The translations under genes and the position numbers were made by a program. The notes beneath the pieces were generated by a model, which made no database searches, was not told the DNA's origin, and saw only the letters and a list, made by a program, of their open reading frames with translations. Positions 1 to 54,970 of a DNA stretch of 54,970 nucleotides are shown here, piece after piece (the stretch's first letter is position 1; each line of letters begins with the position of its first letter). The DNA is from Clostridia bacterium (lineage in GTDB: Bacteria; Bacillota; Clostridia; Oscillospirales; Acutalibacteraceae), in contig JAFSYP010000052.1 of NCBI GenBank assembly GCA_017449935.1, forward strand, positions 1 to 54,970. The letters are read 5' to 3'.

Positions 1-24
1 CGGGCGGTCATGCCCGCCCCTACA
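1..24. repeat. REP-type palindrome, left flank of the transposase gene
   Basis: A GGGCGG-TCATGC-CCGCCC hairpin followed by CTACA. It is the exact reverse complement of positions 522-545, so the two copies bracket the transposase gene as perfect 24-bp inverted repeats. The TAG stop codon of the minus-strand gene (20-22) lies inside this copy. Related copies occur at 676-699, 39298-39321, 39623-39646, 39851-39874 and, degenerate, 53641-53664. Confidence 0.85.
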
Positions 25-493
25 ATTCGTCCCGACAATCTATCTCATAATGCTTGCACGGATTGTATGCTATGTATTTGCTGATTTCCTGATAATCCTT
101 TTCGTTTCGGATGATGTGATCATAAAACGATTTCTGCCAAACCGTTTTTCCGTTTCCGATCTTTCCGGAAACCCTCGCCTTCAATGAACCGACGACGTTC
201 CGTATATTCGGCGCTTTTCCTTCGTCGCCCGACTGCGGCGTCAACGCGATCATCAAGTGTACATGATCAGGCAGGATCGCATACCTCTCTATTTCCGTAT
301 ATGCAAACCGATCGGGCAGCTCCAATATCTCCTGCCGCACGACTGTACCCGCCTTGGATAATGTACCGTCTTCGCCAGCCCAAAAAATCTTTCGTCTGTG
401 TTCGGTACAGATCGTAATGAAATAAAGCGCCGCCTTGGTATAGTCGAATCCCGCCAAACGGTTCTGCTTCCTCGATGGGAAACGGTTTTCCAT
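20..493 (-). CDS. REP-associated tyrosine transposase (RAYT, Y1_Tnp/IS200-like family)
   Basis: 157-residue protein of the Y1 HUH transposase superfamily. The HVHLM motif near residue 77 is the metal-binding HUH-type signature. The C-terminal stretch around residues 124-145 (YDHIIRNEKDYQEISKYIAYNP) is typical of RAYT proteins, with the catalytic Tyr probably in this segment. RAYTs are domesticated single-strand transposases thought to spread REP palindromes rather than move as full insertion sequences. The gene is bracketed by perfect inverted REP copies, its stop codon lies inside one of them, and further REP copies are scattered through the window, which fits that role. The length is normal and the frame intact. 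The ATG at 493 follows AAAGGGTG at a rather long distance. Family assignment is confident; activity is inferred. Confidence 0.85.
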   Translation of the reverse strand: MENRFPSRKQNRLAGFDYTKAALYFITICTEHRRKIFWAGEDGTLSKAGTVVRQEILELPDRFAYTEIERYAILPDHVHLMIALTPQSGDEGKAPNIRNVVGSLKARVSGKIGNGKTVWQKSFYDHIIRNEKDYQEISKYIAYNPCKHYEIDCRDEL

Positions 494-521
494 AACTCAT
501 TGACACCCTTTCAAATGGGGG

Positions 522-545
522 TGTAGGGGCGGGCATGACCGCCCG
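522..545. repeat. REP-type palindrome, right flank of the transposase gene
   Basis: Exact reverse complement of positions 1-24. It lies just upstream of the transposase ribosome-binding region, so any transcript entering from the right would carry this hairpin in its leader. Confidence 0.85.
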
Positions 546-1003
546 TCCGTTTTATGTATGACGCCGTTCCCGGCGGTGCGTTGCCGTACAATGCCGTTCC
601 CATGCGGACGGCCAATGGCCGGCCATACAACCTGCCGCACGCTGCGTTCTCGCTTCGCGGGGGCTGCGCCCCCGTCGGGCGGTCATGCCCGCCCCTACAA
701 TCATACCGGCACGCCCGCCGTTTCCGGCGTCGGATCGTTCGTTTCAAACCCGAAAACACTAAAAAATATTCTAAAATAGAAAATTAAAGAGTATAAACCT
801 ATTTTTACTCAATTCTATCCTATCACATTTTGTCAAGACAGTCAACCTTTTTTCATTCGGGATATTGCACAAATTTTCCGAGAGCTTTTTTTATTTTTAT
901 TCTGTACAGGCAATATACTTTACATGACGCCCGCCGGTAAAGACGGCCTCTTTACACACAATATATACGGCGCAAAAGGCCGCGGCATACGACCTCTTGC
1001 GCC
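546..1003. other. Non-coding REP-rich spacer
   Basis: No credible gene. It holds a REP copy at 676-699 preceded by a second perfect hairpin, CGGGGGC-TGC-GCCCCCG, at 658-674. The same hairpin plus REP pair recurs inverted at 39623-39664. A small palindrome (GGCCAATGGCC-like) lies near 610-622. From about 755 to 950 the sequence turns AT-rich with no open frame. Short reading frames here are made by the palindromes. Confidence 0.6.
658..699. repeat. Compound element: GC hairpin plus REP palindrome
   Basis: A 7-bp-stem hairpin (658-674) is joined to the REP core (676-699). The same two-part arrangement is found in inverse orientation at 39623-39664, so the pair moves as a unit. Confidence 0.75.
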
Positions 1004-1034
1004 GAAAAAAAACGGCCCTCCACGGAAAGCCGTG
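1004..1034 (-). terminator. Rho-independent terminator of the DUF4838 gene
   Basis: Read on the minus strand, just past the stop at 1066, a short GC hairpin (ACGGC...GCCGT) runs into eight T residues (A-tract 1004-1011 on the plus strand). Confidence 0.6.
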
Positions 1035-1065
1035 AAAAGCCGCTGCATAAGATATGACTGCCGCG

Positions 1066-2940
1066 TTATCCCCATGTGAAAGGGCGCTTGAAAAAATCGA
1101 CCTCGCTCTTTTCCGGGATCATCGCAAACGACGAAACGCGGTGCAGGCCGTGCGCCAGAAACGCGTCGTACAGCGCCTCGTTCGCCTTGTGCCGCAGGGG
1201 ATTCAGTACGGTGTATTTGCCCATGAACAGGTTGGCCTTGTAATACTCCCAGCTCAGGTTCGCCGTTTCCACGCGGAAGCGCTGCGCTTCGGTGACGTCA
1301 GACGCCAGCGCCTTTTTCCACAGGACGTCCAACTTCGCCGCCGTGAGAAGCGGGTAAAATCCGGACTGGTAGTGCCAGTCGAAGTCGAACGCGTGCGCAC
1401 TCGCGCGGATCTGCGCAGCCTGCACGTCGAGGATCTGCCGGATATACGGCTCGGCCGCTTCGCCGTAGTAGGCGCGCAGGAACTCCGTCATATGGTGCGA
1501 TACGTCGCAGTCCACGTCCCACTGGAGCTTGCACAGCAGATAGTTGCGCAGCTCGTTGAACGCCGCCTCGTGCCCGTCGCCGCAGTTGTAGATGTAGCCC
1601 GTGATCCCGAGGTCGTGCATGTACTTCATCGTGGACTGCATCGTTTCAAGGTTGGAAAAGAACTGCGCGCTGTTGAGGAAATTGATCGTGTAGTCGTAGA
1701 TGTACGTCGTGTCCGCGACCTTCGTCCAGTTTTTGAAATCCTCCGCGACCGTCGCCGGCTGCGGAACGTACAGATTGTCGAACGTTTCCTTCCCGTCCTG
1801 CGCGCCGCACTGCGTCAGCGGATGACAGCGGCACGCCTTATGCAGCCCGCACAGCACCGGCGCGACGTTGTCGCGGCACCGCAGCGAAGGGTCCGTCGGC
1901 GGGCGGTCCGTCTCGTTGTAGGCGTAAAACGTGAACATGAAGTCGGGGAACTCCTCGTCGAGCGCGTCGGCCAGGGCGTTGGTGAACAGGATCGTCGGCG
2001 CGCTCACGCTGCCGTAACGCGCATACGCCGCCTCGCACCGCGCGCACCGGCAGTAGAGGATGTTGTCCTTCTGCCCGACGTGCAGATATTTCGCGCCGCG
2101 CGTATCGGCGAGGATCGCCCGCCGCGCGTTTTCGACTGCGACGATAAGCACGTCCGGATTCGACAGGCAGACGTGGTCGGTCGACCGGCTGCCGTCCTCC
2201 TGCTCGGCAAAATATTCCGGGTGCGCCGCGAACAGCGCGTCCGGCACCAGCGTGTCGAGCGTCACGTCCCACAGCACATACGTCAGCGCGCCGCCGTATT
2301 CCTCGGCGGGACGCCAGAACGACACGTTCATCCGGCTGCGCGCACGATACGCGTCGTTCGTCCCCGCGCTGTCGTTGCGCCGCACGGAAAACGACGGCTT
2401 GACGGTGCGGTCCAGATGCGCGTCCACGACGAAATCGGGGCTTTCGGGCGCGACCTCCAGCGTCGGCGTGAACCAGCGCACGCCGAGCCAGTCCTCCAGC
2501 AGCGTGTATACGCCGTACAGCGTCCCGCGGCTGCCCGTACCGCGTACGCGCAGCGTTTCGCCGTCGGCAAACAGGCGGAAGCTCTCCTCGTCATGTACGG
2601 AAAAACCGACGCGCGCCGTCTGCACGCCGGTCGGTTCGACTTCAAGCGCGATCGCGTGCGGTGTGCGCGCATCCGCCGACACGATCGGCAGCGACGCGCC
2701 GCAGCACTTTTGCACATATGTCTGCAATTCCCGCGCCGCCGTCGCCAGGCATTCGTCCGCCGGATCGTCCGTCGTGATGACGTAGTCCGACCGGCCGCCC
2801 CGCACGATGTACAGCGGCGTTTCGATCTGCGGCGGCACGTAAGGCGTCCCGCCGTATTCCACGCGCATATCCGCGGGCAGCAGCCCCACAGAGAACAGGA
2901 TCACCTGTATGAGCGCGAATATCCCTTTCAGTGTTTTCAT
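1066..2940 (-). CDS. DUF4838-type glycoside-hydrolase-like protein, exported
   Basis: 624-residue protein. The N-terminus (residues 5-22) is hydrophobic and looks like a signal sequence or anchor. Next comes a GH67/GH20-like N-terminal alpha/beta segment (about 40-150), then the long domain recognised as DUF4838. That domain has a CxxC-type pair in the segment YCRCARC and aromatic-rich stretches (YIYDYTINFLNSAQF) of the kind seen in TIM-barrel glycosidases. The substrate is unknown; by family, plant or host glycans are possible. Its start codon overlaps the stop of the upstream nucleotidase gene by ATGA, so the two are translationally coupled. Family assignment rests on overall pattern recognition; enzymatic activity is not established. 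Confidence 0.75.
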   Translation of the reverse strand: MKTLKGIFALIQVILFSVGLLPADMRVEYGGTPYVPPQIETPLYIVRGGRSDYVITTDDPADECLATAARELQTYVQKCCGASLPIVSADARTPHAIALEVEPTGVQTARVGFSVHDEESFRLFADGETLRVRGTGSRGTLYGVYTLLEDWLGVRWFTPTLEVAPESPDFVVDAHLDRTVKPSFSVRRNDSAGTNDAYRARSRMNVSFWRPAEEYGGALTYVLWDVTLDTLVPDALFAAHPEYFAEQEDGSRSTDHVCLSNPDVLIVAVENARRAILADTRGAKYLHVGQKDNILYCRCARCEAAYARYGSVSAPTILFTNALADALDEEFPDFMFTFYAYNETDRPPTDPSLRCRDNVAPVLCGLHKACRCHPLTQCGAQDGKETFDNLYVPQPATVAEDFKNWTKVADTTYIYDYTINFLNSAQFFSNLETMQSTMKYMHDLGITGYIYNCGDGHEAAFNELRNYLLCKLQWDVDCDVSHHMTEFLRAYYGEAAEPYIRQILDVQAAQIRASAHAFDFDWHYQSGFYPLLTAAKLDVLWKKALASDVTEAQRFRVETANLSWEYYKANLFMGKYTVLNPLRHKANEALYDAFLAHGLHRVSSFAMIPEKSEVDFFKRPFTWG

Positions 2941-3497
2941 CCTCTTTCCCCTCTCTCCCCGAGCGCGCGGATCACGTCCTCGATCTGCGCCCAGCTGTCC
3001 ACGCGGATCATCCCGCCGCCCTCGGCGTCATACCCGCGGTTGTGCGGCGCGCTCATCAATATCCTGACGTAATCGCCGCCCTCGAGATTGTGCACGCCGT
3101 CGTCGATCAGCACGTCGCCGCGGATCATCTGCTTGCGCGAGGCGACGATCACCTGATCCCACGTCAGAAACGGGAACCGCCGGAACAGCAGATCGTCCAT
3201 CTTTTCGCGCACCGATTCATACGGCGTCGCCGTCACGATGAATACCTCGTGTCCGGCGTCCGTCAGACGCTGCAGAGCCTGCGCCGCGCCGGGCATCGGC
3301 TCCACCGTCTTCCAGAAGCCCGGCTCCGTCGTGACCGCGTAGACCTGCTCCCACGTCAGCGTCGGATACGCGGCCGACACGTCCCACGACGTGATCTCGT
3401 CGACGCCCACGCTCTGCCCGTATTTCCGGTTGACGGCCGCGACCCACGCGTCCAGAAGCCGTTCGATCGTGTCGTCCATATCCACAAGTATTGTCAT
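2937..3497 (-). CDS. 5'(3')-deoxyribonucleotidase-like HAD phosphatase (NT5C family)
   Basis: 186-residue cytosolic HAD-superfamily phosphatase. Motif I is the DMDDT near residue 6 (DxDxT nucleophile). Motif II is the Thr in VTATPYESVREK, the downstream lysine region is SRKQMI, and motif IV is LIDDGVHNL. This set and the length match NT5C-type nucleotidases, which dephosphorylate (deoxy)nucleoside monophosphates. The start was set at 3497 because a strong GGGGGG Shine-Dalgarno lies just upstream and the DMDDT motif must be N-terminal; a longer in-frame extension exists but has no family support. It overlaps the next gene by 4 nt. Why a nucleotidase is coupled to a DUF4838 protein is unclear. 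Confidence 0.82.
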   Translation of the reverse strand: MTILVDMDDTIERLLDAWVAAVNRKYGQSVGVDEITSWDVSAAYPTLTWEQVYAVTTEPGFWKTVEPMPGAAQALQRLTDAGHEVFIVTATPYESVREKMDDLLFRRFPFLTWDQVIVASRKQMIRGDVLIDDGVHNLEGGDYVRILMSAPHNRGYDAEGGGMIRVDSWAQIEDVIRALGERGERG

Positions 3498-3539
3498 GGC
3501 GGTCCCCCCTTTTATCTGACCGACGTCGTGCGGCCGCGG

Positions 3540-3568
3540 TTGAAAGGAAAGAAAAGGTATGCTATAAT
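3540..3568 (+). promoter_or_regulatory. Sigma-A promoter for the 3596 gene
   Basis: TTGAAA (3540-3545), 17-bp spacer, TATAAT (3563-3568); the start codon lies about 28 nt further on after a GGAGG site. Confidence 0.8.
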
Positions 3569-3595
3569 AAGGAAAAACAAAACCGGAGGCACTGT

Positions 3596-4483
3596 ATGAA
3601 GCACGGAAAAATAAGCGGATCAAAAATCAAAAAAGCGCTTGCCCTCATTTTGTGCGCGGCGCTGATCGCAGGAGGCGTTTATATGGTCATTCCCCTGATC
3701 GGAAGTCTGAAATACAAAAACGATACGCTGAAATACTGCTCGGTCTCCACCGGCGGCGGTATGCTCGGCGGCAGCTTTTATATGAAGCTGGCCCGAGCGG
3801 ACGACGGCAGCGCGGTGCTGACGGTCAGCGAAAAAGAAACGCACGCCGACCGGGAGATCACGACGACGTACCGCGTCGGCGCCCAGACGCTCGAGCGCGT
3901 CGCGCAGATGGCGGATCAGTACGGCCTGTACCGGGCAAGCAAACGGCCGTACAGCCGTATGCGCGTACTCGACGCGGCGACGACCACCCTGTCCTTCCAA
4001 TTCATGAAGGACGATTACAGCGTTTCCGGCGAACGCGACCTGAGCGCGAAGATGCGCCGGGGCTTTAATGCAGTGATCGACTATCTGCGTTCGCTCGCGT
4101 CCGGCGACGGTGTGACGACGAAAGCGCCGCAGACTGCGACGCTTTATCTCAAAAGCGGATATACGCTGAGGTTTACCGTCGAGGACGCGTTCGACGGAAT
4201 GCTGGACAGCGTCCTGAGCGAGGAAAGAAACGTGTCCGCTTTCGGGGAAAGCGGAATCGTCCTCGCGCCGTGGGACGCGCCGGAGCTGTCCGTCGATACG
4301 CTGACCGACGCCGAAACCGGGACGATCGTCTTTGATCCGCAAAGCGGTCAGATCATCCTGCTTTATACCGATTATACCTTTGAATCGCCCGTCTGCCTGC
4401 TGGCGAAGCTCGTCGGCGACGCGGACTGCGCCGGCCCGCTGATCGCCGAGATGGAGGGCGAATACAGTCTGTCGTTCAATTAA
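3596..4483 (+). CDS. Membrane-anchored extracytoplasmic protein of unknown function
   Basis: 295 residues. A basic N-terminus and one hydrophobic helix (about residues 13-35) act as uncleaved anchor or signal. The rest should be outside the membrane. A glycine-rich SVSTGGGMLGGSFY stretch begins the outer part. Residues about 190-295 alternate short strands (LYLKSGYTLRFTVEDAF ... IILLYTDYTF) in a way that recalls cyclophilin-like beta barrels of the bacterial DUF type; this is a weak structural impression only. The ATG at 3596 has a GGAGG ribosome site at about -8 and a near-consensus promoter. It converges on the PHP gene with only 9 bp between stop codons and no visible terminator, so the transcripts probably overlap. 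Confidence 0.75.
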   Translation: MKHGKISGSKIKKALALILCAALIAGGVYMVIPLIGSLKYKNDTLKYCSVSTGGGMLGGSFYMKLARADDGSAVLTVSEKETHADREITTTYRVGAQTLERVAQMADQYGLYRASKRPYSRMRVLDAATTTLSFQFMKDDYSVSGERDLSAKMRRGFNAVIDYLRSLASGDGVTTKAPQTATLYLKSGYTLRFTVEDAFDGMLDSVLSEERNVSAFGESGIVLAPWDAPELSVDTLTDAETGTIVFDPQSGQIILLYTDYTFESPVCLLAKLVGDADCAGPLIAEMEGEYSLSFN

Positions 4484-4492
4484 CGCTGCGCG

Positions 4493-5890
4493 TCACGCCT
4501 TGCGGGTGAACAGGCGGCGGACGCTGCTCGAGATCTCATCCGCGATGATCTGGAACAGCACAACGATCCGCAGCGATGCGATCCGGTGCCCAAAGCTCGC
4601 CAGCTTCGCGCGCGCGGACGTGTCGGGTTCATAGGTCTTCGGCTCGGTCCCGCGGTCGAGAATGAGCGCCTGCGAGATCGTCGCGCCGCCCTCGCCGAAC
4701 AGCTCGCAGCGGATATACAGGAAGTCCTTCACGTTCTCCACGCTGTCGAGGTCAAGCACATAGGTCGTCTCGTGTTCCGACTGTTCGACCGTCTTATGCG
4801 CGATCACCTTGCCGTTCGCGATCCACTGCAGATCGGTGCAGTTGTTCGCGCGCACGGTCACCGTGTGTCCGTCGACCGACAGCTCACGGAACGCCGGATA
4901 CGGCGTTTCGGAATAGCGCACGTCAAACTCCTCGGCAGGGCCGATGAGATCGTTGTTCCGCAGCTCTCTGGTCACGCAGAAGAACGCGCCGGACTGCATC
5001 GTTTCCTTGATGTTTTCGACCGTGTTCTCCGGCATCATGAAGACGGAGAAGGACGAGTCGACGTGACTGTGGAAATGCGCGTCGTTGTTGGAGTAGCCGA
5101 TCACGCGCTTGCCGTACGGCAGGCATTCCATCAGCACGTTGTCCCACAGGATCCGGTCATAAGGCGTCGTATGGTTGCGCTCGTTGAACACCTCCATGCC
5201 CAGACAGGAATCGTATTTCAAAAGGATGTCGGCATAGTAATGCACGTTCTCCGGGTCCGAGACGACGGCGATGTCTCTGTTGGAATGCAGCCAGTCGCCG
5301 GGATGGTTGATGAAGGACAGCGCGCCGGCCTTGTCCGCAAGACGCACCGCGCCCTCGTGATCGTTCTCGTAACCGAGATAATTGTCGCCCACATGCTCAG
5401 GCAGGAACATGCCGTTGACGTGGCATTTGGTGATCGTCAGCGCATTCAGCTCGTTGCCGCCCGTCACGCAGACCATGCCCTTGCCTCTTGCGGCGCCGTC
5501 TACGGGATAGGAGCCGTCCGTCACGGCAGCGAATTCCTCGTCCGTCAGAGGCGTTTGTTTATAGCCGAGAAGATATTGATACCAATAGAGCGGCAGACGC
5601 GCCGGCGCTTCGTTCCACGGCGTACCCGTCACGCCGTGATCCGTCATGGCGAGAAAATCAAAGCCCTGATTATAGTGCTCAAGAACCATTTCGTTGAGGT
5701 TCATCTCCGCGTCGCTGAACGTGGAATGGGTATGCAGATTGCCCTTGTAGGCGCCCCATGCGCCGTCGCCGTCCCAGACGACCTGCGCATAGGGCGAAAC
5801 GATCGTATAATCGTCCGCCGCAAAGACCGCGACAGGCAGACCTGCGCACACGAACAGGATGCATAACAAGACACTGAGCAGTTTTTTCAT
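4493..5890 (-). CDS. Secreted PHP-domain metal-dependent hydrolase
   Basis: 465 residues with a cleavable-looking signal peptide (1-24, ending AVFA-AD). PHP-superfamily metal ligands are visible: LHTHSTFSD at 52-60 (H53, H55, D60), MTDHG at 82-86, a conserved NHPGDW segment and a late NDAHFHSH segment. PHP enzymes are phosphoesterases. Exported versions probably act on phosphorylated or glycosylated extracellular material, but the substrate is unknown. About 100 residues after the PHP core look like a beta-rich accessory domain, and the C-terminus has a hydrophobic stretch (SLRIVVLFQIIADEI) before basic residues that could be a membrane tail. The start was chosen at the signal peptide Met; the upstream in-frame extension lacks support. 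Divergent from the GH42-like gene. Confidence 0.85.
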   Translation of the reverse strand: MKKLLSVLLCILFVCAGLPVAVFAADDYTIVSPYAQVVWDGDGAWGAYKGNLHTHSTFSDAEMNLNEMVLEHYNQGFDFLAMTDHGVTGTPWNEAPARLPLYWYQYLLGYKQTPLTDEEFAAVTDGSYPVDGAARGKGMVCVTGGNELNALTITKCHVNGMFLPEHVGDNYLGYENDHEGAVRLADKAGALSFINHPGDWLHSNRDIAVVSDPENVHYYADILLKYDSCLGMEVFNERNHTTPYDRILWDNVLMECLPYGKRVIGYSNNDAHFHSHVDSSFSVFMMPENTVENIKETMQSGAFFCVTRELRNNDLIGPAEEFDVRYSETPYPAFRELSVDGHTVTVRANNCTDLQWIANGKVIAHKTVEQSEHETTYVLDLDSVENVKDFLYIRCELFGEGGATISQALILDRGTEPKTYEPDTSARAKLASFGHRIASLRIVVLFQIIADEISSSVRRLFTRKA

Positions 5891-5939
5891 AATGATCCCT
5901 CCGTCGGACTGCGGCAATGCACAGTCCGTTTTTTTGTTT

Positions 5940-5969
5940 ATTGTACCATATCTTCCGCCCAAAGGTCAA
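5940..5969 (-). promoter_or_regulatory. Sigma-A promoter for the PHP gene
   Basis: On the minus strand TTGACC (5964-5969), 18-bp spacer, TACAAT (5940-5945). Confidence 0.7.
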
Positions 5970-6009
5970 CAGGGATTCGGAAAACGCGAAAGATTTTGCG
6001 CCGAAAAGG

Positions 6010-6039
6010 TTGACAAAGGCTGAAAGGACTATGTATGAT
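6010..6039 (+). promoter_or_regulatory. Sigma-A promoter for the GH42-like gene
   Basis: TTGACA (6010-6015), 18-bp spacer, TATGAT (6034-6039), about 35 nt before the start codon. It is back to back with the PHP promoter, 40 bp away. Confidence 0.75.
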
Positions 6040-6074
6040 TACAGTAGTCAGACCTGAGAAAGGAGCATCATGAT

Positions 6075-7976
6075 ATGCTGGACAGGATCATCAGCGTCCT
6101 GCTGACGCTCGCTTCCGTCTTCCCCTATGCCTGCACGCTGTACAAGCCGCCGCAGAGTCCGGTGCGTTTGCCGGACCGCGGGGCCGTCGAAACGGACGCG
6201 TCGAAATCGTGCGGCGTCCGTACCGAGGTGCGTATGCACGGCGGCGTGCCGACGCTGTTCGTCAACGGCGAACCGTACCCCTGCGCGGCATACATGACGT
6301 ATCTGGAGCCGTACAATCAATACGAGGCGTTCGCCGACGCGGGCTATTCGTTTTTCTCTCTGCCCGTGCTGTTCGCCGGACGGTGGATCAGCACGACGAA
6401 GGATATGACGCCGTTCGGCAAAGGGATCTTCGACGAACAGGGAAGTCCGGATTTCTCCGTCCTGGACGCGTCCGTGCATAAGATCCTGGACGTCTGTCCC
6501 GACGCGCTGCTGTTTCCGCGCGTCAATCTGTCCATGCCGCTGTGGTGGATCGAAGCGCATCCAGACTGCCTGGACGGCACGGGCGAACGCGAATCCCTGT
6601 ATTCCGACGTCTGGCGTGAGGACGCGGCGCAGATGCTGCGCGAGCTGATCCGGCATATCCGCCAAAGCGATTACGGCGCGCACATCGCGGGCTACCAGAT
6701 CGCCGGCGGCAACACGGAGGAATGGTTCCACTTCGACATGAACGGCGGGATCAGCCCGTGCGCCGAGGCCGGCTTCGCCGAATTCATGCGCACGTATTAT
6801 CCCGATGTGAAATACAACGGTCTGCCCGATCTCTCCCCGCTGCAAAAGAAGGGCGTCTACCACCGTTCGGAAGCCCTGGCGTGTTTCCTCGAATACGCGA
6901 ACGTGCGCGTCGCGGACAGCATCGCCTATCTCGCGCACGTCGCCAAGCAGGAAAGCGGCAACAACGTCGCTGTCGGCACGTTCTACGGCTATGTACTGGA
7001 GGTGACGTCGTCGCTGCAGGGCACGCACGCGCTGGATCTGCTGCTCGACAGTCCGGACGTCGACTTCATCTGTTCGCCCAATTCCTACATCGGCGTGCGC
7101 GACCCGGACGCGGACTGGACGGAAATGTACGCGGCGGACAGCGTGCGTCTGCACGGCAAGCTCTGTATGCAGGAGTGCGACGTCCGCACGCATTTGACGC
7201 GCCCGCTGTGCGATCACGCGCCGGAATACGATCCGCAAAGCCATTATACCGCGCCGATCTGGCAGCCGCTGCCGGACAAGAACACCGCCGTCCAGCAGAT
7301 CCGCAAATCCTTCTGCCGCCAGCTCGTCAAGGGCAACGGCTTCTGGTGGTTCGACATGTGGGGCGGCTGGTACGACGACGAGGACATCATGCGCGAAATG
7401 CAAACGTACCGGGAGATCTGCGCGCAGAGCCTTGAAAAGGACAGAAGCTCCTTAGCGCAGTTCGCCGTGTTCGTCGACGAGAGCGCCTATCGGTATCTGA
7501 CCGACCACGGCCTGCGCTATGCCGCAAGCAACGAGCGCCGGCAGCTCGGGTACCTCGGCGCGCCGTACGATCTCTATGACGTACGCGACTTCGGCGCCGT
7601 GTGCGGCAAATACCGCGCCGTTCTGTTCCTGTCCGATGTGAAAACGCCGGCGATGCGCGACGCTGTTTCGCGCTGCCGCGCGGACAGGATTCCCTTCCTG
7701 ATGCTTTCGGACCAGAAACGGTCCTTCTCTTCAAAGGAGCTGCGCGCGTTCTGCCGCGCAAACGGCGTGCATATCTACTGTGATTCGGGCGACGTCTTCT
7801 ACGCGAATGCGCAGTTCTACGCGATCCACGCGACGACCGCCGGCGAAAAGACGATCCGCCTTTGCGGCGACACGCAGCTCGTCCCGCTGCTCGGGGACGC
7901 CGCCGTTTCGATCCGGGGCGACGTCGCCGTGCTGGACATGCAGGCAGGCGAAACCGTACTGCTGAAAAGGAAATAA
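6075..7976 (+). CDS. GH42-like beta-galactosidase-fold protein
   Basis: 633 residues. A hydrophobic N-terminus (4-20) suggests export or anchoring. The body reads as a TIM-barrel glycosidase of the GH42/clan A type. The segment AGGNTEEWFHFD (about residues 213-224) has the Asn-Glu-like acid/base arrangement, and MQECDVRTH (near 364) could supply the second Glu. The C-terminal part (about 480-633) resembles the Rossmann-like trimerisation region and small beta domain of GH42 enzymes. AGGAG lies 9 nt before the ATG. A bidirectional terminator follows. The substrate cannot be read from sequence. Residue assignments come from local motif similarity and need an alignment. Confidence 0.7.
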   Translation: MLDRIISVLLTLASVFPYACTLYKPPQSPVRLPDRGAVETDASKSCGVRTEVRMHGGVPTLFVNGEPYPCAAYMTYLEPYNQYEAFADAGYSFFSLPVLFAGRWISTTKDMTPFGKGIFDEQGSPDFSVLDASVHKILDVCPDALLFPRVNLSMPLWWIEAHPDCLDGTGERESLYSDVWREDAAQMLRELIRHIRQSDYGAHIAGYQIAGGNTEEWFHFDMNGGISPCAEAGFAEFMRTYYPDVKYNGLPDLSPLQKKGVYHRSEALACFLEYANVRVADSIAYLAHVAKQESGNNVAVGTFYGYVLEVTSSLQGTHALDLLLDSPDVDFICSPNSYIGVRDPDADWTEMYAADSVRLHGKLCMQECDVRTHLTRPLCDHAPEYDPQSHYTAPIWQPLPDKNTAVQQIRKSFCRQLVKGNGFWWFDMWGGWYDDEDIMREMQTYREICAQSLEKDRSSLAQFAVFVDESAYRYLTDHGLRYAASNERRQLGYLGAPYDLYDVRDFGAVCGKYRAVLFLSDVKTPAMRDAVSRCRADRIPFLMLSDQKRSFSSKELRAFCRANGVHIYCDSGDVFYANAQFYAIHATTAGEKTIRLCGDTQLVPLLGDAAVSIRGDVAVLDMQAGETVLLKRK

Positions 7977-7983
7977 AAGACAG

Positions 7984-8021
7984 AAAAAAGCACCGACGCG
8001 AACGCGCCGGTGTATTTTTTT
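7984..8021. terminator. Bidirectional Rho-independent terminator
   Basis: Hairpin CACCGACGCG-AA-CGCGCCGGTG at 7991-8012. A T-tract on the plus strand (8015-8021) and an A-tract on the left (7984-7989, T-tract on the minus strand) serve the two convergent genes. Confidence 0.85.
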
Positions 8022-8038
8022 CGCTTTAAATGCGGGGT

Positions 8039-8923
8039 TTAAAGGTTTTCAAAAACAGAGTCGGCGTCCGAGGCGTCGTACCATTTGTCCGATGCGCCGT
8101 CGATCACGGTGTACGGCTGCACACGCCGGACGTCCTGCTCATAGGCGTCGGCGTTTGCGCCGAGCGTATCGTGCCAATCCTTCACGACCGTTTCCGCCAG
8201 CTTGCCGTCCCGGATCCGATAGGAGAATTCCGCGGCTCTGCCGTGGTGGGACGCTATAACGCCGAATTCGGCGTCGCCGGGCGTTTTATCATAGAGGACG
8301 TCGGACGCGCGGTTCGCGGAGCCGAGATTCGCCAGACCCTTGTCCATCGTAAAGGTATAGATGGAAAGTCCGTTTTCATACGTCTGCGTCCTGTATCCGT
8401 TGTCGAGGATCAGCTCGGGGATCCCGTTGAGGTCGAAATCGTACAAATAGAAGCGTACAGAATCCGCGGCGTCAGGTCTTTCGCCCTCAAGATTGAGCGC
8501 ATAGACGCGGTTGACTTCCCTGCAGTACGCTTTATAGGCCGCGGCCAGCGTTTCTTCCTGTTCCTCCGACATCGTCGTAGACGCGGTTGTCGGCACGGTC
8601 GTAGTCGTCGGTGCCGCCGTAGTCGTCGGCACGGTCGTAGTCGTCGGCGCGGCCGTAGTCGTCGGCGCGGCCGTCGTGACCTCGTTCACCGCCGACGTCG
8701 CAAGGGCGTCCGCGGTCGTTTCTTCCGGCAGCGTCTGCGACTCGCTCATGCCCTGCCCGGAGGTTTCGTCGGTGCTCGTACGCTTGAACGCCCCTCTCAT
8801 CACGATCAGAATGACGATCAGCACGACGATCACCACAGCCATCACGGCGATCACGACCGACAGCGTTGATTTTTTTGAGTCCTTCTTCTTCGGCGCTGGA
8901 CTTCCGGTCTGCGGTACGGACAT
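8039..8923 (-). CDS. Single-pass membrane protein with Thr-rich stalk and outer domain, unknown function
   Basis: 294 residues. A short basic cytoplasmic N-terminus is followed by one transmembrane helix (about 21-42) and a Thr/Ala/Pro-rich stalk (about 70-118, repeats of TTTAAPTTTTVP). A C-terminal extracytoplasmic domain of about 170 residues holds the motif YDFDLNGIPEL, a D-x-D-x-N-G-x-x-E-L calcium-loop-like signature. The same type of motif (VDVNDDGVRELLL) lies in the outer domain of the kinase at 31215-33203. It lies 69 bp downstream of the LCP gene and is probably in its operon, which points to a cell-envelope role. Function not recognised. Confidence 0.75.
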   Translation of the reverse strand: MSVPQTGSPAPKKKDSKKSTLSVVIAVMAVVIVVLIVILIVMRGAFKRTSTDETSGQGMSESQTLPEETTADALATSAVNEVTTAAPTTTAAPTTTTVPTTTAAPTTTTVPTTASTTMSEEQEETLAAAYKAYCREVNRVYALNLEGERPDAADSVRFYLYDFDLNGIPELILDNGYRTQTYENGLSIYTFTMDKGLANLGSANRASDVLYDKTPGDAEFGVIASHHGRAAEFSYRIRDGKLAETVVKDWHDTLGANADAYEQDVRRVQPYTVIDGASDKWYDASDADSVFENL

Positions 8924-8992
8924 AACGACACGTTCCTTTCTTTTCGCTGCGGGAGGGATCAGTTCACAAACAACGTTTCACGCTTTTGGGAT

Positions 8993-10414
8993 TTAAACAG
9001 GCGTATAGAACGTATTGAGCACGGTTTCAAATACGGCCTGTTCGTCCGCGATGTATTCCGCGTACGGATCGCCGGGCTGAAGCGTGCCGGCGATCGTCTG
9101 CACGTCGGCGAAGCTGACGCCCTTGGAAAACAGCGTCGTCGCCATATAGGTGACCTTGGACAGGCTGACGTTGGTGAACGCGTATTCCATCGCCGTGCTG
9201 TACAGCTGACGGATCACGCTCATGTCCCGCAGCGCCGCAGACGAAACCTTGTCGATAAAGCCGTGCAGATACTGGACCTGTCGCGCGCGACGCGGCGTAT
9301 CGGAGTCCATCTTCTCGCTGTCACGGCTGCGGACGAAGGCTTCCGCTTCATACCCGTGCAGGGTAATGCGGTCGCCTACATGGGCGCCGTTGAAATCCTC
9401 TTGCAGCGTCACGCTCACGCCGCCGACGGCGTCGTTGAGCGCCGTGATGCCGTCGAGATCCAGCACGCCGTACATATAGATCGGGATGCCGTACAGCACG
9501 CGCTGCGCGCTGGTCAGCACGTTCCGGCTGCTGGTCGCGGCGCCGTCGCCGTAGGCGAAGGAAAGACAGATCTGCATCCGGTCCACGCCCACGTACTGCC
9601 CGTCTGTGGTATACTGATCCACGTCCACCATCGTGTCACGGGGGATCATGAGCGGCGTCACAAGGCCGCTCTTCATATCCATCGCCACGATCAGGATCAG
9701 GTCGGCCTGGCCGGCCGTACCGATCTTGTCCTCCTCGAGGCCGAAGCTCTCGCGGTCGATGCCGATGGCGGCGACGGCGGCGATGTTTTCGTTCAGCGCG
9801 TACGTCTGTCCGTTGTATTCGACGGTCTTGCCCTCGTCATAGGTGACGGAGAAGGGGTTCGTCTGTACGCCGCCGGTCTGCGCTTTGAGCTGCCGCTTGC
9901 CCAGCACGTTCAGAACACCGAACACCGAAGCGGCGATCAGGATCAGCGCCAGCGGAATGCTGACCAGTGTGATCAGGATGCGCCGTATCCTGCGCCTGCG
10001 GCTGAAGCGGCGGCTGTGACGGTGCTGGCGGCGCTTATGCTCGTCCGGCTGCGGTACGTCGTCCTCGCTGACGATCTGATACTTCTGGATCAGCGTATCG
10101 CGTCTCTCCATGTCCGCCGATTCGTTACGGCTGCCGTCGTGATGGCGGCTGTCGGAAGAATGATGCGAGGAGGAGGAATGCGAAGAGGACGATGAATGTG
10201 AAGAGGAAGAGGAATGCGAAGAGGACGATGAATGTGAAGAGGAAGAGGAATGCGAAGAGGAGGACGAATGCGACGAACCGCTGTGCGAGGAATGGTGCGT
10301 CGATCCGTGCGACGAACTGCCGGACGAGGAACGGTGGGAGCTGCCGCGGTGCGAGGTGTGCTCCGCATCCTTGTTCGGTTCGGACTGCGGGGAATACTCA
10401 TTTGGTTTGCTCAT
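8993..10414 (-). CDS. LytR-CpsA-Psr (LCP) family protein with Ser/His-rich tail
   Basis: 473 residues. LCP enzymes transfer undecaprenyl-linked anionic polymers onto peptidoglycan. The order here is a Ser/His-rich low-complexity cytoplasmic segment (about 20-92, mostly HSSS repeats), a very basic stretch (RRQHRHSRRFSRRRRIRR), one transmembrane helix (about 143-165), then the LCP domain (about 220-385). The domain has IPRDTMVDVD and the late Arg pair region RRARQVQYL that bind the pyrophosphate lipid substrate. The start at 10414 overlaps the sortase gene by 17 nt; an in-frame ATG at 10432 is also possible and neither has a clear ribosome site, which suggests coupling. The His-rich tail is unusual for the family and could bind metal. 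Confidence 0.88.
   Translation of the reverse strand: MSKPNEYSPQSEPNKDAEHTSHRGSSHRSSSGSSSHGSTHHSSHSGSSHSSSSSHSSSSSHSSSSSHSSSSSHSSSSSHSSSSHHSSDSRHHDGSRNESADMERRDTLIQKYQIVSEDDVPQPDEHKRRQHRHSRRFSRRRRIRRILITLVSIPLALILIAASVFGVLNVLGKRQLKAQTGGVQTNPFSVTYDEGKTVEYNGQTYALNENIAAVAAIGIDRESFGLEEDKIGTAGQADLILIVAMDMKSGLVTPLMIPRDTMVDVDQYTTDGQYVGVDRMQICLSFAYGDGAATSSRNVLTSAQRVLYGIPIYMYGVLDLDGITALNDAVGGVSVTLQEDFNGAHVGDRITLHGYEAEAFVRSRDSEKMDSDTPRRARQVQYLHGFIDKVSSAALRDMSVIRQLYSTAMEYAFTNVSLSKVTYMATTLFSKGVSFADVQTIAGTLQPGDPYAEYIADEQAVFETVLNTFYTPV
10181..10252. repeat. 36-bp tandem repeat, two exact copies, inside the LCP gene
   Basis: Units 10181-10216 and 10217-10252 encode the alternating Ser/His tract. Degenerate partial units continue on both sides. 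The pattern suggests growth by replication slippage. Confidence 0.75.
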
Positions 10415-11162
10415 CGTTGACCAGAACTCCATTCACTAAATATCGTCCGCTGTATCCTCCCGTCAGGCAGGTGCTCAGGACGACCAGCTTGTCGTCCGTT
10501 TCGATCGTCGCGCCCTCGCGGACGTTGCGCAGCATCGCTTTGGGATTCAGAACGGAATCGAAATAGTCCCGGCGCACCTGCTCGTCCGAAAAATCGAAGG
10601 AGTTGAGGATATGACGGTCGTCATATTTGTATGCCGAAACGATACGGTAAGTCAGCTTGCGTGTCGGGGTATAGATATAGAAAAACTCATTCTCGTTGAA
10701 AAAGTCGGCGTCCTCGAAATAATGCAGATTTGTGAACATCCCGCCGGTGTAATAATTGTGGCCGTAGATCACGGTGACGGGGTCGGAGAATTCGAGGTTG
10801 TTCTTCGACTGCGTGAACAGCGTGCCCAGGCGGGAATACTTGCCGTCGAGATCGCGGTTGAGGTAATACAGATCGTCCGCGCGGCTCTGCGCGATCGGCA
10901 GCTCGATCTCCGTATTCGGGACGATGATCCACGCATAGACCTCGGAATTGCGCGACTGCAGCGACGCGAAGTCGACAGGATTCTCCGGACGGTTGTCCTG
11001 CGTGGTGGGGACCGTGTAGCTCTCGGAGATCTCCTCGGACTGCTGCCGCGCCTTGTAGTCCCGGTACATCTGCATACCGAAATATCCGACGGCTGCCAGA
11101 AGCAGCAATATCAAAACAGTCAGGATGATCTTGCCGCCCCTGCGGCGCGGATCAGAATGCAT
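10398..11162 (-). CDS. Class B-type sortase
   Basis: 254 residues. An N-terminal transmembrane anchor (about 11-31) and a short linker lead into a sortase fold. The catalytic triad can be read directly: His135 in VIYGHNYYTGGMF, Cys232 in VVLSTCLTGG, Arg240 in YSGRYLV. The spacing and the YGHNxxxGxMF segment match class B enzymes rather than housekeeping class A. Sortases cleave C-terminal sorting signals and join surface proteins to the wall or to pilin. The next gene upstream encodes a small SPKTG-type surface protein, a likely substrate. GGGAGG precedes the ATG. The gene overlaps the downstream LCP gene, so wall anchoring and wall-polymer attachment are coupled. Confidence 0.9.
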   Translation of the reverse strand: MHSDPRRRGGKIILTVLILLLLAAVGYFGMQMYRDYKARQQSEEISESYTVPTTQDNRPENPVDFASLQSRNSEVYAWIIVPNTEIELPIAQSRADDLYYLNRDLDGKYSRLGTLFTQSKNNLEFSDPVTVIYGHNYYTGGMFTNLHYFEDADFFNENEFFYIYTPTRKLTYRIVSAYKYDDRHILNSFDFSDEQVRRDYFDSVLNPKAMLRNVREGATIETDDKLVVLSTCLTGGYSGRYLVNGVLVNDEQTK

Positions 11163-11281
11163 CGGATCGCCTCCCGAAAAGGATAAACCTGCCGCAGCAT
11201 ACGAGATGCCGTTGCAGGTTTATGCAAAAACACAAATCGAGGCGCCGTATGCAACCGATACTGTATGCGGCGGTTCGTCGC

Positions 11282-11746
11282 TTACTGTGCGTCGTCGTCC
11301 TTCTTCTTGCGCAGCACGACTGTGACTGACGCGCCGACCATGGCGACTGCGGCAAAACCAAATACCGCAGAGCTCGTGTCGCCCGTCTTGGGAGAGTCGG
11401 GGTTATCGTCCGGCTTGACCGTGCCGGTGATCGTGGAACCGCCGGGCGCGGTGATCGCGGTCGTACCGGTCGTGCCGGTCGTACCGGTCGACGGGTTCGT
11501 CACGGACGACGTGGAGGACGTCGTGGAACCGCCGGGCGCGGTGGTGCCGCTGGACGACGTCGTGGCGGTAGGTCCGGTCGGCAGCGTGGGGATCGTCGGA
11601 GACGTGGGACCGGTCACGGTCGGCTCGGTATCCGGCTCGGGCGGAATGATCGTCGGCGCGGTGGGGCTGGGATACACGGCAAAAGCCGCAACCGTGCAGC
11701 TGAGCGCCAAAAGGATCGTCAAAAGAAGCGCATAATATTTTTTCAT
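11282..11746 (-). CDS. Small SPKTG sortase-anchored surface protein
   Basis: 154 residues. Signal peptide (1-23, cleavage near AAFA-VY), then an almost purely Pro/Thr/Ser/Gly-rich segment of about 95 residues (PTTP-, TGTTGTTG-like) without a folded domain. It ends in a classical sorting signal: SPKTGD at about 118-123, a hydrophobic helix and a KKKDDD basic tail. It is probably anchored by the adjacent class B sortase (inference from SPKTG and proximity). The start at 11746 has GAGGTG at the correct distance; a GTG nine nt upstream lies inside that ribosome site. Possible roles are a wall-spanning stalk, spacer or glycosylated coat. Confidence 0.85.
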   Translation of the reverse strand: MKKYYALLLTILLALSCTVAAFAVYPSPTAPTIIPPEPDTEPTVTGPTSPTIPTLPTGPTATTSSSGTTAPGGSTTSSTSSVTNPSTGTTGTTGTTAITAPGGSTITGTVKPDDNPDSPKTGDTSSAVFGFAAVAMVGASVTVVLRKKKDDDAQ

Positions 11747-11799
11747 TAAAAACACCTCAAATTCGCAACGAAATGATAATCTGAGTAATAGATATTATT

Positions 11800-11828
11800 A
11801 TATTAACAGATGTCCGGAGGTTTGTCAA
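11800..11828 (-). promoter_or_regulatory. Promoter for the SPKTG protein (and perhaps sortase-LCP)
   Basis: On the minus strand TTGACA (11823-11828), 17-bp spacer, TAATAT (11800-11805), embedded in AT-rich DNA. Confidence 0.65.
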
Positions 11829-11902
11829 TAGAAAATGTTTCCCGCAGACGCTCTTTTTTGCGCCGTTATTTTGTCAAAAGCGCAAAAGTGTCCGCATCCG
11901 CT

Positions 11903-13759
11903 TCAGTTCTCCCCGCCCTCGTCCGCGTGGAACGCCGCATAGACTGCCTGCGCCGTGTGCTTCGGCAGTCCCGGCACGGCGTACAGAGACTCGAGCGGCG
12001 CCTCGCGGATCGCGGCGAGCGTCCTGAAATGCCGCAGCAGCGCCTTGGCGCGGGCCGGGCCGACGCCTTCGATCTCCGTCAGCGTGGACGACAGGCCTGC
12101 CTTGCCGTGCTTTTGCCGGTGATAGGCGACCGCGAAGCGGTGCACCTCCTCCTGGATCTGCGCGACGAGCGTGAACGCGGCGCGTCTGGACGTCAGCGCG
12201 ATCTCGCCGCCGTCCGCGGCGATGGCGCGCGTGCGGTGATGGCTGTCCTTGACCATACCGAACAGCGGAACCTGCACGTCCAGCGCAGCCAGAACGGGCT
12301 GCACGGCGTGGACCTGCCCCTGTCCGCCGTCGAGCAGGATCAGATCGGGCAGTCTGCCGAAGCCTTCGCCGGAATCCTGTTCCTCCCGATAGCGCAAAAA
12401 CCGGCGGCGCAGCACCTCAGCCATGGACGCATAATCGTCCTGCCCGTCGAAATCCTTGATCGAAAACCGCTTGTAGGCGCTTTTGAGCGGCAGGCCGTCC
12501 CGAAAGACCACCATGCCGGCCACGTTGTCGCTGCCCGCAGTATGTGAAATATCGTAGGCTTCGATGTATTCCGGGATGCTCTGCATCCCCAGAAGCTGCG
12601 AAAGCTCCCGCAGCGCCGTCGCCTGACGGCTGACACGGCCGGAGGACTGCATGAGCTTTTCGGCCGCGTTCTTGCGGCACAGCTCCACGAGCTGCATCTG
12701 CGCGCCGCGCTGCGGCACGGCGATCGTGACCTTGCGCCCCGCCTTTTCCGAAAGCCACTGCCCCATCAGCGGCTCGTCCTCCATCTCGCCGTCCAGCGAG
12801 ATGCGCGGCGGAACGCTGCGGTTCATCGAGTAGAAGCTGCGCACCAGCTCCGTGCGGCACTCCGGCAGGTCCTCCGGCGTGTCGAAGATGAAAAACTCGC
12901 TCTCCCGCAGCTTGCCCTCGCCGAAACGCAGCACGTTCAGGCAGCTTTTTTCCTTTTCGGATACGATGGCAAAGACGTCCTGTTCCTCCACGGCGGCGGC
13001 ATATACCTTCTGCTTGTCCGCCGCACGCCGCAGCGCCGTGATGCGGTCGCGCAGGCGCGCCGCTTTTTCAAATTCCAGATTCTCCGCCGCCGCCTCCATA
13101 CGCGCCTGCAGATCGCGCAGCGCGTCGGCGGTGCCGCCCTTGAGAAAGCGCAGCGCTTCGTCGACCGTTTCGCGGTACTCCTGCTCGCCGATCTTTCCGG
13201 CGCAGGGCGCGCTGCACTGCTTGATGAAATAGTTCAGGCACGGCCGTTCCTTGCCGATGTCGCGCGGGAACGTCTTGCCGCAGCTCGGCAGACGGTAGAT
13301 CTTCAGCGCCTCGGCGACGGAATTGCTGACCGTGAAATGACTCGTGTACGGGCCGATATACGTCGCGCCGTCGTCCGCCTTCTGCAGCACGGCGGAGATC
13401 ATCGGCCAGCCGTCGTTGGACACACGGATGTAGCTGTACCCCTTGTCGTCCTTGAGAAGGATGTTGTATTTCGGCGCGTACTGCTTGATGAGGCTGCATT
13501 CCAGCACGAGCGCCTCGAACTCGCTGTCCGTGAGGATATAGTCGAAATCGGCGACGTGCTCCACCATGCGCACGACCTTGACGCCGTGGCCCCTGTGCGA
13601 ACCGAAATACTGGCTCACACGGTTTTTCAGCGCCTTGGCCTTGCCGACGTAGATGATCGTCCCCTGCCGGTTCTTCATCAGGTATACGCCCGGCGTGCAG
13701 GGCAGACGCATCGCCTTCTGCCGCAGCTGATCGACCGTAAGCTGCCGGATCTCCGCCAT
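11903..13759 (-). CDS. uvrC: Excinuclease ABC subunit C
   Basis: 618 residues, the usual length. UvrC makes the two incisions around bulky DNA lesions after UvrA/UvrB loading. Visible parts are the N-terminal GIY-YIG nuclease (GVYLMKN...IIYVGKAK, 24-42), a Cys-containing segment (CLNYFIKQCSAPCAGK), the UVR motif for UvrB contact (AAENLEFEKAARLRDRI), the RNase H-like second nuclease (IEAYDISHTAG...VFRDG, LILLDGGQGQ) and C-terminal helix-hairpin-helix repeats (IEGVGPARAKALL, VPGLPKHTAQAV). The start at 13759 follows a strong AGGAGG; an upstream in-frame extension overlaps the intergenic space and is not conserved in type. It lies 70 bp downstream of ptsH, probably co-transcribed. Confidence 0.96.
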   Translation of the reverse strand: MAEIRQLTVDQLRQKAMRLPCTPGVYLMKNRQGTIIYVGKAKALKNRVSQYFGSHRGHGVKVVRMVEHVADFDYILTDSEFEALVLECSLIKQYAPKYNILLKDDKGYSYIRVSNDGWPMISAVLQKADDGATYIGPYTSHFTVSNSVAEALKIYRLPSCGKTFPRDIGKERPCLNYFIKQCSAPCAGKIGEQEYRETVDEALRFLKGGTADALRDLQARMEAAAENLEFEKAARLRDRITALRRAADKQKVYAAAVEEQDVFAIVSEKEKSCLNVLRFGEGKLRESEFFIFDTPEDLPECRTELVRSFYSMNRSVPPRISLDGEMEDEPLMGQWLSEKAGRKVTIAVPQRGAQMQLVELCRKNAAEKLMQSSGRVSRQATALRELSQLLGMQSIPEYIEAYDISHTAGSDNVAGMVVFRDGLPLKSAYKRFSIKDFDGQDDYASMAEVLRRRFLRYREEQDSGEGFGRLPDLILLDGGQGQVHAVQPVLAALDVQVPLFGMVKDSHHRTRAIAADGGEIALTSRRAAFTLVAQIQEEVHRFAVAYHRQKHGKAGLSSTLTEIEGVGPARAKALLRHFRTLAAIREAPLESLYAVPGLPKHTAQAVYAAFHADEGGEN

Positions 13760-13829
13760 GCGGGAACCTCCTCTCGGAAACAAATAGCCTCCGTGCTTGC
13801 ACACGAAGGCCGTTGTTCAAAATGTGTTC

Positions 13830-14093
13830 TTACTCCGCGAAGCCGGAGTTGACCAGACGAACAAGCTCGTCCACTGCCTGTTCCTCGTCGGGACCGCCGG
13901 CGATGATGCGGATCTGCGTACCGCCCATGATCCCCAGCGACAAGACGCCCAGCAGGCTCTTGGCGTTGACGCGGCGCTCTTCCTTTTCCACCCAGATGGA
14001 GGACTTGAACTCGTTGGCCTTCTGAATAAAGAAGGTCGCCGGACGCGCATGCAGACCAACCTGGTTTTGAACCGTAACGTCTTTTACATACAT
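13830..14093 (-). CDS. ptsH: Phosphocarrier protein HPr
   Basis: 87 residues, full length. Carries phosphate from PEP-dependent enzyme I to sugar-specific EII permeases. His15 (GLHARPAT) is the phosphorylated residue, and Ser46 (AKSLLGV) is the HPr-kinase site used for CcpA-type catabolite control. Presence of His15 rules out the regulatory paralogue Crh. No ptsI follows; uvrC does instead, so HPr is expressed apart from enzyme I in this genome segment. A good promoter lies directly upstream. Confidence 0.95.
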   Translation of the reverse strand: MYVKDVTVQNQVGLHARPATFFIQKANEFKSSIWVEKEERRVNAKSLLGVLSLGIMGGTQIRIIAGGPDEEQAVDELVRLVNSGFAE

Positions 14094-14139
14094 AGCTCTC
14101 TATCTCCCACAAAACAGAATCGACTTTCTTGTAGTACAT

Positions 14140-14167
14140 ATTATAGCACAAATCTTTTGAAGGTCAA
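14140..14167 (-). promoter_or_regulatory. Sigma-A promoter for ptsH-uvrC
   Basis: On the minus strand TTGACC (14162-14167), 16-bp spacer, TATAAT (14140-14145). Confidence 0.75.
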
Positions 14168-14203
14168 TAATGTGAATGTGGATTTTCAAACTTTCGGATG
14201 GCT

Positions 14204-14232
14204 TCATAAAAAGGGGCGGAATCCGCCCCTTT
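14204..14232 (-). terminator. Terminator of the DegT/ceramidase-like operon
   Basis: Perfect hairpin AAAGGGGCGGA/TCCGCCCCTTT (14210-14232). On the minus strand it is followed by a short T-run. Confidence 0.85.
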
Positions 14233-14294
14233 GTTTTTGTTGAAATTGACAAGAGCAAGCCGCCGTTTTTGGCAATAATGCCGAATAGAACTGC

Positions 14295-15470
14295 TTATTC
14301 CAGGCTGCCGTTCAGGATGCGGGCCGCTGTCGCGAGCGCCTGTTCGTCCCAATCCGGATCGATCGCCGCGTAGGCCGTGCGCGAGAGCGTGTCGAGCGTG
14401 CGCGGGCACATGTCCGGCCTGTAATCCGTTTGCAGTCCCGCGTTGGCCGGCATCCGGAACGGGTCCATCGCCGGATGCAGCGCACCGCGTTTTTCCATGA
14501 TCTGCGTCCAGTTGGCATAGACGTGCTTGCCTGTGTCGATGGGAACGGTCAGCGCCAGTCCCTTTTCCGCGCACCGCGCCGTAAACGCGCGGCACGCTTC
14601 GGCCGTACCGAAGGACAGCGCGAGCGTCGTGGGACAGCCGCCCTGCGGATCGTGCGACGGCAGAACGGTCAGCCGTCCGTCCAGCATATCGCGCAGCGCG
14701 TCGTGGTTTTTGCGCAGATCGCCGATCAGCGCCAGCAGCTTTTTGAGCTGCTCGCGCAGGATCGCGCCGGTGATGTCCGAGATGCGGAACTCCGTGCCGC
14801 CGAAGACCGGCTGCGTCACATTGTCGAGCTGGTCGCCGAAAAACGCCACCGCGCTCGCGTCGTGAAAGATCAGCGCGCGCTCGAACAGCGCGCGGTCGTC
14901 CGTGACCAGCAGACCGCCCTCGCCGCTGGTGATGACCTTGTAATAGTTGAAGCTGTACGCGCCGACGTCGCCGATCGTGCCGAGATACCGTCCCTTGTAT
15001 ACGCCGCCGTCCGCCTGACAGGCGTCCTCGACGACGGCCAGGCCGTATGTTTTTGCGAGCGCCGTGACCGCGTCCATGTCGCAGGGGAAGCCCTGGATAT
15101 GCACGGGGATGATCGCCTTGGTGTGCTGCGAAATGTGCCGCTTCGCGTCCTCGACGCTGATCGTCAGCGTTTCGTCCGTTTCCACGATGACCGGGACCGC
15201 GCCTGCCGCCGTCACGGCCAGCGCCGTGGCGATATAGGTATACGCCGGCACCAGCACCTCGTCGCCGGGGCCGACGCCCAGCGCGACGAGCGCGGACACG
15301 AGCGCGCCGAATCCGGACGACATCAGCAGCGCGTGCGCAGAACCGGTCAGCGCCTTCCATTCCTCCTCGAAACGGAAGACCTCGCGGCCGGAGCCGTTGA
15401 TCTTGAAAAAGTCTTTGCTTCGGATGGCGCGGGCGACCGCGTCGATCTCTTCCTGTCCGATCCTGTACAT
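14295..15470 (-). CDS. DegT/DnrJ/EryC1/StrS-family PLP-dependent aminotransferase
   Basis: 391 residues, a fold-type I aminotransferase. The pyridoxal-binding Lys lies in the SFNYYKVITSGEGG segment (about residue 190), and the EDACQADGG segment contacts the cofactor ring. Members mostly transaminate nucleotide-linked keto-sugars, or act as dehydratases or cyclitol aminotransferases; which applies here is not evident. The start at 15470 overlaps nothing but lies 3 nt after the ceramidase-like stop codon. It is the last gene of a tight four-gene operon (alpha/beta hydrolase, small unknown, ceramidase-like protein, this gene). No sugar-nucleotide genes are near, so a non-sugar amine product is possible (inference). 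Confidence 0.85.
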   Translation of the reverse strand: MYRIGQEEIDAVARAIRSKDFFKINGSGREVFRFEEEWKALTGSAHALLMSSGFGALVSALVALGVGPGDEVLVPAYTYIATALAVTAAGAVPVIVETDETLTISVEDAKRHISQHTKAIIPVHIQGFPCDMDAVTALAKTYGLAVVEDACQADGGVYKGRYLGTIGDVGAYSFNYYKVITSGEGGLLVTDDRALFERALIFHDASAVAFFGDQLDNVTQPVFGGTEFRISDITGAILREQLKKLLALIGDLRKNHDALRDMLDGRLTVLPSHDPQGGCPTTLALSFGTAEACRAFTARCAEKGLALTVPIDTGKHVYANWTQIMEKRGALHPAMDPFRMPANAGLQTDYRPDMCPRTLDTLSRTAYAAIDPDWDEQALATAARILNGSLE

Positions 15471-15473
15471 ACC

Positions 15474-16772
15474 TTATTCCTTTCCTGTGATCCTGCACAC
15501 TTCGTCGATGTAATACTGATCGGCGTCGTCGACAAGATTATACACACTGCCCGTAACGAAGCAGTCGACTTCATAGCCGCCGCGGCAGATCTGATCCTGC
15601 GAGGGGAAGTATCCGCGGTAGCCGTTTGTGTTGGACAAACAGAGCGTGTGCGTCCACGGCAGATATGCCCGCAGACGCAGCGTGATCTCGGAGAAGATCT
15701 CAAAGGGCGCGGGCACGAACAGCACGTCGCCGAGCGATACGGCGCAGAACGGGAACGCAAGATGCGTCGGATGCGCCGTTACGCCGGAATCGTACAGCGT
15801 CTGCACGTCGAGATAGTGCTTGTAGGTCAAGCGCTGGATGTTGATGAGCTTTTCCGGCTGCGTGATCGAGGCGAGCTTTTCGCGCACCTCTTCGGGTGCG
15901 GGCAGCGTCCGGTACGGCAAACGCATCGTGTCCGCAAAGCACCGCAGCGTCCCCGCGTGAAAACCGCCCTGACTGCGCAAAGCGCGCATGGCGTCCGCCG
16001 CCGCGACGCCGCCAAGCTCCGTGACGTGGGACATATCGCCCGTCGTTTCGCCGTTCGTCAGACGCGGACCGACGTCGCCCTCCGCACCGTTCCAGTATGC
16101 GGTCAGCACGCCCGTCTCTTTTTCGACGCGGTCGATCATGACGCCGGACCAGTCGCGCGTGACCTCTGTTGCGAGGCCTGCCGCCGTGCCGTGGCAGCCG
16201 TAATGGATCAGATTGAGGATCCCCGCGCCGTCCGTGCCGCGCAGCGTCAGCACGGTCATGCACGGATCATAGCAGCCGAAGGGATTCTGTCCCAGGCAGA
16301 CCTCGCCGTTTCGGCGGATCTCGCGGCGGTTGATCCCCACGTCGCTGCGCGTCGTCCCGACGGCGATCTGCGCGTCCCGCAGACCGGCGACCGCCTCTCT
16401 GCCCGCGCGCAAAGCCGCCGGCAGCAGGATGTTCTCATAATACGGCCGGTCGATCTCTCCCCAGCCCTCCATGCCGGAGACGTTCGGCGCGCAGTGCGTG
16501 TGCGTCGCGCTCAGCAGGATGTTCGCCGCCGGAACGCCGGTTTCCTTTTCCAGCGCCGCGCGCATCCCGTCGCAAAGCTCGTTGTGGATATCGCCGACCT
16601 CGACCGTCACCAGAAGCGCGGACCGCGCGCCCTGGCGGAACGCGGCCGCCGTCAGCGACAGCCGGTCATGAATGCCCGTGCTGTGATGCTCGGGTCTGTA
16701 TCCGTACAGGCACGCGCCGACCTGCGGCGTGACGTCCGCGCGCGCGGCGCCTGCCTGAAATGTATCACGCAT
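15474..16772 (-). CDS. Neutral/alkaline ceramidase N-terminal-like protein, cytosolic form
   Basis: 432 residues with no signal peptide. The N-terminus GAARADVTP and the His-rich SATHTHCAP segment (about 90-98) are the recognisable marks of the neutral ceramidase N-terminal domain (zinc amidase fold). Downstream conserved segments include NLIHYGCHGTAA and YWNGAEGDVGPR. True ceramidases hydrolyse the N-acyl bond of sphingolipids. Clostridial relatives lack the C-terminal domain, as here, and their substrates are unknown. The start at 16772 keeps the domain N-terminal and has a GAGGGG site. It lies between a small unknown gene and the DegT gene in one operon. A secreted paralogue sits at 21636-23354. 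Confidence 0.85.
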   Translation of the reverse strand: MRDTFQAGAARADVTPQVGACLYGYRPEHHSTGIHDRLSLTAAAFRQGARSALLVTVEVGDIHNELCDGMRAALEKETGVPAANILLSATHTHCAPNVSGMEGWGEIDRPYYENILLPAALRAGREAVAGLRDAQIAVGTTRSDVGINRREIRRNGEVCLGQNPFGCYDPCMTVLTLRGTDGAGILNLIHYGCHGTAAGLATEVTRDWSGVMIDRVEKETGVLTAYWNGAEGDVGPRLTNGETTGDMSHVTELGGVAAADAMRALRSQGGFHAGTLRCFADTMRLPYRTLPAPEEVREKLASITQPEKLINIQRLTYKHYLDVQTLYDSGVTAHPTHLAFPFCAVSLGDVLFVPAPFEIFSEITLRLRAYLPWTHTLCLSNTNGYRGYFPSQDQICRGGYEVDCFVTGSVYNLVDDADQYYIDEVCRITGKE

Positions 16773-16788
16773 CGTATCGTTTCCCCTC

Positions 16789-17085
16789 TCAGCCGAGCCG
16801 CCGCGCAAATTCGCGGTAGCGCGCCTCCAGCCACGCCGAAGCCGCGTCGATGCCGGCCTCGGACAGCTCGAAATCGTTCTGCACGACCTTGGCCTTGTCG
16901 GTCAGATCGTAGCAGCGGTTGTCTGTGAAATATAACGCGCGCAGCACGCCGTCCTCGGCAAACGCGCGGTAGCAGAACACGATCGCCAGCGGGTCCGCGA
17001 CCGACTCTTCCGGCGTGACGGACCCGATCATCGCGTTGCCCTGCGTAAAGTATTCGATGGTGGAAAGCGGGATCAGTCGCTCCAT
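16789..17085 (-). CDS. Small conserved-looking protein of unknown function
   Basis: 98 residues, acidic, no signal peptide or membrane helix. The sequence reads as a compact alpha/beta domain (IPLSTIEYFTQGNAMIG ... LYFTDNRCYDLTDKAKV). The start at 17085 follows GGAGGTGA at good spacing and lies 4 nt after the hydrolase stop codon; the stop is 16 nt before the ceramidase-like start. Tight packing in the operon argues it is a real gene. I do not recognise the family. Confidence 0.7.
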   Translation of the reverse strand: MERLIPLSTIEYFTQGNAMIGSVTPEESVADPLAIVFCYRAFAEDGVLRALYFTDNRCYDLTDKAKVVQNDFELSEAGIDAASAWLEARYREFARRLG

Positions 17086-17089
17086 CCCG

Positions 17090-18031
17090 TCACCTCCTGC
17101 GCACGCTGTCCAGCCAGTCGAGCAGCTCGCGCAGCACATCCTTGGCGTTCGTCTCGTTGAACAGCTCGTGCCGCGCGCCGTCATAGACGCGGATCGTCAC
17201 GTCCTCGTGGCCGGTCTTGCGAAGATCGCGGCAGACCTGCCGCACGCCCTTGCCGTAGCCGCCCACCGGGTCCATGGAGCCGGAGATGAGCAGGATCGGC
17301 AGCGCGTTCGGCACGCTGCGGTACCATGCCTTGCCGGACACGTTCTGCAGCAGCGTGAACATGTCGCGATACCCCGCCGCGGTAAAGAGATAGCCGCACA
17401 GCGGATCGGCGATATAGGCGTCGACCTCGCTCTCGTCGCGGGAAAGCCAGTCGAACGGCGTGCGCGGGTTTTCATAGCGCTTGTTGTAGCTGCCGAACGC
17501 AATATGGTCGATGAACGCGCTGCGGAAGAGCGTGCCGCGGAATTTCTCCACGATCCCCGCCACCGCGACGCCCGCCGCCGCGCCGGGATTCTCGCCGCTC
17601 GTGCCGCAGAACACGGCGCCCGTCAGCTCGTCGCCGTACTGCGCGGCAAACGCGCGCGCCACAAAAGAACCCATGCTGTGTCCGAGCAAAAAGACCGGAC
17701 GGCCGGGGTATTTTTCCTTCGCCTTCTCCATCAGCGTATGCACGTCCTGTATAAGACCGCGCCAGCCGTTTTTGTCGCCGAAATAGCCCAGCAGCTCGTC
17801 GCTCTCCACAGAGCGGCCGTGCCCCGCCTGGTCGTGGATGAACACGGCATAGCCGTGGTACGCCATGTAATAGGCCATCGCCTGATACCGCTCGCCGTGC
17901 TCCGCCATGCCGTGCACGACCTGCAGCACGCCCTTGACCTTCGTCCTGTCCGCGGGCGCGATCGAACGCGCAAAAATGCGGCATACGCCCGTGGCGGAAT
18001 CATAGCGGTATTCTTCACGGATAACATCCAT
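17090..18031 (-). CDS. Alpha/beta hydrolase, lysophospholipase/monoacylglycerol lipase type
   Basis: 313 residues, cytosolic. The nucleophile elbow is GHSMGSF, the oxyanion region VVHGMAEHGERY, the acid Asp is in ISGSMDPVGGYGKG and the catalytic His in YDGARHELFNE. The order and HGMAEH segment match Serine aminopeptidase S33/lysophospholipase enzymes that hydrolyse monoacyl lipids. The start at 18031 has GAAGGAGG; the longer in-frame extension crosses the promoter. It is the first gene of the operon ending in the ceramidase-like and DegT genes, which together suggest turnover of an acylated amine-containing lipid or amide (inference). Confidence 0.88.
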   Translation of the reverse strand: MDVIREEYRYDSATGVCRIFARSIAPADRTKVKGVLQVVHGMAEHGERYQAMAYYMAYHGYAVFIHDQAGHGRSVESDELLGYFGDKNGWRGLIQDVHTLMEKAKEKYPGRPVFLLGHSMGSFVARAFAAQYGDELTGAVFCGTSGENPGAAAGVAVAGIVEKFRGTLFRSAFIDHIAFGSYNKRYENPRTPFDWLSRDESEVDAYIADPLCGYLFTAAGYRDMFTLLQNVSGKAWYRSVPNALPILLISGSMDPVGGYGKGVRQVCRDLRKTGHEDVTIRVYDGARHELFNETNAKDVLRELLDWLDSVRRR

Positions 18032-18060
18032 AGTTTTCGCCCTCCTTCGACGGTATAGAT

Positions 18061-18089
18061 AGTATAGCACATCCCGCGGCTTTTGCAAA
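18061..18089 (-). promoter_or_regulatory. Promoter of the hydrolase/ceramidase-like operon
   Basis: On the minus strand TTTGCA (18084-18089), 17-bp spacer, TATACT (18061-18066). Confidence 0.55.
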
Positions 18090-18236
18090 CCGGCGCGTCC
18101 GAATTCGTGAGAAATGCCAAAAATCAGATCGTAAATTTGTTGGAATTGCCGACGGCGGAAGCGAAATTTGTTCAAAGTTTATTCATAATTATTTGATAAA
18201 ATAAAGTATTATCTTTCAAGGAAGGAGATCGCCCAC

Positions 18237-19613
18237 ATGAAAAAAGACTATTCCCGCGTCACGCCGCAGATCGAGGCGCTGGCCGACCTGTGCACCGCGG
18301 ACAGCCGCATCGATCCCGCGCTGTACGTGCAGCACCGGGTCAACCGCGGCCTGAGGGATCTCAACGGCAACGGCGTGCTGACGGGGCTGACGGAAATTTC
18401 CGAGATCACCGCCAAAAAGCTTGTGGACGGACAGAGCGTGCCCTGCGCGGGAGAGCTGTATTACCGCGGCTATGACGTGCGCCGTCTGACAGCCGGATTC
18501 ATCGCGGACGACCGCTTCGGTTTTGAGGAGATCATTTATCTGCTGCTGTTCGGCCGACTGCCGGACGCGAAAGCGCTTCGCGCGTTCAACGAGCTTTTAT
18601 CGGGCTGCCGCACGCTGCCGAGCTCCTTTGTGCGCGACGTCATCATGAAATCGCCCAGCCGCGACATGATGAATTCGCTCGCGCGCAGCGTGCTGATGCT
18701 GTATTCCTATGACAGCAACGCCGACGACACGTCGATCCCGAACGTGCTGCGTCAGTGCTTACAGCTGATCGCCACATTCCCTCTGCTGTCCGTCTACGGG
18801 TATCAGGCGTACAGCTACTATATCCGCGGCAACGACAGCTTCTTTATCCATGAGCCGGACCCGGCGCTGTCCACCTCCGAAAACATCCTGCATATGCTGC
18901 GCCTGAACAACAAGTTCACCGCGCTGGAGGCGAAGATCCTCGACCTGTCGCTGATCCTGCACGCCGAGCACGGCGGCGGCAACAATTCGTCCTTTACGAC
19001 GCACGTCGTCACGTCCTCCGGGACGGACACGTATTCCGCCGTGGCCGCGGCGCTCGGCTCGCTGAAAGGTCCCAAGCACGGCGGCGCGAATCTCAAGGTC
19101 TGCGGAATGTTCCGCGACATGAAGGAGAATGTGCGCGACTGGGAGGACCGCGACGAGATCGAGGCGTATCTGCAAAAGCTCGTCAACCGCGAGGCGTTCG
19201 ACAAGGCCGGTCTGATCTACGGCATCGGGCACGCCATCTATTCCGTTTCCGATCCCAGAGCGCAGATCTTCAAAGGGTTCGTGGAGGCGCTTTCCGTCGA
19301 AAAGGGGCTTGAAAAGGAGTTCGCGCTGTACAGCGCCGTGGAGGAGCTGGCGCCGAAGGTGATCGTCGGCAGCCGCAAGATGTACAAGGGCGTGAGCGCC
19401 AACGTGGACTTTTACAGCGGCTTCGTCTATACGATGCTCGACATCCCGGAGGAGCTGTTCACGCCGATCTTCGCCATCGCCCGCATCGCCGGCTGGAGCG
19501 CACACCGCATAGAGGAGCTCATCAACGGCAGCAAGATCATCCGTCCGGCGTATATGGCGGTAAGTCCCCGGCGCGAATACGTCCCGCTGGACGAGCGGAC
19601 GAAGGCCGACTGA
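18237..19613 (+). CDS. gltA: Citrate synthase (citrate/2-methylcitrate synthase family)
   Basis: 458 residues. Condenses acetyl-CoA with oxaloacetate; in clostridia it usually feeds 2-oxoglutarate and glutamate synthesis through a partial TCA path. Catalytic landmarks are visible: the LHAEHGGGNNSSF His region (about 241-252), a LKGPKHGGAN substrate loop, the GIGHAIYSVSDPRA His/Arg segment (about 327-340), and the catalytic Asp in NVDFYSGF (about 390). The N-terminal about 55 residues before the GLTEIS start of the core are typical of the longer Gram-positive forms. GAAGGAG lies 9 nt before the ATG. No aconitase or isocitrate dehydrogenase is adjacent. 2-methylcitrate synthase is possible but no prp genes are near. 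Confidence 0.93.
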   Translation: MKKDYSRVTPQIEALADLCTADSRIDPALYVQHRVNRGLRDLNGNGVLTGLTEISEITAKKLVDGQSVPCAGELYYRGYDVRRLTAGFIADDRFGFEEIIYLLLFGRLPDAKALRAFNELLSGCRTLPSSFVRDVIMKSPSRDMMNSLARSVLMLYSYDSNADDTSIPNVLRQCLQLIATFPLLSVYGYQAYSYYIRGNDSFFIHEPDPALSTSENILHMLRLNNKFTALEAKILDLSLILHAEHGGGNNSSFTTHVVTSSGTDTYSAVAAALGSLKGPKHGGANLKVCGMFRDMKENVRDWEDRDEIEAYLQKLVNREAFDKAGLIYGIGHAIYSVSDPRAQIFKGFVEALSVEKGLEKEFALYSAVEELAPKVIVGSRKMYKGVSANVDFYSGFVYTMLDIPEELFTPIFAIARIAGWSAHRIEELINGSKIIRPAYMAVSPRREYVPLDERTKAD

Positions 19614-19642
19614 AAACGTCGCGCCCCGCATCGCGCCGCCGT

Positions 19643-19685
19643 CTGCGGAATTTTTTCGGACGCGCCGCAGTTTGGCCGTTTTTTC
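19643..19685 (+). terminator. Possible terminator after gltA
   Basis: Inverted repeat CTGCGG (19643-19648)/CCGCAG (19665-19670), with a T-run only 9 nt later (19680-19685). Not a textbook structure. Confidence 0.35.
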
Positions 19686-19687
19686 TG

Positions 19688-19716
19688 TTGACAAAAAGCC
19701 ATCGGATGTGTAATAA
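19688..19716 (+). promoter_or_regulatory. Promoter of rsmD-coaD
   Basis: TTGACA (19688-19693), 17 bp, TAATAA in an AT-rich stretch (19711-19722) that also offers TATAAT at longer spacing. Confidence 0.6.
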
Positions 19717-19747
19717 TATAATATAGTCTAAGTTTCAGAGGTTTCTT

Positions 19748-20290
19748 ATGAGAGTGATCACCGGTTCCGCTCGCGGCAGAGTGTTGGAGACGCTGCCGGG
19801 CGACGACGTGCGCCCGACCATCGACCGCGTCAAAGAGGCCGTGTTCAGCACCATCCAGTTCGAGCTGGAGGGGCGGCGCGTGCTGGATCTTTTCGGCGGC
19901 AGCGGCCAGATGGCGATCGAGGCGCTCAGTCGGGGCGCGGCGTCCGCCACGATCCTGGACAACAGCCGCAAGGCGATCGACGTCATCCGCCGCAATCTGC
20001 AGACCACGCGTCTGGCGGACCGTGCCGTCGTGCTGGAAGCGGACGCGCTCGCGTTCGTGCGCAACAACCGCAGCACCTTCGACATCGCGTTTCTCGACCC
20101 GCCGTACGGCAAGGGCCTGCTGCAAAAGGTCCTGCCCGATCTGGCGAAACGCATGGCGCCGGGCGGCGTGATCCTGTGCGAGTCTCCCGTGGGAGAGGAA
20201 CTCCCCGCCGAGATCGGCGCATACCGGCTTTTCCGCACGTATCGCTACGGAAAAACACAGATCACCGCATACAGAGACGCCGAAATCTGA
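19748..20290 (+). CDS. rsmD: 16S rRNA (guanine(966)-N(2))-methyltransferase
   Basis: 180 residues, full length. S-adenosylmethionine-dependent methylation of G966 in 16S rRNA. Motif I is VLDLFGGSG (46-53) and the catalytic DPPY is at 117-120. The N-terminal RVITGSARGR...RPTIDRVKEAVFS block is the family signature. It starts a run with coaD, the standard clostridial neighbour, 52 bp downstream. Confidence 0.95.
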   Translation: MRVITGSARGRVLETLPGDDVRPTIDRVKEAVFSTIQFELEGRRVLDLFGGSGQMAIEALSRGAASATILDNSRKAIDVIRRNLQTTRLADRAVVLEADALAFVRNNRSTFDIAFLDPPYGKGLLQKVLPDLAKRMAPGGVILCESPVGEELPAEIGAYRLFRTYRYGKTQITAYRDAEI

Positions 20291-20342
20291 AAGGCGTCGC
20301 CGCACGGATCGCGGCGCGTCCCGCATAAAGGAGAGGATACCT

Positions 20343-20831
20343 ATGATCCATGCTGTCTATCCGGGCAGTTTCGATCCCGTGACGCGCGGGCATATGGACA
20401 TCATCTGCCGCGCCGCCAAAATGTTCGATCATCTGACCGTCGCCGTGGCGCGCAATCTGAACAAGCCCGCCGGCTCCTTCGCCGCCGACGAACGCGTCGA
20501 GCTGCTGCGCCGCTGTACGGCGAACCTGCCGAACGTCACCGTCGACGTGTGCGACGGCCTTCTGGCCGATTATATCAAGCGCATCGGCGCGCTCGCCGTT
20601 GTAAAGGGCCTTCGCGCCATGTCCGATTTCGAGCAGGAATTCCAGCAGGCGCTGATCAATAAAAAGCTGAACCCCGATATGGAGACCGTCTTCATCTGCT
20701 CCTCCGTGGAGTACACCTACCTGTCCTCCAGCATGGTCAAGCAGGTGGGCAGCCTGGGCGGCGACATCTCCGATTTCGTCCCGCCGGAAGTCAAAGAGGA
20801 TATTATCAACCGTATTCAAAATAGAGCGTAA
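20343..20831 (+). CDS. coaD: Phosphopantetheine adenylyltransferase
   Basis: 162 residues, full length. Fourth step of coenzyme A synthesis (4'-phosphopantetheine + ATP to dephospho-CoA). Nucleotidyltransferase motif YPGSFDPVTRGH (6-17) and the late LSSSMVKQV segment that replaces the usual SSTxVR ATP-binding motif. A GGAGAGG site precedes the ATG. It lies between rsmD and the coiled-coil gene. Confidence 0.95.
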   Translation: MIHAVYPGSFDPVTRGHMDIICRAAKMFDHLTVAVARNLNKPAGSFAADERVELLRRCTANLPNVTVDVCDGLLADYIKRIGALAVVKGLRAMSDFEQEFQQALINKKLNPDMETVFICSSVEYTYLSSSMVKQVGSLGGDISDFVPPEVKEDIINRIQNRA

Positions 20832-20847
20832 GAAAGGAAGTATTACC

Positions 20848-21567
20848 ATGTCGTTTGAAGATTTATTGGAACAGATCGAAAATGCCGTCGATTCCGGCAC
20901 CAATGTCGCCTTCACCAACAAGACCATGGTCGACACGAAAGCGATCAAGACGTGCCTGGAGGATATGCGTCTGAATCTGCCCGTGGAGATCCAGCAGGCG
21001 CGCAACGTGCTTGCCGAACGCAACAGCATCATTGAAAAAGCAAAGGCCGATTCCTCCGCCATCGTTTCCGGCGCGCAGGAGAAGGTCAAGGATTTTGTGG
21101 AGAAATCCGAAGAGAAGGCGCGCGAGCTGGTGCGTCAGGCTGACGAATTCTCCAAGAAAACCGTGAGCGAGGCCGAGGAAAAAGCGGCGCAGATCGTCGC
21201 GGAAGCCGAGGAAAAAGCGCGCAAGATGGTCGAGGAAAGCGAAGTCGCCAAGCAGGCCGTCGCGTACAGCGAGGAAGTGCGCGCCAAGGCCGATCAGGAG
21301 GGCAAAGAGATGCTTGAGGCCGCCGAGAAGAAGCTGGCCGAAATGGTCGAGGCGCGGCGCAGCGAGGCCGCGGCGGTCACCGCCGAAGCCGAAGCCAAGG
21401 CGGAGGATCTGGTGACGCGCGCCAATAAGTATTCCGACGACATCCGCTCCGCCACGTCCGAATTCCTGGATCGCGTGATGCAGGACGCCGACACCGCGCT
21501 GGTCGATTCCCTCGCGGAGATCCGCCGCGCCCGCCAGAGCATCCATCCCGCCGAAGCCGCGGAATAA
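20848..21567 (+). CDS. Long coiled-coil protein linked to rsmD-coaD (DivIVA/ATPase-subunit-H-like)
   Basis: 239 residues, highly charged and almost wholly helical. A short N-terminal domain (SFEDLLEQIENAVDSG, 1-20) is followed by continuous heptads rich in Ala/Glu/Lys (about 40-225). No signal peptide or membrane helix. Proteins of this type follow coaD in many clostridia and are variously labelled ATPase or cell-division protein. The fold recalls DivIVA-like or ATP synthase stalk coiled coils without their diagnostic motifs. AGAAAGGAAG precedes the ATG, 16 nt after coaD. A scaffolding role is plausible but unproven. Confidence 0.8.
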   Translation: MSFEDLLEQIENAVDSGTNVAFTNKTMVDTKAIKTCLEDMRLNLPVEIQQARNVLAERNSIIEKAKADSSAIVSGAQEKVKDFVEKSEEKARELVRQADEFSKKTVSEAEEKAAQIVAEAEEKARKMVEESEVAKQAVAYSEEVRAKADQEGKEMLEAAEKKLAEMVEARRSEAAAVTAEAEAKAEDLVTRANKYSDDIRSATSEFLDRVMQDADTALVDSLAEIRRARQSIHPAEAAE

Positions 21568-21583
21568 TGCCCCATCAAACAGC

Positions 21584-21619
21584 AAAGCCGTTCTGTCCGA
21601 AAGCAGAGCGGCTTTTTTT
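21584..21619 (+). terminator. Terminator of the rsmD-coaD operon
   Basis: Hairpin AAGCCGTTCTG...CAGAGCGGCTT (21585-21613) with one wobble, followed by a T-run. Confidence 0.9.
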
Positions 21620-21635
21620 CGTTTGTTTTCCTGTT

Positions 21636-23354
21636 TTACCCGAGCGACTCCATCAGCTTTTGGAATTCGCCGACGAGCGCCGAGGCGGTATGCTTACCCA
21701 ATGACAGCGCCTCGTCCCAGTCTCCGTCGGCGAGGATGCGGGCGACGAACGCGTAGTCGGTGTCCGGCACGCAGTAGCCCAGCGAATCGTTCGTCAGATG
21801 CATGGCGAACAGCTCGATCCCCTTGCGCGGCGCAAGATCTGCAGGCACAGGGCTGTCCCATTCCTTTCCGTCCCACGCGATCGATTTGTAATCGCCGCCG
21901 TTGAGGATCTGCGTACCGTAAAACGTTTCGGGGTACAGCTCCACCGGGAACAGGCACAGGCCGACGCGTCCGCCGAATTCGACGTAGCCTTCTTCGACGA
22001 CCACGCTGAGCTTCGTCCGCATACGGTCGGTATAAGCGGCGTCGTTGACCAGCCGCGCTTCGGCAGCCAGCACGAGCGCTTTGTTATCCGGCGAATGCAG
22101 GAACTGTCTGTGCCGGACGTTGAGCACGGGCGACAGCTTTTGCAGCTTTGCCCTGAGGATCGTGTCCGCAAAGACCTTGCCCATATACCGCGTTTCGGCG
22201 CCCAGCCGTTCCGATTCCGGCAGTCGGCTCTCGTCGACCGACACGTTCCGGCGGGAGATCATGCCGGACGGTCCCTGCGCGAACAGGAAGCGGTACCCGG
22301 TCTTTTCCGCCACGCGCTGCTCCATAGAATAGATATAGTCGGCGCTGAGCAGCTTGTGCCTCGCGTCGAAGGACGTGGGATGGCAGGCGACGTCCGCGAA
22401 GTATACGCCCGCGCTGCCGTCGGCGGGATCGAAACGGAACACCGCCGCATCCGGCAGGTCCTCCGCCGCGATCAGGCCGCGTTTGTCATGCGCGTATTTC
22501 GACGTGTCGACGCGCGCATAGGAGAGCTTGCCGGGGCGCATATCCAGCAGCGCCTCCCGGATCGCCTCGGTGACGGCGTTCAGATAATACGCCTTGAACG
22601 CGTCGGCGTTTTTGAGCTTCTTGTCCGCCGATCGGACGTTCAGCATGTTTCTCCAATAATTGGCGACCAGCTTGTGGCCGAGCTCCGTCGTGATCCCCTG
22701 CGTGTCGATCGCCGAATGGCTGTGCGTCGCGGACAGATTGATCGACGATATGGGGATATTCTTCTTTTTCGCCCACTCGAGGACACGTTTGCGCACGGTC
22801 AGCGTATCCGCGCGCGTCACGCCCAGCGCGTCCGCGACGGCAAAGATCACCGCTCCTTCGCCGCTGCCGTCGTCAAAGGCGGCGGCGCGCACGCGATTGT
22901 CGTCCTGCACGCCGATCGCCATGATCTGCTCGACGTCGCGGGCAAGATAGTATTTTCCCGGCTCGAAGTCGTCGGGGATAATGGAGCGCGAGCCGTAGCC
23001 GACGCGCCAGACGTTGTTTTTGCCGGCCTTCTTTGCGTACGTTTTTCTGCCGGGCAGAAAGCCCTCGCCGTCAAAGTCGCGCACGTTTTTCCACTCCCGC
23101 GGCGACGGATAGCCGAGACTCAGGCCGCACAGCAGCGCGTTCACCGTCCCGTTAATCAGGTTTAACGGCGCCTTCTTCAGACGGCCGAACGTATAACTGT
23201 CATTGATCTCCTGCGTTCCGTCTTCCGGTCGGACATATTCGTCGTATTCATACGGACCGTATGCGGTCCCGGCGGCAAAGCCGTGTATGTGCAAAGCGGA
23301 ACACAGCATACACACGCACAGAACCAACGCCGTCCGTCTTCGGATCGTTGTCAT
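21636..23354 (-). CDS. Secreted neutral/alkaline ceramidase-like protein
   Basis: 572 residues with a signal peptide (1-28, ending HGFAAG). A paralogue of the 15474-16772 protein: it shares the zinc-amidase type landmark SATHSHSAIDTQG (about 210-222) and similar downstream blocks (DVACHPTSFDARH, FLFAQGPSGMIS). An insertion near the N-terminus (about 30-110, Tyr/Glu/Asp-rich) is absent from the paralogue. Probably hydrolyses an amide of an extracellular lipid or related molecule. The gene lies 12 nt downstream of malQ and may share its transcript. Family assignment is confident, substrate not. Confidence 0.82.
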   Translation of the reverse strand: MTTIRRRTALVLCVCMLCSALHIHGFAAGTAYGPYEYDEYVRPEDGTQEINDSYTFGRLKKAPLNLINGTVNALLCGLSLGYPSPREWKNVRDFDGEGFLPGRKTYAKKAGKNNVWRVGYGSRSIIPDDFEPGKYYLARDVEQIMAIGVQDDNRVRAAAFDDGSGEGAVIFAVADALGVTRADTLTVRKRVLEWAKKKNIPISSINLSATHSHSAIDTQGITTELGHKLVANYWRNMLNVRSADKKLKNADAFKAYYLNAVTEAIREALLDMRPGKLSYARVDTSKYAHDKRGLIAAEDLPDAAVFRFDPADGSAGVYFADVACHPTSFDARHKLLSADYIYSMEQRVAEKTGYRFLFAQGPSGMISRRNVSVDESRLPESERLGAETRYMGKVFADTILRAKLQKLSPVLNVRHRQFLHSPDNKALVLAAEARLVNDAAYTDRMRTKLSVVVEEGYVEFGGRVGLCLFPVELYPETFYGTQILNGGDYKSIAWDGKEWDSPVPADLAPRKGIELFAMHLTNDSLGYCVPDTDYAFVARILADGDWDEALSLGKHTASALVGEFQKLMESLG

Positions 23355-23366
23355 AGACCGTCCTCC

Positions 23367-24812
23367 TTATCGTTTGTACAGATCGTGAAGCCGGCGCCAA
23401 TACGCGCGGTCGATGGAATCGAGCTGCTCGCGCGTGACGCGGTACTGCCAGTTGCCGTCCGCCTTGCCGGGGATATTCAGCCGCGTGTCCGAGCCGTACC
23501 CCAGCAGGTCCTGAATCGGCAGGATCAGCAGTCCGGCGGCGCTGGCGAACATCGTGCGCACGATCGCGGGGCATCCGCCCGTCCAGTCTGCGCCCGTGTA
23601 GCCGCAGTATTCCAGCATTCGGCTGCGCTGCGCGCCGTCCATCTCCCACAGATAGCCCAGCAGCGTATTGTTGTCGTGCGTGCCGGTATACGCCACGCAG
23701 TTCGGCACATAGTTGTGCGGCAGATGGGGATTGTCGCCGTCGCCCAAAAACGCGAACTGGAACACGCGCATCCCCGGGAAGCCGCTGTCCGCAACGAGCT
23801 TGGCCGCCGCGGGTGTGATGTCGCCCAGATCCTCCGCGATGATGAGCCGGTCGCCGGCGACTTCGCGGAGCTTGCGGATCAGCGCCATGCCCGGCCCCTT
23901 TTTCCACGCGCCCTCGCGCGCGGTCTTGGCGTCGCCGGGAACGGCCCAGTAGGACTCCAGCCCGCGGAAATGGTCGATCCGCACGCCGTCGAACAGCGTG
24001 AGCGCATGGCGCAGACGGTCGCGCCACCAGGTATAGCCGTCCTTTGCCATCGCGTCCCAGTCGTACAGCGGATTGCCCCAAAGCTGCCCGTCCTCGGAAA
24101 AATAGTCCGGCGGGACGCCCGCGACGCACGACGGCTTGTTGTCGCCGTCGATGCAGAACAGATGCTTCGCGCTGTACACGTCGCAGCTGTCGAGCGCGAC
24201 GTAGATCGGGACGTCGCCGATGACGCGCACGCCGCGCGCGTTGGCGTACGCCTTGATCTGCGCCCACTGGGTAAAGAACTCATACTGGATAAATTTCCAC
24301 AGAAACAGCGTTTCTTCGTCGCCCTCGGTCCGCGTCCAGCGAAACCACGGCAGCTCGCCGTTGACGTGCTTGAGGCTCATGAAACGGCAGAAGGCTTCGA
24401 GATACGGATCGGCCGCGATGAACGATTCGATCTTTTCCCGCACCGCCGCGTCCGTGCGGCCGGCAGCGCGCCGCAGCAGGTCGAAGCGCGTATGGTACAG
24501 CCGCACGAATTCGCAGCTGTACGGCGTCTGCTGCCGTGCGCCGTCCAGCTCCGCGCGTGTCAGCAGTCCCTTCTCGTACAGCGTGTCCAAATCGACAAAA
24601 TACGGGTTGCCGCCGAAGGTGGAATAGGACTTATAGGGCGAATTGCATTCGTCCACCATGCAGAACGGCAGCACCTGCCAATAGGAAAAACCGCAGTCTG
24701 CCAAAAAATCCACGAACGCCTTCGCTTCTTTTCCGAATGCGCCGCAGGAATATTCTCCCGGCAGGGAGGAAACGTGCATCAGCACGCCGCTTTTCCGACT
24801 CAAGATCAACAC
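23367..24812 (-). CDS. malQ: 4-alpha-glucanotransferase (GH77)
   Basis: About 480 residues, the usual length. Transfers alpha-1,4-glucan segments between maltodextrins in maltose/glycogen metabolism. Landmarks: RKSGVLMHVSSLPG start, nucleophile Asp in GVRIDHFRGLESYW, acid/base Glu in IIAEDLGDITP, third Asp in YTGTHDNNTLLG. There is no ATG. A GTG at 24812 and a TTG at 24803 are available, and the AGAGGT site fits the TTG at 24803 better, giving a start three codons later. No mal or glg neighbours. A ceramidase-like gene follows after 12 nt. Confidence 0.94.
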   Translation of the reverse strand: MLILSRKSGVLMHVSSLPGEYSCGAFGKEAKAFVDFLADCGFSYWQVLPFCMVDECNSPYKSYSTFGGNPYFVDLDTLYEKGLLTRAELDGARQQTPYSCEFVRLYHTRFDLLRRAAGRTDAAVREKIESFIAADPYLEAFCRFMSLKHVNGELPWFRWTRTEGDEETLFLWKFIQYEFFTQWAQIKAYANARGVRVIGDVPIYVALDSCDVYSAKHLFCIDGDNKPSCVAGVPPDYFSEDGQLWGNPLYDWDAMAKDGYTWWRDRLRHALTLFDGVRIDHFRGLESYWAVPGDAKTAREGAWKKGPGMALIRKLREVAGDRLIIAEDLGDITPAAAKLVADSGFPGMRVFQFAFLGDGDNPHLPHNYVPNCVAYTGTHDNNTLLGYLWEMDGAQRSRMLEYCGYTGADWTGGCPAIVRTMFASAAGLLILPIQDLLGYGSDTRLNIPGKADGNWQYRVTREQLDSIDRAYWRRLHDLYKR

Positions 24813-24870
24813 CTCTTTCGCCTCTTATGATACCGTATGCAAAGCAAAAAATCAAGACCGAACAAAGCAA

Positions 24871-24913
24871 GAAGGCTTTTCCGCACAGATCGTTCTGATC
24901 CGGAAAAGCCTTC
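24871..24913 (-). terminator. Hairpin after the large membrane protein gene
   Basis: 13-bp perfect stem GAAGGCTTTTCCG (24871-24883)/CGGAAAAGCCTTC (24901-24913). The following minus-strand sequence is T-rich but interrupted. Confidence 0.75.
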
Positions 24914-24936
24914 GTCAATAGTCTTCGTTGGTTTTG

Positions 24937-27675
24937 TTATTTAGAATGCGTCGCTTTATGCGCCTGCAGGATCCCCAGCGCAAGAGAGAGCGCCATCCAC
25001 AGCGCCGGATAAAGCACGGCAAAGAGCCAGTTCATGGCGTCGATCCCCTTTGCCAGCAGCAGGATGAAGGACACCAGCCAGCCGATGCCGCAGCCGATCA
25101 CGGCGATAAAGGCGGCGATACGCTGGATGTTGCGGATCACGGCGGCGTCCGCGAGCGCATGCAGCAGCGATTTCGACGACCCGTCATGCATGACCGACGC
25201 GGCGGCGCTGTCGGATTCCTCCGCCAGACGCGTGCGCAGCAGCTCGCCCGCCGCGGGAGACGTCAGCCGAACGTCGCCCTTTTTCAGTGAGAAGCCGGAG
25301 GCGATGAAATCCTCGGTCGTGTTGCAGTCCGGCGCCCACACCAGAAGCCGCGTACCGTTGTCCTGCAGCGTTTTCAGCGGCTTGGCAAGGCCGGCCTTCG
25401 GCACATAGTCGATCACGAACATCGCGCAGACCTTGCTGTCGACGGCCAGATACAGCACGCGCTTGCCCTCCTGAAGATAGGGCACCTCGCCGCTCTTGGA
25501 CGGCGGATCGATGCTGTGGTTGCTCAGCAGATTCCGGCTGCCGAGCAGAACGCTCTGGTTGCGGATATTCGCGCTGATGCCCAGCCGCTCTTCATAGATC
25601 AGCGAGCGCACCGGCGGAAGAATGTCGGGATTGCCGACCGTATGCAGGAATGCGCTTTCGGACGGGCTGTGCGCGCCGACGGCAAGCGCGGCGGCATACA
25701 GGAACACGTCGTCGATCCGGATCGCGCCGTAATCCTGATAACAGTAGATCTCCGTTCTCCGGCTGTCGTACAGATCCACCGCATCCATCGCCACGGCGTG
25801 CACGCCGGCGTTGGCCGCGGCGGCCGCGGGAGAAACGATCATGCCGCCGTTGCGGTTGAGGTTGTGCATCAGGATCACCGCGGGGATCGACACGGTCAGC
25901 GCCGCCGCGGAGGGCAGCGCGACGCACAGCGCCTGCGTGAACGCGGGCAGCGCGCCCAGCAAAGAACCGGACTTGAGCCATCCGGTCAGCGCCATGATCA
26001 GCGCAGCGCCGAGCGCGGCAGGCAGCAGCAACCGGCAGAGATTATCCAGAACCGACCGGAAATCGGACAGCTCACGGAATTTCGCGGGGAATTTGACGCG
26101 CTGCGAATAGCGAAGATTCGGCGCCTGTTCCTCCAAGGCTTTGCCGATCGCCGCAGCGTCGGCGTCGTGTTCAAAGCCGCGGACGGTATGCAGATGCTCC
26201 GCGGCGGAAAACGCGCAGAACTTGAAGTTATCCAGGATACCGACCGTCTCGAACATCCGCGCACATCTCCCCAGAAGCAGGGAGAACACGGCAGGGGCGC
26301 AGAACGTGCTGCGCAGCTCCTTTGCCTCGGGGACAAAGAAAACGACGATCCCGTGAATGAGCGTAATGACCACGGTCAGGAACGCGGCGCTGCTGCACGA
26401 GGGCTTCCATCGGAACAGATCGCGCGCGCCGGCAAAGAACGTGTCGATCGACGCCGCGACGGACAGCGACAGCAACACCAAATTGACCGCGCAGAGGATC
26501 TGCTGACTGTCGGACGAGCCGGCGCCCTCGATCGCGGAGATCGCGACGGACGCGATACACAGCACGATCAGCGCGCACAGCGAGAAGAACGATCTGCGGC
26601 GATCCTCCTGCAGCAGACGGCCGATGCGCATCCGGTCGCTCAGCCGGACGTATTCTTCATCCGCCGGGATCGAGCTCTCCGCCTTGGCGGCGGGTTCCGG
26701 CTCCGGCTCAAAAATATCGGTCCTGGGCGGGAGATCCGGCTCATATTTCTTGGCGTAATCAACGAGCTTGAAGTCCTTGACCTGCGCCTCACGGCGGGCG
26801 TTCAATTCCTGCTCCGCCTGTCTTTCATCCACCTGCTGCACAGGTTCCTCGTCCGTGAAGCCCTGCAGCATCATCTGTCCGTCCACCATTTCGGGATCGG
26901 GCTTCGCGGCAGCGTTCGCCCTCGGCGTCTGCTGCGGCGCGGCGCGGCCGATGATCTTGGTCTTTTCTTCCTCGGGGGCGATCTCCAGCTCGTCCAGCGG
27001 CACCGGCTCCGCCACGGGCACCCGGTTCGCGTCCGGCTTCGGACGGCGGGCGGTCTGCTTATCTTTTTCGGGATTCTCCGGCTGCAAGCGCGCCTTCAGA
27101 TGGCGGATAAGCTCCGGCATCTCCTTGGTGAAATCCCGCTGTGCGAGTCTCTTCGGCCGCCGGACAGTCTTCGGCGCTTTTTCCGCAGGCTCCGACTGCT
27201 CGGGCGTTTCGAGCCAGTCGAACGGTTCCGCCTCTTTCTCCGCAGGCTCCGGCTGCGCGGGCGTTTCGGGCAGATTGAACAGATTCGGCTCCTCCGGGGC
27301 AGGCTCCGGCCGCGCGGGCGCTTCGGGCAGGTCGAACAGATTCGGCGCCTCCGGGACAGGCTCCGGCCGCGCGGGCGCTTCGGGCAGGTCGAACAGGTCC
27401 GGCTCCTCCGGGGCAGGCTCCGGCCGTTCGGGCGTTTCCCGCCGCGGGAACAGCTCCGGTTCCTCGTCCGTTTCCGGCAGCGAATAGTCCGAAATGCCGG
27501 ACAGCGAATCGTCCAGCCCAAGCAGCCTGTCGACCTCGTCGAGCGTCCAGTTGTGGGACGCCTCGGCAGGCCGTTCGATCGGCTGCGCGGACTCCGCTTC
27601 GCCGCGCTCGCGCGTCATGCGCTGTACGTCTGACAAAATATCGTCCAGAGTAAGGTCATTCCATTGTGTACTCAA
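24937..27675 (-). CDS. Large membrane protein resembling a degenerate P-type ATPase
   Basis: 912 residues. Residues 1-350 are disordered and acidic/proline-rich, with 19-residue repeats (about 68-163, PEPAPEEPDLFDLPEAPA type). Helices follow at about 361-381, 390-412, 425-446, 450-470, 555-575 and 580-610, then a soluble region (610-850) and a final helix pair (855-905). The layout copies a P-type ATPase core. SIPAVILMHNLNRNGG precedes the position expected for DKTGT, but MDAVDLY stands there. A SPSESAFLH segment resembles the nucleotide-binding HP-motif region. VIDYVPKAGLAKPLKTLQDNG resembles the DxxRPEA...L...G block, and HDGSSKSLLHALADAAV stands near the expected GDGxND. TGE, DKTGT and GDGxND are all absent. 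It lies 2 nt after rlmB. A non-catalytic P-type ATPase relative is my inference; an unrelated membrane protein is possible. Confidence 0.7.
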   Translation of the reverse strand: MSTQWNDLTLDDILSDVQRMTRERGEAESAQPIERPAEASHNWTLDEVDRLLGLDDSLSGISDYSLPETDEEPELFPRRETPERPEPAPEEPDLFDLPEAPARPEPVPEAPNLFDLPEAPARPEPAPEEPNLFNLPETPAQPEPAEKEAEPFDWLETPEQSEPAEKAPKTVRRPKRLAQRDFTKEMPELIRHLKARLQPENPEKDKQTARRPKPDANRVPVAEPVPLDELEIAPEEEKTKIIGRAAPQQTPRANAAAKPDPEMVDGQMMLQGFTDEEPVQQVDERQAEQELNARREAQVKDFKLVDYAKKYEPDLPPRTDIFEPEPEPAAKAESSIPADEEYVRLSDRMRIGRLLQEDRRRSFFSLCALIVLCIASVAISAIEGAGSSDSQQILCAVNLVLLSLSVAASIDTFFAGARDLFRWKPSCSSAAFLTVVITLIHGIVVFFVPEAKELRSTFCAPAVFSLLLGRCARMFETVGILDNFKFCAFSAAEHLHTVRGFEHDADAAAIGKALEEQAPNLRYSQRVKFPAKFRELSDFRSVLDNLCRLLLPAALGAALIMALTGWLKSGSLLGALPAFTQALCVALPSAAALTVSIPAVILMHNLNRNGGMIVSPAAAAANAGVHAVAMDAVDLYDSRRTEIYCYQDYGAIRIDDVFLYAAALAVGAHSPSESAFLHTVGNPDILPPVRSLIYEERLGISANIRNQSVLLGSRNLLSNHSIDPPSKSGEVPYLQEGKRVLYLAVDSKVCAMFVIDYVPKAGLAKPLKTLQDNGTRLLVWAPDCNTTEDFIASGFSLKKGDVRLTSPAAGELLRTRLAEESDSAAASVMHDGSSKSLLHALADAAVIRNIQRIAAFIAVIGCGIGWLVSFILLLAKGIDAMNWLFAVLYPALWMALSLALGILQAHKATHSK
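27187..27471. repeat. 57-bp tandem repeat, five units, within the 24937-27675 gene
   Basis: Units start at 27187, 27244, 27301, 27358 and 27415. The middle three are nearly identical; the outer two are diverged. They encode 19-residue Pro/Glu/Leu-Phe-rich repeats. Confidence 0.88.
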
Positions 27676-27677
27676 TT

Positions 27678-28442
27678 TTAGACTCCTCCGTTTTTCATTC
27701 TTTGTCTCGCCACTTCAAAAAGCAGGATCCCTGCCGCAACGGACGCGTTCAGCGAATTGATCTTGCCGTGCATCGGCAGAGAAACGGTATAGTCGCACCG
27801 CTCCTTCACCAACCGGCCGACGCCGCGTCCCTCCGAACCGATCACCAGTGCGACCGGTCCGCTGAAATCCGTATCGCACCACAGCTTCCCGTCCATATCC
27901 GCCGCCCAGATCCAGACGCCGCGCTGTTTCAGATCCTCCAGCAGCGCGGGGATATTCGGCACGCGCGCCACGGGCACGTATTCGATCGCGCCGGCGCTGG
28001 TCTTGGCGACCGCATAGCTGAGCGACGCCGAACGGCGTTTCGGAATGATCACACCGTGCGCGCCGGCAGCCTCCGCGCTGCGCAGAATCGCGCCCAGATT
28101 GTGCGGGTCCTCGACCTCGTCGCAGATCAGGATGAACGGCGGCTCGCCGCGCGATTGTGCCAACGAGAAAATATCCTCGACGCGCGCATATTCGTGCGCC
28201 GCCGCAAACGCCGCAACGCCCTGATGGTTCGCGTGGCCGCAGGAAAAGTCGAGCTTCTTCGCGTCCACTTCCTTGACGACGATCCCCTTTTCCCGACACA
28301 GACGCAGTATCTTGCCGATCGAGCCGGTGCGCTCGCCGCGCGCGACCCATACGCTGTCCACGGCGCGGCCGCTTTGCAGCGCTTCCAGAACGGCGTTTCT
28401 GCCGACGATCAGATCGGCTTTCTCGCCACGTTTTTCCTCCAT
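27678..28442 (-). CDS. rlmB: 23S rRNA (guanosine-2'-O-)methyltransferase RlmB (TrmH/SpoU family)
   Basis: 254 residues. SPOUT-fold methyltransferase acting on a conserved 23S rRNA guanosine. The N-terminal substrate-binding domain starts DLIVGRNAVLEAL. Catalytic motifs are motif 1 EDPHNLGAILRSAEAAG, motif 2 LVIGSEGRGVGRLV and motif 3 LPMHGKINSLNASVAAGILLFE, the trefoil-knot signature. The start at 28442 was chosen because the family begins just before this motif; an upstream extension to 28493 is in frame without support, and no strong ribosome site is visible for either. It precedes the P-type-ATPase-like gene with a 2-nt gap. Confidence 0.93.
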   Translation of the reverse strand: MEEKRGEKADLIVGRNAVLEALQSGRAVDSVWVARGERTGSIGKILRLCREKGIVVKEVDAKKLDFSCGHANHQGVAAFAAAHEYARVEDIFSLAQSRGEPPFILICDEVEDPHNLGAILRSAEAAGAHGVIIPKRRSASLSYAVAKTSAGAIEYVPVARVPNIPALLEDLKQRGVWIWAADMDGKLWCDTDFSGPVALVIGSEGRGVGRLVKERCDYTVSLPMHGKINSLNASVAAGILLFEVARQRMKNGGV

Positions 28443-28481
28443 AGGGGCGGTTATCCTTTCCGAAATGATTATATTTAATTT

Positions 28482-28490
28482 ATTATAGCA
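28482..28490 (-). promoter_or_regulatory. Extended -10 promoter for rlmB
   Basis: On the minus strand TGCTATAAT (extended -10); only a weak -35 is seen 17 bp upstream. Confidence 0.5.
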
Positions 28491-28653
28491 CACTTCTCAC
28501 AGAATTGACAGAAAAAAAACAAAAATCATAAAAAATTTTTTCTTTCTCTGTGTTCTGCGCCGAAAGGACAGGCGCTGTGTGACAGGTTTTTCCGTTTTGC
28601 TGCGGTATACTGGGGCCGAAGGTCGTTTCTTCGACGGAAAGAAGGGATGTTTT

Positions 28654-30912
28654 TTGGAGAAAACGGAAAGGCGGCGCACGCGTCTTCCGGCCGCCGCGCG
28701 GTTCGTGCTGCGTCAACTGCTGTATCTGGGCGCGGGCTTCCTGCTGGCGCGGACGCGTCTGTTCGACGGGCTGCCGTCCTTCGCGATCGCCGTCGCCGCC
28801 GGCGCGCCGCCGGGCTGTCTGTTTTCCGCGTGTGCGGGCGCTGCGGCGGGATCGGTCGTGTTTGCGCCGGATCTGCTCACCGGTCTGACCGGGACCGCGG
28901 CCGTCCTCGCGTGCGGCACCATCTGCTTTGCGCTGCGCGCCATCACAGGCACGCCGGGAACTGCGCGCACGTCGTTCCTGGTCGCGTTTCTGTGCTGCGC
29001 CGCGGCGGGCGTCACGACGCTGCTGGCCGGCGGCTTCTACACCGGCGGCGTTCTGCTGTATCTGTGCGACGGCATCCTGGCGGGCGGCGCGGCGTACTTC
29101 TTTGTGCAGTCGGAACAGCTTCGGCCGGTCCTGCGGCGCGCCGCGATCCCGAACGACACGGAAATGCTCTCGCTCGTATCGTCGGCCTGCGTCCTGCTGC
29201 TGTGCGCCGCTTCCTGGTCGGTGTATGTGTTCGTCCCGTCCCGCGCCGCGGCCGCGGCTCTCGTGCTGCTGTGCGCGTATCTGTTCGGCTACGCCGGCGG
29301 CGCCGCGGGCGGCGTCCTGTGCGGAACGGCGATGGAGATCGCCTGCGGCCCGTCCGGTCTGACCTGCTGCTTCGCGCTGGGCGGCCTTCTGGCCGGTCTG
29401 TGCAGCCGGCACGGACGGTGGCTCCAGTCGGGCGCGCTGACGCTGACCGCCGGACTGTACGCGCTGCTGATGCAGCAGAACGCCGCAGTCGCAGTCTGTG
29501 CGGAAACGGCGCTGATCTGCGCGTTGTTCTGCGCCGTGCCGGAATCGGCGCTGCGCTGGCTTCGGCGGCGTACCGGCGCAGGCGCCGCATCGGAGGACCC
29601 CGCGTCGGCCGCGCTGCGGCGGCGGCTGCAAACCGTCTCGCGCGCCGTGTCCGATATCACGCCCTATCTGTCCGCGCAGCAGCTTCGGCAGGGCGCCGTG
29701 CCGGGCACGAAACGGATGACGGAGCGCGTGCGGGAGCTCGCGTGCGACGACTGCGCCGGGCGCGCGCTGTGCTGGGGCGAAAACGAAGCGCAGGTCCGTG
29801 ACGCGCTCGCGCAGAGCTTCCTGATGCTGCACCGCAAGCAGTATCTCTCCCCCGAAGCGCTGCCCGATCCGACGGGCAAAAGCTGTGTCCGGCGCAATAT
29901 GCTCACGGCCGCCTGCGTACAGGCGTACGAAGAAAGCGCGCGATCGCCCTACGCGGCGCAGCTGCCCGCCGCCGATCCGTTTTTTGCGGCTTCCGATCTT
30001 CTGTCGGACGCCGCCGAACAGGCCGTGCCGCAGCGGCGCAGGCTCCCGCGGGAAAGCAGCGACGCGGGCCAGATCTTCCGCACGCACGGCGTCCCGGTCC
30101 ACGCCGCGGCGTGCTGTATCCAGTCCGGCCGGTTTCTGCTGACCGCGACGTCCGACCCGTTCCCGCAGCAGGTCAACAAAGCCGCGCTGACAGAGGCGCT
30201 CGGCCGCGCGTGCGGCTGTTCGTTCGCGCTGCCGACCGTTACGGCGGACGGGACGCAGTTTCGCTGGCGGTTCGTGCAGACCGTGCAGTTCCGGCTGCGC
30301 ACAGGCGCCGCGCAGACCGCCGCCGACGGACGGTTCTGCGGCGATTACTATCTGACCTTCGCGCAGGACGGAAAACAGATATTCCTGCTGTGCGACGGGA
30401 TGGGCACCGGACGCGCGGCCGCCGCGGATGCGCAGACTGCCGCGGAGATCCTCGCGTCGCTTCTGAAAGCGGACGTGAGCTTCCCCTGCGCATTCCGGAT
30501 GCTCAACGCCGCGCTGCTGCTGCGCGAAGATACGGAATCCGTTTGTACCGTCGACGCGGTCTGCGTCGATCTGTACACCGGCCAGACGACCTTTTACAAG
30601 GCCGGCGCGGCCGCGTCGTATCTGCTGCTGGGCGGGAAGACCGACCGCGTGGACACGCCCTGTCTGCCTGCGGGGATCCTGCCGGACGTGACGCTCGCGC
30701 AGTCGAGCCGGACACTGCGAAAGGGCGACGTCTTCGTGCTCGTTTCCGACGGGACCTGCGCGCTGCGGGACAAGCACATCCTCGACGCGCTGCGCGCGTT
30801 CCGCGGCGACAGTGCGCAAAAGCTCGCCGAAGCCATCCTGGCCGGCGCGCAAAACGCATCCCGCCCCGCGCGCACGGACGACGCGACCGTTCTGGCGGTC
30901 GTGGCGGAATAA
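28654..30912 (+). CDS. spoIIE: Stage II sporulation protein E-like PP2C serine phosphatase
   Basis: About 752 residues. An N-terminal block of about ten transmembrane helices (about 20-300) is followed by a Cys-containing linker (ACDDCAGRALCWG) and a C-terminal PP2C-type phosphatase. The phosphatase starts near GDYYLTF, has CDGMGTGRAAA and ends DDATVLAVV, the metal-binding Asp positions. SpoIIE dephosphorylates the anti-sigma factor antagonist SpoIIAA to activate sigma-F in the forespore and helps polar septation. The start is uncertain: TTG at 28654 has GAAGGGA 6 nt upstream, while an in-frame GTG at 28579 has no site. Divergent from rlmB, monocistronic, followed by a terminator. Implies a sporulation-competent lineage. 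Confidence 0.9.
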   Translation: MEKTERRRTRLPAAARFVLRQLLYLGAGFLLARTRLFDGLPSFAIAVAAGAPPGCLFSACAGAAAGSVVFAPDLLTGLTGTAAVLACGTICFALRAITGTPGTARTSFLVAFLCCAAAGVTTLLAGGFYTGGVLLYLCDGILAGGAAYFFVQSEQLRPVLRRAAIPNDTEMLSLVSSACVLLLCAASWSVYVFVPSRAAAAALVLLCAYLFGYAGGAAGGVLCGTAMEIACGPSGLTCCFALGGLLAGLCSRHGRWLQSGALTLTAGLYALLMQQNAAVAVCAETALICALFCAVPESALRWLRRRTGAGAASEDPASAALRRRLQTVSRAVSDITPYLSAQQLRQGAVPGTKRMTERVRELACDDCAGRALCWGENEAQVRDALAQSFLMLHRKQYLSPEALPDPTGKSCVRRNMLTAACVQAYEESARSPYAAQLPAADPFFAASDLLSDAAEQAVPQRRRLPRESSDAGQIFRTHGVPVHAAACCIQSGRFLLTATSDPFPQQVNKAALTEALGRACGCSFALPTVTADGTQFRWRFVQTVQFRLRTGAAQTAADGRFCGDYYLTFAQDGKQIFLLCDGMGTGRAAAADAQTAAEILASLLKADVSFPCAFRMLNAALLLREDTESVCTVDAVCVDLYTGQTTFYKAGAAASYLLLGGKTDRVDTPCLPAGILPDVTLAQSSRTLRKGDVFVLVSDGTCALRDKHILDALRAFRGDSAQKLAEAILAGAQNASRPARTDDATVLAVVAE

Positions 30913-30942
30913 AAAGGCAAAAAGTCAACCCCTTTCCCCGAA

Positions 30943-30999
30943 TGAAGAAGGAACTTTTTCTCCGGTTTTTCCCGGATGAAAAGTCCCTTCTTTTTCTGT
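30943..30999 (+). terminator. Terminator of spoIIE
   Basis: Long imperfect hairpin GAAGGAAC-TTTTTCTCCGG...CCGGATGAAAAGTCCCTTC followed by a T-run. Confidence 0.8.
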
Positions 31000-31041
31000 T
31001 CTTTTTGTTCTCCGCGGAACGCCGGAAGCCCCGGCACCTGA

Positions 31042-31070
31042 TTGACACGGGCATACAAAAGTGATATAGT
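31042..31070 (+). promoter_or_regulatory. Sigma-A promoter for the kinase gene
   Basis: TTGACA (31042-31047), 17 bp, TATAGT (31065-31070). It is followed by an unusually long leader of about 140 nt before the start at 31215. Confidence 0.85.
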
Positions 31071-31214
31071 AAGGCGCAGGGGACGGCCTGCCCGCTCCCC
31101 GTATTTTTGCCTGCCGAACAGCTCCGGCAGCTTCTCCGTCAAAGTGCGCAGACTGCCGCTCCGCGTGAGGACAGCTGCGCAAATCTACTGCCTCGACAGA
31201 AAGGATCTGAAAAA

Positions 31215-33203
31215 ATGGAAGACCTTTTTCAGAAAAAGAACATGTGTCCGCACTGCTTCGCGAAGCTGAACGCGGCGCACGTGTGTCCGGCGTGCGGAAC
31301 GGCTGCGCCGACGTGCACGCATCCGAAAGCGCTGGCGGAGGGCACGATCCTTGCCGGCCGGTACGTCGTCGGAAAAGCGCTGGGGAAAGGCGGGTTCGGC
31401 ATCACTTATCTGTGCTGCGATATGCGCAGCGAACAGCGTGTAGCCATCAAAGAGTTTTTTCCGGACATGCTTTCGCACCGCAACACGGGTGAAACGCAGA
31501 TCACCGTATTCGGCGACGAGGCGCAGGCGCAGTTCGCGACCGGCGCAAGGAAATTCTATGAGGAAGCGGAGATGATCGCGCGGTTCCGCGGACATCCGAA
31601 CATCGTCGAAGTGTTCGAGTTCTTTTATGAAAACAACACGGCGTATTACGTCATGGAGTATCTGGACGGAACGGATCTCAAGCAGCGCATCCGGCGTCAA
31701 AGGCTCTCCGAGGGCGAAACGGTCTTTCTGATCGGGCAGGTCTGCCGCGCGCTCGAAACGGTCCACGCCGCGTCCGTCCTGCATCGGGATATTGCGCCGG
31801 ACAATATTTTCATCTGCAATAACGGCGACGTCAAGCTGATCGACTTCGGCGCGGCGCGTCAGGTCGTCGGCGAAGCGACGCAAAGTCTGTCGGTCATTCT
31901 CAAACAGGATTTCGCGCCGGTCGAACAATTCCAGAAGCACGGCGAGCAGGGCCCCTGGACGGACATCTACGCGCTGGGCGCGACGGCATTCCGCGCGGCG
32001 ACCGACGCAAATCTGCCCGATTCGCTCTCGCGGCTGTCCGAGGATACAGCGGATTTCAGTATGCTGTCCGACGGACTGGGTAAAGTGACGGCCAAAATGA
32101 CGGCCGTGCATCTTCGGGACCGGTATCAGAACGTGGCCGCCGTGCTGGACGATCTGCAGCGCACAGGCATCGTCCCCGTTCCGATCGTCGCGCCGTCGGC
32201 GCAGGACGGGCCCGCCGCCGCACGCGTTTCGCCGAAGGACGAGCCGATCGCAGAGACCGTTCCGAACGATCCGGCGCAGGAAACACAGTCCGGCAAACGG
32301 ACAGGCTTTCTGAAAACGCGGCGCGGCAAGGTCGTCCTCTGCGTCCTCGCCGCTGCGATCCTGATCCTGGCGGTCGTAATAGCGCTGACGCCGGACAGGC
32401 ACGTGGACCCGGGTCCGGATACGGACACGACAACGCGGCGCGAACAAACGACGGCCGTGGTTAAAACGACAGCGCCGACCAAAGCCGTAACGACGGAGCC
32501 GGCTCCCTCCGCCCTGCCGGAAGCAAAGAAGTATACGGCGTTCCTACAAAACGGCGGATGGGAGCAGATCCTGTCCGACTATGATGCTTCGCAGAGAGAT
32601 ATCGCGGTCGAAGCGTGCTTTGTCGACGTCAACGACGACGGCGTCCGCGAGCTTTTGCTGCGCCTGACGGATCAGAATTCCGGCGGCGTCAGCGGGCACT
32701 TCACCATCAGCGTCCTGCTGGGGATCCGCGGCAGCGACGTGGAGATCCAGGGCGCCGCGGAATACGGCGGCGGCTCCGGCGGCGGAGATTTTCTGAACAT
32801 CAAATATGACAAGGGCTCCGAAAAGCACGTTTTGATCCTTGAGTCCTATTCGCGCGTCGGCGTGTACGCGAGCGATACGGAGCAAACCGTTTTCGATACC
32901 TCCCGCACCGACACGCCCGTGACCGTATACGGTCTGGAAGGCGAGAATACGGTCATCTACAATTCCGATTACATCCTGAGATCTACCTATTACTCCGAAA
33001 CGTATTATGCCGAACAGATCGAGCAGATCAAGGGCGATACAACGCTGTACAAGTCCGAAGACAACGGGATCACCGTTTTCCGGTTTAACGGCCGGTACAT
33101 CTCGGAAGAACAGTACGATCAGCTCAGCAGCAATCTTGTCGAGCCGACCGACGCGGCCTATCAGTTAAAGCAGGTCACGGTAAACGATCCGATCCCCGGC
33201 TGA
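31215..33203 (+). CDS. Transmembrane Ser/Thr protein kinase with zinc ribbon and outer domain
   Basis: 662 residues. An N-terminal CxxC...CxxC zinc ribbon (11-27) precedes a complete Hanks-type kinase domain (about 45-310): glycine loop ALGKGGFG, Lys in VAIKEFFP, catalytic LHRDIAPDN (about 188), DFG (LIDFGAAR, about 209), and FAPVEQF in the activation segment. Residues 311-370 are a Pro-rich juxtamembrane region, the transmembrane helix is at about 371-392, then a Thr-rich stalk. The extracytoplasmic domain (about 430-662) contains VDVNDDGVRELLL, a calcium-loop-like motif shared with the 8039-8923 protein. All catalytic residues are intact. It probably senses an external signal and phosphorylates envelope or division targets. 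Start at 31215 with AAAGGA. Convergent with the PP2C/kinase operon. Confidence 0.93.
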   Translation: MEDLFQKKNMCPHCFAKLNAAHVCPACGTAAPTCTHPKALAEGTILAGRYVVGKALGKGGFGITYLCCDMRSEQRVAIKEFFPDMLSHRNTGETQITVFGDEAQAQFATGARKFYEEAEMIARFRGHPNIVEVFEFFYENNTAYYVMEYLDGTDLKQRIRRQRLSEGETVFLIGQVCRALETVHAASVLHRDIAPDNIFICNNGDVKLIDFGAARQVVGEATQSLSVILKQDFAPVEQFQKHGEQGPWTDIYALGATAFRAATDANLPDSLSRLSEDTADFSMLSDGLGKVTAKMTAVHLRDRYQNVAAVLDDLQRTGIVPVPIVAPSAQDGPAAARVSPKDEPIAETVPNDPAQETQSGKRTGFLKTRRGKVVLCVLAAAILILAVVIALTPDRHVDPGPDTDTTTRREQTTAVVKTTAPTKAVTTEPAPSALPEAKKYTAFLQNGGWEQILSDYDASQRDIAVEACFVDVNDDGVRELLLRLTDQNSGGVSGHFTISVLLGIRGSDVEIQGAAEYGGGSGGGDFLNIKYDKGSEKHVLILESYSRVGVYASDTEQTVFDTSRTDTPVTVYGLEGENTVIYNSDYILRSTYYSETYYAEQIEQIKGDTTLYKSEDNGITVFRFNGRYISEEQYDQLSSNLVEPTDAAYQLKQVTVNDPIPG

Positions 33204-33228
33204 TCTGTCTGTCGTACGAAAACGCAAG

Positions 33229-33276
33229 CTCCCTTTCCCCGCGGCTGTCCCGCGAACGGAAAGGGAGTTTTGTTTT
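33229..33276. terminator. Terminator between the convergent kinase operons
   Basis: 10-bp perfect stem CTCCCTTTCC (33229-33238)/GGAAAGGGAG (33258-33267) followed by TTTTGTTTT. The minus-strand side also has a partial T-run. Confidence 0.88.
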
Positions 33277-33320
33277 GACGTGAACATATGATTCGGAAAC
33301 CGCGCGCGGCCGTTCCGGAA

Positions 33321-33533
33321 TCAAACCGGCCCGGGGCCGTTCCCATCCTGCGGCGCGTTCGTATTCGGGATCTCTTTCTCCTGCGCCTTTTTTGCGGCGC
33401 GTTTGCGGCGGACACGCACCAGAATGACGACCGCCAGCGCAAGAACAGCTGCGATCACGACGCAAAGGATCAAATCGGCAGCGCCGGCATATCTGTATCC
33501 GATCCCCGGCGCCGCGGCGTCCAGCAGCAGCAT
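33321..33533 (-). CDS. Small single-pass membrane protein
   Basis: 70 residues: a short outer N-terminus, one helix (about 18-42), then a basic tail (RVRRKRAAKKAQEKE) and a Pro/Asn-rich end inside. AAGGAG lies 8 nt before the ATG. It is the last gene of the kinase-like/PP2C/lipoprotein operon, 34 nt after its neighbour, which supports it as real. Function unknown; a small modulator of the phosphosignalling proteins is conceivable. Confidence 0.65.
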   Translation of the reverse strand: MLLLDAAAPGIGYRYAGAADLILCVVIAAVLALAVVILVRVRRKRAAKKAQEKEIPNTNAPQDGNGPGPV

Positions 33534-33567
33534 GTATACCACTCCTTTCGACTGTACGGCCTGCGGA

Positions 33568-34617
33568 TCAGAATCCGAGCAGGCTCCAGATGCTGTCGTT
33601 CAGTATATCCACCTCGGCGCTCGTCGTCTGCGCCGGCTGCGTTGTTTGCGTCGTCGTCTGGGACGTCTGTTCCGGCGTTGTGGACTGCGCCGGCAGGGAC
33701 GTCTGCGCCTCGCTCGAAGGCGCTGCGGCCGTTTCGCTGACTTCCTGCGTCGTTTCCGGCGGCTCTGTGGTGAGCGTCGTCGTTGTAGTTGTCATGGTGG
33801 TCGGCTCGGTCGTCGGCGCTTCCGTCGTATACTCGACGGTCAGACCTTCCTCGCGCTCGATCACCTTGCGGCAGTCGATCACGGGCGAGAGCGGATCGGT
33901 ATACGGGATCAGCACCTCCAGCCGCGGCTCGGCGTCGCCGACGTTGCAGTAGAAGCACAGTCCGTCGCTGCGCAGCGTATAGGGCGTATGCGCAAGGATC
34001 GTCTGCGCGCGCCAGGACTCGGCGGTCGTTTCGGCCGCCTTTTCATAATAATGATCGATCACGGCGCTGACCGTTTCGTCGTCCCCCGTCAGGAACGCAC
34101 GGCAGGAGTCGACCTCCTCCGCGGGATCGAGCCGGTACGTTTCGCATACCTCGTACCGGAGCGCATCGTCGCCGCCTTCCCAATCCTCCAACACGTTCAG
34201 GATCGAGAGGTATCCGCCCTGATTGAGCGTCACCGTGGACTCCACGTTCTCGTAAAGCGGAAGCCCCTCCCCCGATCCGAACTGTTTCCAGTCGGCATAC
34301 CGACTCTCCATCTCCTCCGGATCGGGATTCTTGAACAGCTCGATCTGCTCCGCGTAGTCGGCGTTGAGCGTCTGCTCCAGCGGGGAATCGCCCGTGAAAT
34401 ACGGATAGGAGACTTTGTGCGTCATGAACAGCGTGCCGTCCTGCACGCGCACCTCGCTCGAGGTCTCGCGCATTTCATACAGCAGCGCGCTTACGGACTG
34501 CGTCTTTTTGTCTCTCCAGTGCAGGATGCCCGAGATCGCCGGGACCCTGTCGCACGCGCAAAGCAGCATCAGGCACGCCGTCAGCAGCGCGATCCGTCTT
34601 ATTGTTTTCATCCTCAT
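33568..34617 (-). CDS. Lipoprotein with Thr/Pro-rich C-terminus (DUF3298/DUF4163-like)
   Basis: 349 residues. Signal peptide with lipobox LLCAC (Cys near residue 22). The body (about 25-260) alternates strands and helices in the manner of RsiV/DUF3298 extracytoplasmic domains (SYPYFTG...LEQTLNADYAEQIELF); the match is by eye and moderate. The C-terminus (about 262-340) is a Thr/Pro/Gln-rich stalk. GAGGGGGAAAG precedes the ATG. It sits between the PP2C gene and the small membrane protein in one operon, suggesting an outer sensory partner of the kinases. Confidence 0.75.
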   Translation of the reverse strand: MRMKTIRRIALLTACLMLLCACDRVPAISGILHWRDKKTQSVSALLYEMRETSSEVRVQDGTLFMTHKVSYPYFTGDSPLEQTLNADYAEQIELFKNPDPEEMESRYADWKQFGSGEGLPLYENVESTVTLNQGGYLSILNVLEDWEGGDDALRYEVCETYRLDPAEEVDSCRAFLTGDDETVSAVIDHYYEKAAETTAESWRAQTILAHTPYTLRSDGLCFYCNVGDAEPRLEVLIPYTDPLSPVIDCRKVIEREEGLTVEYTTEAPTTEPTTMTTTTTTLTTEPPETTQEVSETAAAPSSEAQTSLPAQSTTPEQTSQTTTQTTQPAQTTSAEVDILNDSIWSLLGF

Positions 34618-34655
34618 TGATCTTTCCCCCTCGGCGCTGTCTGTTTCCGGCAGGA

Positions 34656-36026
34656 TCAGCTGTTTTCGGGTTCCTCGTACGGCTCCGGATCGTTGAATCC
34701 GGGCGTCGTCGCAGACGTCGACGGCGCTGTGGTCGGTTCGGTCGTCGGCGCTGTGGTCGGCGCGGTCGTCGGCGCCGTGGTCGGCTCAGTCTCCGGCGCG
34801 GGAGGCGCCTTTGTGGTGAACTCAGGCGCTTTGGTGGTGTATTTCCAGCTGGCCTCAAAGGGCTTCTGCGTCTGCCGCGGCGTCGTCTGCGCCGCCTGCG
34901 TCTGCCGCGGCGCCGTCGTGCCCTGCGTATAATAATAGCCTCCGCCGGAACCGGAACGCGTCTGCGCCTGCGTCGCGGGCGCCGCGTAGGAAGGCGCAGC
35001 CGTGGCCGCCTCGGTCGTGAACGCTTCCGTGAAGTACTCGGTCTGCGTGCTCAACTGCGTCACCGCCTCGGTCGCGCTCTCGGCGGGATCGTTATCGGTC
35101 CTGCCGCGGATCGCTTTGGAATACACGAACGCCGCCAGCGCCAGAACGAGGATGATCACCGCCGCGATCACGATCTTCGCGACCGTCGAGCCCTTATCCG
35201 GCTTCGCGGGCGCCCCGTCGGCGCCGTCCTCCTGCGGGATATAAGAAACGGAGAAGTCCGACGCGTCCGCGGCGGATGCGCCGTCCGGCACGACCGTGAC
35301 TGCGATCGCCGTATTGTTGTCCATCTCTTGCCCTTCGCCGGCCGCCTGCACGATCTTCGCCATGCCGTCCAGCCATGCCTTCGGAGAATCCGCCGTCTTG
35401 TACACGGCCAGCATCTCATCCTCCCGGATCAGCTCCCAAAAGCCGTCCGAGCACAGCAGGAACGCCGTCGGCTCCGTCAGGATCAGCTCGTCCGAAACAT
35501 CGAATTTCGGCTTTTCCCATTCGTTGCCCATCGCGCGCAGCAGCTTGTTGCGGTCGGGATGGAAGCGGATCTCCTCTTCCTTGATCTCCTTTTGCAGCGC
35601 AAGCATCTGCGGCACGCTGTGATCGACCGTGCGGTGCAGCCCGTTTCCGGCCATCCAATACAGCCGGGAATCGCCGACGTGCGCCCACATGGCGCGGTTG
35701 CCGTCGATCGCCAGCAGCACGCAGGTCGTCTTCATGCTGTTTGTTTCCTCATATTCCCGATGCAGCTCCATGACGCGATTCTGCGCGTTCCACATCGCAT
35801 CCGTGAGGAAATCCTTCAGCGGCGTCTGCGCGTCCCACTGATCGAAGCAGTCGGCTGCCGCCGTCACGGCCGCACGGCTGGCAAGCTCGCCGCGTCCGTG
35901 GCCGCCCAGACCGTCAGCCACCGCAAACAGGTATCTGCCGCGGCCGTCCTTTTTGATCACATATGCGTCTTCGTTGACTTCGCGCGAACCGACGCGCGAG
36001 ATCGCATCTGCCTGAATGTTCGTCAT
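34656..36026 (-). CDS. PP2C Ser/Thr phosphatase with transmembrane helix and outer Thr/Pro-rich tail
   Basis: 456 residues. The PP2C/Stp-type domain (1-about 245) has the metal-binding motifs SREVNEDAYVI, VADGLGGHGRGELAS, AHVGDSRLYW, LLCSDGFWE and EMDNNTAIAVTV, all intact. A helix (about 273-293) follows, then an extracytoplasmic tail of about 155 residues. The tail is rich in Thr, Ala, Pro and Gln, with a Tyr/Gly patch (SGGGYYYTQG), and carries no recognisable domain. Bacterial kinase-partner phosphatases are normally soluble, so tethering plus an outer tail is unusual. It reverses Ser/Thr phosphorylation, most simply that of the kinases encoded next to it. Downstream of the kinase-like gene by 75 bp, upstream of the lipoprotein gene by 38. 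Confidence 0.92.
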   Translation of the reverse strand: MTNIQADAISRVGSREVNEDAYVIKKDGRGRYLFAVADGLGGHGRGELASRAAVTAAADCFDQWDAQTPLKDFLTDAMWNAQNRVMELHREYEETNSMKTTCVLLAIDGNRAMWAHVGDSRLYWMAGNGLHRTVDHSVPQMLALQKEIKEEEIRFHPDRNKLLRAMGNEWEKPKFDVSDELILTEPTAFLLCSDGFWELIREDEMLAVYKTADSPKAWLDGMAKIVQAAGEGQEMDNNTAIAVTVVPDGASAADASDFSVSYIPQEDGADGAPAKPDKGSTVAKIVIAAVIILVLALAAFVYSKAIRGRTDNDPAESATEAVTQLSTQTEYFTEAFTTEAATAAPSYAAPATQAQTRSGSGGGYYYTQGTTAPRQTQAAQTTPRQTQKPFEASWKYTTKAPEFTTKAPPAPETEPTTAPTTAPTTAPTTEPTTAPSTSATTPGFNDPEPYEEPENS

Positions 36027-36101
36027 TGTATTTACCTCTCTTCATTCGTGGGTTTTGCGTTTACAGTTTTATATTCAAGATCCGATAAGAACCGGACCGC
36101 A

Positions 36102-38969
36102 TTAAAACCGGACGTCGCTGTAAGATGAAATGCCGACTGTCATGTCGCCGGTCAGGCTGAACGGGAGGTTGATCGACAGCGAATCGTTCTCGCCGCTTTT
36201 GTCTACCAACCGGATCTTTGTGTTGACGTCGGCGGCGTCGGCTTCCGCCTCGATCGTGATCTTTGCGCTCGGCGAAAAAGACCTGCTCATACTCTCGCGC
36301 CTGCCGACGTAAACTTCCTCGCCGTTCTCTTTTACCGTGTAGGTTTTTATGCCCTTATCCGGAATGATCGTGAGCGTATACGCCGCGGGCTTCGTGATCG
36401 GCTCCGGCAGCTCCGTCGTCTCCGGCGGCTCCGTTGTTTCCGGCGGCTCCGTCGGGGACGTCTCCGTTTGCGGCGTTACCGTCACATCGTTTGCGGGCAT
36501 CCGTATCGTGAGCGTCCCTGTCGCGGGATCGTAGTCCCGGTCGTCGCAGCCGACAACGGCATAGTCCGTAATGCGGAAGCCGTCCTCCGGGACGGCGCGT
36601 ATGAGGATGCTCGTGCCCTCGGCGAACTCTCGCGCCGCCGTATTCTGTCCGTCGACCGTCACCCGGACGTCGCCGACGCCGACGGTTTCCTTGACCGTCA
36701 GCGTATACTGCTGCTTCGGCAGCGGCGCCTGCGCGACGATCGGCTGCAGCGTCACGTTGCTGCCCGGCATGGTGAACGCGGCGGTATCCTTGGCGTCCGC
36801 CGAGCCGTACTTTTTCCAGCCGGTCACTTCATACCCGTCCTGCGCGACGGCCCGGATATAAACCGCCTCGCCCTTGGCGTACTGACGCGAGAGGGGCGGC
36901 TCCGCGTTTTTTTTGTCTTTGCCGACCACGTAATACGCAATATGCGCGTCGTTTCCGACCGTCAGCGTGTACTTTTGCGGTTCGGCGGAAACCGTCACCG
37001 TGACCTGCTCCGCGCCCATGGTGAAGCTGACGATCCCCTGTCCCTCGTCCTTGAGCTGGCCGTCCGTGCCGGGGACGCCGCTCCACGTGCCGATCACATA
37101 GCCGGTCTTCGGCTTGGCCGTCAGCGTTACGAAATCGCCTTCCCGGTACTTGCCGCCGCCGGAAACGCTTTTGACCGTTTTCGTATCATACTTGACGCTG
37201 ACCTTGTATTGCTTCGCGTCCGGGTCGGGATCAGGGCTTTTTTCGGCCGCGACCGTCGCCGTGACGTCAGTTTTCGGCATCATGAAATCAAACGTATACG
37301 TGCCGCTGTTCTGCTCCGCTTTCAGCGGTCCGCCGGGAAGCCCCTGAAGCTCCGTGATCGTGTAATCGGATTCGGCGACAGCCCGGATCTTGATCGGCGT
37401 GCCGTCCGCACACCTGATCGGATCCGGCGCCTGATCGTTTTTCTGCGTGATCTCGATCGGCTCCGTGCCGGTCCCGATCCATACGTTCAGGGATTTGACG
37501 TGCTTGTTCATCGAAAAACGAAGCGCGTACGTTTCCACCTGCGGTGCGTCTGTCTTTGTTTTGACGGACAGCTTCACGCTGCCCTTCGGCATCCTGAACT
37601 GGATCGTCTGGAAGGGGGATACGGATGCAATATCCTGCCGGTCTATGCCGGCTTCGGCCGTCCATTCGACGCTGTAATTCTCAAAGCCGTTCTTCATTCT
37701 GACCGTCAGCCAGACCGATTCGCCCGCCCGATAGTCGCGGACGTTGGAAATGCTCTGGATCATTTCGTCCGCCGGTTCGACAGTCAGTTTATACGGCGGA
37801 TTGATCACAAACCAATAAACCAGCCAGCAGAGCATCGCCACGAGCGCGGTCATCACAGCCGCGGCGGCGATGCGCACGATCGCTCTGCCCTTACCCACCG
37901 GTTCTTCAACGTCATCCCTTCCGCTCTCGCTCTCCGGCGACTGCGCCGCGGCGGGCTCGTCCTTCTGCACGCGCACCTGCGAATCCCGCAGCTCGCGCAG
38001 CTGCGAAGCAAACGCGCCCATATCCCGTATGCGCTTCGGCGCCAGAACGGCCATGGCGCTCAGGATCAGCGGGTTCAGATACTCGGATTCCGGCGCGTGA
38101 TCGGCGATCAGCTCCATGATGTCCCGGCCGTTGCGCATGATCTCGGTCCTGCGGCTGCGCGCGTCCGGGGGCGTGACGCCCGTGAGCATTTTATAGAGCG
38201 TGGCGGCGAGCGCGTAAACGTCCGTGTACGCGCCGCATTCGCCTCTGGACATATACTGTTCCGGCGCGGCATACCCCTTCAGCGCCGTCATGGTGCGGCC
38301 GCCCTCGGCCGAATCGGCCGACGCGACACGCGCCGCGCCGAAGTCGATCAGCTTCGCCCGACCGTCCGCCGTGACGCGGATATGGTCCGGCGTGATCTCC
38401 CGATGCAGCAGCCCCGCCGCATGGATGCGCGCCATAGCGTCCGCGATCGGCAGGATCATGGCGACCGCTTCGTCGGCGGTGAATCGGCCGCGCTCGCGCA
38501 CGAGCGCCGAAACGGTCTTGCCCTCTATGTATTCCGTGACACAGTACGCCGTGCCGTTTTCTTCAAAGCAGTCCAGCACACGCACGAGCGCCGGATCGTC
38601 CGCAAACGCCGATAGGATCCGCGCCTGTTCCAGAAACTTTTTCTTGCCTCTGCGGAAAAGCTCGGCCTTCCTGACCGAAAGCGCGTCGACGGTTTTTGCG
38701 TCCGCCTGACGGGCGCACAGCTCCGCGGGGTAGTACTCTTTGACGACGACCTTCGTTTCCGCCTGCCTGTCCCACGCCAGATAGGTGACGCCGCAGCTGC
38801 CGCTGCCGAGCGTCCTGCCGAGTTCAAATCGGTTCAGCAGCAGTGTGCCCAGCGCAAGGCTGCCGGGCGCGCCCATCGTTTTGCCTTCTTTGCTGGCGCA
38901 GAACGGGCATCTCCCCTGCCCGTCGAACATCTCAAAGCAATAGCGGCATCTAACCGTGTTTGTGTCCAT
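36102..38969 (-). CDS. Ser/Thr kinase-like receptor with altered catalytic loop, possible pseudokinase
   Basis: 955 residues. Zinc ribbon CRYCFEMFDGQGRCPFC (about 8-25), Hanks-type kinase domain (about 42-300), transmembrane helix (365-388). The outer region of about 570 residues is built from repeated beta modules of the InlB B-repeat kind (GYEVTGWKKYG, GYVIGTWSG patterns) with a short Thr/Pro stretch. The glycine loop (LGSGSCGVTYLA), beta3 Lys (VVVKEYYP) and DFG are present. The catalytic loop reads HREITPDH instead of HRDxxxxN, so both the catalytic base (Asp to Glu191) and the metal-binding Asn (His196) are changed. It may be inactive or weakly active. Start at 38969 with GGAGAGG. First gene of the operon with the PP2C. 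Confidence 0.9.
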   Translation of the reverse strand: MDTNTVRCRYCFEMFDGQGRCPFCASKEGKTMGAPGSLALGTLLLNRFELGRTLGSGSCGVTYLAWDRQAETKVVVKEYYPAELCARQADAKTVDALSVRKAELFRRGKKKFLEQARILSAFADDPALVRVLDCFEENGTAYCVTEYIEGKTVSALVRERGRFTADEAVAMILPIADAMARIHAAGLLHREITPDHIRVTADGRAKLIDFGAARVASADSAEGGRTMTALKGYAAPEQYMSRGECGAYTDVYALAATLYKMLTGVTPPDARSRRTEIMRNGRDIMELIADHAPESEYLNPLILSAMAVLAPKRIRDMGAFASQLRELRDSQVRVQKDEPAAAQSPESESGRDDVEEPVGKGRAIVRIAAAAVMTALVAMLCWLVYWFVINPPYKLTVEPADEMIQSISNVRDYRAGESVWLTVRMKNGFENYSVEWTAEAGIDRQDIASVSPFQTIQFRMPKGSVKLSVKTKTDAPQVETYALRFSMNKHVKSLNVWIGTGTEPIEITQKNDQAPDPIRCADGTPIKIRAVAESDYTITELQGLPGGPLKAEQNSGTYTFDFMMPKTDVTATVAAEKSPDPDPDAKQYKVSVKYDTKTVKSVSGGGKYREGDFVTLTAKPKTGYVIGTWSGVPGTDGQLKDEGQGIVSFTMGAEQVTVTVSAEPQKYTLTVGNDAHIAYYVVGKDKKNAEPPLSRQYAKGEAVYIRAVAQDGYEVTGWKKYGSADAKDTAAFTMPGSNVTLQPIVAQAPLPKQQYTLTVKETVGVGDVRVTVDGQNTAAREFAEGTSILIRAVPEDGFRITDYAVVGCDDRDYDPATGTLTIRMPANDVTVTPQTETSPTEPPETTEPPETTELPEPITKPAAYTLTIIPDKGIKTYTVKENGEEVYVGRRESMSRSFSPSAKITIEAEADAADVNTKIRLVDKSGENDSLSINLPFSLTGDMTVGISSYSDVRF

Positions 38970-39093
38970 TCCGTACCTCTCCGCGCGGTTTTCGCAAATC
39001 GCGGGGCGCGTCCGTTCCGGCTGCAATACCCGGAAAACAGGCGTCGACGCCCGCAGCCGTCCCGCGTGAACATACGGGGACATAGTAATTTAT

Positions 39094-39127
39094 ATTATAT
39101 TATAACATACTCCTTTTGAAATGTACA
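39094..39127 (-). promoter_or_regulatory. AT-rich promoter for the kinase-like/PP2C operon
   Basis: On the minus strand two overlapping TATAAT hexamers (39094-39099 and 39099-39104), with TGTACA 17 bp upstream of the second. Confidence 0.55.
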
Positions 39128-39235
39128 CCTTTTTATGCGTGTTTTTTTCGGAATTATCACGGTTTTTTGCGGTTCCGCACGATAAAACGGACGATACGGC
39201 AGCCGATCCTTGATCGGCACAGGAATAAAAATGTG

Positions 39236-39457
39236 GACCGGATCGCTGCGCTTCGCTCGTGATGACAATGCCAGGAACGGCATCGTACAGGGGGCGACGG
39301 GCGGTCATGCCCGCCCCTACACGCCGCCGGAAGAACACCGGAAGAAACGCCGCCGTCGAAATTGCATTTTAATGCAACGCGCGGGAACAAACGAATCGTC
39401 CCGCCGGGGACGCACGATAAACCTGCCCGCTGCCCGTAGGGACGGCCGTCCGTAAAA
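39236..39457. repeat. First copy of a ~220-bp imperfect direct repeat
   Basis: Matches 39790-40012 in the same orientation. Conserved parts include a GGATCG-CGCGCTTC start, the REP core, a GCCGCCGGAAGAACACC block, ATTGCATTTTAATGCAA (a perfect palindrome) and the GACGGCCGTCC palindrome. Differences are scattered substitutions. Confidence 0.8.
39298..39321. repeat. REP palindrome copy
   Basis: Identical to 1-24, inside the first direct repeat. Confidence 0.85.
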
Positions 39458-39587
39458 AACGCGCTGTTTCACGACACCGCTGCGGACGCGCGATGCGCGT
39501 CCCTGCAAAACGCCACAGCGCAGATTTCGTTATATATCAACAATTTGCGTTGTTTCAGACCGTAGGGGCGGCAACCATGCCGCCCGC

Positions 39588-39664
39588 AAATGAAATTCCA
39601 AACGATGCATCATCGGCGAGAATGTAAGGGCGGGCATGACCGCCCGACGGGGGCGCAGCCCCCG
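39588..39664. repeat. Compound REP element with conserved 45-nt arm
   Basis: A unique arm (39588-39632) leads into a REP core (39623-39646) and the GGGGGC hairpin (39647-39664). The arm is found almost unchanged, inverted, at 53655-53700; the core plus hairpin is found inverted at 658-699. Confidence 0.8.
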
Positions 39665-39789
39665 CAAAGTGAACCGCGTTCATCACATTCCCGTCGTCCG
39701 CAAAGCGTTAAAAGTTTTGTTATTCCGAACGCGACAGCGCGTGGGAATCCGCGCCCCAAACAAAGCGCAGAAGCAACCGCGCAAAGGCG

Positions 39790-40012
39790 AACGGATCGCC
39801 GCGCTTCACACGCGATGACAACGCCGGGAACGGCATCGTACAGGGGACGACGGGCGGTCATGCCCGCCCCTACACGCCGCCGGAAGAACACCGGAAGAAA
39901 CGCCGCCGTCGAAATTGCATTTTAATGCAACGCGCGGAAACAAACGAATCGGCCCTCCGGGGACGCACGATAAACCTGCCCGCTGCCCGTAGGGACGGCC
40001 GTCCGCAGAATA
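39790..40012. repeat. Second copy of the ~220-bp imperfect direct repeat
   Basis: See the copy at 39236-39457; the REP core here is 39851-39874. The distance between copies is about 554 bp. Confidence 0.8.
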
Positions 40013-40119
40013 ACACGCCATTTTGCGGCGGCGCTGCGGACGCGCGGTGCGCATTCCTACAAGCAATCCGTTATATACCAACAATTCTCGACCGACGGCC
40101 TGAAGGTATTCCTCCTTAC

Positions 40120-40153
40120 AAAAAGACAGAAGCACCGGCTCACCGCCGATGCT
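40120..40153 (-). terminator. Terminator of the six-gene lipoprotein/transporter operon
   Basis: On the minus strand, hairpin AGCATCGGC-GGTGA-GCCGGTGCT (one wobble pair; 40131-40153) followed by TCTGTCTTTTT. Confidence 0.85.
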
Positions 40154-40208
40154 CCTGCCCACAGGGGATAGGGGGATGAATAAGGAAGAAATACAAAACA
40201 GAGAGGTG

Positions 40209-42029
40209 TTATTTTTTGAAAATATCCGCAAACCCGGCCGGCCCGAAGCGCGTATACGCCCGGTCGCTGAGCCAGCGCATGATTTTACTAAAGCCGGTCA
40301 GCTCCTGCGGCTGCTCCGGCGTGTCCACGCCGATCTCGTACAGGACCTGCTGCGCGTACGCCATGACCTCGCCGTCGCGGGCGGGATCGTTGTGCGTGTC
40401 GGCGATCATCTCCTCGCACCGGCGCAGCGCGTCGCGCGCAAGCTCGACGTCGTGCGCCTTCGACGCGTCGTCCGCATTCTCGCGGATAAACGTGCGCAGC
40501 TTTTCCGGCACGCCGCGTATGGGCTTCAGGTCGCGGGCCTTGTTGAACTGCGGGTAGGTCTGCGCGCTGTCACGCACATTGCGCACCTTGCCGCACGCGA
40601 TATCGAACGCCAGGCGCAGCGCGGTGTTGTTGTACTCCAGACCGTGCTTCTGCTGATAGAAGCACCACGTCCGGTCGGGCGCGAACGACGTCGACAGATC
40701 GACCGAGCCGTCCGGCGAAACATATTCGCCCGTGCGGCCGAGCGACTTCCCGCACGGCGCGTATTCGGCGCCGGGGGCCGTCGAGGCGATCCCGATCACT
40801 TCGTCGGAATTGGTCGTTTCGGTCGACTTCATGAACGCGAAGTACGGGAAATCCGCCGCGCCGAAAGGCAGACCGTACCCGGCCAGGAAATAGAACTCCG
40901 TACCCTGCGCCTCCAGCGCGCTGAGCCGCTGCTTCAGCGTGCGCTGCGCCTCGTAATACCGGCGCGTTTCGGCGCGGATCGCCGCGTACTGCGGATCGGA
41001 CAGGTATTCGCGCTCGATCGCTTCGTACCGCTCGTACGGGATCAGCGCCAGCAGCGACGACGACTTGAAGATCAGCTCCTCGCAGAGCGCGTCCACAAGG
41101 TCGTTGATAAAAGCGCGCAGCTCCTGCTTCGGCACCATCCGAAGCGCCAGCGACAATATGTCGCATCCCGGCGTTTTGAGCAGCTCGCGCAGAATATCGC
41201 GGTACAGAAGCTGCGGCGAATCCGCGGCGAATTTCTTCTCGATCAGATCGGCAAACACGTCGCTGCCGTTCCATGCGCCGACGATGCTCACGACACGCTT
41301 GACGTCTCCTTTATCGCCGTATGCGTCGAGATACGCGCTGACGACCGCCGCGCCCATGCTCATGGGAGTCAGCACGACCTTGTCCTTGCCGGTCTGCTTC
41401 TTGACCGTCTGGATGAAATCATCCAGCTTCTGCGCGTCCGAATACAGCGATGAGAACGCCGGATAGTTGTAGCAGTAGAAATTCTCCGCGCCGACCGCTT
41501 CGACCATATCCTCACACGGGATCGAGCGGTATACGTTGTGCATCTCCTGCGCGTTGTATTCGCTGAACGGATACGGCCGGACGACAGGCTCCACGTCGGC
41601 GGGCAGCTCGCCGTTCGCGTCCGGGATGTGGTAATGGCAGACGGCCCGGACGATGGTCTTCAGATCGCGCTTCTGCACGCAGTTATGCTGTGTCAGGACC
41701 GAACGCAGCGTCTGACCGAGAATGCGCAGCGCGGCGAGTGCGTTGCGCGGCTCGCGCAGCGTAGAGGAATCGAGATAAAAGATATTGTATTCGACCAGAT
41801 CGTCTTCGTCATAGAACAGGTTGTAATGCTTGCGGTCGCTCTTCCGATTGACGCGCTGTTCGCCGTTCTCATCCAGAAGATGCGTCCACGTCTGACCGAT
41901 GCCGGTCACAAAAATGTTCACGTATTCGCAGTCGGCCGTCTGCGACGCGTTCGTCTGCGCGTGCGCGGGCAGAACGAACAGGGATACCGTAAAACAAACA
42001 GCCAGCAGGATCGCCGTAATCCGTTTCAT
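40209..42029 (-). CDS. Secreted alpha/beta-hydrolase, lecithin:cholesterol acyltransferase/lipase-like
   Basis: 606 residues with a signal peptide (1-24, ending AHA-QT). VNIFVTGIGQTW resembles the oxyanion-side start of a lipase fold, and LTPMSMGAAVVSAYLDAYG (about 235) carries a nucleophile elbow of the form M-S-M-G-A, where the first Gly of GxSxG is Met. An LCAT/esterase-like arrangement seems likely; the acid and His residues cannot be assigned confidently. The start at 42029 lies in an ATGA overlap with the upstream gene and has AAGGAG; the much longer in-frame extension is a shadow of that gene in another frame. Last gene of the six-gene operon. Probably acts on extracellular or envelope lipid. 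Confidence 0.72.
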   Translation of the reverse strand: MKRITAILLAVCFTVSLFVLPAHAQTNASQTADCEYVNIFVTGIGQTWTHLLDENGEQRVNRKSDRKHYNLFYDEDDLVEYNIFYLDSSTLREPRNALAALRILGQTLRSVLTQHNCVQKRDLKTIVRAVCHYHIPDANGELPADVEPVVRPYPFSEYNAQEMHNVYRSIPCEDMVEAVGAENFYCYNYPAFSSLYSDAQKLDDFIQTVKKQTGKDKVVLTPMSMGAAVVSAYLDAYGDKGDVKRVVSIVGAWNGSDVFADLIEKKFAADSPQLLYRDILRELLKTPGCDILSLALRMVPKQELRAFINDLVDALCEELIFKSSSLLALIPYERYEAIEREYLSDPQYAAIRAETRRYYEAQRTLKQRLSALEAQGTEFYFLAGYGLPFGAADFPYFAFMKSTETTNSDEVIGIASTAPGAEYAPCGKSLGRTGEYVSPDGSVDLSTSFAPDRTWCFYQQKHGLEYNNTALRLAFDIACGKVRNVRDSAQTYPQFNKARDLKPIRGVPEKLRTFIRENADDASKAHDVELARDALRRCEEMIADTHNDPARDGEVMAYAQQVLYEIGVDTPEQPQELTGFSKIMRWLSDRAYTRFGPAGFADIFKK

Positions 42030-42781
42030 TGTACATTCTCCTTTCCTGAACAGGTCGCAAAATATTCCTCGGACGGGACGCCGCGGATATAGCAGGTCGT
42101 GTACTGCACGGGGATCCCCGAACGGATCACCCAGATATCCGCCGCCAGACACAGCAGCACGAGCGCGAGATAAACGAATGCGCCGACGCCGATCGTCAGG
42201 CTTTCGACCGCTGCCGGATACGCCGCCGGCACGATCTTCGCCGCCGCGGGGAACGCGCAGAGCGCGCCTGCGGCCAAGAGCGCCATGCAGCCGTCCGCCG
42301 CCAGCAGGAACCGCTTGCCCTTTTTCGTGCAGCCGCCGACGATGCCGACCAGATGCGCGAGCAGACACAGCGCGGAAATCGTCAGCAGCGCCAGACTGAT
42401 CGCGGCGTATGCCTGCGGCAAAGCCATCGTTCTCGCGCGGAACGAGAGGATCCCGACGACGTCGGTCGCACGGAACGTGATCGTTTTGCCGGAGAATCCC
42501 TCCGTATACCGCAGCTTGGCCAGCGGCAGCATCAGCGCGCCGATCGGCAGAATGCTGCACACCAGACGCACGATCGCTTTCGGCGCGCCGATAAAGGACG
42601 CCTTGATGCGGTCGAGATGCGGCTGGAAATGCGCGTGGTCGATCTCGGCGGCGTCCGCATCCCGGCTCAGCCGCGCTTCCATGTCGTAGTAGGTCATATT
42701 CACACCGCAATGCGGACAGTCCGGGCGCCAGTTCCATAACCGCAGCGCCCCGCCGCATTTCGGACAAACCGTCTTTTTCAT
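42026..42781 (-). CDS. Zinc-ribbon multi-pass membrane protein, unknown function
   Basis: 251 residues. CPKCGGALRLWNWRPDCPHCG (about 5-25) is a zinc ribbon facing the cytoplasm. Four hydrophobic helices follow (about 70-90, 120-145, 160-185, 195-220). The start at 42781 has AAGGAGG; the stop overlaps the lipase-like start by ATGA. Proteins of this shape occur in clostridia without assigned function. Coupling to the secreted hydrolase suggests it assists its production or reports on the membrane state. Confidence 0.8.
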   Translation of the reverse strand: MKKTVCPKCGGALRLWNWRPDCPHCGVNMTYYDMEARLSRDADAAEIDHAHFQPHLDRIKASFIGAPKAIVRLVCSILPIGALMLPLAKLRYTEGFSGKTITFRATDVVGILSFRARTMALPQAYAAISLALLTISALCLLAHLVGIVGGCTKKGKRFLLAADGCMALLAAGALCAFPAAAKIVPAAYPAAVESLTIGVGAFVYLALVLLCLAADIWVIRSGIPVQYTTCYIRGVPSEEYFATCSGKENVQ

Positions 42782-42794
42782 CGTCTGCGCCTCC

Positions 42795-44273
42795 TTATGC
42801 GTCGGCTTCGGCGACCATCGCCTCGCGTCTTTGGTGCAGCTCGGCATACATCGTTTCTTTCGTCTTGGGATCGATATTGTAGAACAGCATCGGGATGATG
42901 CCCGGCAGCTTCGTCACGAAGGAAAACAGCGTCCAGCCGGCAAAGAGGATAAACTGCATCTGCTGCGGCTGCTCTCTGCCCTGCACCAGCGCGTATTGAT
43001 CGAAATGGAACCAGATCTTCAGCGAGTTGTTGAGCAGATCTCCGAAGATCTTGGACGTCTTTGTGGCCAGGTTCCTGGCGATTGCGATCATGGCCTCGCC
43101 GCGATAGCCGTTTTTCCACTCGCAGTAGTCCATGCATTCGTTCAGCATCTCCGCCGGCACGACGCTCCGCACGCCGTAGAAAACCATGAACGCCGATTCA
43201 TAGAGCGTCAGCGCGACCGCCATGGGCACGACGCTCTGGTACATCCTGCCCTTTCTGCCGGGAAGCATCCCGAACGCGAAGACAGGCAGCGAGAGCACTT
43301 CCATGTTGTACTTGCCGAGGATATACAGCGTCTTGTCCGAGAAGCGGCGGTGGAACCACGGCACGAGCGCGTAGCTGATGGGATTGATAAAGAAGCCGGG
43401 GATGCCGCAGATGAGCTTCAGCGTGCTGTTTTTCAGCACGTACAGCAGATAGTCGTCCTTTCCCGCGCCGATCGAAAAACCGTTGAGCACCTCGGACAGC
43501 GTGAGCATCAGGATCGGCCGGTTGCGCAGCACGGTGTTGATGGACTGTCGGATGGTCGGCTTTTCGGTCGACTGCACGACGCGTTCCCTGCAGATGTAGA
43601 AGAACCAGAACGCGCCGGCGCCCGCCACGATCACGGTGAACAGTCCGAAGCCTTTGTACAGCTTCGGCAGCGCCGAGGGCTTCCACCTCATCAAAGGATC
43701 GCGGATCACCGTAAAGAGCTGACTGGGCAGCTTCTCGCCCAGATACCCGGACGCAAAATTCGCGATGCGGATCAGCCGTTCGCGGTCGAATGGGAACGGC
43801 GTGATCGTCGCCTGCAGGCCGGCCTTGGCCATGCCCTGGAACGTGCCGATCGCTTCAGAGACGATCTGAAGAAACAGGTACATGACGAATTTTCCGATCG
43901 AACTCATGCCCGCAGCGGTGCTGATGGTCGGCATCAGCCAGTAAAGGATCGAAAGGATCGTGCCGGGGATCGCCAGGAAGAGCAGAAACGGTTTGAATTT
44001 TCCCCAGCGCGTGCGCGTGCGGTCGACGATCGTCCCGATGAACAGATCGTTCACGACGTCCCAGACGCCGTTGATCGCGCTCGCGAGCCGGATGAACCCC
44101 AGATCCAGATGGAAAATATCGCGGATAAAGCTGTCCCGCTCGCCGTCTATGTTGTAGCTCTGCGACATATCGTAGACGATATAGGCCATCGTTTCCTTCG
44201 TACCGACGTAGCGGCGGTACCGCGGATCGCTGCGGTCTATCTGCGCGGGATGCTTTTGGTGTTTGTCAGACAT
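42795..44273 (-). CDS. MFS transporter of the glycoside-pentoside-hexuronide:cation symporter (GPH) type
   Basis: 492 residues with about twelve predicted helices. The segment after the second helix, GTIVDRTRTRWGKFKPFLL (about 81-99), is the GPH/MelB hallmark (R-x-G-K-(F/W)-(R/K)-P-(F/L)). The N-terminus is long and charged, and a central loop (about 225-250) is basic. Members import sugars or glycosides with Na+ or H+; some act on lipids, as in MFSD2A. GPH is the best call but substrate is unknown; the lipid-related neighbours make a lipid or lysolipid worth testing. AGGAGGG precedes the ATG. Gaps are 37 and 13 nt on either side. Confidence 0.85.
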   Translation of the reverse strand: MSDKHQKHPAQIDRSDPRYRRYVGTKETMAYIVYDMSQSYNIDGERDSFIRDIFHLDLGFIRLASAINGVWDVVNDLFIGTIVDRTRTRWGKFKPFLLFLAIPGTILSILYWLMPTISTAAGMSSIGKFVMYLFLQIVSEAIGTFQGMAKAGLQATITPFPFDRERLIRIANFASGYLGEKLPSQLFTVIRDPLMRWKPSALPKLYKGFGLFTVIVAGAGAFWFFYICRERVVQSTEKPTIRQSINTVLRNRPILMLTLSEVLNGFSIGAGKDDYLLYVLKNSTLKLICGIPGFFINPISYALVPWFHRRFSDKTLYILGKYNMEVLSLPVFAFGMLPGRKGRMYQSVVPMAVALTLYESAFMVFYGVRSVVPAEMLNECMDYCEWKNGYRGEAMIAIARNLATKTSKIFGDLLNNSLKIWFHFDQYALVQGREQPQQMQFILFAGWTLFSFVTKLPGIIPMLFYNIDPKTKETMYAELHQRREAMVAEADA

Positions 44274-44310
44274 TTCGGTCCCTCCTATTGCCTTTGTGCG
44301 CCTGCGATCC

Positions 44311-45213
44311 TCACGCCTTGAAATCGCTGTACCGGATCTCGGTTATGCCGCTGGCGTTGCCGCCCACGCCGTAAATATCCGACAGGTCGAACGCAACGTT
44401 GAACTGCACGTTTATCTCCCGCAGCGTTCCGTCCGGCGACACGCGCGCGGTGAGCACGGCGTTGTCGTACCGCTCGTCGACCTTCGCGGTCGGCGCATAC
44501 GACTCCAGCGCATGGTACACGTTCTGCGCCGTCTTGTGGTCCCAGTACGCCTTGTCCTTGTCGCCGACGGCGATCCCTGTCCTGTTCAGCGGCGCGTCGC
44601 AGGTGTTCACATCCCGGGACATAAAGCTGCTGCCGGACCGTATGTTCAGCGCGATCTGCACGTCGCCGTCCTTGTTCGCCGCGCACGTCGCACGCTCGAC
44701 GTCCGTATCGCGCAGCGAGGCGCGCTGCAGATAATGGTCGTAGTCCTCTGTCGTCGACGTGATTTCCGTCTGCGTGCCGTCGTTGACGCCCATAAATTCC
44801 AGGACCTTCTTTTTGAACGGCTCCAGGATCGGCGACGCGTGGTAATCTTTATCACTGACCGTGGATTTGCGCCACTTGGTAAAGGACGCCTTTTGCGAAA
44901 CGGCGCGGTTGACGGCGTCGTTGTACAGCCGGATGATCTGCGCTTTGTCCGTCGGCAGCGCGAGCTCGCTGCGCGGTTCGGCTTCTTGCGTCTGCGGCTC
45001 GGCCGTTTCCGATTGCGGCTCAGTCGTTTCCGACTGCGGCTCGGCCGTTTCCGGCGGCAGATCGGCCGGCGCGGTCCGAGCCTCTTCCGTCACGGTCTCC
45101 TGCGCGCTCGTCTGTTCCGGCGCCGCAGGCAGGTTCCCGGCGGCGCACGAGGCAAGCGACACGATCAGCAAAACGCCCAGCAGGATCTGACCGCATTTCT
45201 TTATGTTCGGCAT
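44311..45213 (-). CDS. Possible independently translated lipoprotein inside the Lgt frame
   Basis: 300 residues from the internal ATG at 45213. The Shine-Dalgarno (GGGAGAGAG), basic signal start, hydrophobic core and lipobox LASC make it a complete lipoprotein gene on its own. The C-terminal domain (about 85-300) is not recognised. Whether the Lgt part reads through, terminates by another route, or the fusion is processed cannot be decided from the sequence. Confidence 0.55.
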   Translation of the reverse strand: MPNIKKCGQILLGVLLIVSLASCAAGNLPAAPEQTSAQETVTEEARTAPADLPPETAEPQSETTEPQSETAEPQTQEAEPRSELALPTDKAQIIRLYNDAVNRAVSQKASFTKWRKSTVSDKDYHASPILEPFKKKVLEFMGVNDGTQTEITSTTEDYDHYLQRASLRDTDVERATCAANKDGDVQIALNIRSGSSFMSRDVNTCDAPLNRTGIAVGDKDKAYWDHKTAQNVYHALESYAPTAKVDERYDNAVLTARVSPDGTLREINVQFNVAFDLSDIYGVGGNASGITEIRYSDFKA

Positions 45214-46014
45214 GGTACTCTCTCCCTTCCCCGTTTGTCGGTGCGAACGCGCGGTTCGCTGCCTGCGCCGGATGACCGCGGCGGCGCACCATGCGAGGCA
45301 TACGCCGGCGGAGATCCACTGCGAGGTCGACAGGATGTAGACGCCCCGATGTGCGTCGCCTCTGAAAAACTCTAAAACGAACCGTGACGCCGCATAGCAG
45401 ACGGCATATGTCGGGAACAGTCTGCCGCGGTTCTTCTCCGTCAGCGGCACGCGTGCGAGCAGCGCCGCCAGCAGCAGGTTGACGCCTGCCTCCAGAAGCT
45501 GAACGGGGATGCGCGGCGTCGCGCCGGGCGCGGAGAATATGTGCGCGGCGGCACAGTCCGATACTATTCCGTAGCAGCAGCCCGCCAGATAACAGCCGAG
45601 CCTGCCGAAGGTCATGAACAGCGGTACGCCGGGCGTGAACCAATCCGCAAAATCGGCGAAGCGGATGCAAAACAGCCTGCATCCCGCAAGCGCGCCGCAC
45701 AGTCCGCCGAGCAGTCCGCCGTAAAAAACGCCTGCGCCCGGCAGCAGTGTCTTCCAATACGCCCACGTCCAGAAGTACGGTTCGCCGCCGTCCGTGAGGA
45801 TATTGCCGAAAAGCTGCAGGAGCTTCGCGCCGAACACGGCGCCGGGCAGGATCATCAGTGCGGCGAAGAAGGCAAGCTCCTTCGGCGCGCGGCATTTGCC
45901 CGTTCGGCAGCGCCGGCGCGCCAGCGCGAACGCCGCCGTAATGCCCGCCGCGGCACAGAGAAAATAGGTCGAGATCCCTATGCCGAAAAGATTGACCGTC
46001 GGGTACATGCGCAC
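44311..46014 (-). CDS. Lgt-like prolipoprotein diacylglyceryl transferase fused in frame to a lipoprotein
   Basis: 567-residue continuous frame. Residues 1-255 are a short Lgt-family membrane domain. It has FMTFGRLGCYLAGCCYG (134-149, the clostridial form of the GRxGN signature) and the C-terminal YAASRFVLEFFRGD...LSTSQWIS block, with about six helices. Residue 268 is a Met that begins a typical lipoprotein: basic start, hydrophobic segment, lipobox LASC (Cys 289), a Thr/Glu/Pro/Gln-repeat stalk (about 300-345) and a globular domain (about 350-567). An excellent GGGAGAGAG ribosome site sits before that internal ATG (45213), and no stop codon separates the two. Either one polypeptide is made or translation also starts internally. 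Lgt lipidates lipoprotein cysteines. Next genes are BACON-like lipoproteins upstream and a transporter downstream. Confidence 0.82.
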   Translation of the reverse strand: MRMYPTVNLFGIGISTYFLCAAAGITAAFALARRRCRTGKCRAPKELAFFAALMILPGAVFGAKLLQLFGNILTDGGEPYFWTWAYWKTLLPGAGVFYGGLLGGLCGALAGCRLFCIRFADFADWFTPGVPLFMTFGRLGCYLAGCCYGIVSDCAAAHIFSAPGATPRIPVQLLEAGVNLLLAALLARVPLTEKNRGRLFPTYAVCYAASRFVLEFFRGDAHRGVYILSTSQWISAGVCLAWCAAAVIRRRQRTARSHRQTGKGESTMPNIKKCGQILLGVLLIVSLASCAAGNLPAAPEQTSAQETVTEEARTAPADLPPETAEPQSETTEPQSETAEPQTQEAEPRSELALPTDKAQIIRLYNDAVNRAVSQKASFTKWRKSTVSDKDYHASPILEPFKKKVLEFMGVNDGTQTEITSTTEDYDHYLQRASLRDTDVERATCAANKDGDVQIALNIRSGSSFMSRDVNTCDAPLNRTGIAVGDKDKAYWDHKTAQNVYHALESYAPTAKVDERYDNAVLTARVSPDGTLREINVQFNVAFDLSDIYGVGGNASGITEIRYSDFKA

Positions 46015-46045
46015 ACCTCCTTCGCTTTTTTTCGTCCTCCGTATA

Positions 46046-46696
46046 TTATTTTTTCTGCGTGATGACGAACGTCTTCGTTTCGTCCTTGTTGGAAACGATC
46101 ACCTTGGCGGTCCGGTTTCTGCCTTTGTCATTTTCCCCGACAGTCACTGTGAAGCCGGCGTCGCTGCGCGTGATGGAATACCACATGGCGAGCTTGTTGG
46201 ATTTCTCCACGCTCCAGCCCGTCTTGGAGGATACGGTCACGGTCGTCTCTCCGCCGCTTTGGGGGAATTCCTGTTCATAACTGCTCAGATTCAGCGGACT
46301 CTTTTCCTCCGTCTGCCGAACGGTCAGCGTCGTGCCGGCGACTGTGAGACCGGCTTCGTCCGTCATCCCGTAAACCATGATCTGTTTGGTGCGCGGAACG
46401 TCGGACGGTTTCACCGTAACGAGCAGGCCGTCCCCGCTTTTCGTGACGGACACCCAGCTGTCCGACGTGCCCGCGTGGTCCTCGATCCTCCAGAAAGAGC
46501 AGTCCGACGTTACGGGGATGGCCTTTGAGCCGCCGCTGAAGCCGAAATAGCATTCGTACGTTTTCTTATCCTCAACCACGAAAACGGGGCCGCTGAGTCT
46601 GACGTAACAGCCCGTTCCGACGAGCAGCAGCACACAGACCGAGAGCACGGCAAGCGCCGCCGCAAAGCGTTTTTTTACTGTAATATTTGTGTTCAT
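46046..46696 (-). CDS. BACON-like lipoprotein, paralogue 2
   Basis: 216 residues. Signal peptide with lipobox VGTGC (Cys near 30). The mature part consists of two beta-sandwich modules with BACON-like spacing: Gly-Gly (SGG) and aromatic-rich strands, Trp positions (FWRIED, WSVEKS) and a closing VIVSNKDETKTFVITQKK. BACON modules bind carbohydrate or mucin in Bacteroidota; in Firmicutes they are less expected. Same length as its neighbour and clearly homologous along the whole sequence. A 50-nt gap separates the two; GAAGGGAG precedes the ATG. Confidence 0.75.
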   Translation of the reverse strand: MNTNITVKKRFAAALAVLSVCVLLLVGTGCYVRLSGPVFVVEDKKTYECYFGFSGGSKAIPVTSDCSFWRIEDHAGTSDSWVSVTKSGDGLLVTVKPSDVPRTKQIMVYGMTDEAGLTVAGTTLTVRQTEEKSPLNLSSYEQEFPQSGGETTVTVSSKTGWSVEKSNKLAMWYSITRSDAGFTVTVGENDKGRNRTAKVIVSNKDETKTFVITQKK

Positions 46697-46746
46697 ATAA
46701 ATTCTCCCTTCCTATCCTGACAGCGTCCTTTCCTGGTCCGCCGGCG

Positions 46747-47397
46747 TTATTCCTGCGTGAAGCGGAACGTCTTGGCGTCGTCCTTGTTGGAGAAGACCAG
46801 CTCGCCGGTCCGGCTCTCCCCTGTTTCGTTCTCTTTGACGTTCACCATAAAGCTGTGGTCGGTCCGCGTCACGGTGAACCAACCGCGGTCTTCGGTCGTG
46901 TTCTCCATCCGCCAGCCTGTTGCGGAATTCACGAGAACGACCACTCTTCCGCCTGCCTGCGGGAAGGTCCCCTCATAGCTGCTCAGCGTCAGCGGACACG
47001 CGCCGTCGAGCTGCCGCACGGTCAGCGTCGCTTCGGCAAGCGTGACTCCGTCCTCCTGCTTCATCGCGCGCAGACGGATCTTCTGCGAATGCGGTTTGTC
47101 GGACGGCTTGACCCGGACGACAAGCGCGTTTCCTCCGTCCCTGTACACGGAGATCCACTTGTCGTTAGATTGACCCGGATCGTCGAATTCCCAGTAAGTA
47201 CAGTCTGAAACGACGTTAATGACTTCCCGGCCGCCTGAGGAATCGAAATAGCATTCGTACGACGCCATGTCTTCGATCACGAACACAGGTCCCTCGAGCG
47301 CGACAAAGCAGCCGGTTCCGACAAACAGCAGCACGCACGCCGACAGCACGGCAAGCGCAGCCGCAAATCGTTTTTTCAACGCAACGTTCGTTTTCAT
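46747..47397 (-). CDS. BACON-like lipoprotein, paralogue 1
   Basis: 216 residues. The signal peptide and lipobox VGTGCF are nearly identical to the downstream paralogue, followed by the same two-module body (SSGGREVINVVSDCTYWEF; SNKDDAKTFRFTQE). Divergence is spread over the surface positions while Trp/Gly landmarks persist, suggesting an old tandem duplication with different ligands. The start at 47397 follows AAGGAG; a slightly longer in-frame start lies upstream without a ribosome site. First gene of the six-gene operon and the direct target of the palindrome-linked promoter. Confidence 0.78.
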   Translation of the reverse strand: MKTNVALKKRFAAALAVLSACVLLFVGTGCFVALEGPVFVIEDMASYECYFDSSGGREVINVVSDCTYWEFDDPGQSNDKWISVYRDGGNALVVRVKPSDKPHSQKIRLRAMKQEDGVTLAEATLTVRQLDGACPLTLSSYEGTFPQAGGRVVVLVNSATGWRMENTTEDRGWFTVTRTDHSFMVNVKENETGESRTGELVFSNKDDAKTFRFTQE

Positions 47398-47449
47398 ACG
47401 GATTCTCCTTTCGTTTTTTGACAATGCGCGTTTGTTTCCTTCTGGTCCC

Positions 47450-47503
47450 AGTATAATTCGCCCGATTCAAAACCGCGTGACCGACGTGTGACAATTCTGT
47501 CAC
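47450..47503 (-). promoter_or_regulatory. Activator-type promoter: palindrome plus -10, for the BACON/Lgt/transporter operon
   Basis: TGTGACA-N4-TGTCACA (47487-47504; arms 47488-47493 and 47498-47503), a 32-bp gap (47456-47487), then TATACT as -10 on the minus strand (47450-47455). The place for a -35 reads ACGCGG, far from TTGACA, so an activator bound at about -53 is likely. The same layout recurs at 53455-53508. Confidence 0.7.
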
Positions 47504-47587
47504 AAGAGAAGTTTTTCGTTCCGTGTGAGAAACCACGGGCGCTTGATCCGCTTTTCCTTCCTTGTCAATGCGTCCCTTCACTTATTA

Positions 47588-47637
47588 TAAAAAAAGCGCG
47601 GGGAGTTGCCGTATTACGGACAACTCTCCCTGTGCGT
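47588..47637 (-). terminator. Rho-independent terminator downstream of the giant LRR gene and remnant
   Basis: On the minus strand, a hairpin of GGGAGAGTTGTCCGTA/TACGGCAACTCCCC type is followed by seven T residues. Confidence 0.8.
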
Positions 47638-47670
47638 TTAATATATATCTTGTCTTATCTATATCTTTAT

Positions 47671-47968
47671 CTATTTATGTCGGTAGGATACCCTGTCGTT
47701 TTCCCTGTCATCTTTCCCGTAATTTTTTCTCTTGTTTTTCTTATCATCTTCCCTGTCGTTTTCCGATTTTGTTCCCGGCGACGCTGCATTTGCCTTCCCT
47801 TGGGGCGCGGGCGATCCGTTCCTCCGCCGCGGCAGGTCGTTTTGTTTGCAGGGCAAGCATGCCGGTCATCCCAAAGGCAGAAAATTGTTCAAGCATATTC
47901 AGCGCGAGTTGTCTTTGGCGGTCGTTCCAATCCGTAATGACCGTTCTTTTCCCAGATCTCGGATTCAC
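47671..47968 (-). pseudogene. Possible frameshifted remnant of a small unknown gene
   Basis: A minus-strand frame with natural-looking composition (DWNDRQRQLALNMLEQFSAFGM) ends in a basic tail. In another frame a Lys/Asp/Arg-rich tail (KNKRKNYGKDDRENDR) continues to 47671. One shift would join the two into a protein with a low-complexity charged end as in some mobile-element proteins. Composition only; no family match recognised and no clear ribosome site. Confidence 0.25.
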
Positions 47969-48043
47969 CCCGGAAATAAGTTTCCGCTTAAGTTGTGGAC
48001 ATTGCCCCCAGGGGAAGTCTGTTCCTTTCGCCGTAAAATGCCA

Positions 48044-48202
48044 TGAATGATTACGGGCGGCCGTCCCTGCGGGCGGGCGGGAGGTTCTCGCACGTTTTTC
48101 CGGTCGGGCCGACGGGACAGGCAGAACGGCCGCCGCAGTTGGGAAGACCCGTCCGCGGCGGCCGACTGTTAATTTATTTACTTACACGGGATGGCTCCGG
48201 CG
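48044..48202. other. Palindromic GC-rich spacer after the giant LRR gene
   Basis: Contains a GGGCGG-type REP-like fragment near 48050-48080 and a 10-bp inverted repeat CGGCCGCCGC/GCGGCGGCCG (about 48127-48165) that may act as terminator for the minus-strand gene ending at 48203. T-run weak. Confidence 0.45.
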
Positions 48203-51200
48203 TTACCAATCCGGTCCGAAATCTTCGCTGTCCGGACCGGGATCGCACGGGATCGGGCCGTCGTCTTCCGCCTCGTCCTCCGGCAGCTCGATGTCCCAGC
48301 CGCCGGCGATGTATCGGGCGAGATAGATGGAATCCTTGTTGTTGATCAGGCCGTCCTTGTAGAAGTCCATGCATACCGGGAACAGATCCTCCTTATTGCC
48401 GTCGACAAGGAACCGGCGGATCAGCACGACGTCCTTGAGCGTCAGCTCGGCGTCGAGATCGACGTCGCCGTACATGCGCTGGATCATGACGTTTCCGCTT
48501 CGCACGGCGATCGGCTTATTCTGAAGCGGCACATTGAACGTGGACTCGGAGTCAATGGACAGCTCGATCGAGGTCGCGCCGAGCGCCGCTTCTCTGTTCA
48601 CCGAGAAGATCAGCTTGACCAGCAGGCCGTCCTGCGTGTAGTCCTCCCTGGCCAGCTCGTCGGCCATATACAGGATATACGGGATCTGATCGCGATCGCC
48701 GCCCTCAATGACCGCTTCGTGGCGGGAGAAGATCTCGCCGTTTTCGATTCTTTCCAGCGTCAGCACGTCCGGATCGTACCGGATAAACAGACGTGTGGAA
48801 ATGATCCCCGGATTGTTTCTCAGGTAAATATCCACGTCCGTGATGCTGCCGGGCGTTCCCTTGGTCGGCTTGACCTCCAGCAGCGGATCGGCGTACAGAA
48901 CAGGTTCTGTCCGGACGTCGCCGCATTTCGTGCAGCGCTCCTGCCGGTAGCCGTCCTCTTCCACGGTCGGTTCCTTCTCCTCGAGGATCTCATAGTCGTG
49001 CTCGCACGTCGGGACCGGCGGTTTCGGCGGCAGCGTCTGTTCCGCGAACCTGACCTCGCCGCTCTGCGTCGTCACGCTCTGACCGTACTGCGCAACGCTG
49101 TCGAATATCTCAAAAGCGAATCCGGCTGACGAACCGTGCAGCGCCGGCGTCACGCCGTCCGTGCGCATACCGGCCGCACGCGTTACGGCAAAGATCGTGT
49201 CGAAGTCGGCCGACGTCTTGTACCAGTCCTGCGGCGCGCCGACGGCGCTGACGCTGTTGTTATACGCCGCGTCCGGCCGCGCCTCCAGCGTGAAGGTGCA
49301 CAGCAGATCGTTCTGTTCCGTCAGCTTCTGCGTGACCGTGCCGAACACGTTCGGGCTGATCTGAAGATGCAGGATCTTGAACTGACGCATCAGACCGGGA
49401 ATACGGTACGCTTCAGGGTACTGTCCCTCGGGGCTGTCGACGGTAAAGCATTCGATCGTATAGCTGTCGTCGATCTCTTCGGCGACGTCCTGCGTCGAGA
49501 TCATCTGACCGGGGATCAGCGAAGTCGCTTTGTCCACTTCGGAAGGACGTCCCGAATCATACGAGAACCGGCGGCCGTTCTTGTCGACCAGATAGAACCG
49601 TGTCGCGTCGAAAACGATCGGGATGTCCGCCGCGGACAGGTGGAAATTGGTACGCATCCGGACCGCGAAGGTGATGCGGTCGCCTGCGTTGACCGCGACT
49701 GCGTTCGAGCCGTCTGTCGGGGCGCCGTTGACCTTGATCGGAACGACGCGCACGTCGAGCTCGGCCTTGGACTCGTCGCGCCAGACGAATCCGTCCCCCG
49801 TCGAGTACCGCAGTCCTGTTTCGTTTTTCGCGTCCAGAAGCGCTCTGAGCGCCTGCGTGGCGGCAAGAACCGTCACTTTGGTCAGTTCGCCCCGGAGCGC
49901 ATAGCCGTTCGCACAGGCGTCCGCGATGAACGCGTTCGCATCCGTCAGCGGGCTGTTCAGCGCAGCGGCCACGCGCAGGATCGCTTCGTCCTTATAGAAA
50001 TACAGGTTTTCCGGGTCGGGCAGTCTGCCGATCGCGTCGTACAGCGCGTCCAGCTCTTCGTCGGTCGGTGCCAGCGTCGGATCGACGATCTCGATCCTGC
50101 CGTAGACCGTCAGATCTTCTGCGCCGGCCGCCGCGCCCGTGAAGGGTTTGCCGTCGGCCGTGAACCAGCCGAGGAAGAACCAGTCGTCTCCCTGCGGCGT
50201 CAGCGGCAGCACAATCTGTGCGCCGAACAGGACGCCGAGCTGCTCATAGGTCGTATAGCCGTTCCCGTTAGGCAGCAGGAACGAAACGGTGATCTGCACG
50301 CGGTCAAGGATCACGTCCAGCGTCGTGCCGGATTCCGCCAGCGTGCCGGAGAGCATGGAGTCCGCTTCGTTGAGCGTCCAGCCTGCCGAAAGGTATTCCT
50401 TCGCGTCAACGCTGACCGTTCTGCCCACGACGCCCCTGTGCGTGTAAAACTCCGGCGCTCCGTAGACGCCCGATGTGTCCATACGGATCACGCGGACGGT
50501 ATAGTCCGCGAACGAGACCGGACGCGTCTGCTCTTCGCCGCAGCGTCTGCAAGTCCTGATCTCCGTATTTTCCAGGAGCTGCCACGCGTCGTAGTCATGG
50601 CCGAGCGCAGGCTGCTCCGGATCGTATTCGGTGAAAGAATCGCCGCATCTCCGGCAGGCGTACACGATTTTGGCGCCCTCGGTACAGGTCGCCGTATAGA
50701 ACGCCACGTCGTACGCGTGTCCCGTCGCCTCGATGCTCTCCGATCTTTTGTGTCTCGGATTGTTCTCACAGACGTATTCCGTCACCCCGTCCTGCGTGCA
50801 GCTTGCGGGCACGGAATTCGCGACCGTCCAGCGATGTCCTGTCTTCGGCAGGATCTCCTTCTCGCGCAGGCCGCAGTCGGAACAGTAGCGGTTGCGGACG
50901 CCGTCCTCCTCACATGTCGGATACGTCACGTCCTCGATGAAATCATGTCCCGTCGGCGGGATCGTTTCCGTTACGGTATATCCGCATGGACGGCAGCGGG
51001 AGATCTTCTGTCCGCTCTGCAGGCAGGAAGCCGGGATGATCTCGGTCTGTATCTGGTGGGGCATATCTTCCTCGTCGCCGCAGCGCGTGCAGATGCGGCA
51101 GTGGTATTCGTTGTCGTCTTCCATCGGCTGCCAGTCGCCGAAATCGTGTCCGAGACGGGGCACGGGCTTGGAATTGACGTAGCCGCAGACGTCGCACGTA

Positions 51201-53317
51201 TAGGTCTTCTCGCCGTCGCGCGTGCAGGTCGCCGCGATCTCATGGGTGATCTTGAGATCGTGCCGTCCGCTGATCGTTTCGCCGCAGCGCGTGCAGTACA
51301 TCGTATGCGTCGTCTCCGTCCATTCCGTCAGGAAGGCCGGACAGTCATGGCCGAGCGGGTCCAGCTCTTCCGTTTTGCTGTCTGCGCAGAGCCGGCATCT
51401 GTACCATGCCGTGCCGGGCTCGGTACAGGTCGGATCTGTACGCGCCGTTTCTTCCCATTCATGCTCGAACTTGGGCGTGAATTCCCGTTCGACGTACGCG
51501 CAGCGCGAACAGCGCGTCGTGACGACGCCTTGCTCGTAACAGGTCGGCTCGACGACCGTAACCGACAGAGCATGACCGAGCGCCGGGATCGTTTCGTCAT
51601 AAGAGGCGCCGCATTCGCCGCAGGTGAATGTGCGCGTACCCGCTTCGGTACAGGTCGCTGCCTTTGTGACCGTCGACGTATAGTTGTGCGCATACCGGAA
51701 CGTCTTTTTACAGTTGTCGCAGACGCCCCGGTGCTGATCGCCCGAAGCCGTCCAACTCGAAAAGCTGTGTCCGGTCGGCTCGATCGTGAGCTTTTTGACG
51801 TGACCGCAGACGCTGCAGATGTATTCCGTGTAGCCCGCGTTCGTGCAGTCCGCTTCTTTGACGTTCGTCTGCACATAAGCGTGCGCGCCGCACGTCGGCT
51901 CATGCTCGCAGACGGAGAACCCGATCTCATGCTCTGCCGCATAGCGGCTCGCTTCGCAGTCCGCGGAATCGGAGCAGATCACGGCGGTCGTGTTTTCAAA
52001 CGCGCGGCTGCCGATGCTCGTTACGGTCGACGGGATGTGCACCGTCTCGAGCGCTTTGAGATTCGCAAACGCGGTCAGATCGACCGTCAGCACGCCGCTG
52101 CGCAGAATGACGGCATGTAAGTTTTTACAGCCGGAGAACAGATGCGACAGGTCGTCGACGCTGCCGGGGATCACGATGCTGTCCAGCGCGGTGCCGGAGA
52201 ACGCGCTCCATTCGATCGTCTTGATCGAATTCGGCAGTGTGATCTTCTCAAGCGGAGCATTGATGAAGCAGTTGCTGCCGATGCTTTGAAGGCCGTTCGC
52301 GATCGTGACGTTCGTCAGCTTTTTCGCGTAAGCAAACGCGCCTTCGCCCAGTGTGCGTACAGACGACGGGATCGTGACGGAGGTCAGATACCACGCGTTG
52401 GAAAAAGCGCGCGCCTCGACCGTCTGCACGGTGTCCGGAACGGCGTACGCGGTGCGCGCATTCGCCGACGGATATGCCAGGATCGTCGTCACGTTTTTGT
52501 CGGTCAGAACGCCGTCCGGGGACGCGTAGTTCCCGTTCTGCGCGTCAACCTCAAACGCCGTCAAAGCGATGGTTGCCTCAAACGACGTATGATCGAGGCT
52601 CTGCACGGCGGCGGGGATGCGGACAGTCGATACGTGGCTGCCGCTGAACGCTTTTGCGCCGATCGTCTGTACGCCGCTGCCGAGCGTGATGCTCTGTACA
52701 TTCGTGCAGAGATAGAACGCGCCTTTGCTGATCGTCTGCACGTTATCGGGAATGACGATAGACTCGAGCGTTGTGCACATGGCAAAAGCGTTTTCGTCGA
52801 TGGTCCGGACCGTATCCGGGATCACATAATCCGGCTCGATCTTCTGCGGCGCACGGATCAGCGTTGTGCCGTCGATCGAAAACAGAACGCCGTACGCGTC
52901 CTTCGTCAGGTATGCGCTGCCCTCGTCGACGTGGAACGTCGGATCGTTCGCGAAGCCTATGTTGCGTCCGCTCAGATCCGTCAGCGACGCAGGCAGATAA
53001 ACGTCCTGCAGATTATGATAGTGTGAAAAGCTGAACGTACCGAGCTTCGTAATGCCTTCGGTGATCTCGATGACACGGACGCTGTCCATGTCCGAATACG
53101 ACGCGCCCTGTCCGACGATCACCCCGGGGGTGAAGGCCGAGAGCGTACCCGATCCCGTAAAGGAAAGAAGTCCGACGCGCTTGTTCAGCATCCAGTTGAT
53201 CCCGCTGATCGTGCCGCTGTATATGTCCGCCGCCGCAACGCCCGCAAAGGGCAGCGTGCCGCACATCAACACGGCCGCCAAAAATACGGCAAGCAATTTT
53301 TGCATTGTCTTTTTCAT
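48203..53317 (-). CDS. Giant secreted LRR / Cys-array / cohesin-like / dockerin surface protein
   Basis: 1704 residues with a signal peptide (1-29). Domains in order: BspA-type LRR_5 repeats (about 100-455, LTSVTIPSSVRTLGEGAFAYA type); a run of about twelve repeats (about 470-936) each built as ATCTExGxxxYxCxxCGxxxxxxxxxxGH, a possible zinc-ribbon-like array; a beta-rich repeat region (about 940-1100); a first cohesin-like segment (about 1195-1400); one isolated Cys repeat (about 1440-1475); a second cohesin-like domain (about 1476-1610, LEVKPTKGTPG...TRLFIRYDPDVLTLERI); and a type I dockerin (about 1616-1680, GDVDLDAELTLKDVVLIRRFL). The C-terminus is acidic. The start at 53317 overlaps a 29-codon leader ORF by ATGA and has GAGGAGGG. 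Probably displayed on or assembled at the cell surface; ligand unknown. Confidence 0.9.
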   Translation of the reverse strand: MKKTMQKLLAVFLAAVLMCGTLPFAGVAAADIYSGTISGINWMLNKRVGLLSFTGSGTLSAFTPGVIVGQGASYSDMDSVRVIEITEGITKLGTFSFSHYHNLQDVYLPASLTDLSGRNIGFANDPTFHVDEGSAYLTKDAYGVLFSIDGTTLIRAPQKIEPDYVIPDTVRTIDENAFAMCTTLESIVIPDNVQTISKGAFYLCTNVQSITLGSGVQTIGAKAFSGSHVSTVRIPAAVQSLDHTSFEATIALTAFEVDAQNGNYASPDGVLTDKNVTTILAYPSANARTAYAVPDTVQTVEARAFSNAWYLTSVTIPSSVRTLGEGAFAYAKKLTNVTIANGLQSIGSNCFINAPLEKITLPNSIKTIEWSAFSGTALDSIVIPGSVDDLSHLFSGCKNLHAVILRSGVLTVDLTAFANLKALETVHIPSTVTSIGSRAFENTTAVICSDSADCEASRYAAEHEIGFSVCEHEPTCGAHAYVQTNVKEADCTNAGYTEYICSVCGHVKKLTIEPTGHSFSSWTASGDQHRGVCDNCKKTFRYAHNYTSTVTKAATCTEAGTRTFTCGECGASYDETIPALGHALSVTVVEPTCYEQGVVTTRCSRCAYVEREFTPKFEHEWEETARTDPTCTEPGTAWYRCRLCADSKTEELDPLGHDCPAFLTEWTETTHTMYCTRCGETISGRHDLKITHEIAATCTRDGEKTYTCDVCGYVNSKPVPRLGHDFGDWQPMEDDNEYHCRICTRCGDEEDMPHQIQTEIIPASCLQSGQKISRCRPCGYTVTETIPPTGHDFIEDVTYPTCEEDGVRNRYCSDCGLREKEILPKTGHRWTVANSVPASCTQDGVTEYVCENNPRHKRSESIEATGHAYDVAFYTATCTEGAKIVYACRRCGDSFTEYDPEQPALGHDYDAWQLLENTEIRTCRRCGEEQTRPVSFADYTVRVIRMDTSGVYGAPEFYTHRGVVGRTVSVDAKEYLSAGWTLNEADSMLSGTLAESGTTLDVILDRVQITVSFLLPNGNGYTTYEQLGVLFGAQIVLPLTPQGDDWFFLGWFTADGKPFTGAAAGAEDLTVYGRIEIVDPTLAPTDEELDALYDAIGRLPDPENLYFYKDEAILRVAAALNSPLTDANAFIADACANGYALRGELTKVTVLAATQALRALLDAKNETGLRYSTGDGFVWRDESKAELDVRVVPIKVNGAPTDGSNAVAVNAGDRITFAVRMRTNFHLSAADIPIVFDATRFYLVDKNGRRFSYDSGRPSEVDKATSLIPGQMISTQDVAEEIDDSYTIECFTVDSPEGQYPEAYRIPGLMRQFKILHLQISPNVFGTVTQKLTEQNDLLCTFTLEARPDAAYNNSVSAVGAPQDWYKTSADFDTIFAVTRAAGMRTDGVTPALHGSSAGFAFEIFDSVAQYGQSVTTQSGEVRFAEQTLPPKPPVPTCEHDYEILEEKEPTVEEDGYRQERCTKCGDVRTEPVLYADPLLEVKPTKGTPGSITDVDIYLRNNPGIISTRLFIRYDPDVLTLERIENGEIFSRHEAVIEGGDRDQIPYILYMADELAREDYTQDGLLVKLIFSVNREAALGATSIELSIDSESTFNVPLQNKPIAVRSGNVMIQRMYGDVDLDAELTLKDVVLIRRFLVDGNKEDLFPVCMDFYKDGLINNKDSIYLARYIAGGWDIELPEDEAEDDGPIPCDPGPDSEDFGPDW

Positions 53318-53403
53318 AAATAACCCTCCTCATTCTGTCGGTTGTTCGTCTGTCCGAATCGCTGCAGCGCCATGCCGTACGGACGCTGCGTGAAATGAAA
53401 CAT
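53314..53403 (-). CDS. 29-codon leader ORF translationally coupled to the giant LRR gene
   Basis: Starts ATG at 53403 directly behind a very strong AAGGAGGAGGAGG and encodes 29 residues (starts MFHFTQRPYG, ends EEGYL), with the stop TGA at 53314-53316 inside the ATGA that starts the LRR gene. No signal peptide. The 3' part of the ORF contains the LRR ribosome site. It could serve coupling or attenuation rather than make a functional peptide. Too short for family comparison by eye. Confidence 0.6.
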   Translation of the reverse strand: MFHFTQRPYGMALQRFGQTNNRQNEEGYL

Positions 53404-53454
53404 ACGGCCTCCTCCTCCTTTCCGATGCGTCGTTATCCTCGGTTTACAATTGTA

Positions 53455-53508
53455 ATTCTACATTTGCGTTTTAAAAACACGATAACAAGTCCGTGACAGT
53501 TTTGTCAC
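53455..53508 (-). promoter_or_regulatory. Activator-type promoter: palindrome plus -10, for the LRR gene
   Basis: GTGACA (53493-53498), N4, TGTCAC (53503-53508), a 32-bp gap (53461-53492), then TAGAAT on the minus strand (53455-53460). The -35 position reads ATCGTG. The layout equals that at 47450-47503 to the base, with different spacer sequence apart from a shared TTTT stretch. Confidence 0.7.
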
Positions 53509-53519
53509 ATCCGCGCGGA

Positions 53520-53558
53520 AAGAAGAAAAAAGAAAAGGAGCACAGCGAACTGTACTCC
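53520..53558 (-). terminator. Terminator of the glyQS operon
   Basis: On the minus strand GGAGTACAG-TTCG-CTGTGCTCC (53537-53558), tetraloop hairpin, followed by a T-rich tail (53520-53536 on the plus strand is A-rich). Confidence 0.88.
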
Positions 53559-53640
53559 AAAAGCATATTGCCAAACGATATTTGGTTTTCCGACTCCGCA
53601 TCGCGCGTCCGCTGCGCCGCCGCAAATGGCGGGTTATTTC

Positions 53641-53705
53641 GCGGACGGCCATGACCGCCCTTACATTCTCGCCGATGATGCATCGTTTGGAATTTCATTT
53701 GCGGG
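53641..53705. repeat. Degenerate REP element with conserved 45-nt arm
   Basis: Inverted relative to 39588-39646. The arm (53655-53700) is nearly identical; the hairpin core has compensatory-looking substitutions (GGACGGCC...). Confidence 0.75.
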
Positions 53706-53736
53706 CGTTCTGTCCATAACGGTTTTCTTCTTTGTC

Positions 53737-54243
53737 TTATTCGTCGACGATCTCGATCAGGCCCTCGCTGCCGTCGGGATAGACGGCATACAGCTGCGGC
53801 AGTTCGCGGGACGCGGTGCGCTGCGTCCGGTGGTACTTCGCGGTAAGGATCAAATCGTACGTCTTCGCCTCGCCGCTTTTGATCGTGAACGTGCTCGTCA
53901 CCTCGCCCCATTGGCGCACCGTCGCCTCCGGGGAGAGAATATAGCCCTTGTTGTAGTCCGTCTGCAGGACGCCGCGCAGCGCGAAGCCCCTCAGATCCTG
54001 ATCTGTTTCGTTGCGCAGCGTAATGGAATACGTCAGCAGCACTGTATCTGTGCGCGTTTCGTACATCTCAAAGTGGCTGCTGCCGGCGACCATCACGGGC
54101 GCGGGCTGACTGCCGTTCTGTCCGACCTTGCCGACGATGACGATCAGCAGCGCCAGCAGCACGGCCAGCACGCCGACGATGACAACGATCGGCAGCCAGA
54201 CGTTCTTTTTCTTCGGGATCGGAATGTTCGTTTCTTTTTCCAT
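53737..54243 (-). CDS. Membrane-anchored protein with an outer beta domain, unknown function
   Basis: 168 residues: basic N-terminus (PKKKN), one helix (about 16-38), then an extracytoplasmic beta domain (about 50-168, LTYSITLRNETDQDLRGFALRGVLQ...) resembling FxLYD/DUF4352-type modules by eye. The start is 4 nt after the glyQS stop, so it is co-translated with it. Function not recognised; linkage to a tRNA synthetase may be incidental. Confidence 0.7.
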   Translation of the reverse strand: MEKETNIPIPKKKNVWLPIVVIVGVLAVLLALLIVIVGKVGQNGSQPAPVMVAGSSHFEMYETRTDTVLLTYSITLRNETDQDLRGFALRGVLQTDYNKGYILSPEATVRQWGEVTSTFTIKSGEAKTYDLILTAKYHRTQRTASRELPQLYAVYPDGSEGLIEIVDE

Positions 54244-54246
54244 CTT

Positions 54247-54970
54247 TTAAAATACCAGCGCCTTTTCGATATAGCCGACCAACTCGCCGACAGGCAGGCG
54301 CACCTGCTCCATCGAATCGCGGTCGCGGACGGTCACGCAGCCGTCCTCCTCGGACTCAAAGTCGTATGTGATGCAAAACGGTGTGCCGATCTCGTCCTGG
54401 CGGCGGTAGCGCTTGCCGATGGAGCCGGTCTCGTCGAAATCGACCATGAAAAATTTGCTCACTTCGTCGCGGATCGCCATCGCCTTGTCGCTGAGTTTCT
54501 TGCTCAAAGGCAGCACGGCCGCCTTGTACGGCGCGACGGCGGGGCTTAAGTGCAGCACCACGCGCGTGTCGTTCTTTTCTGCGTCGATGACTTCCTCGTC
54601 GTACGCCTCGCACAGCAGCGCGAGCACGGTGCGGTCGAGGCCGTAGGTCGACTCGATGATATACGGGACGAAACGCTCGTTCGTCACGGGATCGAGATAG
54701 TCCATCTTCGTGCCGCTGTATTCCTGGTGGCGTGTCAGATCGAAGTCGGTGCGGTTGTGCGTGCCGTTGATCTCGCCCCAGCCGAACGGGAACAGGAACT
54801 CGATGTCGCAGGCAGCCTTGGCATAGTGCGCCAGCTTCTCGTGGTCGTGGAAGCGCAGATGCTCCGGCGCGATGCCGAGATCCTCGAAGTATTTCTTGCC
54901 GTATTCCTTGAAGTAATCGTACAGCTCGCCGTCCGTACCCTCCTTGCAGAAGGTCTGGAACTCCATCTGC
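54247..54970 (-). CDS. glyQS: Glycyl-tRNA synthetase, single-chain GlyQS type (5' part missing)
   Basis: C-terminal about 240 residues of a class II synthetase; the gene continues past the window edge. Charges tRNA-Gly with glycine. Visible blocks: the MEFQ motif near motif 2, FPFGWGEINGTHNRTDFDLTRHQEYSG, motif 3 IIESTYGLDRTVLALL, then the anticodon-binding domain (RVVLHLSPAVAPYKAAVLPLSKK...DFDETGSIGKRYRRQDEIGTPFCITYD). This is the alpha2 type found in many Firmicutes lineages and not the GlyQ/GlyS pair. A small membrane protein gene follows 3 nt later. Confidence 0.95.
   Translation of the reverse strand, partial: QMEFQTFCKEGTDGELYDYFKEYGKKYFEDLGIAPEHLRFHDHEKLAHYAKAACDIEFLFPFGWGEINGTHNRTDFDLTRHQEYSGTKMDYLDPVTNERFVPYIIESTYGLDRTVLALLCEAYDEEVIDAEKNDTRVVLHLSPAVAPYKAAVLPLSKKLSDKAMAIRDEVSKFFMVDFDETGSIGKRYRRQDEIGTPFCITYDFESEEDGCVTVRDRDSMEQVRLPVGELVGYIEKALVF

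Follow-up and report, generated by a model that had tools for sequence, protein, structure and literature searches.

Introduction

Bce-type modules, such as BceRS-BceAB of Bacillus subtilis and GraSR-VraFG of Staphylococcus aureus, combine a two-component system with an FtsX-type ABC transporter. The permease BceB has ten helices and one large loop. BceR promoters reportedly contain a 'main site plus linker plus secondary site', as Fang et al. are said to have described in 2017. In VncRS-Vex123 of Streptococcus pneumoniae, the genes for the response regulator (RR) and histidine kinase (HK) also adjoin FtsX-type ABC genes. The Bce consensus operator is given as TNACA-N4-TGTAA (PMC9020739), and a predicted GraR box of Staphylococcus has been written AAGTGACA-N4-TGTCATTT (PMC3128592). 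VncRS regulates vex123, and as of 2024 its binding motif was stated to be unknown (PMC11034029).

In this study, we analysed a window of 54,970 nucleotides from a Clostridia bacterium of the Acutalibacteraceae, whose genome is designated G000. An earlier reading made from the sequence alone had proposed that two surface operons in this window share a palindromic operator, possibly of a CRP/FNR-like regulator. Our analysis suggests, with good confidence, that both sites are operators of an OmpR/PhoB-type RR, part of a two-component system whose genes accompany those of an FtsX-type ABC transporter.

Results

Anatomy of the two operators

The palindromes GTGACAATTCTGTCAC (47488-47503) and GTGACAGTTTTGTCAC (53493-53508) both matched GTGACA-N4-TGTCAC exactly on checking. 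The minus-strand hexamers TATACT (47455-47450) and TAGAAT (53460-53455) each lay exactly 32 bp downstream of their own palindrome, just as the sequence-only reading had described. Between palindrome and -10, we found two further half-sites which that reading had overlooked. The full bipartite operator is GTGAC-N6-GTCAC-N6-GTCAC-N6-GTCAC-N10-TATACT, of which the palindrome is the upstream half: an inverted pair, GTGACA-N4-TGTCAC, is followed by a head-to-tail pair, GTCAC-N6-GTCAC, which leaves a gap of 10 bp to the -10. The four half-sites are spaced at 11 bp, and the last two adjoin the promoter in the usual place of the -35, which agrees with the earlier remark that neither promoter has a recognisable -35. 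Since GTGAC and GTCAC differ at the middle base only, a phased four-block array can hide behind a palindrome. Across 17 aligned promoters, the T and A of block 1 were invariant and its middle base was G in 15.

Both operators are on the minus strand. In operator 1, block 1 (GTGAC, the inverted half-site) lies at 47499-47503, block 2 (GTCAC), which completes the palindrome, at 47488-47492, block 3 (GTCAC, 11 bp from block 2) at 47477-47481, and block 4, a degenerate TTGAA 10 bp from the -10, at 47466-47470; the predicted -10 hexamer, TATACT, of a BACON/Lgt/MFS/hydrolase operon is at 47450-47455. Operator 2 consists of GTGAC (block 1, 53504-53508), GTCAC (block 2, 53493-53497), the degenerate blocks GTTAT (block 3, 53482-53486) and TTTAA (block 4, 53471-53475), and the predicted -10 hexamer TAGAAT of an LRR gene (53455-53460). 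The tandem pair matched the consensus at 7/10 letters in window site 1 and at only 5/10 in window site 2.

Comparison with chance

We next compared the sites with chance expectation. The 2.95-Mb G000 genome contained 4 exact GTGACA-N4-TGTCAC sites, where a base-composition model expected 0.13 (P(>=4) about 1e-5), and the reversed pattern had 0 matches in the same genome. A hexamer of the form TA(T/G/A)A(A/C)T occurred at the same offset in 4/4 exact G000 sites and in 5/5 exact sites of a sister species, G003, and the spacing of the whole layout (inverted pair, 6-bp linker, tandem pair, N10, -10) was kept in all nine. The genome-wide search suggested earlier bore out the observation itself. The proposed activator-type geometry is supported by the conserved register, found in 9/9 exact sites of the two species, whereas its single palindrome centred at -53 gives way to an operator of four half-sites. 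Lone exact matches at G005:C153 and G013:C6 had no -10 in register and were excluded from the site set.

When up to two mismatches were allowed, the window held 3 matches against 1.4 expected, and 17/100 shuffles reached 3; this count is unremarkable, so the signal comes from the exact sites and the register they keep. A 54-bp profile, whose 17 training sites included both window sites, scored them at 55.5 and 45.4; the next best window position scored 6.1 and the maximum in shuffled windows (n=10, one strand each) was 5.9. Leave-one-out scores of the two sites were 48.1 and 30.6. The exact-site count, the reversed control and the profile and shuffle scores rule out mere chance as the origin of the sites.

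Boxed genes and the predicted regulon of two sister species

All genes behind the two operators are on the minus strand. The first gene of the operon behind operator 1, as called by our own script, encodes a lipoprotein-like protein with a BACON domain (Pfam PF13004; 46747-47397), followed by a second BACON protein that is 52% identical to it (46046-46696). Then comes Lgt, prolipoprotein diacylglyceryl transferase (PF01790), with an extra part (44311-46008); this part is homologous, at 42% over 211 aa, to a lipoprotein that is boxed separately in G003 (C110). An MFS_2 transporter (42795-44273) and a protein with a zinc-ribbon-like start, a Pfam match below cut-off (42026-42781), have counterparts in one boxed G003 unit, C111a (53% and 40%). 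The last protein (40209-42029) is alpha/beta-hydrolase-like and lipase-like by Pfam matches below cut-off, with export judged by eye, and its G003 homologue (47%) is the first gene of a regulator operon. Operator 2 precedes the gene for a 1704-aa protein with BspA-type LRRs and a cohesin domain (48203-53317), whose boxed G003 counterpart is C111b (39%). Pfam found nothing in the 612-aa C1 protein and nothing in the C110 lipoprotein. The joint marking of the operon and the LRR gene by one type of predicted operator was supported. The expected leaning of boxed genes to exported or membrane proteins was also supported, with signal sequences judged by eye.

Profile searches found 7 in-register sites in G000 and 9 in G003, with models trained on these same sites. 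All eight G003 sites with a readable gene (8/8) had homologous genes in a boxed G000 unit, so that the boxes are conserved upstream of homologous genes, as had been predicted. The G003 box with the top leave-one-out score, 57.2, precedes the operon hydrolase-RR-HK-ABC-FtsX (C159). Strong sites were confined to three genomes of the genus. G009 has the regulator, yet it has one strong site and its peptidase homologue is without a box; G002:C15 has a fair site (39.5) although no such RR is present there, and it was kept out of the regulon count. Partial or out-of-register matches of models R1, R2 and R3 (e.g. G002:C25, G006, G009:C1, G003:C149, G009:C55) were not counted. Ten loci elsewhere, each with an orthologue or paralogue of one of two target genes, lacked the box (whole-locus maxima <=7.9), and the best upstream box score at the G001:C182 homologue was -17.0.

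The promoter-proximal pair matched the consensus at a mean of 6.7/10 letters in G000 versus 9.2 in G003 (p=0.0009). The degenerate G000 pair is in keeping with co-divergence with the regulator, but with decay as well. Other genomes of the order had one or two such operators, versus 7 and 9 here, by the R2 and R3 searches, whose counts elsewhere are lower bounds. A lineage-specific expansion of the regulon is the notable feature, in which operators would have been gained here rather than lost elsewhere.

The same operator beside two-component and ABC transporter genes

Model R2 (E<=1e-3) gave 16 matches in 15 genomes besides G000 among 98 genomes of the order. In the 15 matches parsed by script, RR and HK genes were upstream in 14 and an ABC gene was downstream in 14. 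We also collected 80 loci through the RR protein. In 67 of them an HK gene is followed by an ABC gene, and the box lay between the two in 63/67, directly before the ABC gene, whereas in G003 it precedes the hydrolase at the head of the operon. In the remaining 13/80 loci no kinase-then-ABC order was recognised, and they were left out of this count; L260, which is among them, scores 29.9. The box threshold of 20 narrowly exceeds the top score among 80 shuffled loci (19.8), and 2/400 shuffled loci attained it at any position. The two surveys overlap, since L189, L223 and L226 have the same boxes as G096, G021 and G101.

Model R3 was built from 49 boxes of the RR-found loci, out of 60 linker-6 sites, the rest being dropped as near-identical. 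At E<=0.1 it recovered 9/9 G003 sites but only 2/7 G000 sites, with window site 1 matched in its upstream half alone and window site 2 missed. Its training sites had been chosen with the genus profile, so R3 is not fully independent.

These loci bear on the nature of the binding protein. A dimer of the CRP/FNR, Rex or GntR type might bind the palindrome alone, the downstream GTCAC repeats being incidental; 9 sites have a perfect palindrome, with arms that resemble TGTGA/TCACA. However, conservation extends to blocks 3 and 4 and to the N10 spacing, both in 17 genus promoters and in 60 promoters from the other loci, the centre is 8 bp rather than 6 bp, and the regulator linked to the box elsewhere is an OmpR/PhoB-type RR. 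We give such a dimer hardly any credence, and the block structure and linked regulator rule out the CRP/FNR reading. The regulator class suggested earlier is thus replaced by one that recurs beside the same four half-sites at 11-bp spacing in other Clostridia.

Candidate regulator

Among the RRs of the genus, the clade C97/C159/C200 (support 1.0) is restricted to the three genomes with strong sites, and it joins the 80 family RRs in a cluster from which the other tested genus RRs are excluded (support 0.945). The C159 and C97 proteins contain PF00072 and PF00486, the receiver and C-terminal winged-helix domains of OmpR/PhoB-type RRs, and RR, HK, ABC ATPase and FtsX permease are encoded together at G003:C159 and G000:C97. 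By crude hydropathy, the C159 kinase has two helices, at about residues 9-35 and 47-73, with its extracellular domain all but absent. The contigs that carry the C97 and C200 modules yielded no box. Among the NCBIfam matches listed for RR and HK, none was an equivalog above its cut-off. The helix DNTLTVYIKRLR occurs in 71/80 family RRs, partly as a product of the scan, whose patterns contained DNTLTVYIKRLR. The recognition helix differs between the sister species, PERVRQTIHRVRKEI in G000 C97 versus DNTLSVHIKRLRESI in C159. The boxes of G000 are most likely read by the C97 regulator, an assignment that we hold at slightly better than even; otherwise, the reader would be a regulator missing from the 87%-complete assembly.

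Three other readers were considered. A second RR clade, G000 C24 and C25b with G003 C57, is likewise confined to G000 and G003 among 63 genus RRs, so the co-distribution of C97/C159/C200 with the sites is not unique. Its neighbours, judged by eye, are a kinase and a RelA/SpoT-like gene, and none of the RRs placed from the other nine genus genomes belongs to it. However, no box lies near the three fetched genes (best score -3.3), the clade is absent from G009, which carries a strong site, and no link to the box was found elsewhere, compared with the 63/67 loci of the C159 family. It is a highly improbable reader.

A WalR-like RR, encoded throughout the genus in an RR-HK-protease operon with a kinase and an HtrA-like protease, would make the boxed set a branch of a genus-common envelope regulon. 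In favour of this, the promoter of the WalR-like gene itself carries, in G000, G003, G004, G005 (first block TTAAC) and G009, TTTAC/GTCAT/ATTAC/TTTAA-like blocks followed by N10 and TATAMT, with the register unchanged; its RR-HK-protease operon is in keeping, and its helix, RTVDVHIKRLREKL, resembles that of PhoB. Nevertheless, it is present in 10/11 genus genomes, whereas only three have strong sites; the boxes at its own promoter score 22-31 against 45-62 for the regulon sites; and in the 63/67 loci the operator adjoins another RR family. We consider this reader unlikely.

A true PhoB/PhoP reading PHO boxes of a phosphate regulon is suggested by blocks 2-4, since the E. coli PHO-box layout is described as two 11-nt direct repeats with CTGTCAT cores (PMC4415409). 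In contrast to a true PHO box, block 1 is inverted here; moreover, the boxed genes scanned with Pfam included no phosphate gene, and the C159 RR scored 134.8 bits against a PhoB equivalog cut-off of 296.2. The chance of a phosphate regulon is very slight, and a pure PHO box is ruled out by the missing phosphate genes and the low PhoB score. An OmpR/PhoB-type RR of the C97/C159/C200 clade is our preferred regulator.

Discussion

The switch that precedes a transporter gene in relatives precedes a set of surface and secreted protein genes here, so one envelope-sensing system probably controls the set jointly. In the mechanism we propose, envelope stress or a peptide would alter the ABC transporter, which would then activate the short two-helix kinase. 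The phosphorylated regulator would bind the upstream pair first and the promoter-proximal pair next, and might recruit RNA polymerase in a PhoB-like manner, the tandem pair standing in place of the -35. The box heading the G003 regulator operon would make the system autoregulated.

We further suggest, at just under an even chance, that an envelope-damage- or peptide-sensing module was rewired here as its 54-bp operator multiplied, and so became the master switch of a surface-remodelling regulon, with the recognition helix and the promoter-proximal operator half diverging together in two sister species. If this is true, regulator-operator co-evolution is visible across a whole regulon. The analysis links a single envelope sensor with the cohesin/LRR, BACON, lipase-like and transporter genes of one lineage, allows regulon expansion to be studied by comparison, and provides an operator code testable letter by letter for an RR family of many Clostridia and of Enterococcus and Paenibacillus loci.

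A literature search confined to open-licence papers turned up no description of this four-block operator or of such a regulon. The operator type is not wholly new, given the predicted GraR box (PMC3128592). CRP/FNR boxes (TGTGA-N6-TCACA) have similar half-site letters, but 8 bp separate the GTGA and TCAC arms of each window site, there are four blocks, and another regulator is linked. PHO boxes share the 11-nt head-to-tail repeats with TGTCA cores (blocks 2-4 of the 17 genus promoters); they differ from this operator in the first block, inverted here, and no phosphate genes were seen and the RR is under the PhoB cut-off. The likeness to VncRS-Vex123, by description alone, is that of RR and HK genes beside FtsX-type ABC genes.

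The Bce-type modules are among the nearest described systems. They share with this system the two-component system with an FtsX-type ABC transporter, a two-helix kinase with hardly any outside domain and, in the other loci, an inverted-repeat operator with an N4 centre, similar to TNACA-N4-TGTAA, before the ABC gene. Unlike BceB, the permeases of this family are predicted to contain 8 helices and a pair of large loops. By crude hydropathy, seven permeases had 7-8 helices and were not BceB-like; in the five from other genera there are two loops, 224-277 aa long, while C159 has one of 369 aa and C97 one of 356 aa. A search with the permease against PDB sequences (E<=1) gave no BceB among the matches. 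The RR helix is DNTLTVYIKRLR here versus NTLTVNVTRLRKKL in G107, the sole Bce-like locus of the order and the reference for this comparison. Finally, unlike in Bce-type modules, a tandem GTCAC pair forms the second element here, at a constant distance of 10 bp from the -10, and the targets are surface genes.

The palindrome is the upstream pair of a four-block operator

The two window palindromes, at 47488-47503 before the BACON/Lgt/MFS/hydrolase operon and at 53493-53508 before the LRR gene, and their two 32-bp gaps to a -10 are exact, as the sequence-only reading described. Genome-wide (G000; 2.95 Mb, 87% complete), GTGACA-N4-TGTCAC occurred four times against 0.13 sites expected under a composition model, and the reversed control pattern had no match there. 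Among 19 relatives searched, the exact palindrome was found five times in G003, a sister species of the same genus, once each in G005 and G013, and in none of the rest; the reversed control matched once each in G005, G012 and G014. All nine exact sites of G000 and G003 had a -10 at the identical offset in promoter orientation, with the spacing GTGACA-N4-TGTCAC-N6-GTCAC-N6-GTCAC-N10-TATACT. The exact matches of G005 and G013 did not fit this array spacing or -10 register.

Additional in-register sites were found with a profile of the nine sites (R1), and 17 promoters were aligned: seven from G000 (the two window sites and contigs C25, C95, C1, C81 and C5), nine from G003 (C43, C58, C59, C110, C159, C33, two on C111, and C55) and one from G009. 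They contain four 5-bp blocks at 11-bp spacing, in which the second position is almost always T and the fourth almost always A. Block 1 has G as its middle base (15/17), and blocks 2 (15/17), 3 (15/17) and 4 (13/17) have C. Since this base alone tells GTGAC from GTCAC, the palindrome forms the inverted, upstream pair of blocks in a longer array. The site proposed earlier is real, but it is only part of an operator that continues into a tandem pair, blocks 3 and 4. These occupy the -35 region, which accounts for the missing -35 remarked on in that reading.

The linker between the pairs, usually 6 bp, is by our own reading different in a few genomes of other genera: 7 bp in G109, G094, G062 and G064, 16 bp in G075 and 17 bp in G038. 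Since lengths of 6-7 and 16-17 differ by roughly a helical turn, two separate dimers may sit on the same face of the DNA. We found no published description of this bipartite form in the open-licence literature. The operator is real and conserved, bipartite in form, and would serve a known kind of regulator. Elsewhere, a short tandem array of the 11-bp unit TGTCACGGGTC at G009:C1:19061 (L086/L042) represents phased half-sites without an in-register -10. The sequence at G003:C149:2925 (L085/L054) closely repeats the box region of G003:C43, but its palindrome is shorter by one base; it may be a duplicated operator that has decayed.

Boxed genes are shared between the sister species

The boxed genes encode BACON proteins, LRR/cohesin proteins, lipase-like hydrolases, Lgt and MFS_2 transporters, and also a lipoprotein, a DUF6273 protein, one large secreted protein and a pair of ABC exporter components (signal sequences judged by eye). 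Six of the seven G000 units contain genes with homologues in boxed units of G003; the seventh, C5, has no boxed G003 homologue except ABC domains with a 27-30% match to the C159 ATPase. All eight gene-bearing G003 units have a gene in common with some boxed G000 unit, the C43 site lying at a contig edge with no readable gene. The box is conserved before homologous genes, which supports the earlier reading on this point. The six-gene window operon corresponds to three separately boxed G003 units (C110, C111a and C159). For two target genes, ten orthologues or paralogues at other places in the genus or genome lacked the box (best score 2.6 upstream of the gene and at most 7.9 anywhere on these ten loci, against 45-62 for regulon sites). 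The predicted regulon is lineage-specific and consists mostly of envelope proteins.

The extra part of the window Lgt (44311-46008) matches, at 42% over 211 aa, a stand-alone G003 lipoprotein with its own separate box (L017:7379-8287); this Lgt would be a fusion of a lipoprotein-modifying enzyme with a putative client. The giant LRR protein (48203-53317) has a cohesin domain and a G003 homologue (L082:3088-7950). The same chain may also end in a dockerin-like C-terminus; Dockerin_1 matched only the homologue, slightly under the cut-off. At 31215-38969, a PP2C-like phosphatase gene lies between two kinase-like proteins, one a Ser/Thr kinase with InlB-type repeats (Pfam); the second kinase and the phosphatase were assigned by eye.

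A response regulator is distributed with the box

The top-scoring G003 box (leave-one-out 57.2) heads the C159 operon, which encodes in order a hydrolase, a response regulator, a histidine kinase, a LolD-type ATPase and an FtsX permease. Among 11 genus genomes, the C159-type regulator clade was present only in G003, G009 and G000 (support 1.0), the same three genomes that hold the strong sites (nine, one and seven, respectively). In the tree of 63 genus regulators, a second clade (C24 and C25b of G000, C57 of G003) was also restricted to G000 and G003; it is absent from G009 and has no box near its genes. Other clades common to G000 and G003 include members from genomes without strong sites. 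This co-distribution is suggestive of a link between the C159-type clade and the sites, and the match is not unique. G009 has just one strong site, and G002 has one fair site and no such regulator.

The inverted pair is kept in G000 (9.1/10 letters vs 9.3/10 in G003), whereas the tandem pair is looser (6.7/10 vs 9.2/10, p=0.0009). The recognition helix of the G000 regulator, C97, is altered, and its contig carries no box. Such a misfit may possibly come from decay, or the G000 boxes may be read by a regulator absent from the assembly. We read the looser tandem pair and the altered helix together as pointing to co-divergence of regulator and operator.

At E<=1e-20, none of the 196 further genomes in a sample of 197 from the order contained a relative of the C159 permease, but the regulator family is widespread. 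The FtsX permeases of the lineage (L018:5898-8255 and L056:651-3029) are without the first large extracytoplasmic loop, present in five compared relatives from other genera, and their second loop is longer (about 360 aa); the ligand has possibly changed.

Several neighbouring observations were made by the way. The second clade's regulator-kinase pair adjoins a RelA/SpoT-like gene by eye (L305, G000:C25:14930; L306, G003:C57:23271; L307, G000:C24:62249). At G002:C15:76805 (L038, L087), a fair box (score 39.5) precedes an FGGY carbohydrate kinase and a protein with a cohesin domain, although this genome lacks the C159-type clade. In five members of the genus (G000:C101:12311, L063; G003:C63:38407, L070; G004:C5, L147; G005:C137, L145; G009:C80, L075), the promoter of a WalR-like regulator gene itself carries a related four-block box, with TTTAC/GTCAT/ATTAC/TTTAA-like blocks, N10 and TATAMT; the operon of this gene is regulator-kinase-HtrA in the G000, G003 and G009 loci.

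The box accompanies related regulators in other genera

A second model (R2; stricter filters, E<=1e-3) matched in 16 of 98 order genomes, G000 included. Outside G000 there were 16 matches, those in G107 and G030 partial and that in G107 without an in-register -10. Of the 15 parsed by script, 14 had a kinase and regulator upstream and 14 an ABC gene downstream; the sixteenth, in a short locus, showed the same arrangement by eye.

Scanning genome contigs by regulator-protein alignment, with two peptide patterns of which one is the recognition helix itself, gave at least 568 relatives. Among the best 80, kinase then ABC followed in 67 loci, and a box (score >=20) lay between them in 63 of these 67, with a linker of 6 in 60 of the 63. 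Shuffled loci reached a score of 20 in 2/400 cases. The two surveys partly overlap (the boxes of L226, L189 and L223 are those of G101, G096 and G021).

A third model (R3) was built from 49 boxes of these loci, picked with the genus profile and including no known genus site. It recovered all nine G003 sites, the G009 site and two of seven G000 sites (C95, and window site 1 in its upstream half only), with partial matches in G006 and G002. When it was run over 38 order genomes, 10 other than G000 had matches, one or two apiece. The G003, G009 and G000 regulators formed, in a joint tree, one clade (0.878) that grouped with the best-80 regulators (0.945), leaving the other included genus regulators outside.

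Comparison with known systems

Among named systems, VncRS-Vex may be the nearest relative. The VncRS binding motif is called unknown in PMC11034029. The C159-type system would work like a Bce-type module. GraR and Bce regulators have inverted-repeat operators with N4 centres, according to PMC3128592 and PMC9020739, and Bce-like systems sense peptides via the transporter, according to PMC10858260. By crude hydropathy, the permease does not show the Bce-type topology, nor do we group the regulator with BceR, so we do not assign the system to the Bce type in the strict sense. The promoter-proximal half of the box would work like a PHO box, as that element is described in PMC4415409.
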